Shown: positions 1-64,000 of the stretch, in pieces
How the letters are laid out: the number at the start of each line of letters is the position of its first letter
Position numbering within the stretch: position 1 is the stretch's first letter
Source of the DNA: Myxococcus eversor
Lineage (GTDB): Bacteria; Myxococcota; Myxococcia; Myxococcales; Myxococcaceae
Direction of reading: 5' to 3'
NCBI RefSeq assembly: GCF_010894455.1
Contig: NZ_JAAIXY010000003.1
Coordinates: forward strand, 248,001 to 312,000
Length of the DNA: 64,000 nucleotides
Notes under the pieces: generated by a model
Database searches by the model: none
What the model was told of the DNA's origin: nothing
Seen by the model: only the letters and a program-made list of their open reading frames with translations
Translations under genes and position numbers: made by a program

Positions 1-50
1 CACGCCGTCAGCGCACCAGCCACTCCGAGAGACGGAAGAATCGACCGCAT
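1..50 (-). CDS. Secreted protein, N-terminus only (cut by window edge)
   Basis: Reading leftward from an ATG at 50, the frame gives MRSILPSLGVAGALTA and is still open at base 1. The ATG follows a GGAGG ribosome-binding site with 4-5 nt spacing. The residues look like a signal peptide: a single Arg, then an Ala/Leu/Val-rich core. Only 16 residues are visible, so no function can be given. It is transcribed leftward, like the two small genes to its right. Confidence 0.55.
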   Translation of the reverse strand, partial: MRSILPSLGVAGALTA

Positions 51-217
51 GAAGCCTCCAGGTGGGAACACCCGTGGAAAAATGGAGAGCACTACATAGC
101 GCGATGCGCCAACGCTTCCCAGCATCCCCCAGGGTGTGACGCTCGCGTTGCATCCCCGCGAGACGACTCCAGATTCCCGGTACAAAGGGTCCGCGGCGAC
201 CCGTGATGCCTGCCTGC

Positions 218-697
218 TCACGGGTGATACGGATACCGCTCCACGCGTCCATCAGGAGAGACCGCGTACAGCTCGAACCAGTCGGTCTCGAGTTGGACGC
301 CGGGGCCAAATCCCGGGCACAGGTCCACGCGTCGGTTGACGCGAACGAAGTGCCAATCGTCCTTGCGCGCGACGAGCACCTCCAAGGCGCGGGGTGAGAA
401 CGCACACGAGCGCCCGGCCTCCTTGGGAAAGTGCTTCAGCACCTGCGTCAGCACGGAATGCGCGGCGAGGACCGCGGACCCATCCAGGGTGGCCAACGGC
501 TGAAGCTCTTCCTCGGGCCAGGGGATGGCTGACCTGGCTCCGAACCCGGCATCCGTCGTCCCCGCGTCGGCCCGCGCAGGTCCTGGCGCGACGACACGAA
601 CTCCCGCGTCCAGCTCCCCGGCATCCGCGCGAGGAGGGAGCGCGCCACCATCTGCCAGCAGCGAGACGAACAGGATGACGAGCTGCGGATTGGGCAT
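218..697 (-). CDS. Small secreted hypothetical protein
   Basis: A 159-residue protein of unknown function. I start it at the ATG at 697 (MPNPQLVILFVSLLADGG), which has an AGAAGGT site upstream; the frame is open further up to 892 but that part is Arg-rich and unlike a protein. Residues 1-15 form a weak hydrophobic signal segment. An Ala/Asp/Gly-rich stretch with repeated DAG triplets follows to about residue 50, a pattern common in myxobacterial exported proteins just after the signal peptide. The globular part (about 60-159) holds two cysteines and ends in VERYPYHP. I recognise no motif. It probably lies outside the cytoplasm. Confidence 0.6.
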   Translation of the reverse strand: MPNPQLVILFVSLLADGGALPPRADAGELDAGVRVVAPGPARADAGTTDAGFGARSAIPWPEEELQPLATLDGSAVLAAHSVLTQVLKHFPKEAGRSCAFSPRALEVLVARKDDWHFVRVNRRVDLCPGFGPGVQLETDWFELYAVSPDGRVERYPYHP

Positions 698-849
698 GGC
701 GCACCTTCTACGGACGCGGCGACGAAGAACAGTCCGGCAAGGCTCCCCCAGGCAGGAAGGAGCTGGGAGGACGCGGACGACAAGTGGCCTCGAACCGCCA
801 GCGATGGGTCGCATCATCCCACGCGTACACCTCGCCCACCTGATTCCAT

Positions 850-1512
850 TTATCGAGGCGCGGACGGATATCCGGTCACGAGCCAACCCCACGCGGGAAT
901 CAATTGTCCGTTGGAATCACGGGCCAGCTTCCCACTCGAAGTGGTGCCGTAGGCCACCATGGTCCAAGCGCCATCTCCCACTTTGGCGAAAGGCCAGACG
1001 GACAGGTCCTGGCCGCTGATGCCCGTTCCACATGGATGGTTGTGGGCATAACCAAAGACAGGCAGCTCCCCCTGGAAGTCCGCATCCGTCACGCCACCGA
1101 AGGGTGGCACGCACGCATCCATCGAACGCTGCGTGTTCCGGATGGGCCACGACACGCGCCAATCCTCGGGAGTCCGGTAGATGGCGAGGCAATATTCCGA
1201 GGCATCCGCACGAGGCCGCTGGCTGTTCGCATCACAGGCGCCCATCGCGCCCGGCAAGGCCATCAACGCGTGGAGCGCCGGCAGCACGAGGTCATCGGGC
1301 ACACTGGCCACCTCCGACACCACGGCTGGCACCTCGGGCCAGGGCCCCGGAGCAATCGTCAGCGCGTCGTCCTTCTCCAGCTTCGGTAACTCCGAGTGCA
1401 GGTAGTACCGCCGAGAGGCAGCGCACCCGATCCCCACCCCGAGCAGGAGCAGGTAGGCATACCTACCACCCCACTTCACCCAGCTGGTGCTTGGAGAAAG
1501 GAAACGGGCCAT
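850..1512 (-). CDS. JAMM/MPN-like membrane-anchored hypothetical protein
   Basis: A 220-residue protein with a hydrophobic N-terminus (YAYLLLLGVGIGCAASR) that could be a lipoprotein signal (IGC) or an anchor, so it is probably exported. Near the C-terminus is GYAHNHPCGTGISGQD. This resembles the JAMM/MPN zinc-peptidase motif (H-x-H-P...S-x-x-D), but the distance from the second His to the Ser is six residues rather than the usual seven. The two His and the Asp could bind zinc and the Ser could be the catalytic one. JAMM proteins cleave isopeptide or peptide bonds, but with the altered spacing I infer only a similar fold. It is divergent from proS across a 268-bp gap. Confidence 0.6.
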   Translation of the reverse strand: MARFLSPSTSWVKWGGRYAYLLLLGVGIGCAASRRYYLHSELPKLEKDDALTIAPGPWPEVPAVVSEVASVPDDLVLPALHALMALPGAMGACDANSQRPRADASEYCLAIYRTPEDWRVSWPIRNTQRSMDACVPPFGGVTDADFQGELPVFGYAHNHPCGTGISGQDLSVWPFAKVGDGAWTMVAYGTTSSGKLARDSNGQLIPAWGWLVTGYPSAPR

Positions 1513-1712
1513 GAGGCCCCTTCATAGCAGTACCGCCCGCGCGGCCTCGGCCCGCGAGCCGGCGGAACGACGCGCGCCGTGCCTCGCGCGCACCCTGCTC
1601 CCGTACGTCTCCGTGACACACCACCACCTGCTTCGTGTCCCATGCGAGGCCCCCACAGCGTGAACGACCTGTCCGGGGACGAGCCGAGGGACGTCCTGGG
1701 ACGACGGGAGCG

Positions 1713-1741
1713 TTGATTTCCGGGTGGCCCCAGCGTAGGCA
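1713..1741 (+). promoter_or_regulatory. Candidate housekeeping promoter for proS
   Basis: TTGATT at 1713-1718 and TAGGCA at 1736-1741 are separated by 17 bp, about 40 bp before the proS ATG. The -35 box matches consensus at four of six positions and the -10 at three. The position and spacing are right but the boxes are weak. Confidence 0.3.
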
Positions 1742-1780
1742 ACCGTCCTCTTTCAACGACTTTGAAAAGGTGCTCAGCAC

Positions 1781-3214
1781 ATGGCCGATAAGCTCACGCC
1801 CCGAGAGAAGGGCTTTTCCGAGTGGTACGTCGACCTGGTCCAGAAGGCGAAGCTCGCCGACTACTCGGACGTGAAGGGCTGCATGGTCATCCGTCCCAAC
1901 GGCTACGCGCTGTGGGAGAACATGCAGCGCGTCCTGGACAAGATGTTCAAGGACCTGGGCCACAAGAACGCCTACTTCCCGCTGCTCATCCCCGAGAGCT
2001 ACCTCAAGAAGGAAGCCGAGCACGTCGAGGGCTTCAACCCCCAGCTCGCCGTCGTCACCCACGCGGGCGGCGCCAAGCTCGAGGAGCCCTACGTCATCCG
2101 ACCCACGTCGGAGACCATCATCAACCGCAGCTTCGCCAAATGGGTGCAGAGCTACCGGGACCTCCCCCTGCTCATCAACCAGTGGGCGAACGTGATGCGC
2201 TGGGAGATGCGCACCCGCCTGTTCCTGCGCACCACCGAGTTCCTCTGGCAGGAAGGCCACACCTGTCACGAGACGGAAGAGGACGCGGAGAAGGAGACGC
2301 TCCAGATGCTGGAGGTCTACCGCACGTTCTCCGAGGACTACATGGCCATGCCCGTGATGACGGGCCGCAAGTCGGAGTCGGAGCGGTTCGCCGGCGCCCT
2401 GCGCACCTACAGCATCGAAGCCATGATGCAGGACAAGAAGGCGCTCCAGGCCGGCACCAGCCACAACCTGGGCCAGAACTTCGCCAAGGCCTTCGACACC
2501 AAGTTCCAGGGTCGCGACGGCCGCGAGCACTTCGTCTGGCAGACGTCCTGGGGCGTCTCCACGCGCCTCATCGGCGGTCTCATCATGACCCACTCGGATG
2601 ACTCGGGGCTCATCGTCCCGCCGAAGCTCGCCGCCACCCACGTGGTCATCATCCCCATCTTCGGCAAGGCGTCCGACACGGAGAAGGCCCAGGTCCTGGA
2701 GAAGAGCCACGCGCTCGCCGCCGACCTGCGCAAGTCCGGCCTGGGCGTGGTGGTGGACGACGACGACAGCAAGGGCCCCGGCTTCAAGTACTTCGAGCAC
2801 GAGCTGGTGGGCACCTGCGTGCGCATCGAGATTGGCCCCAAGGACCTGGCCAAGGGCACCTGCGTCATGGTGCGCCGCGACTTGAAGGTGAAGGAGTTCA
2901 TCCCGCTGGGCGAGGCCGCCGCCAAGGCCCAGTCCATGCTGGACCAGATGCAGAAGGACCTCTTCCAGAAGGCCAAGACGTTCCGCGACGAGCACACCTT
3001 CGAGGTCAACTCCTACGAGGAGATGAAGGAGAAGGCGGACGCGGGCTTCCTGCTCGCCCACTGGAACCTGGACGCCAAGGTGGAGGCGCGCATCAAGGAG
3101 GAGACGGGCCTCACCACGCGCAACCGCCCCTTCGCGCTCAAGCAGGAGCCGGGCAAGTGCGTCGTCACCGGTGAGGACTCGCCGGGCCGCATCGTGTTCT
3201 CCAAGGCGTACTGA
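1781..3214 (+). CDS. proS: Prolyl-tRNA synthetase, archaeal/eukaryotic type
   Basis: Charges tRNA-Pro with proline using ATP in the cytoplasm. The 477-residue length, the lack of an inserted editing domain and the sequence style ([18 protein letters not shown] near the N-terminus) mark the short archaeal/eukaryotic-type (type 3) ProRS, not the E. coli type of about 570 residues. Class II motif 2 is seen as [20 protein letters not shown], with the TxE proline-binding region upstream ([10 protein letters not shown]). The protein ends in ...VFSKAY; this type of ProRS usually ends in Tyr. The anticodon-binding domain starts near residue 285 ([11 protein letters not shown]). The start ATG follows AAGGTG. 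A strong hairpin follows the stop. Confidence 0.97.
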
Positions 3215-3242
3215 GCCTTTCGCGCGAGCACTGATTCACGAC

Positions 3243-3283
3243 GAGGGCCGTGGAGGGACTCCATCAGTCCCCCCTCGGCCCTC
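3243..3283. terminator. Bidirectional terminator-like hairpin between proS and the metacaspase gene
   Basis: GAGGGCCG at 3243-3250 pairs with CGGCCCTC at 3276-3283. Inside it GGGACT (3255-3260) pairs with AGTCCC (3266-3271) over a 5-nt loop. It lies between two convergent genes. There is no clear T-tract on either strand. Confidence 0.6.
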
Positions 3284-3285
3284 TG

Positions 3286-4146
3286 TCACACCTCGAAGGG
3301 CGTCTCCCGCTCGAACTCGCGGCTGGGGACTCCGACGATGGAGTAGTTGGGCGACTGTATCGGCGGCATGCGCCGGACGATGCGGCGGTGGAACGTGCGG
3401 TGGCTGCCCCGGAACTTCCCGCTGTTGTAGACGCGCAGCAGGTTCGCGGTGAACAGGCCGTTGAAGGCTCCGTCGCTGGAGAGCTGGTTGTCCTGGCACC
3501 CGGAGATGAGCAGCACCGTCGCCTTCGTCCTGGCGATGGGGTCCTCCTTCGGCAGGCCCGCCATGATGTCGTCGTAGAAGGCCTTGTTGTCCCGGTACGT
3601 GCGCAGGGCAATCGCCGTGGGCAGGTCCTTGAAGCGCCGCTCCCCCGGCGACGGGTCATGCAGCGTGTCCGCCAGCATCTCCAGGCTGCCGCTGCTCCTC
3701 AGCGCCGAGTACGCCACCCGGCTCACCGTGCCGCTGTGACAACTGTCGGAGAACATCAACACGCGCACGCCCTGCTTCAGCTTGGACAGCGCGAAGTGGA
3801 TTTCGTCGTCGATGAGCTCTCCGTCGAAGAGCACCCACGTCTCGTCCTGCGCGTCCGACTCGTCGCTGTTGCGGTCCGGGAGCTGCCCGCCGTGTCCGGA
3901 GTACGAGAGCAGGAACAAGTCCCCGGGTTGGAGCACGCGGGATGCCTCGTCCAGCTCCTTCAGGATGCGGCCCCGCGTCGCGTCCCGGGTGAGCACCTTG
4001 CGCACCGTGGAGAACTTCCGCTCCTTCGCGATGGACTCCATGTCCTCCGCGTCCGCCTCGCAGGCGGTGAGCGTTCCATCCCAGCCCGCGTAGTGCGCCG
4101 GGTCCACCGAGTTCAAACCGATGTTCAACGAATATCCCTGAGCCAT
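3286..4146 (-). CDS. Metacaspase-like caspase-family protease
   Basis: A 286-residue caspase-fold (peptidase C14) protein without a signal peptide. The catalytic pair is visible: His85 in SYSGHGGQ and Cys136 in SDSCHSGT, spaced as in type I metacaspases. An acidic stretch (DRNSDESDAQDETW, 91-104) follows the His, where metacaspases often bind calcium. Family members usually cleave after Arg or Lys. There is no extra domain, so it is a bare protease domain with a tail of about 60 residues. The ATG at 4146 is chosen because GGAGGAG lies 9 nt before it; the frame is open further to 4200. It follows the cyclase gene on the same strand after 90 nt, so co-transcription is possible. Confidence 0.85.
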   Translation of the reverse strand: MAQGYSLNIGLNSVDPAHYAGWDGTLTACEADAEDMESIAKERKFSTVRKVLTRDATRGRILKELDEASRVLQPGDLFLLSYSGHGGQLPDRNSDESDAQDETWVLFDGELIDDEIHFALSKLKQGVRVLMFSDSCHSGTVSRVAYSALRSSGSLEMLADTLHDPSPGERRFKDLPTAIALRTYRDNKAFYDDIMAGLPKEDPIARTKATVLLISGCQDNQLSSDGAFNGLFTANLLRVYNSGKFRGSHRTFHRRIVRRMPPIQSPNYSIVGVPSREFERETPFEV

Positions 4147-4236
4147 GAGTGACACTCCTCCTGTCACCGGAGGGAGCGCGGGACATCCAGGTGTGAGCAC
4201 GGGGGCATCGAGCCTCCCCGCTCGGCCCGCGTCCGC

Positions 4237-5493
<1,257 letters not shown>

Positions 5494-5580
5494 CTAGCCC
5501 ACCCCACCACCACCCTCCAGGGACGCACCGGCATGCGAGCCTCCAGGCCCGCCTGCGGTATCTTCCGCCCCAGGTCATTC

Positions 5581-6105
5581 ATGGCGAGCATCGGTCACGT
5601 GGCGGTGGGCATGGCCCTGGGGCGGTACGAGGCGAACGGCGGGTCGACCCGTCGACTGCTCGCCTCCATGGCTCTCTTTTCAATGCTGGCCCTGCTCCCG
5701 GACGCGGACGTGGTGGCCTTCGTGTTCCGCATTCCCTATGCGGCGCCGTGGGGACACCGGGGCGCGTCACACTCGTTCGTGTTCGCGGCGGCGGTGGCAC
5801 TCATGGTGGCCGCGGTGGCGAAGTGGGCGAAAGCGCCTGTGGGACGCTGGGGTGGGCTCGCGTTCCTCGCGGTGGCGAGCCACGGGCTGTTGGACTCGCT
5901 GACGGATGGTGGCCTGGGCGCGGCGCTGCTGTGGCCCTTCTCGAACGCGCGGCTGTTCGCCCCCGTGCGTCCCCTGCCGGTGTCACCCATCGGCGCGGGC
6001 ATGCTGTCGTCGCGCGGCCTGTACGTCGTCGGCGCGGAGCTGCTCGCCTTCATCCCCTTCTGGGCCTACGCGCTCTGGCCGCGCCGGTCCGCGAGAAAGT
6101 CCTGA
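5581..6105 (+). CDS. YdjM-family (DUF457) inner-membrane protein, predicted metal-dependent hydrolase
   Basis: A 174-residue membrane protein of the YdjM/DUF457 family, whose members are annotated as membrane-bound metal-dependent hydrolases with no proven substrate. Typical features are the start MASIGHVAVGMALGRY, the pair LLPDADVVAF and GHRGASHSFVFA, and a later SHGLLDSLTDGG. These His and Asp residues are the conserved polar ones of the family. Four or five hydrophobic segments are present. Family proteins begin at this Met, so I use 5581 although the frame runs upstream to 5464. The thpR gene follows after 3 nt, so the two are probably co-transcribed. Confidence 0.85.
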   Translation: MASIGHVAVGMALGRYEANGGSTRRLLASMALFSMLALLPDADVVAFVFRIPYAAPWGHRGASHSFVFAAAVALMVAAVAKWAKAPVGRWGGLAFLAVASHGLLDSLTDGGLGAALLWPFSNARLFAPVRPLPVSPIGAGMLSSRGLYVVGAELLAFIPFWAYALWPRRSARKS

Positions 6106-6108
6106 GTC

Positions 6109-6663
6109 ATGCGCCTGTTCACCGCCGTCACGCTGGGGGCCACCATCGAGGCCCGGGTCGCCTCCGAGATGAAGCGGCTGCGACAGCTCGCCAACCACGC
6201 CCGCTTCGTGCGAGTCGAAGGCGTGCACCTCACGCTCGTGTTCCTGGGCGAAGTGGAGTCCTCGCGACTGCCCGCCATCCGTGAGGCGCTCGCGTCGGTG
6301 GGTCCCCGGCATGCACCGTTCACACTGTCGGTGGGCGAAGGCGGCACCTTCGGGACACCCACGCATCCGCGCGTGCTCTGGGCGGACGTGCACGGAGAGA
6401 CCGACGCGCTCAAGGCGCTCCAGGCGGACACTGCGGAGCAGTTGCTGCCGCTCGGCTTCGAGTCGGAGTACCGCGACTACGCGCCCCACCTGACGCTGGC
6501 CCGGAGCTCCGCGTCCTCTGGAGACCCGGCGCTGCTCCAGTGCGTGAAGGCGCTGTCCGGTACGGACCTCGGTGAGGGACGCGTGGACCGGCTCGTCCTC
6601 TTCGAGAGCCGTGGCCCGGAGTACCACCGCGTGGCCGAAGTGCCGCTGACGCGTTCCGCATAA
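6109..6663 (+). CDS. thpR: RNA 2',3'-cyclic phosphodiesterase (LigT/ThpR family)
   Basis: A 184-residue 2H phosphoesterase with both HxTx motifs: HLTLVFLGE at about residue 44 and HLTLAR at about 128. The two His catalyse opening of 2',3'-cyclic phosphates on RNA to 2'-phosphates. In vitro, family members also ligate tRNA halves with 2',5' linkage. The length is normal for the family. The start MRLFTAV is the classic N-terminal strand of ThpR. It follows the YdjM-like gene by 3 nt. Confidence 0.93.
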   Translation: MRLFTAVTLGATIEARVASEMKRLRQLANHARFVRVEGVHLTLVFLGEVESSRLPAIREALASVGPRHAPFTLSVGEGGTFGTPTHPRVLWADVHGETDALKALQADTAEQLLPLGFESEYRDYAPHLTLARSSASSGDPALLQCVKALSGTDLGEGRVDRLVLFESRGPEYHRVAEVPLTRSA

Positions 6664-6726
6664 CACTGGCATCGGGACTGCACTCAGCGTGCGCTGGCGC
6701 GACAAGCGCTGGAAAGGACAGGGTCC

Positions 6727-7356
6727 ATGCGGTGGCTCGTGCTGTGGGGGGTGTGGCTGTGGGGACTCGGCGCGGTCGCCGCGCCTCGGGAGGGACTGGA
6801 GGCCAATCTCATGACGGGGGACGTCGTCCTGCACACGTCGCGCTCGCGGCAGTCGAAGGCCATCCAGGCGGCCACGCACAGCCCGCTGTCCCACGTCGGG
6901 CTGGTGGAGGTGACGAAGCAAGGCATCTTCGTGGTGGAGGCCGTGCAGCCGGTGCAGCGCGTCCCGTTCGCGAAGTGGAAGGCGCGCGGCGTGAAGGGCC
7001 ACATCCTCGTGCTGCGCCCCAAGGGACTGACTGTCGAGCAACGCCAGCGCGCGCTCGATGCCGCGAAGGCCCACCTGGGCAAGCCGTATGACTGGCTCTT
7101 CGGCTGGGGCGACGAGGCGATGTACTGCTCGGAGCTGGTGCGCAAGGCGTACGCGCGGGGCGCCGGCGTGGAATACGGCACCCTGGAGACGCTGGGCTCG
7201 CTCGACGTCGCGGGTCTGGAGCAGCAGATGCGACAGCGCTACGGCACCCAGGTTCCGCTGGAGCAGGAACTGATAACGCCCGCCAGCCTCGCGCGTGATT
7301 CTCGGTTGATGGTGCTTCACTCGGATTTCCCGAGCGAGCGCGCCCCGGGGCCTTGA
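6727..7356 (+). CDS. YiiX/YebB-like (NlpC/P60 superfamily) secreted cysteine hydrolase
   Basis: A 209-residue protein with a cleavable signal peptide (residues 1-19, ending GAVAA) and a permuted NlpC/P60-type (YiiX/YebB-like) domain. The conserved pieces are LMTGDVVLHTSRSRQSKAI, the His of SPLSHVGLV and, further on, the Cys of AMYCSELVRKAY. The permuted His-before-Cys order places it in the YiiX group, whose members act on peptidoglycan peptides or on lipid-amide bonds; the substrate here is unknown. It is probably periplasmic. The ATG follows GGAAAGGA. An AT-rich inverted repeat overlaps the stop codon. Confidence 0.88.
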   Translation: MRWLVLWGVWLWGLGAVAAPREGLEANLMTGDVVLHTSRSRQSKAIQAATHSPLSHVGLVEVTKQGIFVVEAVQPVQRVPFAKWKARGVKGHILVLRPKGLTVEQRQRALDAAKAHLGKPYDWLFGWGDEAMYCSELVRKAYARGAGVEYGTLETLGSLDVAGLEQQMRQRYGTQVPLEQELITPASLARDSRLMVLHSDFPSERAPGP

Positions 7357-7376
7357 ATATCCACGGGTGTATTCAA
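7353..7376. repeat. AT-rich inverted repeat at the end of the YiiX-like gene
   Basis: TTGAATA (7353-7359) and TATTCAA (7370-7376) are perfect arms around a 10-nt loop. The repeat overlaps the stop codon at 7354-7356 and lies 54 bp before the next start. It could be a weak terminator or an operator for the MopE-repeat gene. Its low GC stands out locally. Confidence 0.4.
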
Positions 7377-7429
7377 CCCCGACGCGGAGAAGGTGAGCCG
7401 GGCCCGGAAGCACGGGTACAATTCGGGGC

Positions 7430-9487
7430 ATGCGACGACTCCTGCTCGCCATCCCCCTCATCCTCCTCGCCGGTTGCAAGAAGGAGGTCACCCAGGGCGC
7501 CGTGAAAATCACGGTGACCTACGACCGCTTCCTGCCGGGATGCCTCCGAGTGGAGGCGCTCGACGTGGCCAGCGACAAGCGGCGCGTCAAGGACGTCGTG
7601 GACGCGGAGGTGAAAGGGACTCGCGCCGACGGTGGCAGCATGACGGTGGCGCTGGTGCCGCCCCTGGACTGGGGAGCGTCCGTGGAGGTGCGGGCCACCG
7701 CCTTCGAGAAGTCCTGCGATGGGAAGGCGGTGGTCTTCGACAGCGAACTCGTCACGGTAGCGGTCGACACCGTGCCGTCCGTCACGCTGTCCCTTCAGGC
7801 CGAGGACAAGGACCAGGATGGCTACGTCTCGGTCAGCAGCGGCGGCACCGACTGTCGGGATGATGTGCCTGGCATCAATCCCGGAGTGACGGAGCTGTGC
7901 AATGACATGGACGACAACTGCGATGGCGTCAGCGACACGGACTACTTCCAGTTGGGTCAGGCCTGCACGGCGTCGGTGGACTGCGTGGGTGTGTTCCGCT
8001 GCAACCTGACGGACCGCGTCCAGTACTGCGACACCCCGCCCAGCAGGAACGTGTATCGGGACGAAGACGCGGACGGCCACGGGAAGAAGGACTCCGTGCC
8101 CCTGGTCGTCTGCGGCAACACGCCCACCGGCTACGTCAACGGCACTCCAGATGACTGCAACGACACGAACCCCAACATCCGTCCGGGGCTCACCGACCTC
8201 TGCGACACCGTGGACAACAACTGCGACGGGGAACTGAACGAGGGCTTCCCCACGCTCAACATGTCGTGCTCGGATTCGTTCCAGTGCCCTGGGACGAACC
8301 AGTGCAACGGCATCCAGACGGCGGTGGAGTGCGTGACGTCCTCGGTGGCCACGTTCTGGTCCCTGGACGAGGACGGTGACGGCTTCGGGAGCACCACTGG
8401 CGCCGTGCAGTCCTGCGTGAAGCCCGAGGGCCCCTACGTCGCGAACAACACGGACTGCAACGACGGCAACCCGCGGACCTATCCCGGCGCGCCCGAGCTG
8501 TGCGACGACCTGGACAACGACTGCGATGGCCAGAAGGAGGCCCAGAGCGTCTGCCCGGGTGGAGTCGCTCCCGCCTGGACCAGCAGGGACGTGAGCAACG
8601 GGGGCGCGAGGGACTGGTACTCGGCCTCGTCCTGGACCCGTGGCGGCGTCTGGGTCGGGGGTGAAGACAACCGTCGCGCGCGGATGGCCCCAGGAGCAAC
8701 CGCCTTCACCGTCGTGACCGCGGGCTGTGGCGCCAACGACACGGAATGGCGCAGTGTCTGGGCCGACCCCACCAACGGTCGCGGATGGTTTGGCGCGGAG
8801 GGCGGCAAGAAGGCCTACCAGGAGCTGAATGCCTCGGGCTGCACCCAGACCCATGATGACAACAACCGGGTCCATGGGCTGGTGGGACTGAGGACCGACA
8901 ACGTCCTCACTCTCTACGGAGCCGCCAGCAGCTCCGCGGCCAACGAGGGCTCGGCCTTCCGTTGGAATGGCGAGGGCACGGTGGAATACAACGCGCCCAC
9001 CAACACCATCGGCTTCGTTTATGACGTCCACGGCACCAGCCCGAACCGCCTGCTGTTGGTCGGCGGTCCCTCGAACGGGGCACGCGTCTACCGCTTCAAC
9101 CCCAGCAACAACGAGTGGGCCTCCGAGAACGCGGAGACCAACAACTCGAGTGCGCGCGCCCTCCAAGGCGTCTGGGTGGTGAACGACCAGGTCGCCTTCG
9201 CGGTGGGTGATTCAGGGACCGTCCTGAGGAAGCTCGGCGACAACGCCTGGGTCAAACAGGATTTCCCCAACACCCACAAACTGACCTCGGTCATCGCCTT
9301 CGGCGCCGGGTCCGCCTACGCCACCTGCGCCGCCGGCCACATCTACCGAGCCACCGGCACGACGTGGACGCAGATCCACTCGACCAACCCCATCACGCAG
9401 CTCAACGACATCACGGGCACGGGCCCCGACGACCTCTGGGTCGTGGGCAACAACGGGCGCATCTACCGCTGGCCCGCCTGGCCGTAG
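7430..9487 (+). CDS. Lipoprotein with MopE-like metal-binding repeats and a propeller-like C-terminus
   Basis: A 685-residue outer-surface lipoprotein. The lipobox is LLAGC with the acylated Cys at residue 16. Residues about 120-380 hold three repeats of the MopE-type pattern: an acidic D-x-D-x-D-G strand, then DC-ND-x-NP...P-G...ELCD, then DNDCDG. One example is TDCNDGNPRTYPGAPELCDD. Such repeats are thought to bind calcium or copper. The C-terminal 300 residues read as a beta-propeller, with phrases such as VAFAVGDSGTVLRKLGD and DDLWVVGNNGRIYRW near the end. This architecture is very common in myxobacteria; the ligand is unknown. It converges with tam with a gap of only 12 nt. Confidence 0.85.
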   Translation: MRRLLLAIPLILLAGCKKEVTQGAVKITVTYDRFLPGCLRVEALDVASDKRRVKDVVDAEVKGTRADGGSMTVALVPPLDWGASVEVRATAFEKSCDGKAVVFDSELVTVAVDTVPSVTLSLQAEDKDQDGYVSVSSGGTDCRDDVPGINPGVTELCNDMDDNCDGVSDTDYFQLGQACTASVDCVGVFRCNLTDRVQYCDTPPSRNVYRDEDADGHGKKDSVPLVVCGNTPTGYVNGTPDDCNDTNPNIRPGLTDLCDTVDNNCDGELNEGFPTLNMSCSDSFQCPGTNQCNGIQTAVECVTSSVATFWSLDEDGDGFGSTTGAVQSCVKPEGPYVANNTDCNDGNPRTYPGAPELCDDLDNDCDGQKEAQSVCPGGVAPAWTSRDVSNGGARDWYSASSWTRGGVWVGGEDNRRARMAPGATAFTVVTAGCGANDTEWRSVWADPTNGRGWFGAEGGKKAYQELNASGCTQTHDDNNRVHGLVGLRTDNVLTLYGAASSSAANEGSAFRWNGEGTVEYNAPTNTIGFVYDVHGTSPNRLLLVGGPSNGARVYRFNPSNNEWASENAETNNSSARALQGVWVVNDQVAFAVGDSGTVLRKLGDNAWVKQDFPNTHKLTSVIAFGAGSAYATCAAGHIYRATGTTWTQIHSTNPITQLNDITGTGPDDLWVVGNNGRIYRWPAWP

Positions 9488-9499
9488 TCACCCAGGGCC

Positions 9500-10267
9500 T
9501 CACCCGCCGCGCCGTGCCACCACGAACCGGCGGGTGAACAGGAACGGAGTCCCCCGCGCATGAGCGGGGTACGCACCGCGCAAGCGCGGCCCCAGCTCGT
9601 CCAGGAACGCCTTTCCCTCCTCCGTGCCGAGCGCCGCCAGCACCGGCCGCAGCGTCGTCCCCAACAGCCACTGCAACACCGCGTCCTCGCCCGGCAGCAG
9701 GTGCAGGTACGTGGTCTCCCACGCATCCACCGTCATCCCCTGCCCCGCCAGCAGCGACTCGTACGTCTCCAGCGTCTCCACGGGCCGCTTCCTCACGGGC
9801 GCAAGCGTCCGGGCGAAGCGCGGCAGCGCCTTCACCTCGTCCACGAGCCGGTGCGAGGGCGCATCGAAGTTGGCCGGCACCTGGAAGGCCAGCACGGCGG
9901 CCGGCGCCAGCTTCTCCACCAGTCGCCCCATCAGCGCCACATGGTCCGGCACCCAGTGCAGCGCCGCGTTCGACACCAGCACGTCCAGCGGCACGGGAGG
10001 CGTCCACCCCGCGAGGTCTCCCACCTCGAAGCGCACGGTGCCCGGCGCGGGACGGCGGCGCGCCTCCTCCACCATCTCCACCGAGGAGTCCACGCCGTAC
10101 ACCGTCGCGCCGGGCCACCGCTCGGCCAGCACGCGCGTCAAATCCCCCGTCCCGCACCCCAGGTCGGCGACGTGCGTCGGCGCGTCGGCGTCCACCCGCG
10201 ACAACAGCTCGAAGAAGGGCCGCTTCCGCTCATCCCGGAAGCGCGTGTACTGCGACGGATCCCACAT
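9500..10267 (-). CDS. tam: Trans-aconitate 2-methyltransferase
   Basis: A 255-residue SAM-dependent methyltransferase that methyl-esterifies trans-aconitate, a toxic by-product of citrate-cycle aconitate. The N-terminus MWDPSQYTRFRDERKRPFFE is diagnostic of Tam. Motif I is VADLGCGTGDLTRVLA, with the acidic motif II at VYGVDSS, and SNAALHWVPDH matches the family's conserved post-II segment. The length equals that of E. coli Tam (about 252). It is probably a single-gene unit in the cytoplasm. Confidence 0.92.
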   Translation of the reverse strand: MWDPSQYTRFRDERKRPFFELLSRVDADAPTHVADLGCGTGDLTRVLAERWPGATVYGVDSSVEMVEEARRRPAPGTVRFEVGDLAGWTPPVPLDVLVSNAALHWVPDHVALMGRLVEKLAPAAVLAFQVPANFDAPSHRLVDEVKALPRFARTLAPVRKRPVETLETYESLLAGQGMTVDAWETTYLHLLPGEDAVLQWLLGTTLRPVLAALGTEEGKAFLDELGPRLRGAYPAHARGTPFLFTRRFVVARRGG

Positions 10268-10326
10268 GCCAGCCTCCCGGCGGCGTGCTCGCGCCGCGCA
10301 CCGGAAGGTCTAACCCACCCACCCGA

Positions 10327-12546
10327 TCAGCGCTTGATGCGCAGCACCTGGAAACCATTCCCCGCGCTTCCAAAGCCGCTCACGTTCTCCATCCGCACCA
10401 CCAGCTCCCCGGAGGGCAACACGCCCCACACGTCCGCGCGCGCCAGGTCGGCCCCGCTCATCCGCTCGTGGCGCCGCGCCTCCTGCCATGTCCGCGCATC
10501 TCCGCTGGTGAAGAGTCGGGCGGAGACGTCACCCGGCGCCTGCACGTCCCCCGCGCTGGACCAGGCCGTCCCCAGCACCCAGCCACCACCGGGCGCGGCG
10601 ACCAGCGAGTACGCGGGCCCCGGCAACTCCCGCACCGTACTCACCCGGCCATCCGCATACAGACGCAGCAGCTTCGGATGCTCGGGCTCGAACAACGTGG
10701 ACTGCCCGAGCAGCAACGAGCCATCCGCCATCGCCACGCCCGCCACCGCGTTCGCCCCGTAGCCCTGGAGCACCGTCGTCCACGTCCGTCCCCCATCCGT
10801 GGAGCGCAGCACCGCCGCCTGCGTCTTGTTGCTGCCCATCATCGCCCACAGCGCCCCCGTCACCGGGTCCGCGACGAGCGCATAGCCATGCCGGTGCGCG
10901 GTGAGCGTGGAGCGCACGGACCAGGTGGCTCCGCCATTCGTGCTCGCCCACACCCGCACCGGCGCGGAGGCCGAGGTGAAGGTCTGGTACTCGAGGAAGA
11001 ACCACGCGCCGCCCAGCTCCGCGAAGCTGCGCGGCCCCATCGCCCGGTAGCTGCCCAGGCTCACCTCGTCCTTCCACGTCAGCCCGCCATCCGTGGAGCG
11101 CTGGAGGGAGTACGCGCCGCCGTGGCTGGCCACCGCCACCAGCGTCCCGTTCGTCATCGCCGCCAGCGTCCATAGATTTCCCCCACCCTGTCCGCGCGCG
11201 GCCCAGCTCACCCCTCCATCCGTGCTCGCCATCAACCGCGAGCGGTCGCCGCCGGCCGCGAGTCCATACAGCGTGCCCGCGCCATCCACCGCGAGCAGCT
11301 CGTGGCTCGCGCCCGCGCGCACCAGCTCCAGCGTGAAGGGGTCTCCAGAGGGCTGCTCGTCCAGCGCCATCGCCACCCGCGACACGGTGCCTCGCGAGCT
11401 CGCGTCCACCGCCTCGCCGTACAGACACGGCGCCTCGGCGCTGCCCTCCGGCAGCACGTCCACCGCGTTGGGATAACCCTTGAACGTCACGTTTCCGGCG
11501 AGCGTCACCGCGTCGCCCAGGCCGCCGTCCGCCCCGAGGACGCGCACGCGCAGCTCGGTGTGTTGATTGAGCACCCGCATGCGGTTGTAGAAGATGTACA
11601 GCGTGTCGCCGACGCGGGTGGTGGCCGCCTGGAGCGCCCAGTCGCCCGTGCCCTCCACCAGCTTGCGCGGCCCGAAGGACGTCCCGTCGAAGCGCCGGTA
11701 ATACAGCCGCTCCGTCTCGTCCTTGTAGACCAGGTGCATGCCACCCTTGCCGTCCGCCACCGCGCTCAGCGCCGCGCCATGGTAGATGCCCTCGGAGAAG
11801 GCCTCGCGCACCGGCCCCCACGTGTCCACCGGGTCCGCGTCGGAGCGGATGCGCATGCGCGTGGGCACGAAGCCGTCATGCATGGCGTAGACGAAGACGA
11901 GCTTCGTCCCCACGCTCAGCAAGCGACCGCCGCCGCGCCGGTTGACCCTGTCCAGCACCTGGGGCGCCCCAAAGCCCTGCCCGCCGTTGGTGGACACCGC
12001 CACCACCGCGGTGGAGCCGCCATCCACCTCCACCCGGAAGGCCTGCACCCAGAAGCGCCCCTTCGAGTCGCGCGTCAACAGCGCCCGCGAGTAGCCCGTG
12101 CTGTCATCCGCCGCGTCCAGCACGCGCACCGCCGGCTCCGGCTGCCACGTGTCCGCCGAGGACTGGTAGCGCCACCACTGGAACCAGACGTCATGCCGCC
12201 GCGAGGGCGCCAGCTGCGGGCCCTCGTACGAATAGACGAGCGCCACGTCCCGCCCCACCGCCACCAGCTCCGCCCGGTCCGTGTGCGTGGAGTCCGGCTG
12301 GATGTCCCCCACCCGCCGCACGGTGCGCAGCCCGTCCTCGGAGCGGTACAGGACCAGCCCCCTGCCCTCCGAGCCACCGTGCTGGATGGCCACCAGGAGG
12401 CTGGGAGGACGACTTCCACCCGTGTCGACGTGAACGATGTGGCGCTGCGCCGGGAGCGTCAGGGCATTGCCCCCGCTCACCGGAACCAGCGCCGAGCCGC
12501 CCGCCGCCACTACCGCGGCGAGCAAGGCCCCAGCCAGCCCTGTCAT
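10327..12546 (-). CDS. Secreted Asp-box (BNR/sialidase-like) beta-propeller protein
   Basis: A 739-residue exported protein. The ATG at 12546 follows AGGGAGGG by 4 nt and opens a signal peptide (MTGLAGALLAAVVAAGGSA). At least four Asp boxes (S-x-D-x-G-x-T-W type) are visible in the C-terminal half: STDGGVSW, STDGGLTW, STNGGATW and STDGGRTW. These turn motifs occur in sialidases, VPS10/sortilin propellers and photosystem assembly proteins. I do not see the arginine triad layout that would prove sialidase activity, so the call is the fold only. The N-terminal half also has a repeated strand pattern, suggesting two propellers. Confidence 0.75.
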   Translation of the reverse strand: MTGLAGALLAAVVAAGGSALVPVSGGNALTLPAQRHIVHVDTGGSRPPSLLVAIQHGGSEGRGLVLYRSEDGLRTVRRVGDIQPDSTHTDRAELVAVGRDVALVYSYEGPQLAPSRRHDVWFQWWRYQSSADTWQPEPAVRVLDAADDSTGYSRALLTRDSKGRFWVQAFRVEVDGGSTAVVAVSTNGGQGFGAPQVLDRVNRRGGGRLLSVGTKLVFVYAMHDGFVPTRMRIRSDADPVDTWGPVREAFSEGIYHGAALSAVADGKGGMHLVYKDETERLYYRRFDGTSFGPRKLVEGTGDWALQAATTRVGDTLYIFYNRMRVLNQHTELRVRVLGADGGLGDAVTLAGNVTFKGYPNAVDVLPEGSAEAPCLYGEAVDASSRGTVSRVAMALDEQPSGDPFTLELVRAGASHELLAVDGAGTLYGLAAGGDRSRLMASTDGGVSWAARGQGGGNLWTLAAMTNGTLVAVASHGGAYSLQRSTDGGLTWKDEVSLGSYRAMGPRSFAELGGAWFFLEYQTFTSASAPVRVWASTNGGATWSVRSTLTAHRHGYALVADPVTGALWAMMGSNKTQAAVLRSTDGGRTWTTVLQGYGANAVAGVAMADGSLLLGQSTLFEPEHPKLLRLYADGRVSTVRELPGPAYSLVAAPGGGWVLGTAWSSAGDVQAPGDVSARLFTSGDARTWQEARRHERMSGADLARADVWGVLPSGELVVRMENVSGFGSAGNGFQVLRIKR

Positions 12547-12710
12547 GAATCCCTCCCTGAAAGCCCAGGGGGGACAATGTGGGCGACAGTGCGAAGAAGG
12601 AAGCCGCCCCGCACCCACGGGGCGCCCCATTCCTTCTCAAGTGAACGGGGCGCCTGTCAGCGGGTGCACGCTCACGCGAGCGCGGCCGTGCACCCTCGAA
12701 GCCCGCGAGA

Positions 12711-13493
12711 CTACTTCGTGCGGCGCTTCTTCGCCGGAGCGGCCACGCCCGCGTCCACCGGACCCGCGTCGGGAGCAGTCGCCTCGACCGCGGCGCCCTC
12801 CGCGCCCACGCCCGCGTCACCCACGCCCGCGTCGGCGCCCGCGGCACCCGCGCGCTGAACGGCCGGAGGCGGGTTGATGAGCTGGAGCGAGCCGAGGAAG
12901 CCGTCCGCCGCCGGAGCGCCGATGCTCGGGTTGAAGAGCACCAGCATGGTGTAGAGGCGCGGGCCCACCAGGTAGTTGCGCGCGCGCACCTCGCCGTTGG
13001 GCGAGGACACCGTGTAGGACTTGCCGGGGTAGCCGTCGAGCGTCAGCTCCTGCTCGTTGCTGACGGTGCCCTTGAGCTGGTTGGTGAGGCCGTCGCGGCC
13101 CTCGTTCAGGAACGCCTCGGGCGGCCGGCTGGCGACGACCTTCTCCGGGTAGTCCGCGATGCTGACCGAGTAGATGACGCCCTCGGGCGTCTGCAGCGAG
13201 TAGGCCGCCGTGGACACCTCGCCCGCGGGGATGTTGACCTTCTGGCGCTGGACCTGGGGCTGGCCCGGCATCTTGACGTTGAAGCCTTCCTCGGCGCTCA
13301 CGTCGGTGAGCTGCGGGGCCGCGGAGGCCGCCGGGTCTCCGCCCGTCTCTCCACCCTCGTTGGGCAGCTCCTCAATCGTGGACGACGCCTCACCGGAGTT
13401 GGCGCTGCTGTCGGTCTTCTGCTGACTGACGCACGCGAGGGAAATCAGCGCGAGGGTGGCAATGGAGGCAAGGAGGCGGGACAACGAAGGCAT
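12711..13493 (-). CDS. Hypothetical lipoprotein with Ala/Asp-rich tail
   Basis: A 260-residue lipoprotein with lipobox LISLAC (Cys21). A Ser/Glu/Gly-rich linker runs to residue 65, then a compact domain (about 66-215) begins EEGFNVKMPGQPQVQRQ. This resembles small myxobacterial domains whose strands end in GYPGKSYTVSSPNGEVRARN, and it includes one VILYSVSIADY-like strand (VIYSVSIADYPE). The tail is Ala/Gly/Asp-rich with repeated DAGV units and ends in basic KKRRTK. No catalytic motif is visible. It probably faces the periplasm or cell surface. It lies downstream of the liv operon on the same strand, 193 nt from the livF stop with a hairpin between. Confidence 0.7.
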   Translation of the reverse strand: MPSLSRLLASIATLALISLACVSQQKTDSSANSGEASSTIEELPNEGGETGGDPAASAAPQLTDVSAEEGFNVKMPGQPQVQRQKVNIPAGEVSTAAYSLQTPEGVIYSVSIADYPEKVVASRPPEAFLNEGRDGLTNQLKGTVSNEQELTLDGYPGKSYTVSSPNGEVRARNYLVGPRLYTMLVLFNPSIGAPAADGFLGSLQLINPPPAVQRAGAAGADAGVGDAGVGAEGAAVEATAPDAGPVDAGVAAPAKKRRTK

Positions 13494-13656
13494 GGGCGCG
13501 CTTCCTGAAATGAGTTTTGGGAGGGTTTGAACGCGGTGCGTCGGACGACGCTAGACGAACTGCTCGACTTCTGACTACCCGAGATTCCATCCCCCGCCAG
13601 TTTCCAGGTGTCACCAGGACCCCGGAACCGTCGGCGGCAGGACGGACACAGTGCGC

Positions 13657-13682
13657 CCGGAGGCGGAAAATCGGCCTTCCGG
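13657..13682 (-). terminator. Hairpin after livF
   Basis: CCGGAGGC (13657-13664) pairs with GCCTTCCGG (13674-13682) with one bulged base and a 9-nt loop. It starts 4 nt after the livF stop on the minus strand and probably ends the liv operon. There is no T-tract. Confidence 0.4.
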
Positions 13683-13686
13683 GAGA

Positions 13687-14442
13687 CTACTCGCCCAGAT
13701 AGGCGCGACGCACCTCCGCGCTCTCCAGGAGCGCCTTGCCAGGGCCGGCCATCACCACCTCGCCCGTCTCCAGCACGTAGCCGTAGTGGGCGGAGTTGAG
13801 GGCCAGGTGGGCGTTCTGCTCCACGAGGAGCACGCTGACGCCCGCCTTGTTCACGTCGCGAAGGGTGCGGAAGATGGTCTCCGTCACCTGGGGCGCGAGG
13901 CCCAGCGAGGGCTCGTCCAGGAGCAGCAGCTGGGGACGGCTGAGCAGCGCGCGGGCGATGGCCAGCATCTGCTGCTCTCCGCCGGACAGCGTCCCGGCCA
14001 TCTGGTTGCGCCGCTCCTTGAGCACGGGGAAGAGCGTGAAGTTCTTCTCCATGTCCGCGCGGATGTCCGCGGTGTCCCGACGCAGGTACGCGCCCAGCTC
14101 CAGGTTCTCCAGCACGGTGAGGTTGGGGAAGATGCCGCGCCCTTCCGGCGCGTGCGCCATGCCCCGGGGCACCAGCTGGTGCGCCTTGAGGGACGTGGTC
14201 TCCTGCCCGCCGAAGTGGATGCGGCCCGCGCTCGCCTTGAGCATGCCGCTCACCGCGCGCAGGGTGCTCGTCTTGCCCGCGCCGTTGGCGCCGATGAGGG
14301 CGACGACTTCACCCTTGCCCACCGACAACGACACACCCCGGAGGGCTTGGATGGCGCCGTAGTGGACCTTGATGCCCTCCACCGTCAGCAGGGGAGCAAA
14401 GGCCTGGCGCTCGCCCAGAATCTTCACCTGCGCGTCGCTCAC
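13687..14442 (-). CDS. livF: Branched-chain amino acid ABC transporter, ATP-binding protein LivF
   Basis: A 251-residue cytoplasmic ATPase of the LIV importer. Walker A is LIGANGAGKTST, the signature is LSGGEQQMLAIARAL, and Walker B is LLLLDEPSLGL followed by the switch His region LLVEQNAHLAL. The MxVHYGAIQALRGVSL-type opening and the VEQN (not VEHD) after Walker B separate LivF from LivG. It is the last gene of the operon; its ATG overlaps the livG stop by 4 nt, so translation is probably coupled. Confidence 0.95.
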   Translation of the reverse strand: MSDAQVKILGERQAFAPLLTVEGIKVHYGAIQALRGVSLSVGKGEVVALIGANGAGKTSTLRAVSGMLKASAGRIHFGGQETTSLKAHQLVPRGMAHAPEGRGIFPNLTVLENLELGAYLRRDTADIRADMEKNFTLFPVLKERRNQMAGTLSGGEQQMLAIARALLSRPQLLLLDEPSLGLAPQVTETIFRTLRDVNKAGVSVLLVEQNAHLALNSAHYGYVLETGEVVMAGPGKALLESAEVRRAYLGE

Positions 14443-15338
14443 GCCGCTCCTCCGTGGCTCTCCAGGTAGCTGTCACCCAGATACGCCTCGATGACCTTCC
14501 GGTCGCTTCGCACCTCGGCCGGAGCGCCTCGGGCAATCGTCTCACCGTGGTCCAGCACGGTGATTTGCTCGCAGATGCCCATCACCAGCTTCATGTCGTG
14601 CTCAATCACCAGCACGCCCAGCTTGAAGTCGTCGCGCAGCTTGCGGATGAGGACCATCAGGTCCGCCTTCTCGCGCGTGTTCATGCCGGCGGCGGGCTCG
14701 TCCAACAGCAGCACGCGGGGCTGGCTGCCCAGCGCACGCGCGATTTCCAGCCGGCGCTGCTCGCCGTAGGGGAGGTTGCGCGCCTCCTCGTCGCGGCGGT
14801 GCGACAGGCCCATGACCTCCAGGAGGTGCTCGGCCTGCGCCGTCAGCCGCCGCTCCTCGCGCTGGAAGGACGGGGTGAGCAGGAGCGCCTTCCACCAGTC
14901 CGCGTAGTTGTGGCCCGCGTTCACCAGCTTCGCGCCCAGCCCCAGCCGGGACTGGTGCAGCGCCGTCTGCGCGCGGCAGGCCACCTTCACGTTGTCCAGC
15001 GCGGTGAGCGCGCGAAACAGGCGGATGTTCTGGAAGGTGCGCGCCACGCCCAGCAGGTTGATTTGGTGCGGCTTGCGTCCGTTCACCTTCGTGTCCCGGA
15101 CCAGCACCTGACCCTGGGAGGGCTGGTACACGCCGGTCAGCACGTTGAACGCGGTGGACTTGCCCGCGCCGTTGGGGCCGATGAGCCCCAGGAGGTCGCC
15201 CTGCTGGATGGAGAGGTGGAAGTCCGTCAGCGCCTTGAGGCCGCCGAACTGGATGCTCACCCCATCCGCCCGCAGGAGCGCGGGAGGAGACTTCGTGTCT
15301 GGCGAGGCGGGGGCCACCGGCTGTGCGTTCGCGCTCAC
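14439..15338 (-). CDS. livG: Branched-chain amino acid ABC transporter, ATP-binding protein LivG
   Basis: A 299-residue partner ATPase of LivF. Walker A is LIGPNGAGKSTAFNVL, the signature is the LivG-type LPYGEQRRLEIARAL, Walker B is VLLLDEPAAGMN, and the switch region is LVIEHDMKLVMGI. I choose the GTG at 15338: it overlaps the livM stop by 4 nt (GTGA) and follows GGGGG. A longer frame with a GTG at 15368 would overlap livM by 34 nt. The first 20 residues are an Ala/Pro-rich extension not usual in LivG. Confidence 0.94.
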   Translation of the reverse strand: MSANAQPVAPASPDTKSPPALLRADGVSIQFGGLKALTDFHLSIQQGDLLGLIGPNGAGKSTAFNVLTGVYQPSQGQVLVRDTKVNGRKPHQINLLGVARTFQNIRLFRALTALDNVKVACRAQTALHQSRLGLGAKLVNAGHNYADWWKALLLTPSFQREERRLTAQAEHLLEVMGLSHRRDEEARNLPYGEQRRLEIARALGSQPRVLLLDEPAAGMNTREKADLMVLIRKLRDDFKLGVLVIEHDMKLVMGICEQITVLDHGETIARGAPAEVRSDRKVIEAYLGDSYLESHGGAA

Positions 15339-16401
15339 GCGAGCCCCCTGCGCTTGCGAGGCAGCCACCGCGGCAGGACGTCCCAGATCTCCTTCGTGCC
15401 GAACAGGCCCTGGGGACGCGACAGCATCAGCACGACGAGCAGCAGGCCGTAGATGGGCATGCGAATCTGGTCCACCCGCTGCGCCAGGCTGCCCTCGGTG
15501 CCCAGCGCGCCGAACAGCGAGCGCATGCCTTCGGGCAAGAGCGTGAGGAAGATGGCCGCCACGACAGCGCCGGTGGTGGAGCCCAGGCCGCCCAGCACCA
15601 CCATGACGACGATTTCCATCGAGCGCACGAAGGTGAAGGAGCCGGGGTTGATGATGGGCACGAAGTGGGCGAACAGGCCGCCGGCGATGCCCGCGAAGAA
15701 CGAGGAGAAGACGAAGGAGCGGACCTTGTAGCCGGTGGTGTCCACGCCCATGGCCTCGGCGGCCACTTCATCCTCGCGGATGGCCCACAGGCTGCGGCCG
15801 TGGCTGGAGCCGGCGAGCCGCCGCGCCGCCAGCACGACGAGGAACACCCAGAAGAACACCATGCCCGGGCTGGAGTACTGGGGGATGCCCGACAGGCCCA
15901 GCGCGCGGCCGAACGCGTCCGTGTTCTGCACGAAGACGCGGATGATTTCGCCGAAGCCCAGCGTGACGATGGCCAGGTAGTCGCCGCGAAGGCGCAGCGA
16001 GGGCAGGCCCACCAAAAAGCCGCACAGCGCGGCGGCGACGCCCCCGACGAGCAAGGCCAGCATGAAGAGGACCTGGTCGCTGGCCGACACCGGCAGGAAC
16101 GACAGCGCCACCTCCTTGAGCTGCAGGGAGGTGTAGCCCGCGATGTACGCGCCCACGGCCATGAAGCCCGCGTGGCCGATGGAGAACTGGCCCGTCATCC
16201 CGTTCACGATGTTGAGGCTCACCGCGAGGATGATGTTCACCCCGACGACGGACAACAGATACGTGGCGAAGTCGGAGCCGGTGAGCGACCAGTGGAACAG
16301 CGCGAGCGTGGGAATCGCGATGAGCAGCGGGAGGATGCCGCGCAGCGCGGGAGGGACGAGGGACGGTGCCTCGGGGACGGGAAGCGCGGGGGATTGCATC
16401 G

Positions 16402-16405
<4 letters not shown>
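15335..16405 (-). CDS. livM: Branched-chain amino acid ABC transporter permease LivM
   Basis: A 356-residue inner-membrane permease with about eight to ten hydrophobic segments. LivM hallmarks are LAVSLNIVNGMTGQFSIGHA near residue 65 and GLPSLRLRGDYLAIVTLGFG near 165. The coupling segment is GRSLWAIREDEVAAEAMGV, which docks on the ATPases. The C-terminus is basic (LPRKRRGLA). The GTG at 16405 overlaps the livH stop by 4 nt; an ATG two codons later (16399) is equally possible, with GGAGAAG upstream. Confidence 0.94.
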
Positions 16406-17322
<917 letters not shown>

Positions 17323-18534
17323 TTAGGGAGAGATGGTCGTCACATACTGCGTCTTGCCGTCCCCGACCTTGAGGACGACGGCGGACTTCACGGCATTGCG
17401 ATTGTCATCCAGGGTGACGGTGCCCGCCACGCCTGGGAAGTCCTTCGTCTTCGCGATGGCATCCCGCACCGAGGGGCCACTCAAATCCTTGGCGCGCTTG
17501 AGCGCCTCCACCGCCACGCGGGCCGCGTCGTAGCCCAGCGCCGCCAGCGCGTCCGGCACGCCGCCGTACGCCGCCTTGTAGTCGGCGATGAACTTCTGCA
17601 CGCGGGGGTCCGGGTTGTCCGGCGAGTAGTGGTTGGAGAAGTAGCTGCCTTCAATCGCGCTGCCGCCCAGCTCGAAGAGCTTCTCGGAGTCCCAGCCGTC
17701 GCCGCCCATCAGCGGAACCTTGAGGCCCACCTCGCGGGCCTGGCGCGCGATGACGCCGACCTCGCTGTAGTAGCCCGGCACGTAGATGCCGTCCGGCTGC
17801 GTCTTCTTGATGGCGGTGAGCTGCGCGCGGTAGTCGGTGTCGCCCTGGCTGTAGCTCTCCGTGGTGGCGACCTTGCCGCCCATCTCCGTGAACTTGCGCG
17901 TGAAGACGTCCGACAGGTCGATGGAGTAGGCGCTCTTGTTGTCCTGGAGCACCGCCACCTTGCCCAGCTTCAGGTCCTCGCGGGCGAACTTCGCCATGAC
18001 GAAACCCTGGAACGGGTCGATGAAGCACACGCGGAAGATGTAGTCGCCCTTCTGCGTCACCGTGGTGTTGGTGGACGAGGGCGTAATCATGGGCACGCCC
18101 GCCGCCTGCGCCTTCTCCGCCATGGCCAGCGAGTTGGACGAGGCCACGTCGCCCAGGATGAGCACCACCTTGTCCTGCGTAATCAGGCGGGTGGCGGCCT
18201 GCGCGGCCTCCTCCGGCTTGCTCTGATTGTCGTAGACGCGGACGGCCAGCTTCTTGCCATTCACGCCGCCCGCGGCGTTGGCCTCCTTGAGCGCCAGCTC
18301 GATGCCGTTGCGCGTGGAGATGCCGAAGGTCGCCTGGCCACCGGTGAGCGCGCCCACCTGGCCCAGCAGGATGGTGTCGGAGCCCGCGGCGGGAGTCCCG
18401 GTCGCCGTGCTCCCGGACTGACCCTGCGCGGCCTGCGTGCCAGCCTCGCCGGAAGGAGTGGGCTGCGTCTTCTTCTCGCAGGCCGCCGCCATGACGGCGA
18501 GCGCGGCGAGCAGCATCGGGGCAAGGCGTCGCAT
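17323..18534 (-). CDS. livK: Branched-chain amino acid ABC transporter, substrate-binding lipoprotein
   Basis: A 403-residue substrate-binding protein of the Leu/Ile/Val type, anchored as a lipoprotein (AVMAAACEKK lipobox). A Ser/Thr/Gly/Gln-rich linker of about 30 residues separates the anchor from the two-lobe binding domain, which begins TILLGQVGALTGGQATFGIS. The segment LILGDVASSNSLAMAEKAQA carries the ligand-binding Ser expected near the hinge. The start ATG at 18534 follows GAGGAGGA by 9 nt. A TTG three codons earlier would leave no spacing. It is the first gene of livKHMGF and has its own promoter. Exact ligand (Leu, Ile, Val or other) is not decided by sequence. Confidence 0.93.
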   Translation of the reverse strand: MRRLAPMLLAALAVMAAACEKKTQPTPSGEAGTQAAQGQSGSTATGTPAAGSDTILLGQVGALTGGQATFGISTRNGIELALKEANAAGGVNGKKLAVRVYDNQSKPEEAAQAATRLITQDKVVLILGDVASSNSLAMAEKAQAAGVPMITPSSTNTTVTQKGDYIFRVCFIDPFQGFVMAKFAREDLKLGKVAVLQDNKSAYSIDLSDVFTRKFTEMGGKVATTESYSQGDTDYRAQLTAIKKTQPDGIYVPGYYSEVGVIARQAREVGLKVPLMGGDGWDSEKLFELGGSAIEGSYFSNHYSPDNPDPRVQKFIADYKAAYGGVPDALAALGYDAARVAVEALKRAKDLSGPSVRDAIAKTKDFPGVAGTVTLDDNRNAVKSAVVLKVGDGKTQYVTTISP

Positions 18535-18582
18535 GGGGAGCAATCCTCCTCAACAGGGGGTGCTGCGAGTCAAAGCCCCGGT

Positions 18583-18611
18583 TTTCTAGGGGAGCCCTCT
18601 CCATGGGTCAA
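18583..18611 (-). promoter_or_regulatory. Sigma-70-type promoter for the liv operon
   Basis: On the minus strand, TTGACC (18611-18606) and TAGAAA (18588-18583) are exactly 17 bp apart. The -35 box matches consensus at five of six positions and the -10 at four. Transcription would start near 18576, giving a 5' leader of about 40 nt before livK. Confidence 0.6.
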
Positions 18612-18973
18612 GCGCGCTGCCAGTCAGGCCCTCCGCTCACGTACCCTCCGTGCGGCGCGTCACGGGCCACAAAGACCCCACTCACCGTGGGAGAGCAGGG
18701 GGAGAGCGGGCGTCCGGTACACCCGTCCCACACCGCGCATGACGCGCCCACCGGGGGCGCCACGAGCCGCGCCCCGCGAGGAAGGCTTTTCGGCGGCGGA
18801 GCGACCGCCACACGCCGGGCGGGGGCAAGCAGCCCCGTTGGGGGCAACCACGGGACCGAGCCCCTCGCGCGCATGTCGCCATGGCACTGTTCATCCCCGG
18901 ACCTGTTCCCACCTTCCGGTTGATGGAGAGGTGGACCGCGCCCTCCATCCAGCCAGCAGGAGGAGAGCCAGCC
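18612..18973. other. Gene-free region between livK and the YsnF-like gene
   Basis: Apart from the livK promoter at its left end, this divergent intergenic region shows no coding frame with a plausible start and composition. Short open frames run through it on both strands but have Arg/Pro-rich shadow-type translations. The ribosome-binding site of the YsnF-like gene (AGGAGGAG) lies at its right end. No repeat or structured RNA stands out. Confidence 0.5.
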
Positions 18974-19852
18974 ATGTTCCAGCGCAAGGATGTCAGGGAA
19001 GGAATGGCCGTACGCAGCATCGACAACGAGAAGCTCGGCAAGGTCTTCGCCATCGGCGACGACGCATTCCACATCGAGAGGGGTCTGTTCTTCCCCAAGG
19101 ACTACCGGGTCGCGTTCTCGGAGGTGAGCGAGATTCGCGACGGGGAGGTGATTCTGAACCGGGGCAAGGACGCCCTCCAACAGGTCTCCGACGCCGAGCG
19201 CGCCAAGGGCACCGCCGGCGCGGGCATGGCGGCCGGGGCCATGGGCCTGGCCTCCGAGCGCACCACGAAGACGGAGACCCGTGTACGCAACGGGGACCCG
19301 GACATCTCCCGGGGCACCGTCACGCCGCTGCCGAGCGCCAACCTGGGCACGGACGCCAGCTACTCGGCCAACATGAGGGCGGACACCGACCTCAAGAGGA
19401 CCGACTCGCGCCTGGACAAGGAGCTGCGGCGGGACGACGACATCTCCATCCCCGTCCATCGGGAGAAGCTGTCCGTGGAGAAGCGCGACACCCAGGCGGG
19501 TGAGCTGCGCGTGCACAAGGACGTGGTGGAGGAGGAGGAAGTCGTCAAGGTCCCCCTGCGCCACGAGCGGGTCCGCGTGGAGCGCCGGGCGGTGACGACG
19601 GAGAGGCCCGCGGTGGGCGCGACGTTCAAGGAGGAGACCATCGTCGTCCCGCTCCATGCGGAAGAGGTGGACATCACCAAGCGCTCGGTCCTGGATGAGG
19701 AGGTCGTCATCCACAAGGACGTCGTCGAGGAGGAGCGCCGCATCACCGAGCGGGTGCGCCACGAGAACGTGGACATCCGCACCGAGGGCGAGGTCGACGC
19801 CCCCCGCACGCTCAACGCCCCCGACGACGACCCGTCGCTGCGCCGCTCCTGA
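18974..19852 (+). CDS. YsnF/AvaK-type stress protein (PRC-barrel plus DUF2382)
   Basis: A 292-residue protein. Residues 1-70 (MFQRKDVREGMAVRSIDNEK...) form a PRC-barrel-like domain. The C-terminal 150 residues are the YsnF/DUF2382 domain, built from repeated charged strands: DDISIPVHREKLSVEKR, then EEEEVVKVPLRHERVRVERR, then ETIVVPLHAEEVDITKRSVL, each about 40 residues. Relatives are stress-induced in Bacillus and Deinococcus groups; the biochemical role is unknown. The start ATG has an excellent AGGAGGAG site. The frame is open upstream to 18881, but that part has no site and shadow composition. A hairpin terminator follows the stop. Confidence 0.85.
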   Translation: MFQRKDVREGMAVRSIDNEKLGKVFAIGDDAFHIERGLFFPKDYRVAFSEVSEIRDGEVILNRGKDALQQVSDAERAKGTAGAGMAAGAMGLASERTTKTETRVRNGDPDISRGTVTPLPSANLGTDASYSANMRADTDLKRTDSRLDKELRRDDDISIPVHREKLSVEKRDTQAGELRVHKDVVEEEEVVKVPLRHERVRVERRAVTTERPAVGATFKEETIVVPLHAEEVDITKRSVLDEEVVIHKDVVEEERRITERVRHENVDIRTEGEVDAPRTLNAPDDDPSLRRS

Positions 19853-19855
19853 GGC

Positions 19856-19910
19856 GACGCCCGGGTCAGGCCGCCCGGGCTCCGCTCCTTCCGGAGTGGG
19901 GCCGGGCGTC
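19856..19910. terminator. Nested bidirectional hairpin between convergent genes
   Basis: GACGCCCGG (19856-19864) pairs with CCGGGCGTC (19902-19910). Inside, CCGCTCC (19882-19888) pairs with GGAGTGG (19893-19899) over a TTCC loop, with one G-T pair. It fills the 66-bp gap between the YsnF-like gene and the kinase gene, which face each other, and could stop transcription from both sides. Confidence 0.65.
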
Positions 19911-19918
19911 CGCCCCCA

Positions 19919-21472
19919 TCAGCGCGCCGCCTTCTTCTGGGGCGCGGGGCGAGGCTCCGTGTCGATGTCCTCCTGCGGGGGCATCGCTCCGGAGGTCGCC
20001 GCCGCCATCAACGGCCGGCCGCCCGCCTCCGTGCGGTCCAGCCGGTTCAGCTCCCGGAGCCGGTCCGGGAAGTGCCGGGCCATCAACCGCGACAGCTCCG
20101 TGTCCTTGGCGGGCGTGACGACGTCCACGAGCCGCTCCGCCATCTCCTGCGCGCTCGCGAAGCGCGCCGCGGGAGACTTGGCCAGCGCCACCTCCAGCAC
20201 CTCCCACAGCGGGCGGGAGATGGTGTCGGGCCGCGTCAGGCGCTCGTCGCAGATGGCCTGCATGGAGACCAGCTCGTCGCCCCGGTCGAACGCGCGCCGC
20301 CCGGTGAGCGCCTCGTAGAGGATGAGGCCCATGGCGAACAAGTCGCTACGCGCATCCAACCGCTGCCCCCGGGCCTGCTCCGGGGACATGTACAGCGGCT
20401 TGCCCTTGACGATTCCCGGCAGCGTCATCGTCCGCTGCGCGCGGACCTTCGCCACGCCGAAGTCCAGCACCTTCACCTGACCGTCGAAGCCCACCATCAG
20501 GTTGTGCGGGGACAAGTCCCGGTGCACCAGGTGCAACGGCTTGCCGTCCTCGCCCTTGAGCAGGTGCGCCGCGTGCAATCCGTGCAGCGCCTGCACGACG
20601 ATGGCCGCCGCCTGCTCGGGCGTCAGCGCCCCCTTGTGCGCGCGCAGGAGCCGGTCCAGGTCCACGCCACGCACCAGCTCCATGGCGATGAAGTACGCGC
20701 CCTGCGCCTCGCCGAAGTCGTAGACGTGGACGAGGTTGGGGTGCGACAGCCGCAGGCCGATGCGCGCCTCGTCCAGGAACTGCTGGACGATGGCCGGGTC
20801 CGCCGTCAGGTGCGGGAGGATGCGCTTGAGGGCCACCAGCCGCCCCAGCCCCTCCGGGCCCCGCGCCCGCGCCACCAGCACCTGGGCCATGCCGCCCGTG
20901 CCCAGGGGCGTCAGCACCTCGTACTTGCCAATGCGCCCGCGCGGCACCGGCGTGTCGTCCAGCGACAGCTCGTCCAGCCGCTCCAGGGGCCCCTGCCCGT
21001 CCGTCAGGGCCAGGAAGGCCAGCACTGCCGTGTCGAGCTGCTCGCCGATGGCCTCCACCAGCTTCATCACCAGCCCGCCGCCATCCTCGAAGGCGCCGTC
21101 CACCGCCAGCCCCAGGCCGCCCAGCTCCAGCTTGCCGAGCTTCAGCCGGGTGCAGAACAGCATCCGCCCGTTCTTCAGCCGGTGCGGCCCTCGCCAGTTG
21201 GCGGCTTCGAAGACGTCCGCGCCCAAATCGCCCAGCACCCGCGTCAGCACCGGCCCGCGAGTGCCTCGCAGGGACACGAAGCCCGCGGGCGCGTGCACCA
21301 TGCGCGCGCACTGCGTGAGGAAGACATCCAGCCCCGCGTCCAGCGTCAGGCCGCGCTGGAGGCAGTCCTCCAGGATGTCGTCCGACATTCGATGAACCGC
21401 CACCAGGCCGCGCAGGAACGCGACCTCTGTCTCCAACGAAGGGAATTCCACGGGCCCATTACACACCCGCAC
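19919..21472 (-). CDS. Serine/threonine protein kinase with N-terminal GAF-like sensor domain
   Basis: A 517-residue Hanks-type kinase. Residues about 30-165 look like a GAF or similar sensor domain (LDVFLTQCARMVHAPAGFVSL, then a DGGGLVMKLVEAIG helix). The kinase domain starts at IGKYEVLTPLGTGGMAQVLV. It has the catalytic Lys in VALKRIL, the loop VHRDLSPHNLMVG, the DFG motif VLDFGVAKV and the APE-like YMSPEQARG, so it should be active. There is no transmembrane segment, so it is cytosolic. The tail after the kinase domain is Pro/Lys-rich. No ATG fits: the frame begins with GTG at 21472, with GGGGAAG upstream. Myxobacteria carry about a hundred such kinases; the target is unknown. Confidence 0.9.
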   Translation of the reverse strand: MRVCNGPVEFPSLETEVAFLRGLVAVHRMSDDILEDCLQRGLTLDAGLDVFLTQCARMVHAPAGFVSLRGTRGPVLTRVLGDLGADVFEAANWRGPHRLKNGRMLFCTRLKLGKLELGGLGLAVDGAFEDGGGLVMKLVEAIGEQLDTAVLAFLALTDGQGPLERLDELSLDDTPVPRGRIGKYEVLTPLGTGGMAQVLVARARGPEGLGRLVALKRILPHLTADPAIVQQFLDEARIGLRLSHPNLVHVYDFGEAQGAYFIAMELVRGVDLDRLLRAHKGALTPEQAAAIVVQALHGLHAAHLLKGEDGKPLHLVHRDLSPHNLMVGFDGQVKVLDFGVAKVRAQRTMTLPGIVKGKPLYMSPEQARGQRLDARSDLFAMGLILYEALTGRRAFDRGDELVSMQAICDERLTRPDTISRPLWEVLEVALAKSPAARFASAQEMAERLVDVVTPAKDTELSRLMARHFPDRLRELNRLDRTEAGGRPLMAAATSGAMPPQEDIDTEPRPAPQKKAAR

Positions 21473-21501
21473 GCGCTTCCCCGGAAAGTCTGGGGTTGCC
21501 G

Positions 21502-21801
21502 CTAGACGCGCTCGCGGTCCTTCAAGGACACGCTACTGGACACCCGCTCGGAGGAGGCCGAGGACAGCGGCAGGGCGCGGCGGTCGTCGATGAGGCCGTG
21601 GATCTCCAGCATGTGCTCCAGGTGGGCCACGCGCGCCTTCAGCATCGCCGTGTCCGGGTGCTGGCCGAGCTGGGCCTCGCGCAGCCGGATGAACGCCTCC
21701 AGCACCGGCTTGAGCGAGAAGCGCAGCGTCAACCCGAGAAAGGGGATGCCGACCGTCATCGCCACCACCGACGTAATCACCACGGCTTCGACTGGATCCA
21801 T
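21502..21801 (-). CDS. Small single-pass membrane protein with coiled coil
   Basis: A 99-residue protein of unknown function. Residues 5-30 are hydrophobic (VEAVVITSVVAMTVGIPFLGL) and should anchor it in the inner membrane. Residues 35-70 are amphipathic and may form a short coiled coil (AMLKARVAHLEHMLEIHG), a layout seen in phage-shock PspB/C-like proteins and small regulators. The tail is Ser-rich. The ATG follows GAGG. It sits between dnaK and the kinase gene on the same strand. Confidence 0.65.
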   Translation of the reverse strand: MDPVEAVVITSVVAMTVGIPFLGLTLRFSLKPVLEAFIRLREAQLGQHPDTAMLKARVAHLEHMLEIHGLIDDRRALPLSSASSERVSSSVSLKDRERV

Positions 21802-21897
21802 GACTCACGACCTCGGAACGGACAGGGGGTGCTTCACGCTACGAAAGAGGCGTGGAGATGATTGCACGCCCCCCGTCCGGAATCCGGGGGTGCTCGT

Positions 21898-23721
<1,824 letters not shown>

Positions 23722-23726
23722 GATGC

Positions 23727-24683
23727 TTACTGACTCCCCCCGGAAGTGCTGTCCGACTGCGGCACGTGTGCCTCGGCGCGCGGCTCACCGTCCCGCGAGG
23801 ACGGCGCCTCCACGGCCTCGGGCGGCGTGGTTGATGGAGTCTCCACCGCGGACGCGGCTTCGACGACGGGCGCGACTTCGGGTGCTCGCGCGACGACGAC
23901 GAGGGCCGGACGCACCAGCCGCTCGTTGAGGAAGAAGCCGCGGACCACCTCGAAGGCCACGTGGCCCACGGGCACGTCCGCCGTCTCCACCTGCTGGATG
24001 GCCTCGTGCATGCGCGGGTCGAACGGCTGTCCCTTGGCGCTGAAGGACTTCACGCCGTGGCGTCCGAGCGTGTCCTCGAAGGACTTGCGCGTCATGGCCA
24101 CGCCCTTCTGGAAGCTGTCGATGTCGGTGGACTTGGCCGCCGCCTCGAGCGCGCGGTCCAGGTTGTCCAACACCGGGAGCAGGTCCTTGAGCAGCTTCTC
24201 CGAGCCGAAGCGCTGGACCTCCTCCTTCTCCTTCTGCGCGCGCTTGCGGTAGTTCTCCAGGTCCGCGGCGGCGCGGACCATGCGGTCCTGCGCTTCCTTC
24301 GCGCGCTCGTGCGCCTCGCGCAGCCGGTCCATGGTTTCGCGGCCCTTGGCCTGGCTGAACTCGACTTGCGCCTTGAGCGATTCCACCTCCGCGCGCAGGG
24401 CGGCGACCTCTTCGGCTGTCGCCGGAGTCGCCACGAGGTCATCGGAAGTCACGGAAAGCTCGGGGGAAGCGGCGAGGTCCTCGTCGGAGGCGGCGGCCTG
24501 GGGGGCCTCCACCTCGATGACGGTCACCTCGTCATCCTCCATTCGACGCTCGACGCTGCGGACCGCCGCGTCGATGACGTCCTGCCCGATTTCCGCCTGG
24601 ATGCTGTCCTTTTCGCTGGAGCCGGCCACGGCGCGCACTATCTCACGCGCCGCACACCGTTCCAACAGCCGGGAACGACTCAC
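23727..24683 (-). CDS. grpE: GrpE-type nucleotide exchange factor (GrpS-like)
   Basis: A 318-residue co-chaperone that releases ADP from DnaK. The GrpE core is residues about 100-265: a long coiled coil ([19 protein letters not shown]...), then [27 protein letters not shown] and the beta-wing end [14 protein letters not shown]. It is longer than E. coli GrpE (197) because of an acidic N-terminus and a C-terminal Pro/Glu/Ala-rich tail of about 50 residues. The start is uncertain: the frame has GTG codons at 24683, 24638 and 24629 and an ATG at 24542, none with a strong site. I list the longest. dnaK follows after 5 nt. Confidence 0.88.
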
Positions 24684-24739
24684 GGAATCCGGGCCTCACG
24701 ATTGTGCGGGCCCGCTTCAGGCGGAGTGGAACTTCACGC

Positions 24740-25255
24740 TCAGGCGGTGGGCTTCTTGGCGCGGCCCATCGTCTTCTTGGAAGCCGGAGCGGCCTTCTTC
24801 GCTGCTTGCCCGCCCGCCTTCTTGGCCTTGGCGCGACCGATGGACTTGGTGCCCGCGGCCTTCTTCGCGGCGCGGGGCTCGGCCTTCGGAGCCGGGCTTT
24901 CCGTGGGAGCGGGCTCGACGGGGCTCGCGCGGGAGGAGGCGCCCTTGGCCCCCTTGGCCTTCTTGCTGGCGGGGGGACTGGCCGTGGCCTCGCCCTCCTG
25001 GTGGAAGGCGCGCTCCACGGCGCCCTCGACCTGGCGCACGGCCGTTTCAATCTTCTCCGCCGCCACCTTGGTGCTGCTGGCCGCCCAGGTGCGCAGCTGC
25101 TCCAGGCCTTCCTTCACCTTGGCCTGCTTGTCCGGGTCCTTCACCTCCTTGAGGAGGCGCTGCGCCTCGCCGCGAAGGTCGTCGGTCGTGCGCTTGAGTT
25201 CGTCACCGGTGCGCTTGAGGAACTCCATCAACTGCTTGTCCCACTTCTCGGCCAT
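24740..25255 (-). CDS. Coiled-coil protein with histone H1-like Lys/Ala tail
   Basis: A 171-residue protein. The first 85 residues are charged and helical (KWDKQLMEFLKRTGDELKRT...), suggesting an amphipathic bundle like CsbD- or phasin-type proteins. The rest is a Lys/Ala/Pro-rich tail with AKKA and AKKP repeats (e.g. AAKKAAPASKKTMGRAKK) like histone H1, so DNA or polyanion binding is plausible. The ATG at 25255 follows GAGAGGAC; the longer frame to 25399 is shadow-like. It precedes grpE by 56 nt on the same strand and may be in that operon. Function unknown. Confidence 0.7.
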   Translation of the reverse strand: MAEKWDKQLMEFLKRTGDELKRTTDDLRGEAQRLLKEVKDPDKQAKVKEGLEQLRTWAASSTKVAAEKIETAVRQVEGAVERAFHQEGEATASPPASKKAKGAKGASSRASPVEPAPTESPAPKAEPRAAKKAAGTKSIGRAKAKKAGGQAAKKAAPASKKTMGRAKKPTA

Positions 25256-25482
25256 TGAGCGTGTCCTCTCGTCGGGCGGCGGCAGAGCCCCCCATGGTTC
25301 CCGCGACTCTCTTGAATATGTCACGGACGACGCTGGCGGCCATTGCCGTTCCAACGCGGCGCGACGTCCGCCGGCTCTGTCCCTGTTCGAGGCCGTCATC
25401 GTCGCGCAACAAGGATTTGGCTAGAGTGTCTCGTTTCAAATGCGGGGCCCGGCCGAGGGCCCGACCTGTTGGAGCCACACCC

Positions 25483-27771
25483 ATGTCTTTCGTCCGCGCC
25501 GCCGGGGCACTCGTCGTCCTGGCCTTCTTGAGCGCCTGTCCGGGGAGCAATCACGAGGACCCCGGCGGGGGGCCCAAGTTCCCCACCACCGAGCTGGCCG
25601 ACACCACGGTGGGCGCCACGTACGAGGCGCGCCTGACGGCCACCGGAGGGACGGCGCCCCTGAACTACACGCTGGAGACGGAGCCGCCCCCGGGCTTCTC
25701 CTTCTATTCGGCCGACGCGAAGCTCACCGGCCCCGCGAGCGCCTCCGGTGAGTTCTCCCTCCGGGTGAGCGTGCGGGATGTGGAGAAGAGCCAGGATTCG
25801 CACACGTACAGCTTGAAGGTGTGGCCGGCGCCGCTGCTCTCCAACACCGCGCCGCTCGCCGCGTTCACCGGCAACGGCTACACGCACACCTTCGGCGTGA
25901 CGGGCGGGCGGCTGCCGCTGAAGTTCTCCGTGGTGGAGGGCTCGCTGCCCTCGGGCCTGTCGCTGACGCAGGACGGAGAGGTGACGGGCGTGGCGGAGCT
26001 GACGGGCACGCAGACCTTCACCCTGCGGGTGGAGGACGCCAGCGGCGTGAGGGTGGAGGGCCGCTTCTCCGTGGAGGTGAAGCCGAGCACGGTCATCCCG
26101 GACGGAGGACCTCCGACGAGCTTCCCCCTGTCGGTGGGCAACTGGAACATCGAGTGGTTCGGCTCGCCCACGGAGGACCCGGCGGACGACGCGCTCCAGT
26201 TGGCCAACGTGCGGACCGTGCTCAGCGACGCGGGCGTGGACGTGTGGGGCCTGGGGGAGATGGTCAACACGGCGCAGTTCGAAACGCTGAAGACCCAGTT
26301 GCCCGGCTACTCGGGGTTCCTGGCCAATGACCCCGTGGTGACGTTCGGCTCCGACTCCTACTCGTTCAACGAGCAGAAGGTGGGCCTGCTCTACAGGACG
26401 GGGCTGGTGGAGGTGCGCCAGGCTCAAATCGTCCTGGGCGAGTACGACTACGACTTCGCCGGCCGGCCGCCGTTGCGCGTGGACCTGCGCGTGAGCCGGG
26501 GCGGCTCCAGCGTGGACCTGACCATGCTGGTGCTGCACATGAAGGCCAGCGCCACCGCGGATGACTACGCGCGGCGGCTCGCGGCGGGCCAGCATCTCAA
26601 GGGGTACCTGGACGTCAACCTGCCCACGCAGCGGGTGATGGTGGTGGGTGACTGGAACGACGACGTGGACGAGTCCACCACCACGAACCCCGGCACGGGG
26701 GGACAGAAGTTCGACACGCCCTACCGCAACTTCGTGAACGACACGGAGCGCTACACCTTCGTCACCCAGGCCATGTCGCTGCAGGGCGTCGCCTCCACGG
26801 TGAGCTTCAGGACGTTCATCGACCACCAGCTCGTCAGCAACGAGATGCTGGCGAACTACGTCTCCAACTCGGCGGCCGTGATTCGGCCGACCCTCCCCAG
26901 CTACGGCTCCACCACGTCGGACCACTACCCCATCATCAGCCGCTACAACTTCGGTCAGGTGGTGGCGCGCGGCCTGAAGCTCACCGCGCCCAACGGCGGC
27001 GAGTCGTTCGGCGCGGGCGACACGGTCGGCATCACCTGGACGTCGGCCGGGGTGAGCACGGTGCGGTTGCAGTACTCCCTGGATGACGGGCTCACGTGGA
27101 CTGACATCGCCGCGTCCGTGCCCGCGACGCCCGCCACGTACACCTGGACGGTGCCCTCGGTGGAGTCCGCCACGGCGCGGGTGCGCATCAGCGACGCACA
27201 GGACGCCACCTTCACCGATGGGAGCGACGGCGTGTTCGTCGTGAACCGGCCGGTGCCCACGCTGTTCATCAACGAGTACCTGCCCCACCCGAACAACGTC
27301 TCGGGGACCGAAACGGTGGACTTCGACAAAATGTTCGTGGAGGTCCGAAACACCGGCACCACCGCCGTGAACCTGGGCGGCTACTCCATCCACGACGAGG
27401 AGTCGCGGCGGGGCGACAAGCCCGCGCGCCACGTCTTCCCGGGGGGCACGATGCTCCAACCGGGCAAGGTCTACACCGTCTACTCCGGCGCGTCGGCGGT
27501 GCCCTCGGGCGTGCCCAACGTCGCCTACGCCAATGGCGGCGATGGACTGCGCTTCAACCGGGGCAAAAACACCGGCAGCTCCGGCGACACCGCCTTCCTC
27601 CTGCGTCCGGACGGCTCCGAGCAGGACAAGAGCAGGTACGACGACGCCACCCAGGGCATCTCCCACAACCGCAGCCCGGACGGCTCAGCCGCGGGGAGCT
27701 GGGTGCCGCACAACACGCTGTCCTCCTCGGGCGCGTCTCCCGGCACCCGCGTGAACGGCTCGGCGTTCTGA
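25483..27771 (+). CDS. Surface lipoprotein nuclease: Ig-like repeats, endonuclease/exonuclease/phosphatase domain, lamin-tail domain
   Basis: A 762-residue lipoprotein with lipobox LSAC (Cys17). Residues about 30-205 hold two putative Ig-like cadherin-type repeats (TGGTAPLNYTLETEPPPGF, and TGGRLPLKFSVVEGSLPSGL). Residues about 215-490 are an endonuclease/exonuclease/phosphatase fold: GNWNIEWF supplies the metal-binding Asn/Glu layer, then LVLHMKASA, the conserved VVGDWNDDVDES (Asp and Asn), and the late STTSDHYPIIS with catalytic Asp-His. A Ig/fibronectin-like insert follows, then a lamin-tail (LTD) domain near the C-terminus (LFINEYLPHP...). LTD domains are common on secreted nucleases of predatory bacteria. 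It probably degrades extracellular DNA or phosphoesters. It is divergent from the grpE-dnaK operon. Confidence 0.85.
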   Translation: MSFVRAAGALVVLAFLSACPGSNHEDPGGGPKFPTTELADTTVGATYEARLTATGGTAPLNYTLETEPPPGFSFYSADAKLTGPASASGEFSLRVSVRDVEKSQDSHTYSLKVWPAPLLSNTAPLAAFTGNGYTHTFGVTGGRLPLKFSVVEGSLPSGLSLTQDGEVTGVAELTGTQTFTLRVEDASGVRVEGRFSVEVKPSTVIPDGGPPTSFPLSVGNWNIEWFGSPTEDPADDALQLANVRTVLSDAGVDVWGLGEMVNTAQFETLKTQLPGYSGFLANDPVVTFGSDSYSFNEQKVGLLYRTGLVEVRQAQIVLGEYDYDFAGRPPLRVDLRVSRGGSSVDLTMLVLHMKASATADDYARRLAAGQHLKGYLDVNLPTQRVMVVGDWNDDVDESTTTNPGTGGQKFDTPYRNFVNDTERYTFVTQAMSLQGVASTVSFRTFIDHQLVSNEMLANYVSNSAAVIRPTLPSYGSTTSDHYPIISRYNFGQVVARGLKLTAPNGGESFGAGDTVGITWTSAGVSTVRLQYSLDDGLTWTDIAASVPATPATYTWTVPSVESATARVRISDAQDATFTDGSDGVFVVNRPVPTLFINEYLPHPNNVSGTETVDFDKMFVEVRNTGTTAVNLGGYSIHDEESRRGDKPARHVFPGGTMLQPGKVYTVYSGASAVPSGVPNVAYANGGDGLRFNRGKNTGSSGDTAFLLRPDGSEQDKSRYDDATQGISHNRSPDGSAAGSWVPHNTLSSSGASPGTRVNGSAF

Positions 27772-27793
27772 GCCGCCGGCAAGGAGACACGGC

Positions 27794-28255
27794 ATGGTGG
27801 AGACGCTCACGCTGTATCGCCCGGTGGGTCTCAAGGAGGCGCAGCTCGTCCTGGCCCGCGACTGTCGTGGCTTCCCGCCCCGGCTGCCGGACCAGCCCAT
27901 CTTCTACCCGGTGATGAACGTGGACTCCGCGCGGCAGATTGCCCGGGACTGGAACGCTCCAGACCCGGGCTCCGGCCACGTGGGCTTCGTCACCGCCTTC
28001 GACGTGGAGGCCGCGTGGCTCGCCCGCTACCCCGTCAAGACGGTGGGCGCCCGGCAGCACCAGGAGCTGTGGGTGCCCGCCGAGGAGCTGGAGGACTTCA
28101 ACGCCCACCTCGTCGGCCCCATCCGCTTCATCGAGAGCTGGTACGGCCCGGACTACCAGGGGCCCCCCTCACCCCTGGGTTCCCTGGAGCCTGCTCCGGG
28201 CAGACCATGCGGGCTTCCGGGTGTCCCCGGCCCCACTCCCAAGGTGGAGCCGTAG
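27794..28255 (+). CDS. Small protein of the family labelled 'ADP-ribosylation/crystallin J1'
   Basis: A 153-residue soluble protein. The opening LTLYRPVGLKEAQLVL, then GFPPRLPDQPIFYPVMNVDSA, GFVTAFDVEAAWLARYPVKTVG and LWVPAEELEDFNAHLVGPIR match a small family carried under that label in public databases (from memory). The label is historical; no ADP-ribosyl hydrolase motif is visible. The last 30 residues are Pro/Gly-rich and differ from the family core. Role unknown. It begins 22 nt after the nuclease gene, so it may be co-transcribed. Confidence 0.75.
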   Translation: MVETLTLYRPVGLKEAQLVLARDCRGFPPRLPDQPIFYPVMNVDSARQIARDWNAPDPGSGHVGFVTAFDVEAAWLARYPVKTVGARQHQELWVPAEELEDFNAHLVGPIRFIESWYGPDYQGPPSPLGSLEPAPGRPCGLPGVPGPTPKVEP

Positions 28256-28256
28256 A

Positions 28257-28308
28257 AAATAGTTCGGGCCCATAAAAGCGCGTCCCGACAACTATTTCCG
28301 GGACGCGC
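28257..28308 (+). promoter_or_regulatory. Two interleaved inverted repeats upstream of the sigma-factor operon
   Basis: Arms A (AAATAGTT, 28257-28264) and A' (AACTATTT, 28290-28297) are perfect, as are B (GCGCGTCCCG, 28278-28287) and B' (CGGGACGCGC, 28299-28308). The order A-B-A'-B' means they can form a pseudoknot or two competing hairpins. B-B' alone is a terminator-like stem ending the upstream unit. The region lies 129 nt before the sigma gene. Confidence 0.5.
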
Positions 28309-28436
28309 CGCAAGGAATTCGGCGCCTCTTCGTTGAGGTGCACAACCCATTTCGCGCGCAGGCTCCGTATCCCTTTCAAGGGTGACGGCTGGCCGGGCAT
28401 CGGGCCCGAGCCGGTTCGCGTGGGGTCGGAGAGACC

Positions 28437-29132
28437 GTGCTGCCAGGCAATGACCGTTCCGTCCTGGAGTCCTTCCGCCGTGGGGACTCGTCCGTCCTCA
28501 CGCAGGTGTACCGCGTCTATTCGCCGGAGGTGCTGCGCTACCTCTCGCGGCGCTTCTCCGTGGGCGCGGACGGAGGGGCCACGCGCACCGTGTCCCTGTC
28601 CGCGCTGGATTTGGACGCGGCCCATCAGGAGACCTTCGTGCGCGCGTTTCGTCCCAACATGCGGCAGGCCTATGACGGCGTGAGGCCGTACCTGGGATTC
28701 CTGCTGACGGTGGCGCGCTCCACGGCCATCGACCTGATGCGCGCGTCGGGACGGGTGTCGCGGGAAGCCGTGTCGCTGGACGAAGCACCGGAGCTGAGCC
28801 AGTTGCCCAACGAGGGGCGCAGCCCGGAGGAAGAGGCGCTCGGCACCGAGGTCCGGACGCTGGTGCGCCGCTTCCTGGAGACGCAGTCCGAGGAAGGTCG
28901 TGCCCTGGCGCAGCTCCGGTTCGTGGACGGGCTGTCCCAGGAAGCCGCCGCCGAAAAGCTCCGACTCACCCGAGGCGAGGTTCGCGTGCGCGAGCGACGA
29001 CTGCGCACGCAGTTCACCGAACACCTGAAGTCCTCGGGCTGGCTGGACACGGCGGCCGAGCCTGGGCGCATGGAGCTGGGCGTCATCCTGGCCACCCTGG
29101 CCCTGTGCGCAATAGGGAGCATCCCATCATGA
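28437..29132 (+). CDS. ECF-type RNA polymerase sigma factor with hydrophobic C-terminal tail
   Basis: A 231-residue sigma-70 family factor. Region 2 is seen as LTQVYRVYSPEVLRYLSRRF and AHQETFVRAFRP, with YLGFLLTVARSTAIDLMR carrying the DNA-melting/-10 recognition helix. Region 4 is LRFVDGLSQEAAAEKLRLTRGEVRVRERRLRTQF, a helix-turn-helix for the -35 element. The start is GTG, with GGAGA 3 nt upstream. The last about 20 residues are hydrophobic (MELGVILATLALCAIGS), which is not usual for a sigma factor and could tether it to the membrane. The stop overlaps the next ATG (ATGA), so it is coupled to its probable regulator. Confidence 0.85.
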   Translation: MLPGNDRSVLESFRRGDSSVLTQVYRVYSPEVLRYLSRRFSVGADGGATRTVSLSALDLDAAHQETFVRAFRPNMRQAYDGVRPYLGFLLTVARSTAIDLMRASGRVSREAVSLDEAPELSQLPNEGRSPEEEALGTEVRTLVRRFLETQSEEGRALAQLRFVDGLSQEAAAEKLRLTRGEVRVRERRLRTQFTEHLKSSGWLDTAAEPGRMELGVILATLALCAIGSIPS

Positions 29133-29875
29133 GGTGGTACGAGCGACACATCGACGCCAGCCTGCCGCGCTGGGCCCAGGGAGAGCTGCCCGCGCCCCAG
29201 GCCGCCCGCCTGCTGCGCCACGCCCATGTCTGTCACCGGTGCGGCCCGCTCTATGAACGCTGGGCCCAGGCCCATCGCGCCCTGGAGGACTCGCTGGACG
29301 CGCCCTCCTCCATGGAGCGGCTCGCGCTGACGGAAGGTGGATTGGAAGCGGCGCTCGCGGCGGCGGAGCCCCTGTCCGTGCCCTCGCGGTGGCCGTCGAT
29401 GGTGGCGCTCGCGGGCGCGCTGACCGCGGTCGTCGCCGCCATGGTGCTGACGCCCGCCCTGACGGACGAGTTCCGTGCCCGGGGCCTGGGCACCCCACCC
29501 CCTGGCGTGGCGCTGCGCATCTTCTGCGCCACCCCGGGCCAGCCGCTGCGGGAGCTGCACTCGGGTGAAGCCTGCCCGGCTGGCGCCATGCTGGCCTTCG
29601 CCGCGGGCGGACAGGCGCCGTACACGCATATCGCCGTCCAGGTGAGAGGCACGCGGCGCGCGGAGCTCACCGCCGGTCCCTTCGTGCTGTCCGGTGCGCC
29701 AGGCAAGGAAGCGCCCCTGGAGTTGACGGTGCCGCTTCCGGAGACGGTGGGTGAGGCGGAGGTGACCGCGGCGTTCGCCGACAGCCCGTCCGCGGCCCTG
29801 GCGGCCTTGCGTGGGGAGGAGACGGGGGGGGCAGTGGTGCTCAAGCAGGCGCTGAGGGTAGAGGAAGGACCATGA
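29129..29875 (+). CDS. Anti-sigma-like membrane protein with zinc-finger-type N-terminus
   Basis: A 248-residue protein. The N-terminus contains AHVCHRCGPLYERWAQA, an H-x-x-C/C-x-x-C-like pattern as in zf-HC2 anti-sigma domains (ZAS), which bind and hold ECF sigma factors. A single transmembrane segment (VALAGALTAVVAAMVLTPAL) sits near residue 95. The remaining 130 residues are outside the membrane: FCATPGQPLRELHSGEACPAG and a beta-rich sensor-like part. Topology and position directly after the sigma gene, with ATGA overlap and GGGAG site, support an anti-sigma role. A textbook zf-HC2 has more conserved spacing, so the match is partial. It overlaps the next gene by ATGA. Confidence 0.75.
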   Translation: MRWYERHIDASLPRWAQGELPAPQAARLLRHAHVCHRCGPLYERWAQAHRALEDSLDAPSSMERLALTEGGLEAALAAAEPLSVPSRWPSMVALAGALTAVVAAMVLTPALTDEFRARGLGTPPPGVALRIFCATPGQPLRELHSGEACPAGAMLAFAAGGQAPYTHIAVQVRGTRRAELTAGPFVLSGAPGKEAPLELTVPLPETVGEAEVTAAFADSPSAALAALRGEETGGAVVLKQALRVEEGP

Positions 29876-31602
29876 ACAAACTGGGAGTGCTCCTCGGGGC
29901 CGCCGCGCTTTTCGCCGCTCGCGACGCCTCGGCGGAAGCCCTGGTCCGCCGAGCGCTCGTGATTGCCCACAACGGCAGCGACGACCCGTCGTTGCCCGCG
30001 CTGCGTTTCGCGGACGATGACGGCGTGCTGTGGGCGGAGACCCTCCAGCGGTTGGGCGTGGAGACGACGCTGCTGGTGGACCCGGATGCCGCCACGCTCG
30101 CGGGCGCGCGGCCGGTGCTCGCGGGCGCGCGCCCTCCCACGCCCGACGAGGTGAAGCGCGAGGTGGCCCGCCTGCGCGCCGCCAGCCTGGCCGACGACGA
30201 AGCCGGCCGCGAGACGGACGTGCTCGTGGTGTACGTGGGCCACGGCAACACGGATGAAGCCGGCCGCGCCTACTTCACCCTGGCCGGAGGCCGGCTGGAC
30301 AAGGCGAGCCTCTACGCCGACGTGGTGGACCCGCTGGGCGCCGACTACGTGCACCTCATCGTCGACGCCTGCCGCGCCTCCGGCGTCGTGGGGAGCCGGG
30401 GCGGACAGACGGACACGGCGGTGCTGGCGGAGCTGCGCGGCATGCTCGCGCGCGAGCAACTGGCCACCCGGCCCACCGTGGGCGCTCTCTTCGCGGAGAG
30501 CGAGGACGGGGAGACGCACGAGTGGTCCCGCATCCGCGCGGGCGTCTTCAGCCACGTGGCGCGCTCGGGGCTCCTGGGCGCCGCGGACATCAACGGCGAC
30601 GGACAGGTGGAGTACAGCGAGCTGGGCGCGTTCGTCTCCGCGTCGCTGCAGGGCGTGAAGGGCCTGCCCGCGCGGCTGAGCATCCACGCCTTCGCGCCCA
30701 CCGGCGCGCCCCGCCGTCCCCTCGTCGGACAGGCCCCCAGCGGCCCCAGCCTCGCGCTGTCCACCGGCTTCGGGCACTCGCGCCTCTCCGTGGAGGACGC
30801 GGACGGGCGGCGCCTGGCGGACGTGCGGCGCTCCGAGGACCAGTACGTGATGCTGCGGCTGCCGGAGCGCGAGGTGTACTGGCTGCGCACGCCCACCAGC
30901 GAGGCCCGCGTCACGCTGGCGGAGCTGTCCCAGGACGTGCTGCCGGAGCTCAAGCCGCGCGAGCTGCAGGAGCGCGGTCCCGCCGAGGAAGCCCTGCGTC
31001 GCGGCCTGTTCGCCATGCCGCTCGACAAGGACTTCTATGACCAGTACGTGGCGGCCGCGGGGCTGGTGCCGGTGGATTTCTCCCGCGCGTTTCCTCCGGC
31101 CGCGGGCGGCGACTTCGTGTCCCGGCGGTTCGCGATATCCAGCCCCTCCCCCTGGCCGTCGTGGGAGGTGGGCCTCCTGGGTCACCAGGCCCCGCTGGGG
31201 CTGGGCTCGTTCTCCACCGGCCCGAGCCTCTCCTGGCGCAGCGACACCTGGCCTCACCTGTACTACGGCGCGCGCGCCTCCTACTCGCTGATGCCGGTGG
31301 CGTTCGAGGGCATCCGCACCCACCGCGCCACGGTGCAGGGGCTCTTGGGCCTGCGGGATGGGGTGCGCACGCCGCTGTTCCTGGAGGCGGGGCTCGGCTG
31401 GGGCGTGCTGGGCGTGACGTCGAAGGCCAGGCGCATGGGAGATCCGACGCTGCTGACGACGCACGCGGCGGCGGGCGTGGCGGGGCGGCTCTTCGGACTG
31501 AAGCTGAGACTGGCGGCCACGGTCGCCGCGGACCGCGTCACGCTGGACGGTGACGACCAGTGGGACCGGATGTTCGGCATCGAGCTGGGGCTGAGGCGCT
31601 GA
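29872..31602 (+). CDS. Secreted caspase-family protease with an EF-hand
   Basis: A 576-residue protein with a signal peptide (cleavage near ASA-EA, residue 22). The caspase-like domain follows (about 24-280): His124 in VVYVGHGNT and Cys167 in LIVDACRAS form the dyad. Inside the second part of this domain is a canonical EF-hand loop, DINGDGQVEYSE, at residues 239-250, with all calcium ligands (D1, N3, D5, E9, E12). The C-terminal half, from about residue 350, is beta-rich (VLGHQAPLGLGSF..., YYGARASYSLMPVAFEGI...) and resembles outer-membrane barrel strands. It is therefore probably periplasmic or outer-membrane and calcium-responsive. The ATG overlaps the anti-sigma-like stop. Peptidase specificity is unknown; secreted caspase-fold proteins are uncommon. 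Confidence 0.85.
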   Translation: MNKLGVLLGAAALFAARDASAEALVRRALVIAHNGSDDPSLPALRFADDDGVLWAETLQRLGVETTLLVDPDAATLAGARPVLAGARPPTPDEVKREVARLRAASLADDEAGRETDVLVVYVGHGNTDEAGRAYFTLAGGRLDKASLYADVVDPLGADYVHLIVDACRASGVVGSRGGQTDTAVLAELRGMLAREQLATRPTVGALFAESEDGETHEWSRIRAGVFSHVARSGLLGAADINGDGQVEYSELGAFVSASLQGVKGLPARLSIHAFAPTGAPRRPLVGQAPSGPSLALSTGFGHSRLSVEDADGRRLADVRRSEDQYVMLRLPEREVYWLRTPTSEARVTLAELSQDVLPELKPRELQERGPAEEALRRGLFAMPLDKDFYDQYVAAAGLVPVDFSRAFPPAAGGDFVSRRFAISSPSPWPSWEVGLLGHQAPLGLGSFSTGPSLSWRSDTWPHLYYGARASYSLMPVAFEGIRTHRATVQGLLGLRDGVRTPLFLEAGLGWGVLGVTSKARRMGDPTLLTTHAAAGVAGRLFGLKLRLAATVAADRVTLDGDDQWDRMFGIELGLRR

Positions 31603-31633
31603 CGGCGTCCGGACCAGGGGAAGAGCGCTCGTG

Positions 31634-33550
31634 ATGCGATGTCTCTGGATGACGCTGCTGGTGCTGGCCTCGGGCTGTGACGCCATCGACCTGGAGCTAT
31701 TCCAGCACAAGCCCCTGTCCCGCTTCGAGGCAGAGCCCCCCGGTGACATCTGTGAGCACGGTGGACGTCGCGTGCTCACGGGCCTGGACACGAACAGCGA
31801 CGGCGTCCTGGACGACACCGAGGTCCGCACCACCGACTACGACTGCAACCGGGCGCTGCCCGAGGTGCTGGTCGTCACGCGGACGCTCCTCCCGGGAACC
31901 ACGTGCCCGCTGGGCGGAGAGCTCGTCGAGGCGGGCCTGGACGTGAATGGCGACGGGGAGCTGGAGGCGGAGGAGGTCTCCCAGAGCGCCATCACCTGTC
32001 GGGAGTCCTCGACGGTGGTGTACCGGGTGAGTGACGTGGACTCGTATCCCCTGGCCTGTGACGAGGGGACCTCCCTCGTGGAGGCGGGGCCCGACCTGGA
32101 TGCCGACGGAGCGCTCGACGACTCGGAGCGCCGCGCACAGACCGCCGTCTGCGCGCCCGCGTCGACCGTCCGCGTGCGCCTGCAAATCGAGCCCCCCGGG
32201 GCCCGCTGCGCCTCCGGCGGCACGCGCCTCAACGTGGGCACCGACGCGAACGGCAACGGGACGCTCGAGGACTCCGAGGTGGCCACGCGCACCTACGTGT
32301 GCCTCTCGACGAACACGTTCACCGGCGACTACTTCCTGCGCGACGCGGTGGACCTGGAGGTGCTGCGCGCGTTCTCCCGAATCGAGGGCACGCTGAACAT
32401 CCAGGACACCGCGCTGCCTGAAATCGTCCTGCCCTCGCTCGTCGCGGTGGAGGGCCCGCTGTTCGTGGGGGGCAACACGGCCCTGACGCGCCTGGAGCTG
32501 GAAGGGCTGAGCTTCGTGGGCGGCGGCGTCAGCCTCTACACAAATCCAGAGCTGGTGACGCTGACGCTCGGAGGCCCGACGGAGCAGGACATCCTGTGGG
32601 TGGAGGGGGACTTCGAACTGCAGCAGAACCCCAAGCTCGCGAGTCTGGACGGAATGAAATCCGTGCAGCCCCGGGGCAACCTGTCCTTGTTCGACAACGA
32701 CTCGCTCACGGACCCGGGCTCGTGGCACCTGACGCAGCTGCCCGGCTCGCTCGACGTCATCGGCAACGAGCAGCTGACCCGGCTGCCCTTCCGGGCCCTG
32801 CTGCGCGTGGGAGGCTCCATCGCCATCAACGAGAACCCCGCGCTCGTGGGGCTGGAGTTGACTCGCCTGGAGACGGTGGGCAACACCGTCACCATCCACC
32901 GGAACGGCTCGCTGACCGACCTGACGGGCCTGCCCGTGCTCCGGACGATTCAAGAGGGTCTGTACGTGACGGACAACGACTCCCTGGTCTCCACGGCGGG
33001 GCTGGGCGAACTCACCACCGTGAGCTGGCTGCACGTCGCCGACAACGACGTCCTGGCGGCCTGCGACTTCCCTCGGCTGATGACCATCCCTGGCCGATTT
33101 GACCTGATGCGCAACAAGGCGCTGGCGCGCCTGGGGAGGTTCCCGTCCCTGGTCTACCTGCCGCGACTGACGCTCGCGCAGAACGACTCGCTGAACGACC
33201 CGTCGGGGTTGGACCGTCTCTCCAGCATGGAAGAACTCGAGGTGACGGGGAACGCGTCGCTCAGGAACATGGACGGGCTCAACCACCTCAGGACGCTGGC
33301 GAAGCTCAAGGTGGACTCCAATCCCGCGCTCGAGCGGCTCTCATTGGACGGCCTCCAGCGAGTGAACGAGACGCTGGAAATCATCGGGAACCCGGCGCTG
33401 CCCACCTGCATGGCCAACCTCTTCGCGAACCGGGTGTTCAACGGGATAACGAGAACCATCGAGGGCAACGACGACACTCCCACCTGCGCGCCCCCTCCCG
33501 ATGGGCTGACAGGATTGGACGCGTCGCCCGTTGAAGGACGCCTTCGATGA
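31634..33550 (+). CDS. Lipoprotein with D-x-N-x-D-G modules and L-domain/LRR-like repeats, paralogue 1
   Basis: A 638-residue lipoprotein (lipobox ASGC). Residues about 25-230 hold four modules of the form EPPG..C..GG..V..G.D.N.DG.LDD.EV, e.g. VLTGLDTNSDGVLDDTEV, GLDVNGDGELEAEEV, GPDLDADGALDDSE and GTDANGNGTLEDSE. Each resembles a calcium-binding loop. The second half is a series of about 10-12 short repeats (ISRIEGTLNIQDTALPEIVL, SLVAVEGPLFVGGNTALTRL) like receptor L-domain or LRR solenoids. The ATG at 31634 follows the GTG at 31631; either could serve. It starts 31 nt after the caspase gene. No enzymatic motif; a ligand-binding surface role is inferred. Confidence 0.8.
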   Translation: MRCLWMTLLVLASGCDAIDLELFQHKPLSRFEAEPPGDICEHGGRRVLTGLDTNSDGVLDDTEVRTTDYDCNRALPEVLVVTRTLLPGTTCPLGGELVEAGLDVNGDGELEAEEVSQSAITCRESSTVVYRVSDVDSYPLACDEGTSLVEAGPDLDADGALDDSERRAQTAVCAPASTVRVRLQIEPPGARCASGGTRLNVGTDANGNGTLEDSEVATRTYVCLSTNTFTGDYFLRDAVDLEVLRAFSRIEGTLNIQDTALPEIVLPSLVAVEGPLFVGGNTALTRLELEGLSFVGGGVSLYTNPELVTLTLGGPTEQDILWVEGDFELQQNPKLASLDGMKSVQPRGNLSLFDNDSLTDPGSWHLTQLPGSLDVIGNEQLTRLPFRALLRVGGSIAINENPALVGLELTRLETVGNTVTIHRNGSLTDLTGLPVLRTIQEGLYVTDNDSLVSTAGLGELTTVSWLHVADNDVLAACDFPRLMTIPGRFDLMRNKALARLGRFPSLVYLPRLTLAQNDSLNDPSGLDRLSSMEELEVTGNASLRNMDGLNHLRTLAKLKVDSNPALERLSLDGLQRVNETLEIIGNPALPTCMANLFANRVFNGITRTIEGNDDTPTCAPPPDGLTGLDASPVEGRLR

Positions 33551-35448
33551 GAGTGTTCTGGCTGCTGGCCCTGCTGCCCTGGGTCACGGGCTGTGAAGCG
33601 CTCCGCTTGAGAGAGCTGCTGAAGCAGTTCCCCCCGCTCTCGCGCACCGTCGTGGAGCCTCCGGGTGAGCGCTGTCCCCTGGGAGGACAGGTGGTGTTCG
33701 TGGGCATGGACACCAACACGAACGACGCGCTCGACGACGACGAGGTGACGAGCACCCAGGTCCACTGCTCCACCCTGCCCGAGCTGGTGGTCATCATGGA
33801 GCCGGTGCCCTTCGGGACACGCTGCCCGGGAGGCGGGCAAGTCACCCGCGCCGGTCGAGACACGGACGGCAACGGCGTCCTGGACGCGGAGGAGACTGAC
33901 CGCGAGGTGTACTCCTGCTGGAAGGTCACCGACGCGCCCATCCTCTCGCGCGTGCGCGTCCCCTCGCCGTCCCTCGTCGCCTGTCCCGAGCCCACCACGC
34001 ACATCCTCGTCGACGCGGGACCCGACGAGAACGGCGACAAGAACCTCGACGATGACGAGGTGAGGCTTACCCTCAGCACCTGCGCCCAGGAGCCGCTGCT
34101 GCGGGTGGAGCTGGACTGGGAGCCTCCCGGTGCCCGCTGCGCGGTGGGAGGTACTCGCGTCCTCGCGGGCATGGACCAGAACGCCGACAGGCAACTGGAC
34201 GCCCTGGAGGTCCTCATCTCCAACGTCCTCTGCGAGGACGGGCGCACCTTCGATGGCGACTTCCTGGTCCAGCGCGACACGGACCTCGCCGTGCTCCAGG
34301 GCATCAGCCGCATCCGAGGCAACCTCCTCTTCTTCAACGGAAGTCCGACCCTGGCGCAGGCGAAGCTGCCCTCGCTGGAGGTCGTCGACGGCGCCGTTGT
34401 CATCGAGAGCAATCCCTTCCTCACGCGGATGGAGGCGCCCGGGTTGCGCTTCGTCGGCGAGGGGCTGACGATTCGAGGCAACGATGCGCTGGAGACGCTG
34501 ACCGTCGGCGGAGGCGGAGCCGGATGGCTGTGGGTGTCCCGGGACCTGACCGTCGAAAACAACGCCCGGCTGAAGAGCCTGGACGGACTGCGGTCCGTCG
34601 TTCCTCGCCGCAATGTCCAGGTGAAGGGGAACGCCGCCCTCACCCATCCGCTCAATGGCCTGGGACTCCAGTCCATCGAGTTCCTTGAAGGGTCGCTGAG
34701 CATCTCCTCCAATGGCGCGCTGGAGAGGCTGCCCCTGGCCACCCTGGCGCGAGTGAACGAAGACGTGGTCATCGAGGACAACGCCAGCCTGGCGACACTC
34801 GTGGGGACGCGGCTGGAGTCCATTGGCGGAGGCCTGCTGGTACAGGGCAACCCCATGCTGCTGAACCTCGCGGGCCTGTCGTCACTCCAGGTCGTCTCCG
34901 GCAAGCTGCAGGTGAGGGAGAACGCGGGGATGGTCACCTCCTACGGCCTGTCCTCTCTCTGGCATGCCGGGAGCATCTTCTTCGCTCGCAACAACGCGAT
35001 GACGGTGTGGGGAGGAATGACCACCCTCCGGAGCGTGGAGACGGGCATCTCGGTGGACGCCAACGCGAAGCTGGAGACCATCGGCTCCATGACCTCACTC
35101 GTGAACGGGCCGTGGCTCGCGCTCTACGGCAATCCCAGGCTGACCGCGCTGCATGGGCTGGGGAACCTGGAGCAACTGCGAGGCTTCTCGGTCAACGACT
35201 GCGACTCGCTCACCACGCTGAACGAGCTGACGAAGCTGCGCACCATCGACACGCTGATGGTGGAGGACAACGCCCACCTGACCCAACTGGGCTTGGACCC
35301 GGTGCGACAGGTGTCCGGCTATCTGGCCGCCCGGAACAACCCGCGGCTTCCCACCTGCCAGATTCAGGCGTTCGCCGGACGGGTCTACACGGGCCGCCCG
35401 GACCTGCTCTTCGTGGAAGGCAACGACGACCAGGCTCCCTGTCCATGA
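33547..35448 (+). CDS. Lipoprotein with D-x-N-x-D-G modules and L-domain/LRR-like repeats, paralogue 2
   Basis: A 633-residue paralogue with the same order: lipobox VTGC, then EPPGERCPLGGQVVFVGMDT and three further modules (GRDTDGNGVLDAEE, GPDENGDKNLDDDE, GMDQNADRQLDALE), then the L-domain-like solenoid from about residue 245. Its start overlaps the stop of paralogue 1 by ATGA, so translation is coupled. The solenoid starts ISRIRGNLLFFNGSPTLAQ, closely like ISRIEGTLNIQ of paralogue 1, which shows duplication. The final module is a Cys-containing end (NNPRLPTCQ), also shared by the others. Confidence 0.8.
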   Translation: MRVFWLLALLPWVTGCEALRLRELLKQFPPLSRTVVEPPGERCPLGGQVVFVGMDTNTNDALDDDEVTSTQVHCSTLPELVVIMEPVPFGTRCPGGGQVTRAGRDTDGNGVLDAEETDREVYSCWKVTDAPILSRVRVPSPSLVACPEPTTHILVDAGPDENGDKNLDDDEVRLTLSTCAQEPLLRVELDWEPPGARCAVGGTRVLAGMDQNADRQLDALEVLISNVLCEDGRTFDGDFLVQRDTDLAVLQGISRIRGNLLFFNGSPTLAQAKLPSLEVVDGAVVIESNPFLTRMEAPGLRFVGEGLTIRGNDALETLTVGGGGAGWLWVSRDLTVENNARLKSLDGLRSVVPRRNVQVKGNAALTHPLNGLGLQSIEFLEGSLSISSNGALERLPLATLARVNEDVVIEDNASLATLVGTRLESIGGGLLVQGNPMLLNLAGLSSLQVVSGKLQVRENAGMVTSYGLSSLWHAGSIFFARNNAMTVWGGMTTLRSVETGISVDANAKLETIGSMTSLVNGPWLALYGNPRLTALHGLGNLEQLRGFSVNDCDSLTTLNELTKLRTIDTLMVEDNAHLTQLGLDPVRQVSGYLAARNNPRLPTCQIQAFAGRVYTGRPDLLFVEGNDDQAPCP

Positions 35449-35501
35449 GTCCGCGCGACGGGAGCAGCATGCGCGATGAGAAGCGACGAGGAGCACCTTC
35501 G

Positions 35502-37547
35502 ATGCGATGGACCTGGGCCGTACCGCTGCTCCTGCTCGGAGGCTGTGATGCGATTCGCATCGACGACTTCCTCGCGCCTCACGCGACGCTCACCCGCAAG
35601 GAGCCGGAGCCGCCCGGCGAGCACTGTGAGCATGGAGGTGAGGCGCTGCTCGCGGGGCCGGATGCGAATGACGACGGGCTCCTGTCCGACGACGAGGCGG
35701 CCAGCATCCAGTACTTCTGCGACAAGCGCCCCCCGCGCGTCGCGCAGCGCACGCGGGAGGAGCCGGTGGGCACGCGGTGCGAGCACGGCGGGCACGCGGT
35801 GGAGACGGGCATCGACTCGGATTGGGATGGCGTGCTCGACGACGCCGAGGTGACGGCCACCGAGTACGTCTGCGCCACGACCTTCCCCGGCGTGCTGGTG
35901 CGCACCAGGGCCGTGCTTCCGGGCGCGGCGTGTCCACTGGGCGGACAACTGACGCACGCGGGCAACGACACGAACCAGGACGGCATCCTGTCCGACGACG
36001 AAATCACCCGCGAGGTCTACGGTTGCCTGGAGCCCGAGACGGTGCTCACGCGAGTGGTGTTGCTCGGGACGCGAGGAGGCAGTGAGTGCGGCTCCACGGA
36101 CATCCATGCCGTGGAGTCGGGACCTGACCTGGACCGGGACGGCACCCTCGACGACGACGAGCTTCGCGCCGCGAGCCACATCTGCAACCCGCGGGTGCCC
36201 ATCCTGACACGCCAGCATGCGGAGGCGCCCGGTGTGAACTGCCCCGCTGGCGGCATGGCCGTGGCCTACGGCGGAGACGAGGACAAGAACGGGGTGCTGG
36301 AGGAGCTGGAGGTCCTGGCCCGGCATTACGTGTGTCGGTCCGCCGCCACCCATGACGGCCCCTACGAACTGCTCGACGCCACGGACGTCGCCGCGCTCCA
36401 GAACATCTCCCACATCCGGGGAGGTCTCATCATCTCCTCGCAGGTGGCCACGGAGGTGGTGCTTCCCGGGCTGGAGTTCGTGGAGGGCTCCGTGGACATC
36501 CACGACAACCCGCTGCTCGTGCGCGTGGCCATCCCCGGGCTTCGCTTCGTCCGGGATGACCTGCTCATCGCCCGCAACCCTCAACTGACCTCGTTGACGT
36601 TCGGCCCCGCCGCCTTCCCTCCGAGTCGCGAGGTCCCGGTGGGCCGGACCCTGAAGGTGGAGCGGAACGCCCAGTTGTTCTCCCTGGCCGGGACGAGCGC
36701 CCTCGCCCCTCGGCAGGGCCTTGAAATCACGGACAACGCCCTCCTCGACAGCGCGGGGAGCTTCACCTTCGTCCAGAGCATCACGGGCACGGTGCTCATC
36801 TCGGGCAATCCGGCGCTGAGAGACCTTCCACTGCCGCAGGTCACCTTCGTCGGGTCACTCTCCGTCGTCGACAACCCCTCGCTCCAGACGCTGGCCGGGC
36901 TGCGCAAGCTGCGGACCGCGCAAGCCAACGTCTCCCTCGTCCGCAACGAGGCGCTGGAGGACTCCGCCCTGCTGGAGAACCTGCAGACCGTCGGCAGCGA
37001 CTTCGAGGTGTCGGGAAACCCTCAGCTCAAGCGCCTGGAGCTGCCCAACCTCTCCCGGGTGGGGGGCTTCACCATCGAGGGCAACAGCAACCTGTCGGTC
37101 GTCGGCCCCATGCGGTCCTTGAGGGACGTGGGTTCGCACCTCCGCATCATCGGAAACGCGAGGCTGTTTCAAGTCACGGAGCTGAGCGCCCTGCAGAGCA
37201 TCCGCGGTGAGCTGGCCATCGCCAACAACCGCTCCCTGGTGGACCTGTCGGGCCTGGAGCGACTGACCGTCGTCAGCTACGTCTACGCGGATGGGAACAC
37301 GAACCTGCCGACCCTGGCGGGGCTGAAGGGGCTGCGCGAGGTGGACGGCTTGACGGTCCGGGACAATCCAAGCCTCACGGAGCTTCGGCTCGACTCGCTG
37401 GCCCAGGTCCGCGTCGGCTTCATGGTCACCGGCAACACGTGGCTTCCCTCGTGTCGGGCCAGGCGGCTCGCGGAGGCCGTCCACACGGGCGCCCTCGACG
37501 AGCGCGTCATCGAAAACAACGACGAAGCGGCCGCGTGCCCGCCGTAG
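35502..37547 (+). CDS. Lipoprotein with D-x-N-x-D-G modules and L-domain/LRR-like repeats, paralogue 3
   Basis: A 681-residue third paralogue: lipobox LGGC, five modules (e.g. GPDANDDGLLSDDE, GIDSDWDGVLDDAE, GNDTNQDGILSDDE), then the solenoid starting ISHIRGGLIISSQVATEVV. The start is uncertain: an ATG at 35445 would overlap the previous stop by ATGA, one at 35469 has GGAGC close by, and 35502 has GAGGAG with 8-nt spacing and gives the shortest signal peptide, like its paralogues (MRWTWAVPLLLLGGC). I use 35502. It ends the run of co-directional genes begun by the sigma factor. Function is inferred only from architecture. Confidence 0.8.
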   Translation: MRWTWAVPLLLLGGCDAIRIDDFLAPHATLTRKEPEPPGEHCEHGGEALLAGPDANDDGLLSDDEAASIQYFCDKRPPRVAQRTREEPVGTRCEHGGHAVETGIDSDWDGVLDDAEVTATEYVCATTFPGVLVRTRAVLPGAACPLGGQLTHAGNDTNQDGILSDDEITREVYGCLEPETVLTRVVLLGTRGGSECGSTDIHAVESGPDLDRDGTLDDDELRAASHICNPRVPILTRQHAEAPGVNCPAGGMAVAYGGDEDKNGVLEELEVLARHYVCRSAATHDGPYELLDATDVAALQNISHIRGGLIISSQVATEVVLPGLEFVEGSVDIHDNPLLVRVAIPGLRFVRDDLLIARNPQLTSLTFGPAAFPPSREVPVGRTLKVERNAQLFSLAGTSALAPRQGLEITDNALLDSAGSFTFVQSITGTVLISGNPALRDLPLPQVTFVGSLSVVDNPSLQTLAGLRKLRTAQANVSLVRNEALEDSALLENLQTVGSDFEVSGNPQLKRLELPNLSRVGGFTIEGNSNLSVVGPMRSLRDVGSHLRIIGNARLFQVTELSALQSIRGELAIANNRSLVDLSGLERLTVVSYVYADGNTNLPTLAGLKGLREVDGLTVRDNPSLTELRLDSLAQVRVGFMVTGNTWLPSCRARRLAEAVHTGALDERVIENNDEAAACPP

Positions 37548-37637
37548 TCCACCTCACGGGCGCTCGCTGACGCCCGGGCTCCGAGCAGTCCACATAGGCC
37601 CCGTCCCCTCGCCTGGAGAACCTGACCGCGCCGGTGC

Positions 37638-37661
37638 GTTCTCTCCCAAGGGGGAGCGAAC
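37638..37661 (+). promoter_or_regulatory. Hairpin that can hide the ribosome-binding site of the RR-flavoprotein gene
   Basis: CTCCC (37643-37647) pairs with GGGAG (37652-37656), and the outer GTTC (37638-37641) pairs with GAAC (37658-37661). The Shine-Dalgarno run (GGGGGAG) is in the right arm, about 8 nt before the ATG at 37665. Opening of the stem could control translation. Confidence 0.35.
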
Positions 37662-37664
37662 CGC

Positions 37665-39326
37665 ATGGCCAAGCCCGTCATCCTCGCGGTGGACGACGAC
37701 ACGGAAGTGCTGCGCGCGGTGGAGCGCGACTTGCGGCGTCAGTACGGCCGCGAGTACCGCGTGCTGAGCGCGGACCGCGGTGAGTCCGCGCTGGAGACGG
37801 TGCGGCAACTGCGGCTGCGCGGAGACCCGATAGCGCTCTTCCTCGTCGACCAGCGCATGCCGGGCATGTCCGGCGTGGAGTTCCTGGAGCAGGCCAAGAC
37901 GCTCTACGACGAGGCCCGGCGCGTGCTGCTCACCGCCTACGCCGACACGCAGGCCGCCATCCACGCCATCAACGAGGTGCGGCTGGACCACTACCTGCTC
38001 AAGCCGTGGGAGCCTCCCGAGGAGCGCCTCTATCCGGTGCTGACGGACCTGCTGGAGGAGTGGTGGGCCCACCACCCGCCGACCTTCGAGGGCATCCGCG
38101 TGCTGGGCAACCGCTGGGCCCCCCGCTCCCACGCGCTGCGGGACTTCCTGGGCAGCAACCAGGTGCCCTACCAGTGGCTCGACGTGGAGGGCAGCGACGA
38201 GGGCCGGCTCCTGCTCGCCCAGGCCGGCGGCGCGGCCGTGGAGAAGCTGCCCCTGGTCCTCTTCCCGGATGGCACGCGGCTGATGGGCCCGTCCACGCTG
38301 GAGGTGGCCGAGCGCATCGGCCTGAAGGTCCGCGCCACCAAGCCCTTCTACGATTTGGTCATCATCGGCGGAGGCCCCGCGGGGCTCGCCGCCGCCGTGT
38401 ACGGCGCTTCCGAGGGACTGAGCACCGTCATGGTGGAGCGCAGCGCGCCGGGCGGACAGGCGGGCACCAGCTCGCGCATCGAAAACTACCTGGGCTTCCC
38501 CGCGGGCCTGAGCGGCGCGGACCTGGCGCGGCGCGCGGTGACACAGGCGGCGCGCTTCGGCGTCGAAATCCTCACGCCCCAGGAGGTGAGCGGCCTGCGC
38601 GTGGAGGACCCATACCGCATCGTCACCCTGGCGGACGGGACGGAGCTGAGCTGTCACGCGCTGCTGCTCGCCATGGGTGTGCAGTGGAAGAAGCTGGAGA
38701 CGCCCGGCATGGAGGCGCTCACCGGCGCGGGCGTCTACTACGGCTCGTCGCGCACGGAGGCGGTGTCCTGCAAGGAAGAGGACGTCTTCATCATCGGCGG
38801 CGCCAACTCGGCGGGACAGGCCGCGCTCTACTTCGCGCAGTTCGCCCGCCAGGTGACGCTGGTGGTGCGCGGTGACTCGCTGGACAGGGGCATGTCCCAC
38901 TACCTCGTCGAGCAGGTGCGCTCCCTGCCCAACGTCACCGTGCTGCTCGACACCGAGGTGACGCGCGTGGAGGGCGGCACCCACCTGGAGCGCGTCACCC
39001 TGACGACGCGGGGACAGCCCGAGCGCACCGTGCCCGCCAGCACGCTGTTCGTGATGATTGGCGCCGTGCCCCGGACGGAGTGGCTGGACGGACTGGTGGC
39101 CCGGGACACTCGAGGCTACGTCCTCACCGGACCGGACCTGATGCCCGGAGGCCAGCGCCCCAAGGGCTGGAAGCCGGACCGTCCGCCGTTCCTCCTGGAG
39201 ACGAGCGTGCCGGGCATCTTCGCCGCGGGCGACGTGCGCCATGCCTCCATCAAGCGCGTGGCGTCCGGCGTGGGCGAGGGCTCCATCGCCATCTCCTTCA
39301 TCCACCAATACCTGAGTGAGGTGTGA
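37665..39326 (+). CDS. Response regulator fused to thioredoxin-reductase-like flavoprotein
   Basis: A 553-residue fusion. Residues 1-130 are a CheY-type receiver: Asp10-12, phospho-Asp62 in FLVDQRMPG and Lys in HYLLKPW. Residues 140-225 form a thioredoxin-like or linker section (VLGNRWAPRSHALRDFLGSNQ). From 229 on is a TrxB-like FAD/NADPH oxidoreductase: LVIIGGGPAGLAAAVYG, second Rossmann motif VFIIGGANSAGQAALYF, C-terminal FAD motif GIFAAGDVRHASIKRVA. The redox CxxC of TrxB is absent: the site reads AVSCKEED, with one Cys. So it probably is not a classical thioredoxin reductase. The three kinases that follow could phosphorylate its receiver. Such fusions are known in other bacteria beside cNMP-binding kinases; their function is unclear. 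Confidence 0.85.
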   Translation: MAKPVILAVDDDTEVLRAVERDLRRQYGREYRVLSADRGESALETVRQLRLRGDPIALFLVDQRMPGMSGVEFLEQAKTLYDEARRVLLTAYADTQAAIHAINEVRLDHYLLKPWEPPEERLYPVLTDLLEEWWAHHPPTFEGIRVLGNRWAPRSHALRDFLGSNQVPYQWLDVEGSDEGRLLLAQAGGAAVEKLPLVLFPDGTRLMGPSTLEVAERIGLKVRATKPFYDLVIIGGGPAGLAAAVYGASEGLSTVMVERSAPGGQAGTSSRIENYLGFPAGLSGADLARRAVTQAARFGVEILTPQEVSGLRVEDPYRIVTLADGTELSCHALLLAMGVQWKKLETPGMEALTGAGVYYGSSRTEAVSCKEEDVFIIGGANSAGQAALYFAQFARQVTLVVRGDSLDRGMSHYLVEQVRSLPNVTVLLDTEVTRVEGGTHLERVTLTTRGQPERTVPASTLFVMIGAVPRTEWLDGLVARDTRGYVLTGPDLMPGGQRPKGWKPDRPPFLLETSVPGIFAAGDVRHASIKRVASGVGEGSIAISFIHQYLSEV

Positions 39327-39327
39327 C

Positions 39328-40365
39328 GTGTCCGCGGACGTGATGGAGCCTCAGGAACGGCTGAGATGCCTGGAAGGCACGCTGCTGCGCCAGGAGAAGC
39401 TGGCCGCGCTCGGGCGCCATGCGGCGGGACTCGCGCACGAGATGAACAACCCCGCCTCCGCGGGCCGCCGCGCCACCGAGCAGCTCACCCTGGCCATGGA
39501 CGCACAGGAGGATTTGTCGCTGGCGCTGGAGCGCTGGAAGCTGACGGAGGCCCAGCGCCTGCTGCTGCTGCGCACCTGCCGACAGAGCCAGGGCCGGGGC
39601 GCCACCCGGGACATGGACCCGCTGACGCGCGGTGACGCGGAGGACGCGCTGGCGACGTGGATGGACGCGCGCGGCGTGGTGAACGCGTGGGATTTGGCCC
39701 CCACGCTGCTGGACGCGGCCATCGACCAGGAGAAGCTGGAGGCGATTGCCCAGGCGCTCCCCGCCGACGCGCTGCCGGACTCGCTCGCGTGGCTGGAGGC
39801 GCTGGTGCGCACGCGGGCGCTGCTCGCGGAGGTGAAGCAGAGCACCACGCGCCTGTCGGAGCTGGCCGGCGCCGTGAAGTCCTACACCCACGCGGGCAAG
39901 GAGCAGCCCGAGCCCGTGGACGTGCACGAGGGCCTGGAGAACACGCTGCTCCTGCTCAACTACAAGCTGAAGCACGGCGTCGAGGTGAAGCGCGAGTACG
40001 ACCGCGAGCTGCCGCGCGTCCAGGCCCTGCCCGGCATGCTGAACCACGTGTGGACCAACCTCGTCGACAACGCCATCGACGCCATGGGCGGCAAGGGGCA
40101 CCTCACCGTGCGCACCGCGAAGGACGGCGGCTTCCTGCTCGTGGAGGTGGTGGACGACGGGCCCGGCGTCCCGCCCGATTTGCTGCCGCGCATCTGGGAG
40201 CCCTTCTTCACCACCAAGCCCATGGGGCATGGCACCGGACTCGGCCTGGACATCACCCGCCGCATCGTCGTGGACCGGCACCACGGCGACGTGCGCGTGG
40301 AGTCGAAGCCCGGGCGCACGTCCTTCCAGGTGAGGCTGCCGCTGGAGCAGCCACCGTCCGCGTAG
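39328..40365 (+). CDS. Sensor histidine kinase A (short, soluble)
   Basis: A 345-residue soluble kinase without an input domain. The H-box is AAGLAHEMNNPAS with phospho-acceptor His37. A conserved middle region follows (DAEDALATWMDARGVVNAWD, about 105-125), and the HATPase domain has the N-box VDNAIDAMGG, the G1 box VVDDGPGVPP, and GTGLGLDITRRIV. The GTG at 39328, behind GTGAGG, fits best; an upstream GTG at 39316 overlaps the previous gene and an ATG at 39343 has no site. The stop of the flavoprotein gene lies just upstream, so both are probably one transcript, with the receiver as natural partner. It converges on kinase B with a 3-nt gap. Confidence 0.88.
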   Translation: MSADVMEPQERLRCLEGTLLRQEKLAALGRHAAGLAHEMNNPASAGRRATEQLTLAMDAQEDLSLALERWKLTEAQRLLLLRTCRQSQGRGATRDMDPLTRGDAEDALATWMDARGVVNAWDLAPTLLDAAIDQEKLEAIAQALPADALPDSLAWLEALVRTRALLAEVKQSTTRLSELAGAVKSYTHAGKEQPEPVDVHEGLENTLLLLNYKLKHGVEVKREYDRELPRVQALPGMLNHVWTNLVDNAIDAMGGKGHLTVRTAKDGGFLLVEVVDDGPGVPPDLLPRIWEPFFTTKPMGHGTGLGLDITRRIVVDRHHGDVRVESKPGRTSFQVRLPLEQPPSA

Positions 40366-40368
40366 AGG

Positions 40369-41874
40369 CTACGCGCCGCGCAGCGCCTCCAGCTCCGTGG
40401 GCCGTCGTGGCGTGGACTCGGACGCGCGTGGACGCGCGGGCTCGGGGATGAAGGCCCCGTCGAGCTCAAGGGGCAGGCGGACCCGGAAGCGCGTCTCGCC
40501 CGGCCGCGAGGTGACGACCACTTCGCCCCGGTGCAACGTGGACACGACGCGGTGGGTGACGCTCAGCCCCAGGCCGGTGCCCTCGCCCACGCCTTTCGTG
40601 GTGAAGAACGGGTCGAAGACGCGGGGCAGGATTTCCTCGGGGATGCCGGGCCCGTCGTCCACCACCTCCACCACCACGTGGTCCCCATCGCCGCGCGTGC
40701 GCAAGAGCAGCGTCCCTCCGCCGTTCTGCTTGATGGCATCTGCCGCGTTCTCGATGAGGCTGGTCCACACCTGGTTCAACTCCGTGCCGTACGCGGTGAT
40801 GGTCGGCAGGCTCCGGTCGTAGTCCCGCTCCACCCGTACCCCGCGCAGCCGGTGGCCCAGCACGGCCAGGGTGCTCTCCAGCCCCTCGTGCACGTCTACG
40901 CGTTGCAGCGGCGCTTCATCCAGGTACGTGTACGCCCGGGCCGCGTTCACCAGCGCGGCGATGCGTCCCCCCGCCTGCCCCACCTCGTCGAGCAGCACCG
41001 CGATTCCCCGCGTCGCGGCCACCCAGCGCAGCGTGCCCTTCAACACGTCGCCCTGGAGCGACTCCAGCTCGTGCTCCAGTCGCTCCAGCGACAGCCCCGC
41101 CTCCACCAGCTCCGGTGCCAGCACCCACGCGTCTTCCACGCCGCGCGCGCCCAGCCACCGCGCCAGCGCGTCCTCCGCGTCGCCCCGGTCCAGGGGACTG
41201 CGGGAGACGGGCTCCAACGAGGCGCGAGACTCCAGCGCCCGCACCTGGGGCTCGGACAGCGTGCGACAGTCCAGGGAGAGCGCCAGCGAGGGCAGCTCAC
41301 CCAACCGCTCCCCCAGCTCGCGCACGCCGCGCATCACCGCCGACGCGGGGTTGTTCAGCTCATGGGCCAGCCCCGCCGCCAGCGTGCCGAGCGACGCCAG
41401 CTTCTCCTGCTGGAGCGAGATGGACTGGAGCGTCTTCATGCGCTCGCCCATCGTCCGGAGAATCTCCCGGTTCGCCGTGGGGCAATCCGCGAGCATCCGC
41501 CAGAAGGCCTGGTGGCTGAGCCGCACCAGCCGACACTCGGAGATGGCGCGGCTGCTGGCGAGGAAGCGCTGGCCGAGCAGCAGCGGCACCTCTCCGAAGA
41601 ACTCTCCAGCCCGGAACACGGAGACGAGCATCTCCACGCCGCCCATCGTCCGGGTGATGCGCAGCTCTCCCTTCAGGATGAGGAAGAAGGCGGCGGCCTC
41701 TCCCTCGTGGGCCAGCCAGTCCTGGGGCTGGAGCTCCAGGTACGAGGCCTCGGCGCGCAGCCGCTCGGCCTCCTCGGGGTCCACGTCGGTGAAGAGGGAG
41801 ACGGTGCGCAGCTCCGCCAGGAAGAGGGCCGCCGGGTCCTCCATGCGCGGAGGGGGAGCGGCGTGCGAGTCCAT
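40369..41874 (-). CDS. Sensor histidine kinase B with cNMP-binding domain
   Basis: A 501-residue kinase. The N-terminus is a cyclic-nucleotide-binding (CRP-like) domain: RTVSLFTDVDPEEAERLRAE, then FRAGEFFGEVPLLLG, with FLASSRAISECRLVRLS, as in CRP domains. The H-box is GLAHELNNPAS with His171. The shared middle block DAEDALARWLGARGVEDAWV and the HATPase motifs (ENAADAIKQNGGG, VDDGPGIPEEI, GTGLGLSVTHRVV) follow. The GEFFGE signature is right for cAMP-type binding, but the Arg needed for phosphate contact is not clearly placed. The ATG at 41874 follows AAGGAG. It faces kinase A and is divergent from kinase C across a 283-bp gap. Confidence 0.88.
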   Translation of the reverse strand: MDSHAAPPPRMEDPAALFLAELRTVSLFTDVDPEEAERLRAEASYLELQPQDWLAHEGEAAAFFLILKGELRITRTMGGVEMLVSVFRAGEFFGEVPLLLGQRFLASSRAISECRLVRLSHQAFWRMLADCPTANREILRTMGERMKTLQSISLQQEKLASLGTLAAGLAHELNNPASAVMRGVRELGERLGELPSLALSLDCRTLSEPQVRALESRASLEPVSRSPLDRGDAEDALARWLGARGVEDAWVLAPELVEAGLSLERLEHELESLQGDVLKGTLRWVAATRGIAVLLDEVGQAGGRIAALVNAARAYTYLDEAPLQRVDVHEGLESTLAVLGHRLRGVRVERDYDRSLPTITAYGTELNQVWTSLIENAADAIKQNGGGTLLLRTRGDGDHVVVEVVDDGPGIPEEILPRVFDPFFTTKGVGEGTGLGLSVTHRVVSTLHRGEVVVTSRPGETRFRVRLPLELDGAFIPEPARPRASESTPRRPTELEALRGA

Positions 41875-42157
41875 GCGGAGCTCCTTCGTGCGAGGGTTCC
41901 CCCAACATTGCGTCCCGCCGGCGAGTCCCGCTTCCTCGCGCGCTCCGTCGTCCGCCACCCTGCCTGACATGCGGCGACCGGGAGCCGGACAGGCGGGCGG
42001 TGGCCGCCTGCTCCTTTGTCACGGAAAGCCACCCCAAGGGCCCGAAGGCGCCGGGCGCGTACAGCGCTTGCATCCCGGAGTCCATGTCGATTCCGGGGCC
42101 ACGGGGTCATCCGGAGATGGACACCCTTCCTCGGACCCAGGCAGCATCCGAAGGGAC

Positions 42158-43546
42158 ATGGGAAGCGAGGACATCGTCACAGCGCTGCGCCGGGTACCGT
42201 TGTTTTCCCGGCTGGGCGACGAGCAGCTCCACTGGGTGGCCAGTCATGGGCGCCAGCTTCACTTCGCCGCCGGGACTCGGGTCGCCGCGCAGGGAGACCC
42301 CGCCGACGGCCTGTCCGTCATCCTCGAAGGGCGCACGGTGTGGTCCCGCCGCGTGGGAGACCAGGTGGCCCCCACGGGCGCGCTGGACGCGGGCGACATC
42401 TTCGGAGAGTTGATCCTCTTCCTGAACTCCCCCTACCCCACCACCGGCCACGCGCAGACGGACGTGCGCTTGCTGAGGTTGGAGCCCGCCGCCTTCTGGG
42501 AGCTGCTGCGCCTGGCGCCCTCGTTGGGACGGGGGCTCATGGAGGTCGCCGCCCAGCGCACCCAGCCGCAGGAGGTGGTGTCCACCCAGCAGCCCGGTCC
42601 GGCGACGCCGGGGCAGATGGTGGCGGGACTCGCGCCGGAGCTGGGCAATCCGGCGACGGCGGCGAACCGGAGCGCGACGCGGCTGCGCGAGACGCTGCGG
42701 CTGGTGTCCGCGCGGGCCATGGCGCTGGGGCAGCACGGCCTGTCCTCGGCGCAGCGCGGCGCGTTGCTCGCGCTGCCTCGGGAGGCCGCCGACCGGGGCC
42801 GGGCCACTCCCGCGCTGGAGCCGCTCGCGCGGACGCGGCGCGAGGAGGAAGTGGGTACGTGGCTGGAGCTTCGCGGCATGTCGGACGCGTGGGACGTCGC
42901 GCCGGCGCTGGTGGCCTCCGGGCTGGACGTGGAGTGGCTGGACTCGGTGGCGCGCCGGGTGGGCGAGGCGCTGCTGCGGGACACGCTCTCCTGGCTGGTG
43001 GCCGCGGTGAGCGGCGACGTGCTGCTGGCGGAGGTCGAGCGCGGCAGTGCCCGCGTCTCCTCGCTCGTCGAGGGCGTGAAGGCGTACAGCTTCATCGACC
43101 GGAGGCCGGCCACGGAGGTGGACGTGCACGACGGCCTGGAGAACGCGTTGCTCGCGCTGCGCCACCGCCTGGAGGGCGGCCACGTCACCGTGGAGCGACA
43201 GTTCGACCGGGAGGCACCGAAGCTGCGCGCGGAGGGTGCCGCGCTGGACGAGGTGTGGACGCAGTTGGTGCTCAACGCGCTGGAGGCGCTGGGTGAGCGC
43301 GGCGGGACGTTGAAGCTGCGCACCTGGACGGAGGCCGGGCAGGTGGTGGCGGAAGTGGCGGACGACGGGCCTGGGATTCCCAGGGACTTGATGCCGCGCA
43401 TCTTCGAGCCCTTCTTCAGCACGAAGCCGAACGCGGCGGGGCTGGGGTTGGACATCAGCCGGCGCATCGTCGAGCGGCACGGCGGCGACGTGCGCGTGCT
43501 CTCCGAGCCGGGACACACGCGGGTGCAGGTGCGGCTGCCCGCGTAG
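42158..43546 (+). CDS. Degenerate histidine kinase C with cNMP-binding domain (phospho-His missing)
   Basis: A 462-residue paralogue of kinase B. The N-terminal cNMP-binding-like domain is seen (VPLFSRLGDEQLHWVASHG, FGELILFLNSPYP). The H-box reads AGLAPELGNPAT: Pro160 replaces the phospho-acceptor His, while the HATPase domain is intact (LNALEALGERGG, ADDGPGIPRDL, GLGLDISRRIV). The shared middle block EEEVGTWLELRGMSDAWDVA is present. It therefore should bind ATP but cannot autophosphorylate by the usual route; it may act as an allosteric partner or be decaying. The ATG at 42158 has AAGGG only 2 nt away. The open frame continues far upstream but without kinase-like sequence. Confidence 0.85.
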   Translation: MGSEDIVTALRRVPLFSRLGDEQLHWVASHGRQLHFAAGTRVAAQGDPADGLSVILEGRTVWSRRVGDQVAPTGALDAGDIFGELILFLNSPYPTTGHAQTDVRLLRLEPAAFWELLRLAPSLGRGLMEVAAQRTQPQEVVSTQQPGPATPGQMVAGLAPELGNPATAANRSATRLRETLRLVSARAMALGQHGLSSAQRGALLALPREAADRGRATPALEPLARTRREEEVGTWLELRGMSDAWDVAPALVASGLDVEWLDSVARRVGEALLRDTLSWLVAAVSGDVLLAEVERGSARVSSLVEGVKAYSFIDRRPATEVDVHDGLENALLALRHRLEGGHVTVERQFDREAPKLRAEGAALDEVWTQLVLNALEALGERGGTLKLRTWTEAGQVVAEVADDGPGIPRDLMPRIFEPFFSTKPNAAGLGLDISRRIVERHGGDVRVLSEPGHTRVQVRLPA

Positions 43547-43717
43547 CGCGCGCTCCGGGGGTGGGTGTCCTGCGCAGCACGCGCGGAGCATCCACCGGGA
43601 GACGGAAGACTGTCCTCGACGCTCGCGAGCGTCGTGCCGTGCACGCCCGTGTGGGTTCCCCCCTGGTTCGCGCGAGCCCACGCGGGTGGAGTGCTTCCCA
43701 GTCAGGGGGAGTACTTC

Positions 43718-44215
43718 ATGTCCGGCGAAATCCAGGGCGCCTGGTTCAAGGCCATCCTCGGCGCGATGACGGCGGCGTCTTCGCGCTTTCCCGCGCACCA
43801 GCGCACCATCAACAGCATGCGTGAGGACACGTGGTACGCGTGGGAGGACTACGTGCGCATGACGGGGGAGCTGCACGTGGCGCTGGGAGACCGGGCGGTG
43901 GAGGCCATCGCCCAGCGCTCGGCGATGCGCACGCTGCCGCTGGCGCGGGCGCGGGGGTTCGACTCGGTGGAGAAGGTGTTCGGCGACTTCGACTCGGTGC
44001 TGCGCGCGATGGTGAAGGATTTGCCCGCGACGGACACCACGCGCACGGTGGCCTTCATGCCCCTGGCGGCGGAGCTGGAGAGTGGCTCGCGCCTGCCGGC
44101 CCCGTTGCTGCTGGGCACCTTCCGGGGGTTCCTGATGGGCTTCGGGAAGATTGTGACGGAGGCGAAGATGACGCCCCGGAACACGGTGCGGCGCTACTCG
44201 CTCAAGTGGATGTGA
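43718..44215 (+). CDS. Hypothetical protein, soluble
   Basis: A 165-residue protein with no recognisable motif. The ATG follows GGGGA by 7 nt; the longer frame to 43565 is shadow-like. It is mostly helical and basic, e.g. SRFPAHQRTINSMREDTWYA near the N-terminus and LLGTFRGFLMGFGKIVTEA near the C-terminus. It could be a small member of a myxobacterial paralogous family, but I cannot name one. It converges with the DUF2238 gene: the last 14 nt (44202-44215) lie within the end of that gene. Confidence 0.6.
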   Translation: MSGEIQGAWFKAILGAMTAASSRFPAHQRTINSMREDTWYAWEDYVRMTGELHVALGDRAVEAIAQRSAMRTLPLARARGFDSVEKVFGDFDSVLRAMVKDLPATDTTRTVAFMPLAAELESGSRLPAPLLLGTFRGFLMGFGKIVTEAKMTPRNTVRRYSLKWM

Positions 44216-44918
44216 GCTTCGCGCGGGTCACCAGTCGCTCCACGCTTCGCAGGTGGGCGCGGCCGAAGACGGCCATGGCGATGATGGCGCCGCAGAGGGC
44301 GAGGAACATGTCCCACTGGGCGTCCCAGATGTCGCCCTGGGTGCCGAGGAACGCGTCGCCGCCCGCGGGGTCCAGCGCGAGCGCGGCCCACCACTCCAGC
44401 AGTTCGTAGACGGCGCTGATGGCCAGCGCCACGGAGCCGGTGAGGAAGTTCAGCCAGCCGCCGCGACGCAGAGGGGTGGCGCGCAGGAGCACCTCGCGGA
44501 TGATGAACGCGGGGAAGAAGCCCTGCGCGAAGTGGCCGAGCCTGTCGTAGGGGTTGCGCGACAGGTGGAAGGTGTCTTTCGCCCAGTCGCCCAGGGGTGT
44601 GAGCGCATAGGTGTAGTAGCCGCCGTACGTCAGCACGAGCACGTGCAGGAAGACGCAGACGTAGACCCAGCGCGACATGGGGAAGCGGCGGAAGGTGGCG
44701 GCCAGCACGGCCATGCCGACGAGCCCGGGCCCCACTTCCAGGAGCCAGTTGAGCTTTCCCGCGGGGCTGAGGAACAGCGTGGCGATGAGGATGGGCGCCA
44801 GCACCGCCGCGAGAATCAACGGCGTGCGCGCCTCCACGCGCGTGCCTCGCACAGGGGCGAAGTACGGAGCGACGAAGTCGGCGGAGGGCGTCGAGGTCAG
44901 GGGAACCACGGGCTGCAT
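44202..44918 (-). CDS. DUF2238 (YjdF-like) inner-membrane protein
   Basis: A 238-residue multi-pass membrane protein of the DUF2238/YjdF family, function unknown. About five to six hydrophobic segments are visible. The family-typical block is [20 protein letters not shown], followed by [21 protein letters not shown] and then [19 protein letters not shown] and [20 protein letters not shown]. The conserved His, Asp and Glu in these blocks are notable for a membrane protein and may mark a metal or catalytic site. The start MQPVVPLT at 44918 is near a GAGG; the longer frame to 45014 lacks a site. Confidence 0.85.
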
Positions 44919-45037
44919 CAAGGGGCCTCGTCTCGGGCGCGCCCGGACGTGAAGACCGGGCTGCGCGGATAGCATCGCATGTCCCTGGCGGACGCGGATG
45001 CACGCCGAGCCCACTGTCTCTGGCAGGCTGTACCACC

Positions 45038-46051
45038 ATGACGCGCATCGGAATCATCGGGACGAAGTGGGGGCGCATGCACGTGGGAGCCTTCCGCGCG
45101 GCGGGCGCGGACATCGCGGCCCTGTGCGGACGCGACCCGGTGGCCACCCGCGCCGTCGCCGAGCACGAGCACATTCCCCTGGCCACCACGGACGTGAAGC
45201 ACCTGTGCGCCGCCGTGGACGCGGTGGTCGTCGCCAGCCCGGACGCGGTGCACGCCGAACACGTGCTCGCCGCCCTGGACGCCGGTCGCCCGGTGCTGTG
45301 CGAGAAGCCCCTGGCTCGCACCGTCGAGGACGCACGCCTCCTGGCACGCCGCGCCCGCGAGGCCTCGACTCCCAGCGCCGTCAACTTCCCCTATCGCATG
45401 CTGCCGCCGCTTCGCGCCCTCAAGCATTGGCTCGAAGGGCGCCCCGTGCGCCACCTGGTCCTCACGCTGCGCAACGGCTTCATGCCCGTCGCCGACGAGC
45501 TCCCGGACGCTCCTCGCACGGGCGAGTCCGGTGACTGGGGCGGCCTCTCCCACGTCATCGACGCGGCCTTGTGGCTGACGGGACAGTCCCCCGTCTGGGT
45601 GCAGGCCACGCTCTCCGGCCGCCCCGTGCACACCGCCGCGCTTCACGTGGGACTCTCCTCCGGTGCCGTGATGGTGCTCACGCACGTCGCCTGTCCGGAG
45701 CCGGGCATCCACGGGGGCTGGACGCTGCTCGGCCAGGACTGGGAGGTGGGCTTCTCCGGTGGCTACGTGCCATCGCGCGAAGGCTGGTGCATCTCTCCGG
45801 TGCGAGCCTTCGAGCACGGCGCCTGGAAGGACATCGCCCCCGGCGTCGAACCCCGCTCCGGAGAGCCCGAGCCCTGGGCTCTCGCCCACGAGGAAGGCGC
45901 GCGCCGATTCCTCGGCCTGCTACATGGCGCGCCCCGCGACGGACTCGCCACCCTGGACGACGGCGCCATGGTGCAGGAGGTCATCGCGGCGGCGCTCCGC
46001 TCCCACGAGGAGCGCCGGAGGGTGCACGTGGACTCCTCCTCGGTGAAGTGA
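45038..46051 (+). CDS. Gfo/Idh/MocA-family oxidoreductase
   Basis: A 337-residue NAD(P)-dependent oxidoreductase for sugar or inositol-like substrates. The Rossmann motif is [20 protein letters not shown] (GxxGxxxG-like), and the family signature EKPLA appears in [17 protein letters not shown]. The catalytic-type Lys of EKP is present. The C-terminal alpha/beta domain contains [17 protein letters not shown], where the expected D-x-x-x-H/G-x-H cluster lies. The substrate cannot be told. It is divergent from the DUF2238 gene over 119 bp. Its stop is followed at once by the VOC remnant. Confidence 0.88.
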
Positions 46052-46099
46052 GGGACGAATCGTGACGGCGGACCCTCGCTCCGGGCCGTTGGGGCAGGC

Positions 46100-46219
46100 A
46101 AGGTGGCGCCGGGCGGCAAGGTCCACGTGAAGCCCACCGACTCGCCCCATGGCCGCTTCTGCGTGGTGACGGACCCCCTGGGAGCCGCCTTCACCGTCAT
46201 CGCGCCGAGCCAGCCCTAG
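46100..46219 (+). pseudogene. C-terminal remnant of a VOC/glyoxalase-family gene
   Basis: Frame +, ending in TAG at 46217-46219, reads KVAPGGKVHVKPTDSPHGRF followed by CVVTDPLGAAFTVIAPSQP. This is the C-terminal strand pattern of VOC-superfamily (glyoxalase/bleomycin-resistance) proteins, where GGK...PTD(V/S)P.GRF..V.DP.GA.F.VI is typical. No N-terminal half or start is present: 49 nt upstream is the stop of the oxidoreductase gene, in the same frame. It is therefore a truncated relic, not a working gene. A small start within (GTG) is possible but would make a fragment only. Confidence 0.65.
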
Positions 46220-46299
46220 TCGAGGCCTGTCGGACCCAAGCCATTGCGTGGGCACCCGCGTTTTCGCTTCCACGCGGTGCCCACTAAAGTACCGGACGA

Positions 46300-47868
46300 A
46301 TGTCGTCCTTCTCTCCCGGCAGCGCCCGCGTCCCCCGCCCCGCCGAGCCGTGGCTCGAGGAGCTCGACATCCTCGTGCGGGCCCGCTACCCGTTGCTCTA
46401 CCTGGTGTCGTGGGAGGAGCACCGCGTGGACGCCATCCTCGCGGAGCTGGCGCGCGCGCACGGCAAGGCCCTCTTCACCTGGTCCATCACCCGGGGCCTG
46501 CGCAGCGTGGGCACCTCGCGCACCGCGCCCCTGCCCGAGGACACGCGCAACCCCATCGACGCGATGGCCGCCATCGAGAAGCTGGGCGAGCCCGCGCTGG
46601 TGGTGCTCAAGGACTTCCATCCCTATCTGGAGGACCGGGGCGTGGTGCGCGCCCTGCGCGAGCTGGCGCACTTCCTCAAGAGCACCTTCACCACCGTCAT
46701 CCTCCTGTCGCCCACCCTGCTCATCCCCGTCGAGTTGGAGAAGGAAATCTCGGTCATCGATGTGCCGATGCCCGGGTACAACGACCTGCTCCAGCTCTTG
46801 AAAGAGATTGTCGCGGTGGTGCGGCGGACGAACAAAGCCACCATCGACCTGTCGAGGGACCACGCCGACCAGCTCATCAAGGCGGCGCTGGGGTTGACGA
46901 TGGCCGAGGCGGAGAACGCGTTCGCCAAGGCCATTGCCCATGACGGCAAGCTGGGCCCCGAGGACATCAAGCGCATCCAGGACGAGAAGCGTCAGGTGAT
47001 TCGCAAGAGCGGGTTGCTCGAGTACTACCCGCCCGAGGAGACGCTGGGGAACGTGGGCGGGCTGGAGAACCTCAAGGGGTGGCTCAGCCAGCGCACCGCG
47101 GCCTTCGGAGAGCGGGCCCGCCAGTTCGGCCTGCCCGAGCCCCGGGGACTGTTGCTCCTCGGTGTGCAGGGCTGTGGCAAGAGCCTCACCGCGAAGGCCG
47201 TGTCGGCGCACTGGAACCTGCCGCTCCTGCGGCTGGACATGGGCCGCATCTTCAGCGGGCTGATTGGCTCCTCCGAAGAGAACCTGCGCAAGGCCATCCG
47301 CGTGGCGGAGAGCGTGGCGCCGGTGGTGTTGTGGGTGGACGAAATCGAGAAGGGGCTGTCCGGCGTGGCTTCCTCCGGCGCGGGGGATACCGGCGTGTCG
47401 GCGCGCGTCTTCGGCACGCTGTTGACGTGGCTCCAGGAGAAGACGGCGCCGGTGTTCGTGGTGGCCACGGCCAACCGCATCGACGGCCTTCCGCCCGAGG
47501 TCCTGCGCAAGGGGCGCTTCGACGAAATCTTCTTCATCGACCTGCCCGAGCAGGCCGAGCGAGAGGAGATCTTCCGCATCCACCTGCGACGGCGGAAGCG
47601 GGCGCCGGAGGGCTTCTCGATGGAGGAGCTGGCCACGCTCACCGAGGGCTTCAGCGGCGCCGAAATCGAGCAGGTGGTGGTGGCCGGCCTCTATGAGGCC
47701 TTCGCGGAGGACACCGAGCTGGCGCAGCAGCACCTGGTGCGCACCATCCGGGACACCTTCCCCTTGTCGGTGACGATGCACGACGAGATTCGCCGGTCGC
47801 GCGACTGGGCGAGAGGCCGCACGCGTCCGGCCTCGTCCGCGAGAACCCCGCCCCCGAGGGCGACATGA
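46300..47868 (+). CDS. AAA-family ATPase (Ycf46-like)
   Basis: A 522-residue AAA ATPase of the Ycf46 type found in cyanobacteria and many bacteria. Residues 1-230 are the family-specific N-domain (ELDILVRARYPLLYLVSWEE...). The AAA module begins near 245 (ENLKGWLSQRTAAFGERARQ). Walker A is LLGVQGCGKSLTAKAV (about 286-301), Walker B is VVLWVDEIEKGLSG (about 342-355) and sensor/arginine-finger segments follow (FVVATANRIDGLPPEVLRKG). Lys and Glu are in place, so it should hydrolyse ATP. Chloroplast/cyanobacterial Ycf46 has no settled role. Its stop overlaps the next ATG by ATGA, linking it to the zinc-ribbon protein. Confidence 0.9.
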   Translation: MSSFSPGSARVPRPAEPWLEELDILVRARYPLLYLVSWEEHRVDAILAELARAHGKALFTWSITRGLRSVGTSRTAPLPEDTRNPIDAMAAIEKLGEPALVVLKDFHPYLEDRGVVRALRELAHFLKSTFTTVILLSPTLLIPVELEKEISVIDVPMPGYNDLLQLLKEIVAVVRRTNKATIDLSRDHADQLIKAALGLTMAEAENAFAKAIAHDGKLGPEDIKRIQDEKRQVIRKSGLLEYYPPEETLGNVGGLENLKGWLSQRTAAFGERARQFGLPEPRGLLLLGVQGCGKSLTAKAVSAHWNLPLLRLDMGRIFSGLIGSSEENLRKAIRVAESVAPVVLWVDEIEKGLSGVASSGAGDTGVSARVFGTLLTWLQEKTAPVFVVATANRIDGLPPEVLRKGRFDEIFFIDLPEQAEREEIFRIHLRRRKRAPEGFSMEELATLTEGFSGAEIEQVVVAGLYEAFAEDTELAQQHLVRTIRDTFPLSVTMHDEIRRSRDWARGRTRPASSARTPPPRAT

Positions 47869-48575
47869 GCTCCAAGCTGTCGCGCTTCCTCCACCTGGAG
47901 AAGGACCGGGGCGAGCGAGGGAAGCAGGAGCTGCCGCCCCAGCTTCAAGACGGAGGGCGCCGCTTCGAGGACATCGCCGAGCGCGGCGCGCTGCCCCAGG
48001 GTGATGTCCCGGAGGCGCACCTGGAGCGCTTCAAGGCCCAGCCTCCCGTGGTGCTGGAGCACCGGCCGGAGACGTCGGAGGACGACGGGCCGGACTTTCC
48101 CCGCTGCGTCGTCTGCGCGTCGGACAACGGCCGCTTCGCGAAGTATTGCCAGCAGTGCGGCGCCGACCTGGGGACGCCCGAGCAGCTTGAATACAGGGAG
48201 CAGCTCGCGCGCGAGCATCGGGAGCAGCGCGCGAAGCAGCGTGGCATCGAACGGGAGGACGGGCTCCAGCGACTGGAGCAGGAGCGCCGCGAGGATGCGG
48301 AGCGCTACGCGTTCCTCCTGAAGAAGCTGCGCGAGGAGGAGCAGAAGCACGGCGCGTGGCGCATCCTCGCGCGTCACTCCACCCTGGGCACGGGACTGCT
48401 GGCGTTGATGCCCTCGACGCTCGGGCGGTGTCTCGTCATGGTGTCCTATGTCGGGGGGGCGCTCATGCTGATGCGCTTCGGCCGAGGCGACGCGCGCTGG
48501 ATAGGCCTCGGAATGATGTGCTTCCTCGTCCTGCTGTTCACCCCGTGGAGGACACGGCTCGGGCGCTGGCGATGA
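47865..48575 (+). CDS. Zinc-ribbon protein with coiled coil and two C-terminal membrane segments
   Basis: A 236-residue protein of unknown function. A zinc-ribbon-like knuckle is visible: CVVC at about residue 81-84 and CQQC at about 94-97. A highly charged helix of about 50 residues follows (QLAREHREQRAKQRGIERED...), likely a coiled coil. Two hydrophobic segments close the protein (GRCLVMVSYVGGALMLM and WIGLGMMCFLVLLFT). The layout, cytoplasmic zinc ribbon then membrane anchor, suggests it recruits its translationally coupled partner, the AAA ATPase, to the membrane. The ATG at 47865 overlaps the ATPase stop by 4 nt. Confidence 0.7.
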   Translation: MSSKLSRFLHLEKDRGERGKQELPPQLQDGGRRFEDIAERGALPQGDVPEAHLERFKAQPPVVLEHRPETSEDDGPDFPRCVVCASDNGRFAKYCQQCGADLGTPEQLEYREQLAREHREQRAKQRGIEREDGLQRLEQERREDAERYAFLLKKLREEEQKHGAWRILARHSTLGTGLLALMPSTLGRCLVMVSYVGGALMLMRFGRGDARWIGLGMMCFLVLLFTPWRTRLGRWR

Positions 48576-48669
48576 GGGGCCAGGGTGTCCGCTCCATCCG
48601 AGCTGGCGAAGGGCGGCACCCCGGACCTGGACTCCTCGGGGCCACGCGGCTTCGGTCGTAGGAACAGTG

Positions 48670-48690
48670 GGCCGCGAGGGTTTCGCGGCC
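48670..48690. terminator. Hairpin between the zinc-ribbon gene and larC
   Basis: GGCCGCGA (48670-48677) and TCGCGGCC (48683-48690) form a perfect 8-bp stem with a GGGTT loop, in the gap between two convergent genes. It can stop both transcripts. No T-tract. Confidence 0.6.
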
Positions 48691-48712
48691 TCGGGTGACA
48701 GCGCGCTTCAGC

Positions 48713-49882
48713 TCAGGAAGAACCGAGCGCCACCAGGGCCGCGGCCACCACCTGCTTGAGGGGGACACCCGCGGCCTCGGCGATGCGGCGGCAGTCCTCG
48801 AACTCGGGGTGGGCATTGAGCACGGCGCCGTCGCGCAGGCCGCGCTTCACGCGCACCCGGCCCCACGGCGTCTCCACCTCCACCCAGTCGCGCTCCAGCG
48901 CCTGTCGCTCCACGCGGTGGTAGCGCACGCCCAGCGTGGTGGACTCGCGCAGCAGCGTGTCCACCACCTTGTCGCGCAAGCCGCCTTCCACCAGCGCGCT
49001 CAACAGGTGCCCGGGGCGGCTCTTCTTCATCACCACGGGCGTAATCCACGCATCCAGCGCGTCAACGGCGAGCAGCCGCTCCACCAGGTGCCCCAGCAAC
49101 TGCGGCGTGGCGTCGTCCAGGTTGGCCTCCACCACCCACAGGCCCTCCGAGCGCGCAGCCTCCATGCGACCCAGGGACGCCCGCAGCACGTTGGGCCGGT
49201 CCTTGAAGTCCTTGGTGCCCACGCCGTAGCCCACCTTCTCCACGATGAAGTCGGGCGGGTGGCCAATGTGCGCGAGCACCTTGAGCAGCGCGGCGCCGGT
49301 GGGCGTCGTCAGCTCGCCCACGCCCTCGAAGCGCACGGGCACGTCGCGCAAGAGCTCCAGCGTGGCCGGCACCGGAATGGGCATGGTGCCGTGCGCCACG
49401 CGGATGGAGCCGCTGCCCAGCGGGGGCGGCGCCGCGTGGACCTCCGGGTCTCCCAACAACTCCAGCACCACCGCCGCGCCGCAGATGTCGACGATGGAGT
49501 CCACCGCGCCCACCTCGTGGAAGTGGATGTCGTCGATGGAGACGCCGTGCACCTTCGCCTCGGCCTCGCCGATGGCGCGAAACACCGCGAGCGCGCGCTC
49601 CTTCACCCGAGGCGACAGCGTGGACGCGGACTCGATGAGGCGGCGGATGTCCGCGTAGGCGCGGTGCGGGTGCGCCTCGCGCGTGTCCAGCACCACATCC
49701 AGGTGGGTGCCGCTGATGGCGTGGCGCACGGCGCGACTCACCGCCAGCTTCCACCCCGGGACACTCAGGCCGCGCAGCGCGGCTTCAATCGCCTCGGGCT
49801 TGAGCCCCAGGTCGATGCCCGCCGCCAGGAACATGTCCCCGGCGATGCCGCCCACCGGCTCCAGGTAGAGGATGCGTCGCAT
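48713..49882 (-). CDS. larC: Nickel-pincer cofactor biosynthesis protein LarC
   Basis: A 389-residue CTP-dependent nickel insertase that completes the pincer cofactor used by lactate racemase and relatives. The N-terminus ILYLEPVGGIAGDMFLAAGID, then IHFHEVGAVDSIVDICG (metal-binding His/Glu/Asp), and RFEGVGELTTPTGAAL are LarC signatures; LWVVEANLDDATPQLLG begins the C-terminal nucleotide-binding half. In some bacteria larC is split by frameshift into C1/C2; here it is one frame. The ATG at 49882 is 5 nt after the larB stop. I see no lar E or larA in the window. Confidence 0.93.
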   Translation of the reverse strand: MRRILYLEPVGGIAGDMFLAAGIDLGLKPEAIEAALRGLSVPGWKLAVSRAVRHAISGTHLDVVLDTREAHPHRAYADIRRLIESASTLSPRVKERALAVFRAIGEAEAKVHGVSIDDIHFHEVGAVDSIVDICGAAVVLELLGDPEVHAAPPPLGSGSIRVAHGTMPIPVPATLELLRDVPVRFEGVGELTTPTGAALLKVLAHIGHPPDFIVEKVGYGVGTKDFKDRPNVLRASLGRMEAARSEGLWVVEANLDDATPQLLGHLVERLLAVDALDAWITPVVMKKSRPGHLLSALVEGGLRDKVVDTLLRESTTLGVRYHRVERQALERDWVEVETPWGRVRVKRGLRDGAVLNAHPEFEDCRRIAEAAGVPLKQVVAAALVALGSS

Positions 49883-49887
49883 GGTGC

Positions 49888-50640
49888 TCACCGCCGCCCC
49901 TTGGTGCGGGAGACGAGCGCCGCGTAGAAGCCTCCGCCGAAGCCGTTGTCGATGTTCATCGTCGCCACGTTGGAGGCGCACGAGTTCACCATCGCCAACA
50001 GCGCGGACAGGCCCTTGAAGTTGGCGCCGTAGCCCACCGACGTGGGCACCGCGACGACGGGGATGCCCACCAGGCCCCCCAGCGCGCTCGCCAGCGCCCC
50101 CTCCATGCCCGCCACCACCACCGCGACGTGGCACTCCTGGATTTCCTCCCGGCGCCGCAGCAGCCGGTGGATGCCCGCCACGCCCACGTCGTAGACGCGC
50201 CGCACCTCCGCGCCCATGGCCTCGGCCGTCACCGCGGCCTCCTCCGCCACGGGGATGTCGCTGGTGCCCGCGGTGACGATGGCCACCTTGCCCGAGCGCA
50301 CCTTGCCCTGCTTGAGATGGAAGATGCGCGCCACCGGGTGGTACAGCCCCTTGGGGAAGCGCGACACCAGGACTTCGGCCTTGTCCGGCTGCAGCCGCGT
50401 CACCAGCACCGTCTGCTTGCGCTCCACCAGCGCGCCGACGATGCCCAACAACTGCTCCACCGTCTTCGGCTCGCCCAGCACGACTTCGGGGAAGCCGAAG
50501 CGGAGGTTGCGGTGGGTATCGAGCGTCGCGTACCCCAGCTCCGCGAAGGGCAAATCCTTGAGCTTGCCCACGGCGGCATCCACCGAGACGCGGCCCGACT
50601 TCACGCTCCCCAGGAGCAGCTTCAGCGCCTTCTCATCCAT
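49888..50640 (-). CDS. larB: Pyridinium-3,5-biscarboxylic acid mononucleotide synthase LarB
   Basis: A 250-residue enzyme that carboxylates and hydrolyses nicotinic acid adenine dinucleotide, the first step of the nickel-pincer cofactor. It has the PurE-like AIR-carboxylase fold: VAIVTAGTSDIPVAEEAAVT is the PurE-type phosphate/substrate loop, VAGMEGALASALGG the second, and VPTSVGYGANFKGLSALLAM follows. Length matches the family (about 245). It lies 24 nt after difG and may be read through from the dif operon, though no functional link is known. Confidence 0.93.
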   Translation of the reverse strand: MDEKALKLLLGSVKSGRVSVDAAVGKLKDLPFAELGYATLDTHRNLRFGFPEVVLGEPKTVEQLLGIVGALVERKQTVLVTRLQPDKAEVLVSRFPKGLYHPVARIFHLKQGKVRSGKVAIVTAGTSDIPVAEEAAVTAEAMGAEVRRVYDVGVAGIHRLLRRREEIQECHVAVVVAGMEGALASALGGLVGIPVVAVPTSVGYGANFKGLSALLAMVNSCASNVATMNIDNGFGGGFYAALVSRTKGRR

Positions 50641-50664
50641 GGGGCCCGTCTACCCTGAAACGGG

Positions 50665-51264
50665 CTACACGCCCAGCCGCGCCAGGAGCGCCCGGGAGCT
50701 CTCCCGCTCCAGCACCAGGAGCAGCTGCCCGCTCACCGGGGGATTGGCCGCCGCCATGAAGCGCGCCTCCAGCACCACCACCCGGCTGGCGTCGCCCTCC
50801 ACCTGGGACACCGCCGCGTCCACCAGCGCCCGCGCCGAGTCCCGACGCAGGGTGGGCACCGACGGCATCAGCCGCCACGACGTCAGCTTGCCGATGGCGG
50901 ACAGGCAGGCGCTCGCGACGATGTTGGCGGCCTCCGACACCGCGCTGTCGCGCTCGGCCTGCCCGGTCTCCTGCCCGCCCAACAGCAGCGTCTCCAGCGC
51001 CGTCCCGTCCGCGAGCGGCATCGCCAGCATCAACACGCCCCGCAGCCCGCCGGTGATGGAGAGCCAGGCCGCCACCGCGGGCGAGTCACCGCCCAACAAC
51101 CCCGCCGCGTCCGACGGGCCGGTGAGCACCACGCGGGGGACGGAGAGGTCCACCTGGCGCCCGCCCATCAGCCGGGAGAGGGCGTTGGCTGCATGGCCGC
51201 AGCCGATGTTGGCCACCTCGCGCAGGGCATCGAGCTGCGCGTCGCTGGGAACGGGAAAGCTCAC
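50665..51264 (-). CDS. difG: CheC-like phosphatase DifG
   Basis: A 199-residue CheC-family protein. Both CheC signatures are present: LREVANIGCGHAANALSRLM near the N-terminus and VSEAANIVASACLSAIG near residue 110; each supplies the Glu and Asn used to remove phosphate from CheY-P. In M. xanthus DifG acts on DifD-P and lowers exopolysaccharide production together with it. The ATG overlaps the difE stop by 4 nt. Length is normal for CheC (about 200). Confidence 0.9.
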   Translation of the reverse strand: MSFPVPSDAQLDALREVANIGCGHAANALSRLMGGRQVDLSVPRVVLTGPSDAAGLLGGDSPAVAAWLSITGGLRGVLMLAMPLADGTALETLLLGGQETGQAERDSAVSEAANIVASACLSAIGKLTSWRLMPSVPTLRRDSARALVDAAVSQVEGDASRVVVLEARFMAAANPPVSGQLLLVLERESSRALLARLGV

Positions 51265-53705
51265 GCGGAGAGTAACCTCGGAACATCCAGGATGAAGACC
51301 GGACGGCCGCTTCCGAGGATGGTCACACCTGAGAGACCCGGCAACAAATCCAACGGCCGGGACAGCGGCTTGAGCACCACTTCCTCCTGACCCAGGAGCC
51401 GGTCCACGCCCAGCGCCACCCGGCCAGAGTCACCCTCCATCACCACGAAGGGCCTGACGCCCCGCATGCCCGGCGTCGGCACCCCGACGAGCGTGTCCAG
51501 TGCGTGCACGGGCAACAGCGAGTTGCCATGCGGCAAGAGCGCCGTCTCCCTGCTGCGGCTGAGCGCGTCGCCGTCCGCCTCCGTGGCGCCCACCACCTTG
51601 GCGATGGGCAGGCCGAACACCTCGTCCCCCACCTCCACCAGCAGCAGGTGCACCACCGCCACCGTCAGCGGCAGCCGCAGCGTGAAGCGCGTGCCCCGGC
51701 CCGGCTCGCTGTCGATTTCGAGCGTGCCGCCCACGCTCTCCACCACGCGCTTGACGGCGTCCATGCCCACGCCCCGGCCGGAGATGTCCGTGATGTCCTT
51801 CGCCGTGGACACGCCGGGCAGGCACGACAACATGAACGCCTCCCGGTCCGTCAGTCGCGTGGCGACCTCGGCGGGGAGCAGTCCGCGCGCCACCGCCGCG
51901 GCCTTCAGCTTCGCGGGGTTCATGCCCCGGCCGTCATCCTCCAGCTCGATGATGACCCGGTCCCTGGCGCGCTTGACGGCCACCAGCACGCGCCCGCGCG
52001 GGCCCTTCTTCGCGGCGATGCGCTCCTCGGGGGACTCCAGGCCGTGGTCGATGCAGTTGCGCAACAGGTGCAGCAGCGGGTCCGACAGCTCGTCGAGGAT
52101 GGCGCGGTCCAGCTCGATTTCGGCGCCGGTGATGACCAGGTCGACCTCGCGCTCCTTGCGCCGGGCGATGTCGCGCGCCGCGCGGGGCAACCGGTCGGTG
52201 ATGAGCGACAGCGGCGTCATGCGCGCCGACATCACCTTGTCGTGCAGGTCCTTCACCAGCGTGTGCAGCCGGTAGACGCCTTCGTCCAGCACGGGCCGCA
52301 CCGTCTCCGGCAGCACCTTGCCCACCTCGCGCAGGCGCGCCGTGGCGAGCATCAGCTCGCCCACCGTGTCGAGGAAGTAGTCGAGCAGCTCCGTGCGCAC
52401 GCGCACCGTGCGCGACGAGGAGTCACCCGCGACACGGCCTCCCTCGGACGTCGCCGTGGGGACGACCACCGGCAGGGCGATGGCGACGGCCGGCTTCACC
52501 GAGACGACGTCCACCTCCGCCACGTTCTTGAGCGAGGCCTGGATGCCCGCCTCGCCCACGGACGTTTCAATTTCCAGTTGGATGTAGCCGTCTGGAATGC
52601 GCCCGGCCTTCAGCTCCTCCAGCGCGGGCCGCAGGTCCACCAGCGTGCCCAGGTTGGTGAGCCGCTTGTGCACCAGGAAGGCGCGCACGCCGGGAACCTG
52701 GCACGTGGGGGAGATGCGCAGCCGCACCGCCCAGCGCTGGGTGGCGCGACCGTCGGCGGAAGCCTCTCCGGGAAGCGGGCCGGTGGAGGCCGCCTTGAGC
52801 GCCGTCCCCAGGTCCGCCACCTGCGCCTCGGTGAGCACCGGCGGCGTCACCGTGGCGACATGGCCATTGCCGGAGGACGGAGGCGCGCCGATGCCCAGCA
52901 CCTCGCGCACGCCTCCAGCGCCGTTCTCCGTCACCGTCAGCCGGGGTGGCGCGTCCGGAGAAACGGCTCCCTGCGAGCCATTGCCCGGAGGTGTGTCGCC
53001 TCCCGGGCCCGGCGCTCCACCCGGGGAACTGTCCGTCACGGGAGCCGAGGACCCGCTCGTACCCGACGACGCGCCTCCGCCAGAGCCCGCGCCACCACTG
53101 CCCGACGACGTGCCTCCGCCAGAGCCCGCGCCACCACTGCCCGACGACGTGCCTCCGCCGGAGCCCGCACCGCCACCACTGCCGTCCGTGCCAGCACCCG
53201 ACGCAGGAGCCGCGCCACCACCGCTGCCCGACGAGCCCGAGCCGGAGTCCCCTCCACCCTCGGGGTCCTCGGGCTTGTTCACGGTGACCTTGGCGACGCG
53301 GGTGGCGGTGGGCGCATGGCCCGTCATCGCCGTGACGCGGACCCCCAGTTGCGCGAGCAGCGCCGCCGCGTCATCCGGGGGGCGTCCCTCGGCCACCGCG
53401 CGCACCTGCGCCAGCAGCGTGTCCGAGGCACTCAGCAGCAGGTCCACCAGGTCCCGGTCCAGCCGGCCACGGTCCTGCCGCACGGCGTCCACCAGGTCTT
53501 CCACCCGGTGCGCGACGATGGCGATGGGCTCGAAGCCCATCGACGACGCCATGCCCTTCACCGAGTGGGCGTGGCGGAACATCGAGTCCACCGCGCTCGA
53601 GGAGCCCTCACGCTCCAACTGCACCAGGTCCCGCCCGAGCGCCTCGAGGTGCTCGGTGGCCTCCGAGATGAAGAGGCCCAGGTAGCGGGACATGTCCATC
53701 GTCAT
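51261..53705 (-). CDS. difE: CheA-like histidine kinase DifE
   Basis: An 814-residue CheA. The Hpt domain carries His47 in FRHAHSVKGMASSMGF. A long Gly/Ser/Ala-rich linker (about 145-230) includes a tandem 13-residue repeat. A P2-like segment follows, then the dimerisation helices, the HATPase domain (LLRNCIDHGLESPEERIAAK, DDGRGMNPAKL, GRGVGMDAVKRVV) and a CheW-like C-terminal domain (LLLVEVGDEVFGLPIAKV). In M. xanthus DifE is the kinase of the pathway governing exopolysaccharide and S-motility. The ATG at 53705 has GACGAGGTC upstream; an ATG two codons later is possible. Confidence 0.94.
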   Translation of the reverse strand: MTMDMSRYLGLFISEATEHLEALGRDLVQLEREGSSSAVDSMFRHAHSVKGMASSMGFEPIAIVAHRVEDLVDAVRQDRGRLDRDLVDLLLSASDTLLAQVRAVAEGRPPDDAAALLAQLGVRVTAMTGHAPTATRVAKVTVNKPEDPEGGGDSGSGSSGSGGGAAPASGAGTDGSGGGAGSGGGTSSGSGGAGSGGGTSSGSGGAGSGGGASSGTSGSSAPVTDSSPGGAPGPGGDTPPGNGSQGAVSPDAPPRLTVTENGAGGVREVLGIGAPPSSGNGHVATVTPPVLTEAQVADLGTALKAASTGPLPGEASADGRATQRWAVRLRISPTCQVPGVRAFLVHKRLTNLGTLVDLRPALEELKAGRIPDGYIQLEIETSVGEAGIQASLKNVAEVDVVSVKPAVAIALPVVVPTATSEGGRVAGDSSSRTVRVRTELLDYFLDTVGELMLATARLREVGKVLPETVRPVLDEGVYRLHTLVKDLHDKVMSARMTPLSLITDRLPRAARDIARRKEREVDLVITGAEIELDRAILDELSDPLLHLLRNCIDHGLESPEERIAAKKGPRGRVLVAVKRARDRVIIELEDDGRGMNPAKLKAAAVARGLLPAEVATRLTDREAFMLSCLPGVSTAKDITDISGRGVGMDAVKRVVESVGGTLEIDSEPGRGTRFTLRLPLTVAVVHLLLVEVGDEVFGLPIAKVVGATEADGDALSRSRETALLPHGNSLLPVHALDTLVGVPTPGMRGVRPFVVMEGDSGRVALGVDRLLGQEEVVLKPLSRPLDLLPGLSGVTILGSGRPVFILDVPRLLSA
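53062..53181. repeat. Tandem 39-bp repeat inside difE
   Basis: Three units at 53062-53100, 53101-53139 and 53140-53181 (the last 42 bp). Units one and two differ at one base. The repeat encodes a Gly/Ser/Ala-rich linker of 13 residues per unit in DifE. Near-identity suggests recent slippage and possible strain-to-strain length variation. Confidence 0.7.
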
Positions 53706-53755
53706 GGCCCGACCTCGTCAGGAAGCGAAGCGAGACCGCCCGGAGGCGATGCCGC

Positions 53756-54124
53756 TCACGCCTCTCCCAGGACCTTCTTCACCACGGCCAGCACGTCCTC
53801 GGCGCGGAACGGCTTGACGATGAAGTCCGAGGCACCCGCCTCGATGGCCTCCATCACCAGGCTCTCCTGCCCGAGCGCGGAGCACATGATGACCACCGCG
53901 CTGCTGTCGTGCTTGATGATCTCCCGCGTGGCCTCGATGCCGCTCTTGAAGGGCATCACGATGTCCATCGTCGTGAGGTCGGGCTTCAAATCCTTGTACT
54001 TCTCCACGGCCTCCAGACCGTTGGCCGCTTCGCCGACGACCTCGAACCCTCCAGACGCGAAGATGTCCTTGATCATGTTGCGCATGAAGATGGCATCGTC
54101 GACGACCAGGACCTTCTTAGCCAT
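53756..54124 (-). CDS. difD: CheY-like response regulator DifD
   Basis: A 122-residue single-domain receiver. Acid pair Asp9-Asp10, phospho-Asp54 in TTMDIVMPFKSG, Thr/Ser region IMCSALGQ and Lys in DFIVKPF are all present. It is close to Thermotoga-type CheY in style (MxxKVLVVDDAIFMRNMI). In M. xanthus DifD draws phosphate from DifE and so reduces exopolysaccharide signalling. It sits between difC and difE, as in the known locus. Confidence 0.92.
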   Translation of the reverse strand: MAKKVLVVDDAIFMRNMIKDIFASGGFEVVGEAANGLEAVEKYKDLKPDLTTMDIVMPFKSGIEATREIIKHDSSAVVIMCSALGQESLVMEAIEAGASDFIVKPFRAEDVLAVVKKVLGEA

Positions 54125-54199
54125 GTGAAGAACTCCGCCTCCGAATCGCCTAGCCTAGAGGAGCGCGGACACTATCACCCGCGCTTTCCAGGGGGCTAC

Positions 54200-54622
54200 T
54201 CACTTGGAATGGGTGAACAAGGCAACCACCGCGGCGTCCAGTCCCTCGGGATCCAACACGGTCACTCCCAGGCCGCCCAACCGAGCAACGCCACGGATGG
54301 CCGGCGTCAACTTGCCCGGCGCCGCGCTCACCCGCTCCACCGCTTCGATTCCATCCACGTCCGTCACCAACAGTCCCAGATCCCTGCGGCCCCGGTCCAG
54401 CAGAACCACGCGGGACGGTGGCGTGGCACCGTCCGGCAACCCCAGGAGCTGACGCAGCTCCACCACCGTCACCACCCGGCCCCGCAGGTTCATCACTCCC
54501 GTTATCGCCGGAGGCGCGCGCGGAACACGGGTGAAGCGCTCCGGGGGAACGACGACCTCCCGCACCGCCGACAGTGGCAGCCCGTAGCGCTCCTTCTCCA
54601 CCCGGAAGATGACGTGCCGCAC
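54200..54622 (-). CDS. difC: CheW-like coupling protein DifC
   Basis: A 140-residue CheW-domain protein linking the MCP DifA to the kinase DifE. The start RHVIFRVEKERYGLPLSAVR is the first CheW strand pattern, and the conserved turn is ITGVMNLRGRVVTVVELR. Length is usual for CheW (about 140-170). It follows difB after 15 nt; a 75-nt gap separates it from difD. Confidence 0.9.
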   Translation of the reverse strand: MRHVIFRVEKERYGLPLSAVREVVVPPERFTRVPRAPPAITGVMNLRGRVVTVVELRQLLGLPDGATPPSRVVLLDRGRRDLGLLVTDVDGIEAVERVSAAPGKLTPAIRGVARLGGLGVTVLDPEGLDAAVVALFTHSK

Positions 54623-54637
54623 AGAGGTCGTGTTGTA

Positions 54638-55215
<578 letters not shown>

Positions 55216-55219
<4 letters not shown>

Positions 55220-56544
55220 GGCCCCAGACGGAAGCTGCGCACCACGCTCTGCAGCTCGACGGACAGGTTGGTCAGCTCGCTGGCCAGCGACGTCATCCGC
55301 GACACGGCGGCCGTCTGCTCCTGGATGACGGACTGGATGGCCTCCGTGGAGGCGGCGTTGTTGCGCGCCACCAGCTTGATCTCCTCGATGGCCTTCACCA
55401 TCTCCTCGCTGCCCTTGTGCTGCTCGCGGGTGCTCTCGGAGATGAGGTGCACCTTCTCCGAACCCTTGCGGATGGTGTCGGTGATGGCGCCCATGCTGCG
55501 CACGATGTTGGTGAGGTCCTCGCGGCCCTCGGCCAGCTCCGCGATGCCTTCCTTCATGGCGCTCACCACGGAGGTGGACTGTCCGGAGATGTCCCGCGCC
55601 AGCTTGGAAATCTGTTCGGCGGAACGGCCCGCGCTCTCCGCCAGCTTGCGCACCTCGTCGGCCACCACCGCGAAGCCGCGGCCGTACTCACCCGCGCGCG
55701 CCGCTTCAATCGTCGCGTTGAGCGCCAGCAAGTTCGTCTGCTGCGCCACCTGGGTAATCGCGTCGACGATTTTGGAGATCTCCTGCGTCTTCTCGCCGAA
55801 GGCGAACACCTGCTGGCTGGCGGACTCGATGCGGTTGAAGACCTTCTTCACCTTCTCGCCGGCCAGCCGCGCCGCCTTGGAGCCGTCCTCCGCCGCGCTG
55901 CTCGTCTCCGCCGTGGTGCGCGCCGCGTCTTCGGCGCTGCCCGTCGCGCGCTGGATGCTGCTGGCCATCTCCGTGATGACCTTGGAGGCCTTCGACACGA
56001 GCTGCGACTGAGACTCCGCGCCCCCGGCGATGATGTTCATCGACGAGCCCACCTCCTCCGTGGAGCCGTTGACGTTCTCCGCCGAGCGCTGCAGGTCGAT
56101 GGCGGTGTCCGCCACGCTCTTGGCCGTCTCCTGAATCTTGCCCACCAGCTCGCGCAGGTTCTCCTGCATGCGGATGATGGCGCCCGTCAGCTCGTCGATT
56201 TCGTCGCGCGTGCGGCCCCCCTCGGCGGCCACCGGCTTGGACAAGTCACCCTGCGAAATCTCATACGCGGAGCGGCTGAGCACCTTCACGCGGGTGATTC
56301 GCACCAGCCAGGAAGGCAGCAGGAACGCCGCGGTGAGGGTGAGGAAGAGGGCCACGCCCCCTCGCACCAGGTAGTTCATCCACCACGCGGCATCCGGCCA
56401 CAGCTCGCGAAAAGTCACGTCGGCCAGGAACATCCAGCCGATGAGCATCAACCCCAGCATCACATAGCCGTTGAAGATGACCTGGCGGAGCGAGACCTCT
56501 TTGGTCGCACGTGGCCCGTCCACGGCGCGCAGCAGCCGCTGCAT
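55216..56544 (-). CDS. difA: Methyl-accepting chemotaxis-like sensor DifA
   Basis: A 442-residue MCP with two transmembrane segments ([16 protein letters not shown] and [17 protein letters not shown]) and a very short periplasmic part of about 20 residues. This lack of a large sensory domain is typical of M. xanthus DifA. A HAMP-like segment ([20 protein letters not shown]) and the signalling hairpin follow; its tip is [19 protein letters not shown]. The pathway it feeds controls exopolysaccharide. The ATG at 56544 is favoured; an in-frame GTG at 56601 lies closer to the promoter but has no ribosome-binding site. Confidence 0.92.
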
Positions 56545-56635
56545 GGGCTCGCGACGAGGAGTCAGTCCTGGGGCAGTGTCGTCACGTAGGGGACGGCGCA
56601 CGGGATGCTTTCAGGGGAGGTACGGAAGCGACCTG

Positions 56636-56664
56636 GGTTTAGCCTTGCCAGGGGGCAGGGTCAA
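56636..56664 (-). promoter_or_regulatory. Sigma-70-type promoter candidate for the dif operon
   Basis: On the minus strand, TTGACC (56664-56659) and TAAACC (56641-56636) are 17 bp apart, just after the thiL stop. The -35 has five consensus bases and the -10 three. The start would be near 56629, a leader of about 85 nt before difA. It shares its -35 box with the liv promoter. Confidence 0.5.
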
Positions 56665-56677
56665 TCCACCCGGGATG

Positions 56678-57610
56678 CTACCGGAAGTGGTCGAACCCGC
56701 CCGGCCGGCGCACCGCGCGTCCCGCTTCATCGTGGATCACCCACCCCACGCCCTCTGACAGCACGCCCACGCGCGTGACGACGTGCCCGCCCCGAGCACA
56801 CGCCCGCTCGAATGCCCGGCCGCGTCCCTGAGCCACCGCCAGGAGCAGCTCGTAGTCCTCGCCTCCCGCCAGCGCCCCCGCCGCGCCCAGCTCCCGCCTC
56901 ACCACCGCCGACATGGGCAGCCGCGCCAGTTCCACCGTCGCTCGCACGCCGGACGCGGTGCACAGGTGACCCAGGTCTTGTGCAAGTCCATCGGAAACAT
57001 CCAGCGCAGCGGACGCGAAGCGCGACGCGAGCAGGCCCAGGGCCACGCGCGGAACGGGGCGGCGCTGGCGGCGCACGGGGCCGCCGCGCCTCAACCCGGC
57101 CTGCAAGTGGGCCAGGCCCAGCCTCGCGTCGCCCAATGTGCCGGACACATAGAGCCAGTCACCGGGCCGGGCTCCCGAGCGGGTGAGCGGGGGACGGGAC
57201 AGCTCGCCGGTGGCGGTGATGGTGACGGACAGCTCGCGCGCGGAGGTGAAGTTGCCGCCCACCAGGTCCACGCGGTGCTCGCGCGCCAGCGCGGCCATGC
57301 CCCGGGCGATTCCAGAGAGGTGGGCGGCAGGGAAGTCGCGAGGCAGCGCGAGCGCGCAGACGAACCAGCGCGGCGTGGCGCCCATGGCGGCCACGTCGGA
57401 CAGGTTCACCGCCAGGGCCTTGTGGCCGATGTCCGCCGGGGAGAAGCCAGCGCGGGTGAAGTGCACGTCCTCCACCACCGCGTCGGTGGTGACGCACAGC
57501 GCGCCGCGCGAGGGCGCGAGCACCGCGCAGTCGTCCCCCGGCCCCACCGGCACGCGGGCCTTGGGGAAGTGGTGGAGGAAGCGGCGGATGAAGTCGAACT
57601 CACCAGGCAT
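56678..57610 (-). CDS. thiL: Thiamine-monophosphate kinase
   Basis: A 310-residue kinase that makes thiamine diphosphate from thiamine monophosphate. Signatures are VPVGPGDDCAVLAPSRG (ATP/Mg), TTDAVVEDVHFTR, KALAVNLSDVAAMGA and, further on, ALDVSDGLAQDLGHLC. The length is normal. The last residues (VGWVIHDEAGRAVRRPGG) match the usual end of ThiL. It is on the same strand as dif; a separate promoter appears to start dif, so it may be independent. The ATG at 57610 has only a weak ribosome-binding site. Confidence 0.95.
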   Translation of the reverse strand: MPGEFDFIRRFLHHFPKARVPVGPGDDCAVLAPSRGALCVTTDAVVEDVHFTRAGFSPADIGHKALAVNLSDVAAMGATPRWFVCALALPRDFPAAHLSGIARGMAALAREHRVDLVGGNFTSARELSVTITATGELSRPPLTRSGARPGDWLYVSGTLGDARLGLAHLQAGLRRGGPVRRQRRPVPRVALGLLASRFASAALDVSDGLAQDLGHLCTASGVRATVELARLPMSAVVRRELGAAGALAGGEDYELLLAVAQGRGRAFERACARGGHVVTRVGVLSEGVGWVIHDEAGRAVRRPGGFDHFR

Positions 57611-57664
57611 CGCCCGGCAGGAAAGACCAGCCGCCGCTCCGAGGCAACGCGCGCGTGCTGACAG

Positions 57665-59194
57665 CTACTGGAACACGCTGACGCCCAGGCCCGGCACCTC
57701 GCCACGGTGCAGCCACGTGGCCACGCCCACGCCCGTGGGGCCCACGGAGAGCCACGGCAGGCCGCTCTGCGCGGTCGGCGCCGTGTCGAGCAGCAACGCC
57801 CTGCCCCATCCCTGGTTGAGGGTATAGCGGCTGGTCGCGATGCGATGGCCGCCCGCCATCTGGTGGGACCACACGACGAGCGCATGGGTGCGGCTCAGGG
57901 ACACCACCTGCGGGTCCTGGGCCTGTCCCAGGGTGAGCGGCTGCGCGTCCACGTCCTGGCGCTCGCGGAAGCCATGGGCGAAGTCATAGGGCTGGGCGGA
58001 CAGCCGGGTGAAGCCGGCCCGGACGCGGGGCCAGACCACCATGGCCCGGCCGCCCCGCTCCCGGCTGGCCTGGGCCATGCCGGAGGTGCCCAGCGCGTCC
58101 TCCACCCGCTGGGGCGCGCCCCAACCGGTGCCGGGCACGAAGGGCCGCGCCCACAGCTCCACGTTCACCGGGCCCAGCGAGCTCCACAGCGCGAGCACCG
58201 CGCCTCCGGGGCCCGCGAGCGGCTCCGCGTAGAAGGACTCCACGCCGTCCGCACTGGCGCGCTCCGCGGCGCTCCACCCCCCGGCGGGCGTCCACCGGCT
58301 GAACCAGGTCATGCCAATGCCTTCCACCTCGTCGAACCGCGTCCACCCCACCGCCACGTGTCCGTCATCGCTGACGGACACCTGGGGCTCCAGGGAGAAA
58401 CCCGGCGTGGGCGTGTCGATGCGGCGCGCGTCCTCGAACCCCGTCTCGGGCGAGCCCCGCGTCACCCAGACATTCTCGCTGAACGTATCCCCGTCGAACC
58501 GGGTCCACGCGGCCGTGACGATGCCCGCCGCGTCGCGAACCACCTCCAGGTCCGTCGCGTCCCCTGGCGGGCGCGTCAGCACGCGCTCCGGCTTGCTCCA
58601 CCCCTCGCCGCGCGTGTGCAGGGAGAACCACATCTGCTCCGCCCCGGGCCCCTCCTGCTGCAGCCATATCGCGAGCATGCGGCTGTACCCGTCGGCGACC
58701 AGCTGCGGCTGTCTGACCCGAAGCACGCCCTCCGGGAAGTCGCGCCACAGCCCCACCGCGGCGCCGGACGTCCAACCCGTCTGGGGCACGTACTCGCTGA
58801 ACCAGAGCGCCTGGTGGACGCCGTCGTTCTCCGTCCAGACCGACATCGCGTGGCCATCCCCGGCCACCGCCACCTGGGGCGTCGCCGTCTCCAGGCCCGG
58901 CGTGCCCAGCAAGCAGGGCGAGGCCCACCAGGCCCTGCCCTCCACGCCCACCTCTCCCGCGTCTTGGGGCCGGGCCAGCGCCGACACCGTCACGCGCGCC
59001 AGGTCGCGGCGCGCCGGCCATTCCTGGTGCCGGGGGCGCGCGCGCACCAGCAGCGGCGCCTGACCGGGCTTCGGCTCCTGGCGGGCGGGGCGCTCCGGAC
59101 AGAAGTTGGGAGGCGGCGGCTGGGGAGGGTTCTCTCCGCACGCCGAAAGTCCCAGTCCCACCACCAGCACGCTCATGACGACCGTGTTTCGCAT
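57665..59194 (-). CDS. Hypothetical lipoprotein, probable beta-propeller
   Basis: A 509-residue lipoprotein with lipobox LSAC (Cys19), then a Pro-rich linker. The body is a string of similar blade-like units: PQVAVAGDGHAMSVWTEND, PQLVADGYSRMLAIWLQQE, LEVVRDAAGIVTAAWTRFDG, PQVSVSDDGHVAVGWTRFD. The recurring G(x)A-x-x-x-W pattern about every 55-60 residues suggests a seven-bladed propeller. No catalytic residue is visible. The ATG at 59194 is chosen because AGGAGC precedes it by 6 nt; the ATG at 59209 has a weaker site. It follows a hairpin after the Hint-domain gene. Confidence 0.72.
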   Translation of the reverse strand: MRNTVVMSVLVVGLGLSACGENPPQPPPPNFCPERPARQEPKPGQAPLLVRARPRHQEWPARRDLARVTVSALARPQDAGEVGVEGRAWWASPCLLGTPGLETATPQVAVAGDGHAMSVWTENDGVHQALWFSEYVPQTGWTSGAAVGLWRDFPEGVLRVRQPQLVADGYSRMLAIWLQQEGPGAEQMWFSLHTRGEGWSKPERVLTRPPGDATDLEVVRDAAGIVTAAWTRFDGDTFSENVWVTRGSPETGFEDARRIDTPTPGFSLEPQVSVSDDGHVAVGWTRFDEVEGIGMTWFSRWTPAGGWSAAERASADGVESFYAEPLAGPGGAVLALWSSLGPVNVELWARPFVPGTGWGAPQRVEDALGTSGMAQASRERGGRAMVVWPRVRAGFTRLSAQPYDFAHGFRERQDVDAQPLTLGQAQDPQVVSLSRTHALVVWSHQMAGGHRIATSRYTLNQGWGRALLLDTAPTAQSGLPWLSVGPTGVGVATWLHRGEVPGLGVSVFQ

Positions 59195-59242
59195 CCGCGC
59201 TCCTGCCATCGCCGGGTTGACCTGTTGTCTCGACAAACGGAC

Positions 59243-59272
59243 GCCCCACCCGCGATGAGCCGCGGGTGGGGC
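59243..59272 (-). terminator. Strong 12-bp hairpin after the Hint-domain gene
   Basis: GCCCCACCCGCG (59243-59254) and CGCGGGTGGGGC (59261-59272) form a perfect 12-bp stem with a 6-nt loop, 62 nt after the stop. It is the strongest stem in the window. No T-run, so it may act with Rho or only protect the RNA end. Confidence 0.65.
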
Positions 59273-59333
59273 GCCGGGTCCGGGCCTTCTCCTGGGAGCA
59301 GGCCCGGAAGCTCTTTCACCGCGAACCGCGGGA

Positions 59334-61226
59334 CTAGCGCTGGCCCGCCACGAACGACGCGGAGTGCTTGTAGTCCTGGTGCCACGAGGCCGGCAGACGC
59401 TCCAGCACCTGGCGGGAGTCGGCCACGGGGGCCGTCAGCTCGCCCTGCATCGCGTTGTCGCCCACGCGGAAGCCGTTGGCGAACAGCGTGTTGGCGCCCT
59501 TGCCCGCGCGCGCCAGCTCCTCCTTGGTGCCCAGGCTGAAGTTGTAGACCTTGCCCGCGTACTTCTCGCGGGTGACGGACGTCAGCGTGGCCACGCCGTC
59601 GCGGGTGCTGACGCGGTCGGCGACCTTCAGCTTGCCCGCGGCCACGGGCTTGCCGTCCGCCATGATGACCGGGTGCTTGTCGGTGAGGCTCACCGCGTGG
59701 CCCTTGTCGTCACGCAGGTTCACCATCGGCTCCAGCTCGCCACCGACCTGGATGTCGCGCACGGTCAGCGTCTCGCCCTTGTCGTTGGTCACCATGCGGT
59801 CGCCGCGCTTGACCTCCTCCACGTTGACGACGCTGCCGTCGGCCAGCACCACCTTCGTGCCCTCGGCCATGCAGCTGTTCCACACCATGACGCCGTAGCG
59901 GTAGCGCGGGTCGCTCATCGAACGCACCGTCACCGTGGCGTAGGTGTTCGTCGGGGTGCCGCAGTTCACCTTGGTGCTCACGGTGATGACGTACTCCACC
60001 GCCTGGTTGATGATGGTCTGCCCCCGGCAATCCTCCACGAGGCCCGCGGTGGGCGTCTCGCGCGAGAAGTCCGCCAGCAGCTTGACGTTGGCCGTCTGGC
60101 TGTTGATGGAGCTCTGCAGCACGTTCCTCAGGGACGTCTCGGTGATGCAGGTACCTCCGGTGATGGGCTTCACCAGGCGGACCTTCGAGCCCTCCAGGAT
60201 TTCCTTGATGATGCAGGCGACGCCGGCCTTGCTGCCCCCGTTGAAGGTGAACTGGGTGGGCACGTACACGTGCGTGAAGTCCCAGGGCGGCGTCACGGCG
60301 AAGTTGTTGGTGGCATCTCCCACCCAGCTCGCGGTGATGGCGGTGTTGCGCAGCGCGATGCTCGTCGGCGTGCTGCCGCCCGAGGGCGCCAGCGTGTTGC
60401 CCACCGCGGCGTAGTCACAGTCGATGCCGCCGCGCATCTGACACAACTCCGTGGCGATCTTCCCGCTCGTGGGGACCGACAGCCGGGGGTGGTCCATGGA
60501 CAGGTCCGCGCCGCCCGTCGTCGTGCTGGACTTGCCGCGCGCGAAGGTGACGACCTCCTCGCCCGTGTCCTCGTTCATGGCGATCATCATCGAGTCGAGG
60601 ACGACCTGCCGGTCCATGTTGATGGGGATGGCCGGGCGGACGATGACGTCGTCGAAGCTCTGGCCGGCCGCGTACTCCTCGCCGGACGCCGAGTCGACGA
60701 CCGAGGTCTGCGTCTCCGCGTTGTTCGAGTTGAACGCGACGATGTCCGTGTACACGTAGCTGGCGCCGTTGACACACGCGGCCCACGGGTTGCTCTCGTA
60801 GGTGCGCACCATGCCGGCGTTCGTGCCGCGGGAGATGCTGAGGAAGTGGTCACAGCCCCAGTTGTTCACCAGGGTCGCGCCCAGCTCCTGCTTGCCAGCG
60901 GACTTGCGCGCCAGGGCCTTCTCGCGCGCCAACCCCAGCCGGGTGAAGAGCTTGGGCGAGTTGCTGGCCGTCTTCCCGGAGCCACGCAGGCGGTTCATCA
61001 CGAAGCGGTACTGGCCCGGGTCGGCCAGGTCGATGGCGATACCGTCACCCATCACCGGGGACTTCTCCCCGAGGACGCGATGCATGTACTGCGAATCCTC
61101 CACCAGGGTCGCGCCATCCAACCCCCGGTCCGGGGAGCGCAACGGTCCGGCCCAGGCAGACGTCGCGAACGCGACGAGCGGCAGGGCCGCGAAAACAGGC
61201 ACCGAGAAACGCGAGTACGGCTTCAT
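59334..61226 (-). CDS. Secreted protein with C-terminal Hint (hedgehog/intein-like) domain
   Basis: A 630-residue protein with a signal peptide (MKPYSRFSVPVFAALPLVAF..., cleavage after AWA, about residue 26). Residues 30-440 are an unassigned region with the phrase LGATLVNNWGCDHFLSISRG and about seven cysteines. From Cys452 a Hint domain begins: CMAEGTKVVLADGSVVNVEE, then RGDRMVTNDKGETLTVRD, TDKHPVIMADGKPV (His518) and NTLFANGFRVGDN (Asn584). Hint domains can self-splice or self-cleave; the Cys at position 1 and the HP are present, but the C-terminal His-Asn is replaced (FANGF then VGDN), so cleavage at the N-terminal end is the likelier reaction. The ATG follows AGAGGGGG by 6 nt. Confidence 0.8.
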   Translation of the reverse strand: MKPYSRFSVPVFAALPLVAFATSAWAGPLRSPDRGLDGATLVEDSQYMHRVLGEKSPVMGDGIAIDLADPGQYRFVMNRLRGSGKTASNSPKLFTRLGLAREKALARKSAGKQELGATLVNNWGCDHFLSISRGTNAGMVRTYESNPWAACVNGASYVYTDIVAFNSNNAETQTSVVDSASGEEYAAGQSFDDVIVRPAIPINMDRQVVLDSMMIAMNEDTGEEVVTFARGKSSTTTGGADLSMDHPRLSVPTSGKIATELCQMRGGIDCDYAAVGNTLAPSGGSTPTSIALRNTAITASWVGDATNNFAVTPPWDFTHVYVPTQFTFNGGSKAGVACIIKEILEGSKVRLVKPITGGTCITETSLRNVLQSSINSQTANVKLLADFSRETPTAGLVEDCRGQTIINQAVEYVITVSTKVNCGTPTNTYATVTVRSMSDPRYRYGVMVWNSCMAEGTKVVLADGSVVNVEEVKRGDRMVTNDKGETLTVRDIQVGGELEPMVNLRDDKGHAVSLTDKHPVIMADGKPVAAGKLKVADRVSTRDGVATLTSVTREKYAGKVYNFSLGTKEELARAGKGANTLFANGFRVGDNAMQGELTAPVADSRQVLERLPASWHQDYKHSASFVAGQR

Positions 61227-61301
61227 GTGTAACCCCCTCTGCTGCAGTGGACTGCCTTTGCCAACGACAACCACAACGCGCGAGACGACTTCTCTTGAAA
61301 C

Positions 61302-61333
61302 GGGGCCCCTCCTCAGCGACGAGGAGGGAGCCC
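61302..61333. terminator. GC-rich hairpin upstream of the Hint-domain gene
   Basis: The left arm (61302-61314) pairs with the right arm (61321-61333): nine pairs with one G-T, one mismatch, then three more pairs, closing a 6-nt loop. With the stem at 61398-61415 it separates the two minus-strand genes. Confidence 0.45.
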
Positions 61334-61397
61334 TTGAAGACTCATGACCAGGCACATCTGCCCTGACCCGCTGCTCGATTCACGACCTGGACCCCAG

Positions 61398-61415
61398 GGG
61401 ACGCGCGAGCGTCCC
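61398..61415 (-). terminator. Hairpin after the CxxCH lipoprotein gene
   Basis: GGGACGC (61398-61404) and GCGTCCC (61409-61415) are a perfect 7-bp stem with a GCGA tetraloop, 7 nt after the stop codon at 61423. Confidence 0.55.
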
Positions 61416-61422
61416 GCCGTGG

Positions 61423-63036
61423 CTAGTTGCAGGCCAGCTCACAGATATCCCGGGCCTGGTCCACGCAGATGGAGTCCCAGCTTCCGGTGCAGCAGAACGG
61501 GTCGCCCTCGCACACGGCCGCCGCGCACGGCGAGCAGGTCGTCGGGATGGGATTGCCCGGCCTGCACACGTGGTGGCACGGGCGCGGACGGTTGAGGAAC
61601 TCCTCGAAGACGGCCTTGCGGTGAGGCAGGAAGACGTCCGTGAGCGCCGGGGAGATGCGGAAGCGGATGCCCTCCGGCCCGTTGGCGTCGGTCAGCTCGC
61701 TGACGTGGGTGAAGCCCAGCGAGTTGGGCCAGGTGATGCCGCCACCCAGGGGGTTGCTGTTGCTCAGCTCGTGGCAGCCGGCGCAGGACAGCGCCTTGGC
61801 GCGAGCGACGATGTTGACGGGCGTCAGCGTGCTGCCGATGCGGGTCAATTCTGCCTGAATCAGCGAGCGCAGCGCGGACGTGCCGGTGCCGAACTGGCCG
61901 GTGTAGTTGTTCTCCCCGCCCTGGGCGTCACTCTGGCCGCCGTTGAACTGGTCCTGCACGTCCATGTTGAACAGGTTGATGTCGTTGCGCGCCAGCGCCT
62001 CCACCTGGCTCTCGAAGAAGAAGCGGAAGTCCGTCGCGCGGGCGTGGGTGGAGGCCGGGTTGAACAGCCCACCGAACGGGTTCACCTTGTCCGTGGAGAT
62101 GATGGCCTTGAGCGAGGTGCAGGTCCCCCCCACGCCGCAGGTCTTCTGCAGCTTGAACTCGCGCAAGAGCCAGTTGCTCTGCATGAACTGGTTGGTGCGA
62201 ATCTGTCCCGCGATGGTGGCCGGGTCCGCGCCGTAGTTGTCGATGTGGACGACGGGACGGAAGCCCGGCAGGCCCTGGAAGTAGAAGGTGCGCAGCTTCG
62301 CCGAGCGCGAGTTGGCGTCCGGGTCATTCGAAAGTCCCGACCAGAACTCCGCCACCGGGAGGCAGCCGTCCAGCCCCTCGTCCAGATGGGGGTTGGGCAG
62401 CACGCCCTCGAAGATGATGAAGTTGCGCGACAGGACGTTCGTCTCGCCCGACTTGCGCGCGAAGACGATGCGGTACTCACCGCAGTTGGCGCCGTCCGCG
62501 GGGGCCAGGTCGAAGCGGTTGAACAGCCCCACCGCCTTGTACCCGGTGGCGAGGTTGGGGTTGGTGAACGGGTCCTGGGTGGCCTGCGTCCCCTCCTGGG
62601 CCCGGCACTGGTACGGGAAGCTGTTGAACAGGGTCTGTCCGCTGACCGTCTGGTCGTTGCAGTGCTGACCCTGGTTGAGGCCCGGGCTGTTGTTCTGCGT
62701 GTCCCAGAGCTGGCGGAAGAGCGACAGCGCCGTCACGCCCGAGCCGTTGGCTTGCGCCGCGAGCTGGGTGAACACGTCGCGCATGGGGAAGTTGGCGAGG
62801 ATGGCCGTCTCCGTCACGATGAGGGAGCGGAACGTGTTCACCGACACGCCGGTCATCTGCGACTTGTCACCCGACTGATGCAGCAGGCCGATACCGGCGC
62901 GCTCGGAGTGGAGTGGAGTGGTCCGCGCGGGCTGGGGCGTTTCGGGCGCCTCCAGCAAGTCTTCCTGCGTGCTACAGCCCGCCAGAGCCAGAATCGATGC
63001 AAAAGCAAGACACGAGCGCCGCACGCGCTTGTCCAT
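61423..63036 (-). CDS. Lipoprotein with haem-type CxxCH motif and Cys-rich C-terminus
   Basis: A 537-residue lipoprotein, lipobox LAGC (Cys19-20). The middle is a unique fold with conserved aromatic blocks such as YKAVGLFNRFDLAPADGANC, GEYRIVFARKSGE and FNPASTHARATDFRFFFESQ. Near residue 410 LSCAGCHEL supplies a single c-type haem-binding motif. The last 45 residues are Cys-rich (CHHVCRPG..., FCCTGSWDSICVDQAR), like short C-terminal tags of myxobacterial exported proteins. It could be a redox or surface protein. The ATG at 63036 follows AGAGGGGGAG. A predicted promoter lies 81-109 nt upstream. Confidence 0.75.
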   Translation of the reverse strand: MDKRVRRSCLAFASILALAGCSTQEDLLEAPETPQPARTTPLHSERAGIGLLHQSGDKSQMTGVSVNTFRSLIVTETAILANFPMRDVFTQLAAQANGSGVTALSLFRQLWDTQNNSPGLNQGQHCNDQTVSGQTLFNSFPYQCRAQEGTQATQDPFTNPNLATGYKAVGLFNRFDLAPADGANCGEYRIVFARKSGETNVLSRNFIIFEGVLPNPHLDEGLDGCLPVAEFWSGLSNDPDANSRSAKLRTFYFQGLPGFRPVVHIDNYGADPATIAGQIRTNQFMQSNWLLREFKLQKTCGVGGTCTSLKAIISTDKVNPFGGLFNPASTHARATDFRFFFESQVEALARNDINLFNMDVQDQFNGGQSDAQGGENNYTGQFGTGTSALRSLIQAELTRIGSTLTPVNIVARAKALSCAGCHELSNSNPLGGGITWPNSLGFTHVSELTDANGPEGIRFRISPALTDVFLPHRKAVFEEFLNRPRPCHHVCRPGNPIPTTCSPCAAAVCEGDPFCCTGSWDSICVDQARDICELACN

Positions 63037-63116
63037 GAACTCCCCCTCTTCGAATTGACACAACTGGTTTCACCACTTCTGTGCAGCGCGCGCCCTTATG
63101 AAGGATTCAACAAATA

Positions 63117-63145
63117 ATTACAAGACATAATCGGAATAGCCACAA
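63117..63145 (-). promoter_or_regulatory. Sigma-70-type promoter candidate for the CxxCH lipoprotein gene
   Basis: TTGTGG (63145-63140) and TGTAAT (63122-63117) on the minus strand, 17 bp apart. The -10 has five consensus bases and the -35 three; it lies in AT-rich DNA. The start would be near 63110, with a leader of about 74 nt. Confidence 0.45.
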
Positions 63146-63320
63146 TACCCACATAAGCCAGTTCAAGCGTACACAGATACGTAGTACCCGCGACACACAG
63201 CCTTTGACCCTGGGTGCGTCAGGACTGCACTCCCCTCTGGCGTCCCAGGCGTACGCGGGGTGCGTTCTCCCGGTACGCGGCCAGGGCGCGAGACAAAACA
63301 ATGCAGCGCGTTCAATCCGT

Positions 63321-63334
63321 ACGCACCGGTGCGT
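63321..63334. repeat. 14-bp perfect palindrome
   Basis: ACGCACCGGTGCGT, just downstream (minus-strand sense) of the Cys-rich gene stop. It could be a regulator site or a weak terminator. Confidence 0.35.
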
Positions 63335-63355
63335 CTCAACGGCACGCAAGGGCTG

Positions 63356-64000
63356 TCAGAACACCTCCATGGGACAGGCGGGAATCATCTGATTCTCCGG
63401 GGTGCGCACGACGTCCAGCGCCAGGCACCTGGGCCGACAGGTCCCCCCCATGCAGTAGTCCCCCTGGGAGCAGCACATGCCATTGCAGAGCACGCCCCCA
63501 CCGGAGCAGCACACCTGGGGGCCGCTGTAGCAGGCCCCGCCGTGGCAGGTGTCCCCGCTCGTGCACGAGTCGCCATCACTGCACGACGTGCCCGCGGGAC
63601 GCGCCGCGTAGGAGCACACGCCCGTGGCGGGGTTGCAGGTGCCGGGGCTCGCGTAGCAGGTGCCGGGCGGGCTGTTGCAGCCCACCGTCGTCCCGGTACA
63701 AGCCCCGGTCGCCCCACACTTGTCGTTGAGGGTGCAGGCATTGCCGTCATTGCAGGAGGCGCCGGCGGCCAGGGGCTCGTAGACACACGTCGCCCCCGAG
63801 CAGACGCCATAGGGGGAGTGGCAGGGCCCGGGTGGAGTGTTGCAGGGGCCGCAGGCGGACTCCACGACGTGGATGTTGAGCATGAAGCGGCCGCACGAGC
63901 CGTTCTTGCCGTCCACGGTGATGCGCACCTCCTGGTTGCGCGCCAGGTTGAGGACGGCGGAGGACGTGAGCGTGGAGGACGAGGCGTTGTCGTTGCAGCC
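63356..64000 (-). CDS. Cys-rich secreted protein, C-terminal part (cut by window edge)
   Basis: The frame is open through base 64000, so the start lies outside. The first visible part (CNDNASSSTLTSSAVLNLAR, then VRITVDGKNGSCGRFMLNI) is a beta-sandwich of the pre-peptidase/CUB-like kind seen before Cys-rich repeats. Residues beyond hold about 30 cysteines in repeats such as GASCNDGNACTLNDKCG, GTSCSDGDSCTSGDTCHGG and CCSGGGVLCNGMCCSQGDY, each like the Dickkopf/EGF-type 'Cys-N/D-D-G-x-A/S-C' modules of myxobacterial surface proteins. The internal GTG at 63928 is not a real start. Secreted and disulfide-stabilised; function unknown. Confidence 0.7.
   Translation of the reverse strand, partial: GCNDNASSSTLTSSAVLNLARNQEVRITVDGKNGSCGRFMLNIHVVESACGPCNTPPGPCHSPYGVCSGATCVYEPLAAGASCNDGNACTLNDKCGATGACTGTTVGCNSPPGTCYASPGTCNPATGVCSYAARPAGTSCSDGDSCTSGDTCHGGACYSGPQVCCSGGGVLCNGMCCSQGDYCMGGTCRPRCLALDVVRTPENQMIPACPMEVF

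Follow-up and report, generated by a model that had tools for sequence, protein, structure and literature searches.

Genes and predicted products at the locus

The window analysed here, a stretch of 64,000 nucleotides from Myxococcus eversor, contains six consecutive plus-strand open reading frames at positions 28437-37547, as a first-pass annotation had described. They encode an ECF sigma factor (SIG), an anti-sigma factor (ANT), a predicted secreted protease with a caspase fold (CAS) and three lipoproteins (LP1-LP3). The ATGA overlaps reported between sigma and anti-sigma, between anti-sigma and caspase and between lipoproteins 1 and 2 are all real, and neither sigma-70 promoters nor plus-strand terminators were found inside the operon. 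The genes and sites discussed below are as follows.

28342..28371, plus strand: predicted ECF-type promoter, ACAACCC (28342-28348), 16 bp, CCGTATC (28365-28371)
28437..29132, plus strand: SIG, ECF sigma factor (TIGR02937), 231 aa, GTG start, hydrophobic C-terminal tail, conserved beside the caspase
29129..29875, plus strand: ANT, ZAS anti-sigma factor, 248 aa, ATGA overlap with SIG, zinc motif, one transmembrane (TM) helix
29219..29242, plus strand: ZAS motif of ANT, putatively zinc-binding, H31-x3-C35-x2-C38
29396..29449, plus strand: TM helix of ANT, residues 90-107 (AF2)
29468..29491, plus strand: predicted caspase cleavage site in ANT, E114-F-R-A-R118/G119-L-G121, cut after R118 (29480-29482)
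29872..31602, plus strand: CAS, predicted secreted caspase-fold protease, 576 aa (AF2 pLDDT 81.6; caspase domain Z 19)
30241..30243, plus strand: predicted catalytic His124 of CAS, invariant in 121/121 aligned caspases
30370..30372, plus strand: predicted catalytic Cys167 of CAS, invariant in 121/121 aligned caspases
30397..30402, plus strand: R176-G177 in the p20/p10 loop of CAS, where self-processing is predicted
30586..30621, plus strand: EF-hand loop of CAS, D239-I-N-G-D243-G-Q-V-E-Y-S-E250
31159..31596, plus strand: predicted 8-stranded outer-membrane β-barrel of CAS, residues 430-575 (structure prediction)
31634..33550, plus strand: LP1, lipoprotein (LASG/CDAI), four DUF7151 repeats and a receptor L-domain/LRR-like half
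33547..35448, plus strand: LP2, lipoprotein (VTG/CEAL), four DUF7151 repeats and an L-domain half
35502..37547, plus strand: LP3, lipoprotein (LGG/CDAI), five DUF7151 repeats and an L-domain half

SIG scores 60.2 bits against the TIGR02937 ECF sigma model (cut-off 42.9), also exceeds the cut-off for Sigma70_ECF and has sigma regions 2 and 4 only, as expected of an ECF factor. The promoter block at 28342-28371 is the most conserved stretch upstream of the sigma gene within the genus and is recognisable in genome G033. Its exact motif is present at this locus in 15 of the 17 same-genus genomes searched and matches once in the window; elsewhere in the genomes, matches occur at about the rate of a reversed control, and a search of 27 genomes for a wider regulon gave no recurring second target. 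An inverted repeat at about 28277-28310, also upstream of the sigma gene, was considered as an operator and discarded, being unconserved in relatives and having a folding z of only -1.5.

Here, as in the majority of related loci, the sigma gene is followed by one for a ZAS anti-sigma factor. The N-terminal H-x3-C-x2-C motif of ANT, with H31, C35 and C38 invariant in alignment A2, and the adjacency of its gene to the sigma gene mark it as a ZAS anti-sigma factor with putative zinc binding; its match to zf-HC2 is below the cut-off. The periplasmic part is modelled by AF2 as an Ig-like β-sandwich (residues 127-245) with a Cys133/Cys149 pair, invariant in the same alignment. The best matches to this domain were just generic Ig-like sandwiches (Z about 8), and it was assigned to no named family.

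CAS comprises a signal peptide (residues 1-23), a caspase domain (24-260), a β domain (about 269-348), a linker (408-426) and an 8-stranded β-barrel (430-575). It scores 20.7 bits against Peptidase_C14, just below the cut-off of 21.4, and its predicted caspase fold is clear, with a VIA-align Z of 19 to metacaspase 4 and legumain. Fold and His/Cys dyad together place it in clan CD, with protease activity predicted. Among the 121 aligned caspases, position 176 is R in 109 and K in 12, and position 177 is G in 115; residues 178-193 have pLDDT below 50. The EF-hand loop follows the pattern D-x-N-x-D-G-x5-E (D239, N241, D243, E250), with D239 and E250 conserved in 121/121 sequences and D243 in 120/121, and in a profile comparison it matches the EF-hands of Entamoeba calcium-binding protein. 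The invariance of this loop suggests that CAS may sense calcium. The barrel, which resembles OmpA/OmpX/NspA (Foldseek E about 1e-6 to 1e-5), is absent from more distant family members; here it is predicted to end the protein in the outer membrane and to leave the caspase domain in the periplasm.

The D-x-N-x-D-G modules noted earlier in the lipoproteins are genuine and correspond to Pfam DUF7151 (PF23657; 126-195 bits, cut-off 27.2) in four, four and five copies. LP1 may start at either GTG 31631 or ATG 31634, while the start of LP3 is ATG 35502, the longer open frame from 35007 being accidental. Of 67 lipoproteins, 55 have Asp at position +2. Inner-membrane sorting from Asp+2 was not adopted, because the E. 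coli patterns differ from those published for M. xanthus, where Lys+2 directs lipoproteins to the inner membrane and Ala+7 to the matrix (PMC3222651); by those published patterns LP1-LP3 would by default be outer-membrane lipoproteins, facing either the cell surface, as the first-pass annotation had it, or the periplasm.

A three-gene core across Myxococcota

This genome and each of the 25 complete loci retrieved from the same genus have the genes in the order sigma, anti-sigma, caspase, lipoproteins. Gene order is conserved beyond chance, and these genes form an old conserved operon. We reject the six-gene module proposed in the first-pass annotation, since only in Myxococcus, Pyxidicoccus and Citreicoccus does the locus include the lipoproteins. 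The core is the ECF sigma factor, the ZAS anti-sigma factor and the secreted caspase, found together throughout Myxococcota. The proposed coupling of an ECF/ZAS pair to a secreted, EF-hand-bearing caspase stands. In this genus the lipoproteins belong to the operon; they evolve far faster than the core, which outside the three genera lacks them.

An ECF sigma gene lies near the caspase in 56/56 loci with at least 4 kb of upstream DNA and in all shorter loci with at least 1.7 kb. The scan is not permissive, since it shows no ECF sigma gene near the caspase in eight divergent loci. Homologues of ANT in 41 genomes adjoin a caspase, except for three weak, unassigned zinc-finger-only matches. Routine occurrence of the caspase and lipoprotein families without the sigma/anti-sigma pair had been named as evidence against the module: given enough DNA the caspase family was never found without a sigma gene, whereas DUF7151 does occur without one and is common elsewhere without a caspase. 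A search of plasmids for relatives in other phyla gave no match to CAS and only weak partial matches to the K-type caspase (see below).

The first-pass annotation had put the module forward as a candidate undescribed one, but the pairing of sigma factor and caspase is not undescribed, because sigma-70/metacaspase operons were reported in 2012 from Myxococcus, Anaeromyxobacter, Haliangium and Sorangium; of the five metacaspases of M. xanthus DK1622, four are encoded in operons that also contain sigma-70 genes (Asplund-Samuelsson et al. 2012, PMC3501461). The present locus is very probably of the same kind. The main text of that survey does not use the words anti-sigma or β-barrel, and its passage on the operons gives no mechanism, lipoprotein set or conserved site; we found no report in the literature of the anti-sigma site, the CAS barrel or the lipoproteins.

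A basic motif in the anti-sigma linker

The chief new finding concerns the anti-sigma linker immediately beyond the TM helix on its outer side, where we observed a short motif, [FWLYV]xx[R/K][G/S], here FRAR118-G119. R118, G119 and G121 of ANT are invariant in alignment A2, and residues 108-122, which link the TM helix to the folded domain, have pLDDT below 50 (AF2). Site-1 cleavage usually falls in a linker so placed. ANT is a membrane anti-sigma factor with an outer-face linker site beside its TM helix, at which cleavage is predicted.

The motif is present in 41 of 45 non-redundant caspase-linked anti-sigmas (29/33 in the main family, 12/12 in others) and in 3 of 23 unlinked ones, which are other anti-sigma families (Fisher 1.8e-10), counts that are inflated because the caspase-linked anti-sigmas share ancestry. 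Shuffled linkers contained it in 5.9 of 33, and stretches further along the same proteins in 13 of 58. The four main-family members without it keep an Arg at the site (RK, RM, RI, RT). Held-out loci had the motif in 23 of 28 cases, including 11/11 of those with the ZAS motif, and the five misses look like mis-called ORFs.

The site resembles the p20/p10 loop of the caspase itself, which carries a nearly invariant R-G, or K-G in one lineage. In K-type caspase lineages the anti-sigma site is K-G in 13/13 non-redundant cases, a figure obtained by seeking K-G first; a uniform first-hit rule gives 11/13 for the K class (Fisher 1.4e-6). Residues P4-P2 of the two sites also match within the K-type (permutation p 0.005) and do not covary within the R-type (p 0.42). 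A Nannocystaceae-like clade has K in the anti-sigma site and R in the caspase loop. The R/K agreement does not amount to many independent events, because it reflects one deep split in the tree and this clade mismatches; strict covariation of P1, which we had considered, is weakened on both counts. P1 R or K is the known specificity of orthocaspases and Arabidopsis metacaspases (PMC6426788), and by analogy the basic P1 of the anti-sigma site would fit cleavage by CAS.

A proposed proteolytic switch

Because the anti-sigma site resembles the caspase's own predicted processing site, the protease probably cuts the inhibitor, and we consider it fairly likely that CAS is a site-1 protease that would cleave ANT and free SIG in a self-amplifying, envelope-sensing switch. 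At rest SIG would be held by ANT. A signal, possibly calcium via the EF-hand loop or a ligand via the lipoproteins, would activate CAS, perhaps with self-cleavage at R176-G177; CAS would then cleave the ANT linker after R118, close to the outer face of the inner membrane, and the leftover stub would be broken down in the manner known from RseA and RsiW. Once free, SIG would drive transcription of the operon that encodes it, using the promoter at 28342-28371, and the lipoproteins may provide input specific to the genus, as receptors or as CAS regulators, or may be outputs. The caspase had earlier been read as a product raised by the sigma factor; the conserved basic site in the linker suggests that it acts upstream, on the anti-sigma, and is more than such a product, so that the arrow is probably reversed, and promoter autoregulation could still close the loop. 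One difficulty for the model is distance: from its outer-membrane tether CAS would have to reach a site that lies about 11 residues from the inner membrane, which the linker makes possible but strained. More tentatively, and on balance doubtfully, periplasmic caspases across the phylum might be dedicated anti-sigma site-1 proteases whose target site mimics their own activation loop, the Myxococcus switch being placed under three rapidly diversifying receptor-like lipoproteins that report neighbours, prey or kin.

It is unlikely, in our view, that the caspase is an output or effector only, acting in envelope remodelling, developmental lysis or attack on prey or kin while another periplasmic protease cuts the anti-sigma. 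Gene overlap and the predicted autoregulatory promoter would lead to more CAS once the operon is induced, in this genus the same operon encodes fast-evolving lipoproteins, and the 2012 survey suggested that metacaspases take part in developmental cell death of M. xanthus (PMC3501461); however, a general protease would not explain why, in related genomes, so few anti-sigmas that lack a neighbouring caspase have the basic site (3/23, compared with 41/45 of the linked ones), and the P1 of the site follows the caspase class. The likeness of site and loop, and the co-encoding of both proteins throughout the phylum, could also mean that R/K-G is a docking or pseudosubstrate element by which the anti-sigma keeps the caspase inactive, an envelope signal that removes the anti-sigma then freeing sigma factor and protease together. 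We think this improbable, since a P1 R/K followed by a small P1' (G or S) looks cleavable, which a pseudosubstrate would be expected to avoid. Common ancestry of the linked anti-sigmas and the fairly constant position of the motif, mostly 7-18 residues from the membrane, would suit a structural or membrane-border feature inherited with the anti-sigma family and unrelated to proteolysis. The probability of this appears low: the flanks vary freely while, across anti-sigmas whose periplasmic domains can barely be aligned, P1 remains basic, P1' is G/S and P4 is aromatic in most, the motif also accompanies very divergent sigma and caspase lineages, and Arg/Lys on the outer side is disfavoured by the positive-inside rule.

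Cleavage of ANT by CAS would have a parallel in the DegS/RseA/sigma-E and RsiW/sigma-W systems, where an outer-side site-1 cut of a membrane-spanning anti-sigma frees an ECF sigma factor. The present locus likewise has a membrane-spanning anti-sigma with an outer-side site, here predicted to be cut, and an ECF sigma factor to free. Unlike in DegS/RseA, the predicted site-1 enzyme is a co-encoded clan CD cysteine protease rather than an inner-membrane PDZ serine protease; it is predicted to be anchored in the outer membrane and would cut after Arg/Lys. In the type III-E CRISPR system Csx29/Csx30/CASP-sigma (Craspase) a caspase-like protease cuts the inhibitor of an ECF-type sigma factor, with sigma autoregulation predicted (PMC10028731); the pairing of a caspase-fold protease with such an inhibitor, here a predicted substrate, and the predicted autoregulation are shared. 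Csx29, however, is a TPR-CHAT protease from a Cas7-11 locus and is activated within the cell by target RNA, and Csx30 is not a ZAS membrane protein, whereas CAS has a single caspase domain with a signal peptide, and no CRISPR genes were found among the neighbouring genes examined. ECF54 sigma factors also adjoin protease genes (CHAT, subtilase, carboxypeptidase) but are described as working without an anti-sigma factor (PMC8999054); here a ZAS anti-sigma follows the sigma gene and is the predicted substrate. CAS shares with metacaspases and orthocaspases (clan CD, C14) the fold, the His/Cys dyad and a basic site in the loop that follows the catalytic Cys, and differs from them in its signal peptide, its EF-hand loop after the p10-like part, its extra β domain and its predicted outer-membrane barrel.

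To our knowledge, little has been established about what caspase homologues of bacteria naturally cleave, and their role is often guessed to be cell death. For a family found in much of a phylum, the present proposal specifies a substrate, the residue concerned (R118 of the anti-sigma) and one promoter as the readout. If it is true, caspase-fold proteases would have a signalling role, releasing ECF sigma factors across the envelope as a counterpart to DegS/RseA and Craspase, and myxobacteria would run several such circuits in parallel.

Gene set and distribution of the locus

The window sequence confirms all six genes of the first-pass annotation, in the order given there and with its three ATGA overlaps, as follows.

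28437-29132, plus strand, ECF sigma factor
29129-29875, plus strand, ZAS anti-sigma factor
29872-31602, plus strand, secreted caspase
31634-33550, plus strand, lipoprotein 1
33547-35448, plus strand, lipoprotein 2
35502-37547, plus strand, lipoprotein 3 (open reading frame starting at 35502)

Family searches identify the first two products as an ECF sigma factor and a ZAS anti-sigma factor and, together with alignment, bear out the EF-hand loop proposed for the caspase-like protein. In each lipoprotein a stretch of DUF7151 repeats precedes a receptor L-domain/LRR-like half. The sigma factor ends (29060-29132) in a hydrophobic tail, LGVILATLALCAIGSIPS, that is retained across the genus and, with differing letters, in a second caspase set; this tail could contact the membrane, atypically for an ECF sigma factor. 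The upstream gene (25255-27771) encodes Ig-like repeats, an endonuclease/exonuclease/phosphatase domain and a lamin-tail domain, part of it resembling genes 3' of barrel-less caspases. Downstream (37665-43546) lie a response regulator fused to a pyridine-nucleotide-disulphide oxidoreductase and, further on, genes for a histidine-kinase ATPase protein and a cNMP-binding histidine kinase.

The caspase turned up in all same-genus genomes covered by a whole-genome search, and the 25 same-genus loci fetched whole carry sigma, anti-sigma, caspase and then one to four lipoproteins. The closest named relative having the locus is M. qinghaiensis, whose caspase is 96% identical. The proposed co-occurrence of six families across other Myxococcota holds for sigma, anti-sigma and caspase but not for the lipoproteins, more distant sets having either the three genes without lipoproteins or a sigma/anti-sigma pair divergent from the caspase. 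Apart from a single case in Citreicoccus, lipoproteins of this kind occur 3' of the caspase in Myxococcus/Pyxidicoccus alone.

A scan unbiased by neighbouring genes, using caspase peptides against 84,980 species, gave 79 loci, with titles almost all of Myxococcota or of myxobacterial or deltaproteobacterial MAGs. An ECF sigma gene lies within 6 kb of the caspase, mostly within 1.5 kb, at all 56 loci with at least 4 kb upstream, and also in every shorter locus with at least 1.7 kb. This sigma-gene scan is not permissive, since it yielded no ECF sigma gene at eight loci of more divergent caspases. Of 146 genomes drawn evenly from the phylum, 84 have a caspase match at E 1e-20 or better; anti-sigma homologues in 41 genomes adjoin a caspase, the exceptions being three weak zinc-finger-only matches. 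Two anti-sigma-caspase units (G013:C1:7114599-7116979 and G008:C1:4704310-4706408) appear decayed, with stops within the caspase frame. A complete Myxococcus-type locus also sits in a record titled Comamonas sp. KCTC 72670 (L122), whose assembly is probably mislabelled or mixed. At L061 and L062, from the second caspase set, the sigma gene follows that of an RCC1-repeat protein, possibly a different sensor or output.

Architecture of the caspase

In the AlphaFold2 model of the caspase (pLDDT 81.6), a signal peptide precedes the caspase domain (24-260), which is followed by a beta domain, a loose linker and, at the end, eight long strands (430-575). Metacaspase 4 and legumain are matches for the first part of the protein (Z 19), and OmpA, OmpX and NspA for the last; more distant family members stop before the barrel. 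His124, Cys167, Asp165, Glu217, Asp50 and the EF-hand residues D239 and E250 are invariant among 121 aligned relatives. A disordered loop opens nine residues past the catalytic Cys with R-G (176-177), residue 176 being R in 109 and K in 12 of the aligned caspases. By analogy with metacaspase biology, we infer that the protein would process itself at R176-G177.

A matching site in the anti-sigma linker

The most conserved block of the anti-sigma extracytoplasmic linker is E-F-x-x-R118-G119-x-G. It lies in a region disordered in the model, 11 residues beyond the predicted transmembrane helix on the outer side. Phylum-wide it takes roughly the form [FWLV]-x-[ASPTV]-[R/K]-[G/S]. In non-redundant sets the motif is present in 29 of 33 main-family anti-sigmas (5.9 of 33 with shuffled linkers), in 12 of 12 from other caspase lineages and in 3 of 23 caspase-unlinked zf-HC2 membrane proteins from related genomes (linked versus unlinked, Fisher 1.8e-10). 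In each of the four main-family misses an Arg is retained, with K, M, I or T after it. Applied to new loci, with P4 widened to take V, M and I as well, the rule holds for 23 of 28 proteins and 11 of 11 of those with the zinc motif. The other five are apparently ORF-calling errors.

The site also agrees with the caspase's own loop. Where sites were picked by seeking K-G first, K-G is found in the linker for 13 of 13 non-redundant lineages of diverged caspases with loop K-G; loop-Arg caspases are accompanied by Arg in 34 of 36. Under a uniform first-hit rule the K class gives 11 of 13, the two exceptions having K-G a few residues further on, and the R class 31 Arg against 3 Lys (Fisher 1.4e-6). 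This agreement is consistent with shared recognition of both sites, for which it is statistically weak evidence because the caspase tree reduces it to one deep change plus a separate one in a Nannocystaceae-like clade, where the caspase loop remains R. Flanking residues agree with the partner's loop within the K class (p 0.005) but not within the R class (p 0.42). One lineage of K-type caspases with a K-G loop (L280-L289 and L293; for example L282, in the organism's own genome at C10:387726-388646) has no zinc-motif anti-sigma within its 1.5 kb flanks, and its substrate may be something other than an anti-sigma factor.

Lipoproteins, proposed cleavage and probable regulatory circuit

A tree of 71 lipoproteins resolves three old position-specific lineages, older than the genus radiation, except that one four-genome subgroup retains the third-position type alone. 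Lipoprotein dN/dS is about 0.3-1.1; for the same pairs, sigma, anti-sigma, caspase and downstream gene mostly give 0.04-0.3. Values are higher in the L-domain half, at 0.75 pooled and 1.42 in one pair, than in the DUF7151 half (0.44), a pattern that, alignment error and recombination aside, would suit recognition of ligands while selection changes. In L071 (C30), the only other DUF7151 gene found in the organism's own genome, the repeats are combined with collagen-like GPQGPQ stretches.

Gene set, linkage, topology and site conservation are shown by sequence or prediction. On balance we favour a reading in which the caspase would cut the anti-sigma linker after R118, freeing the sigma factor; the cutting, the activating signal and the role of the lipoproteins are inferences. 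Distance is the chief physical difficulty, because the barrel should keep the caspase at the outer membrane. Related arrangements are on record: a 2012 paper reports that four of five M. xanthus metacaspase operons contain sigma-70 genes (PMC3501461), a caspase-like protease of type III-E CRISPR cuts a protein that inhibits an ECF-type sigma factor (PMC10028731), and CHAT proteases adjoining ECF54 sigma factors were noted previously (PMC8999054). Searches of the open-access literature returned nothing relevant linking metacaspases to anti-sigma factors, orthocaspases to sigma factors or peptidase C14 to extracytoplasmic function, and nothing relevant on DUF7151.

The best-conserved block 5' of the sigma gene is ACAACCC-N16-CCGTATC (predicted promoter, 28342-28371), which occurs at this locus in 15 of the 17 same-genus genomes searched; its remaining genome matches are about as frequent as those of the reversed pattern. 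Within the operon, a search for sigma-70-type promoters found none. The simplest reading of these sequences would be an autoregulated circuit mostly confined to a single operon.
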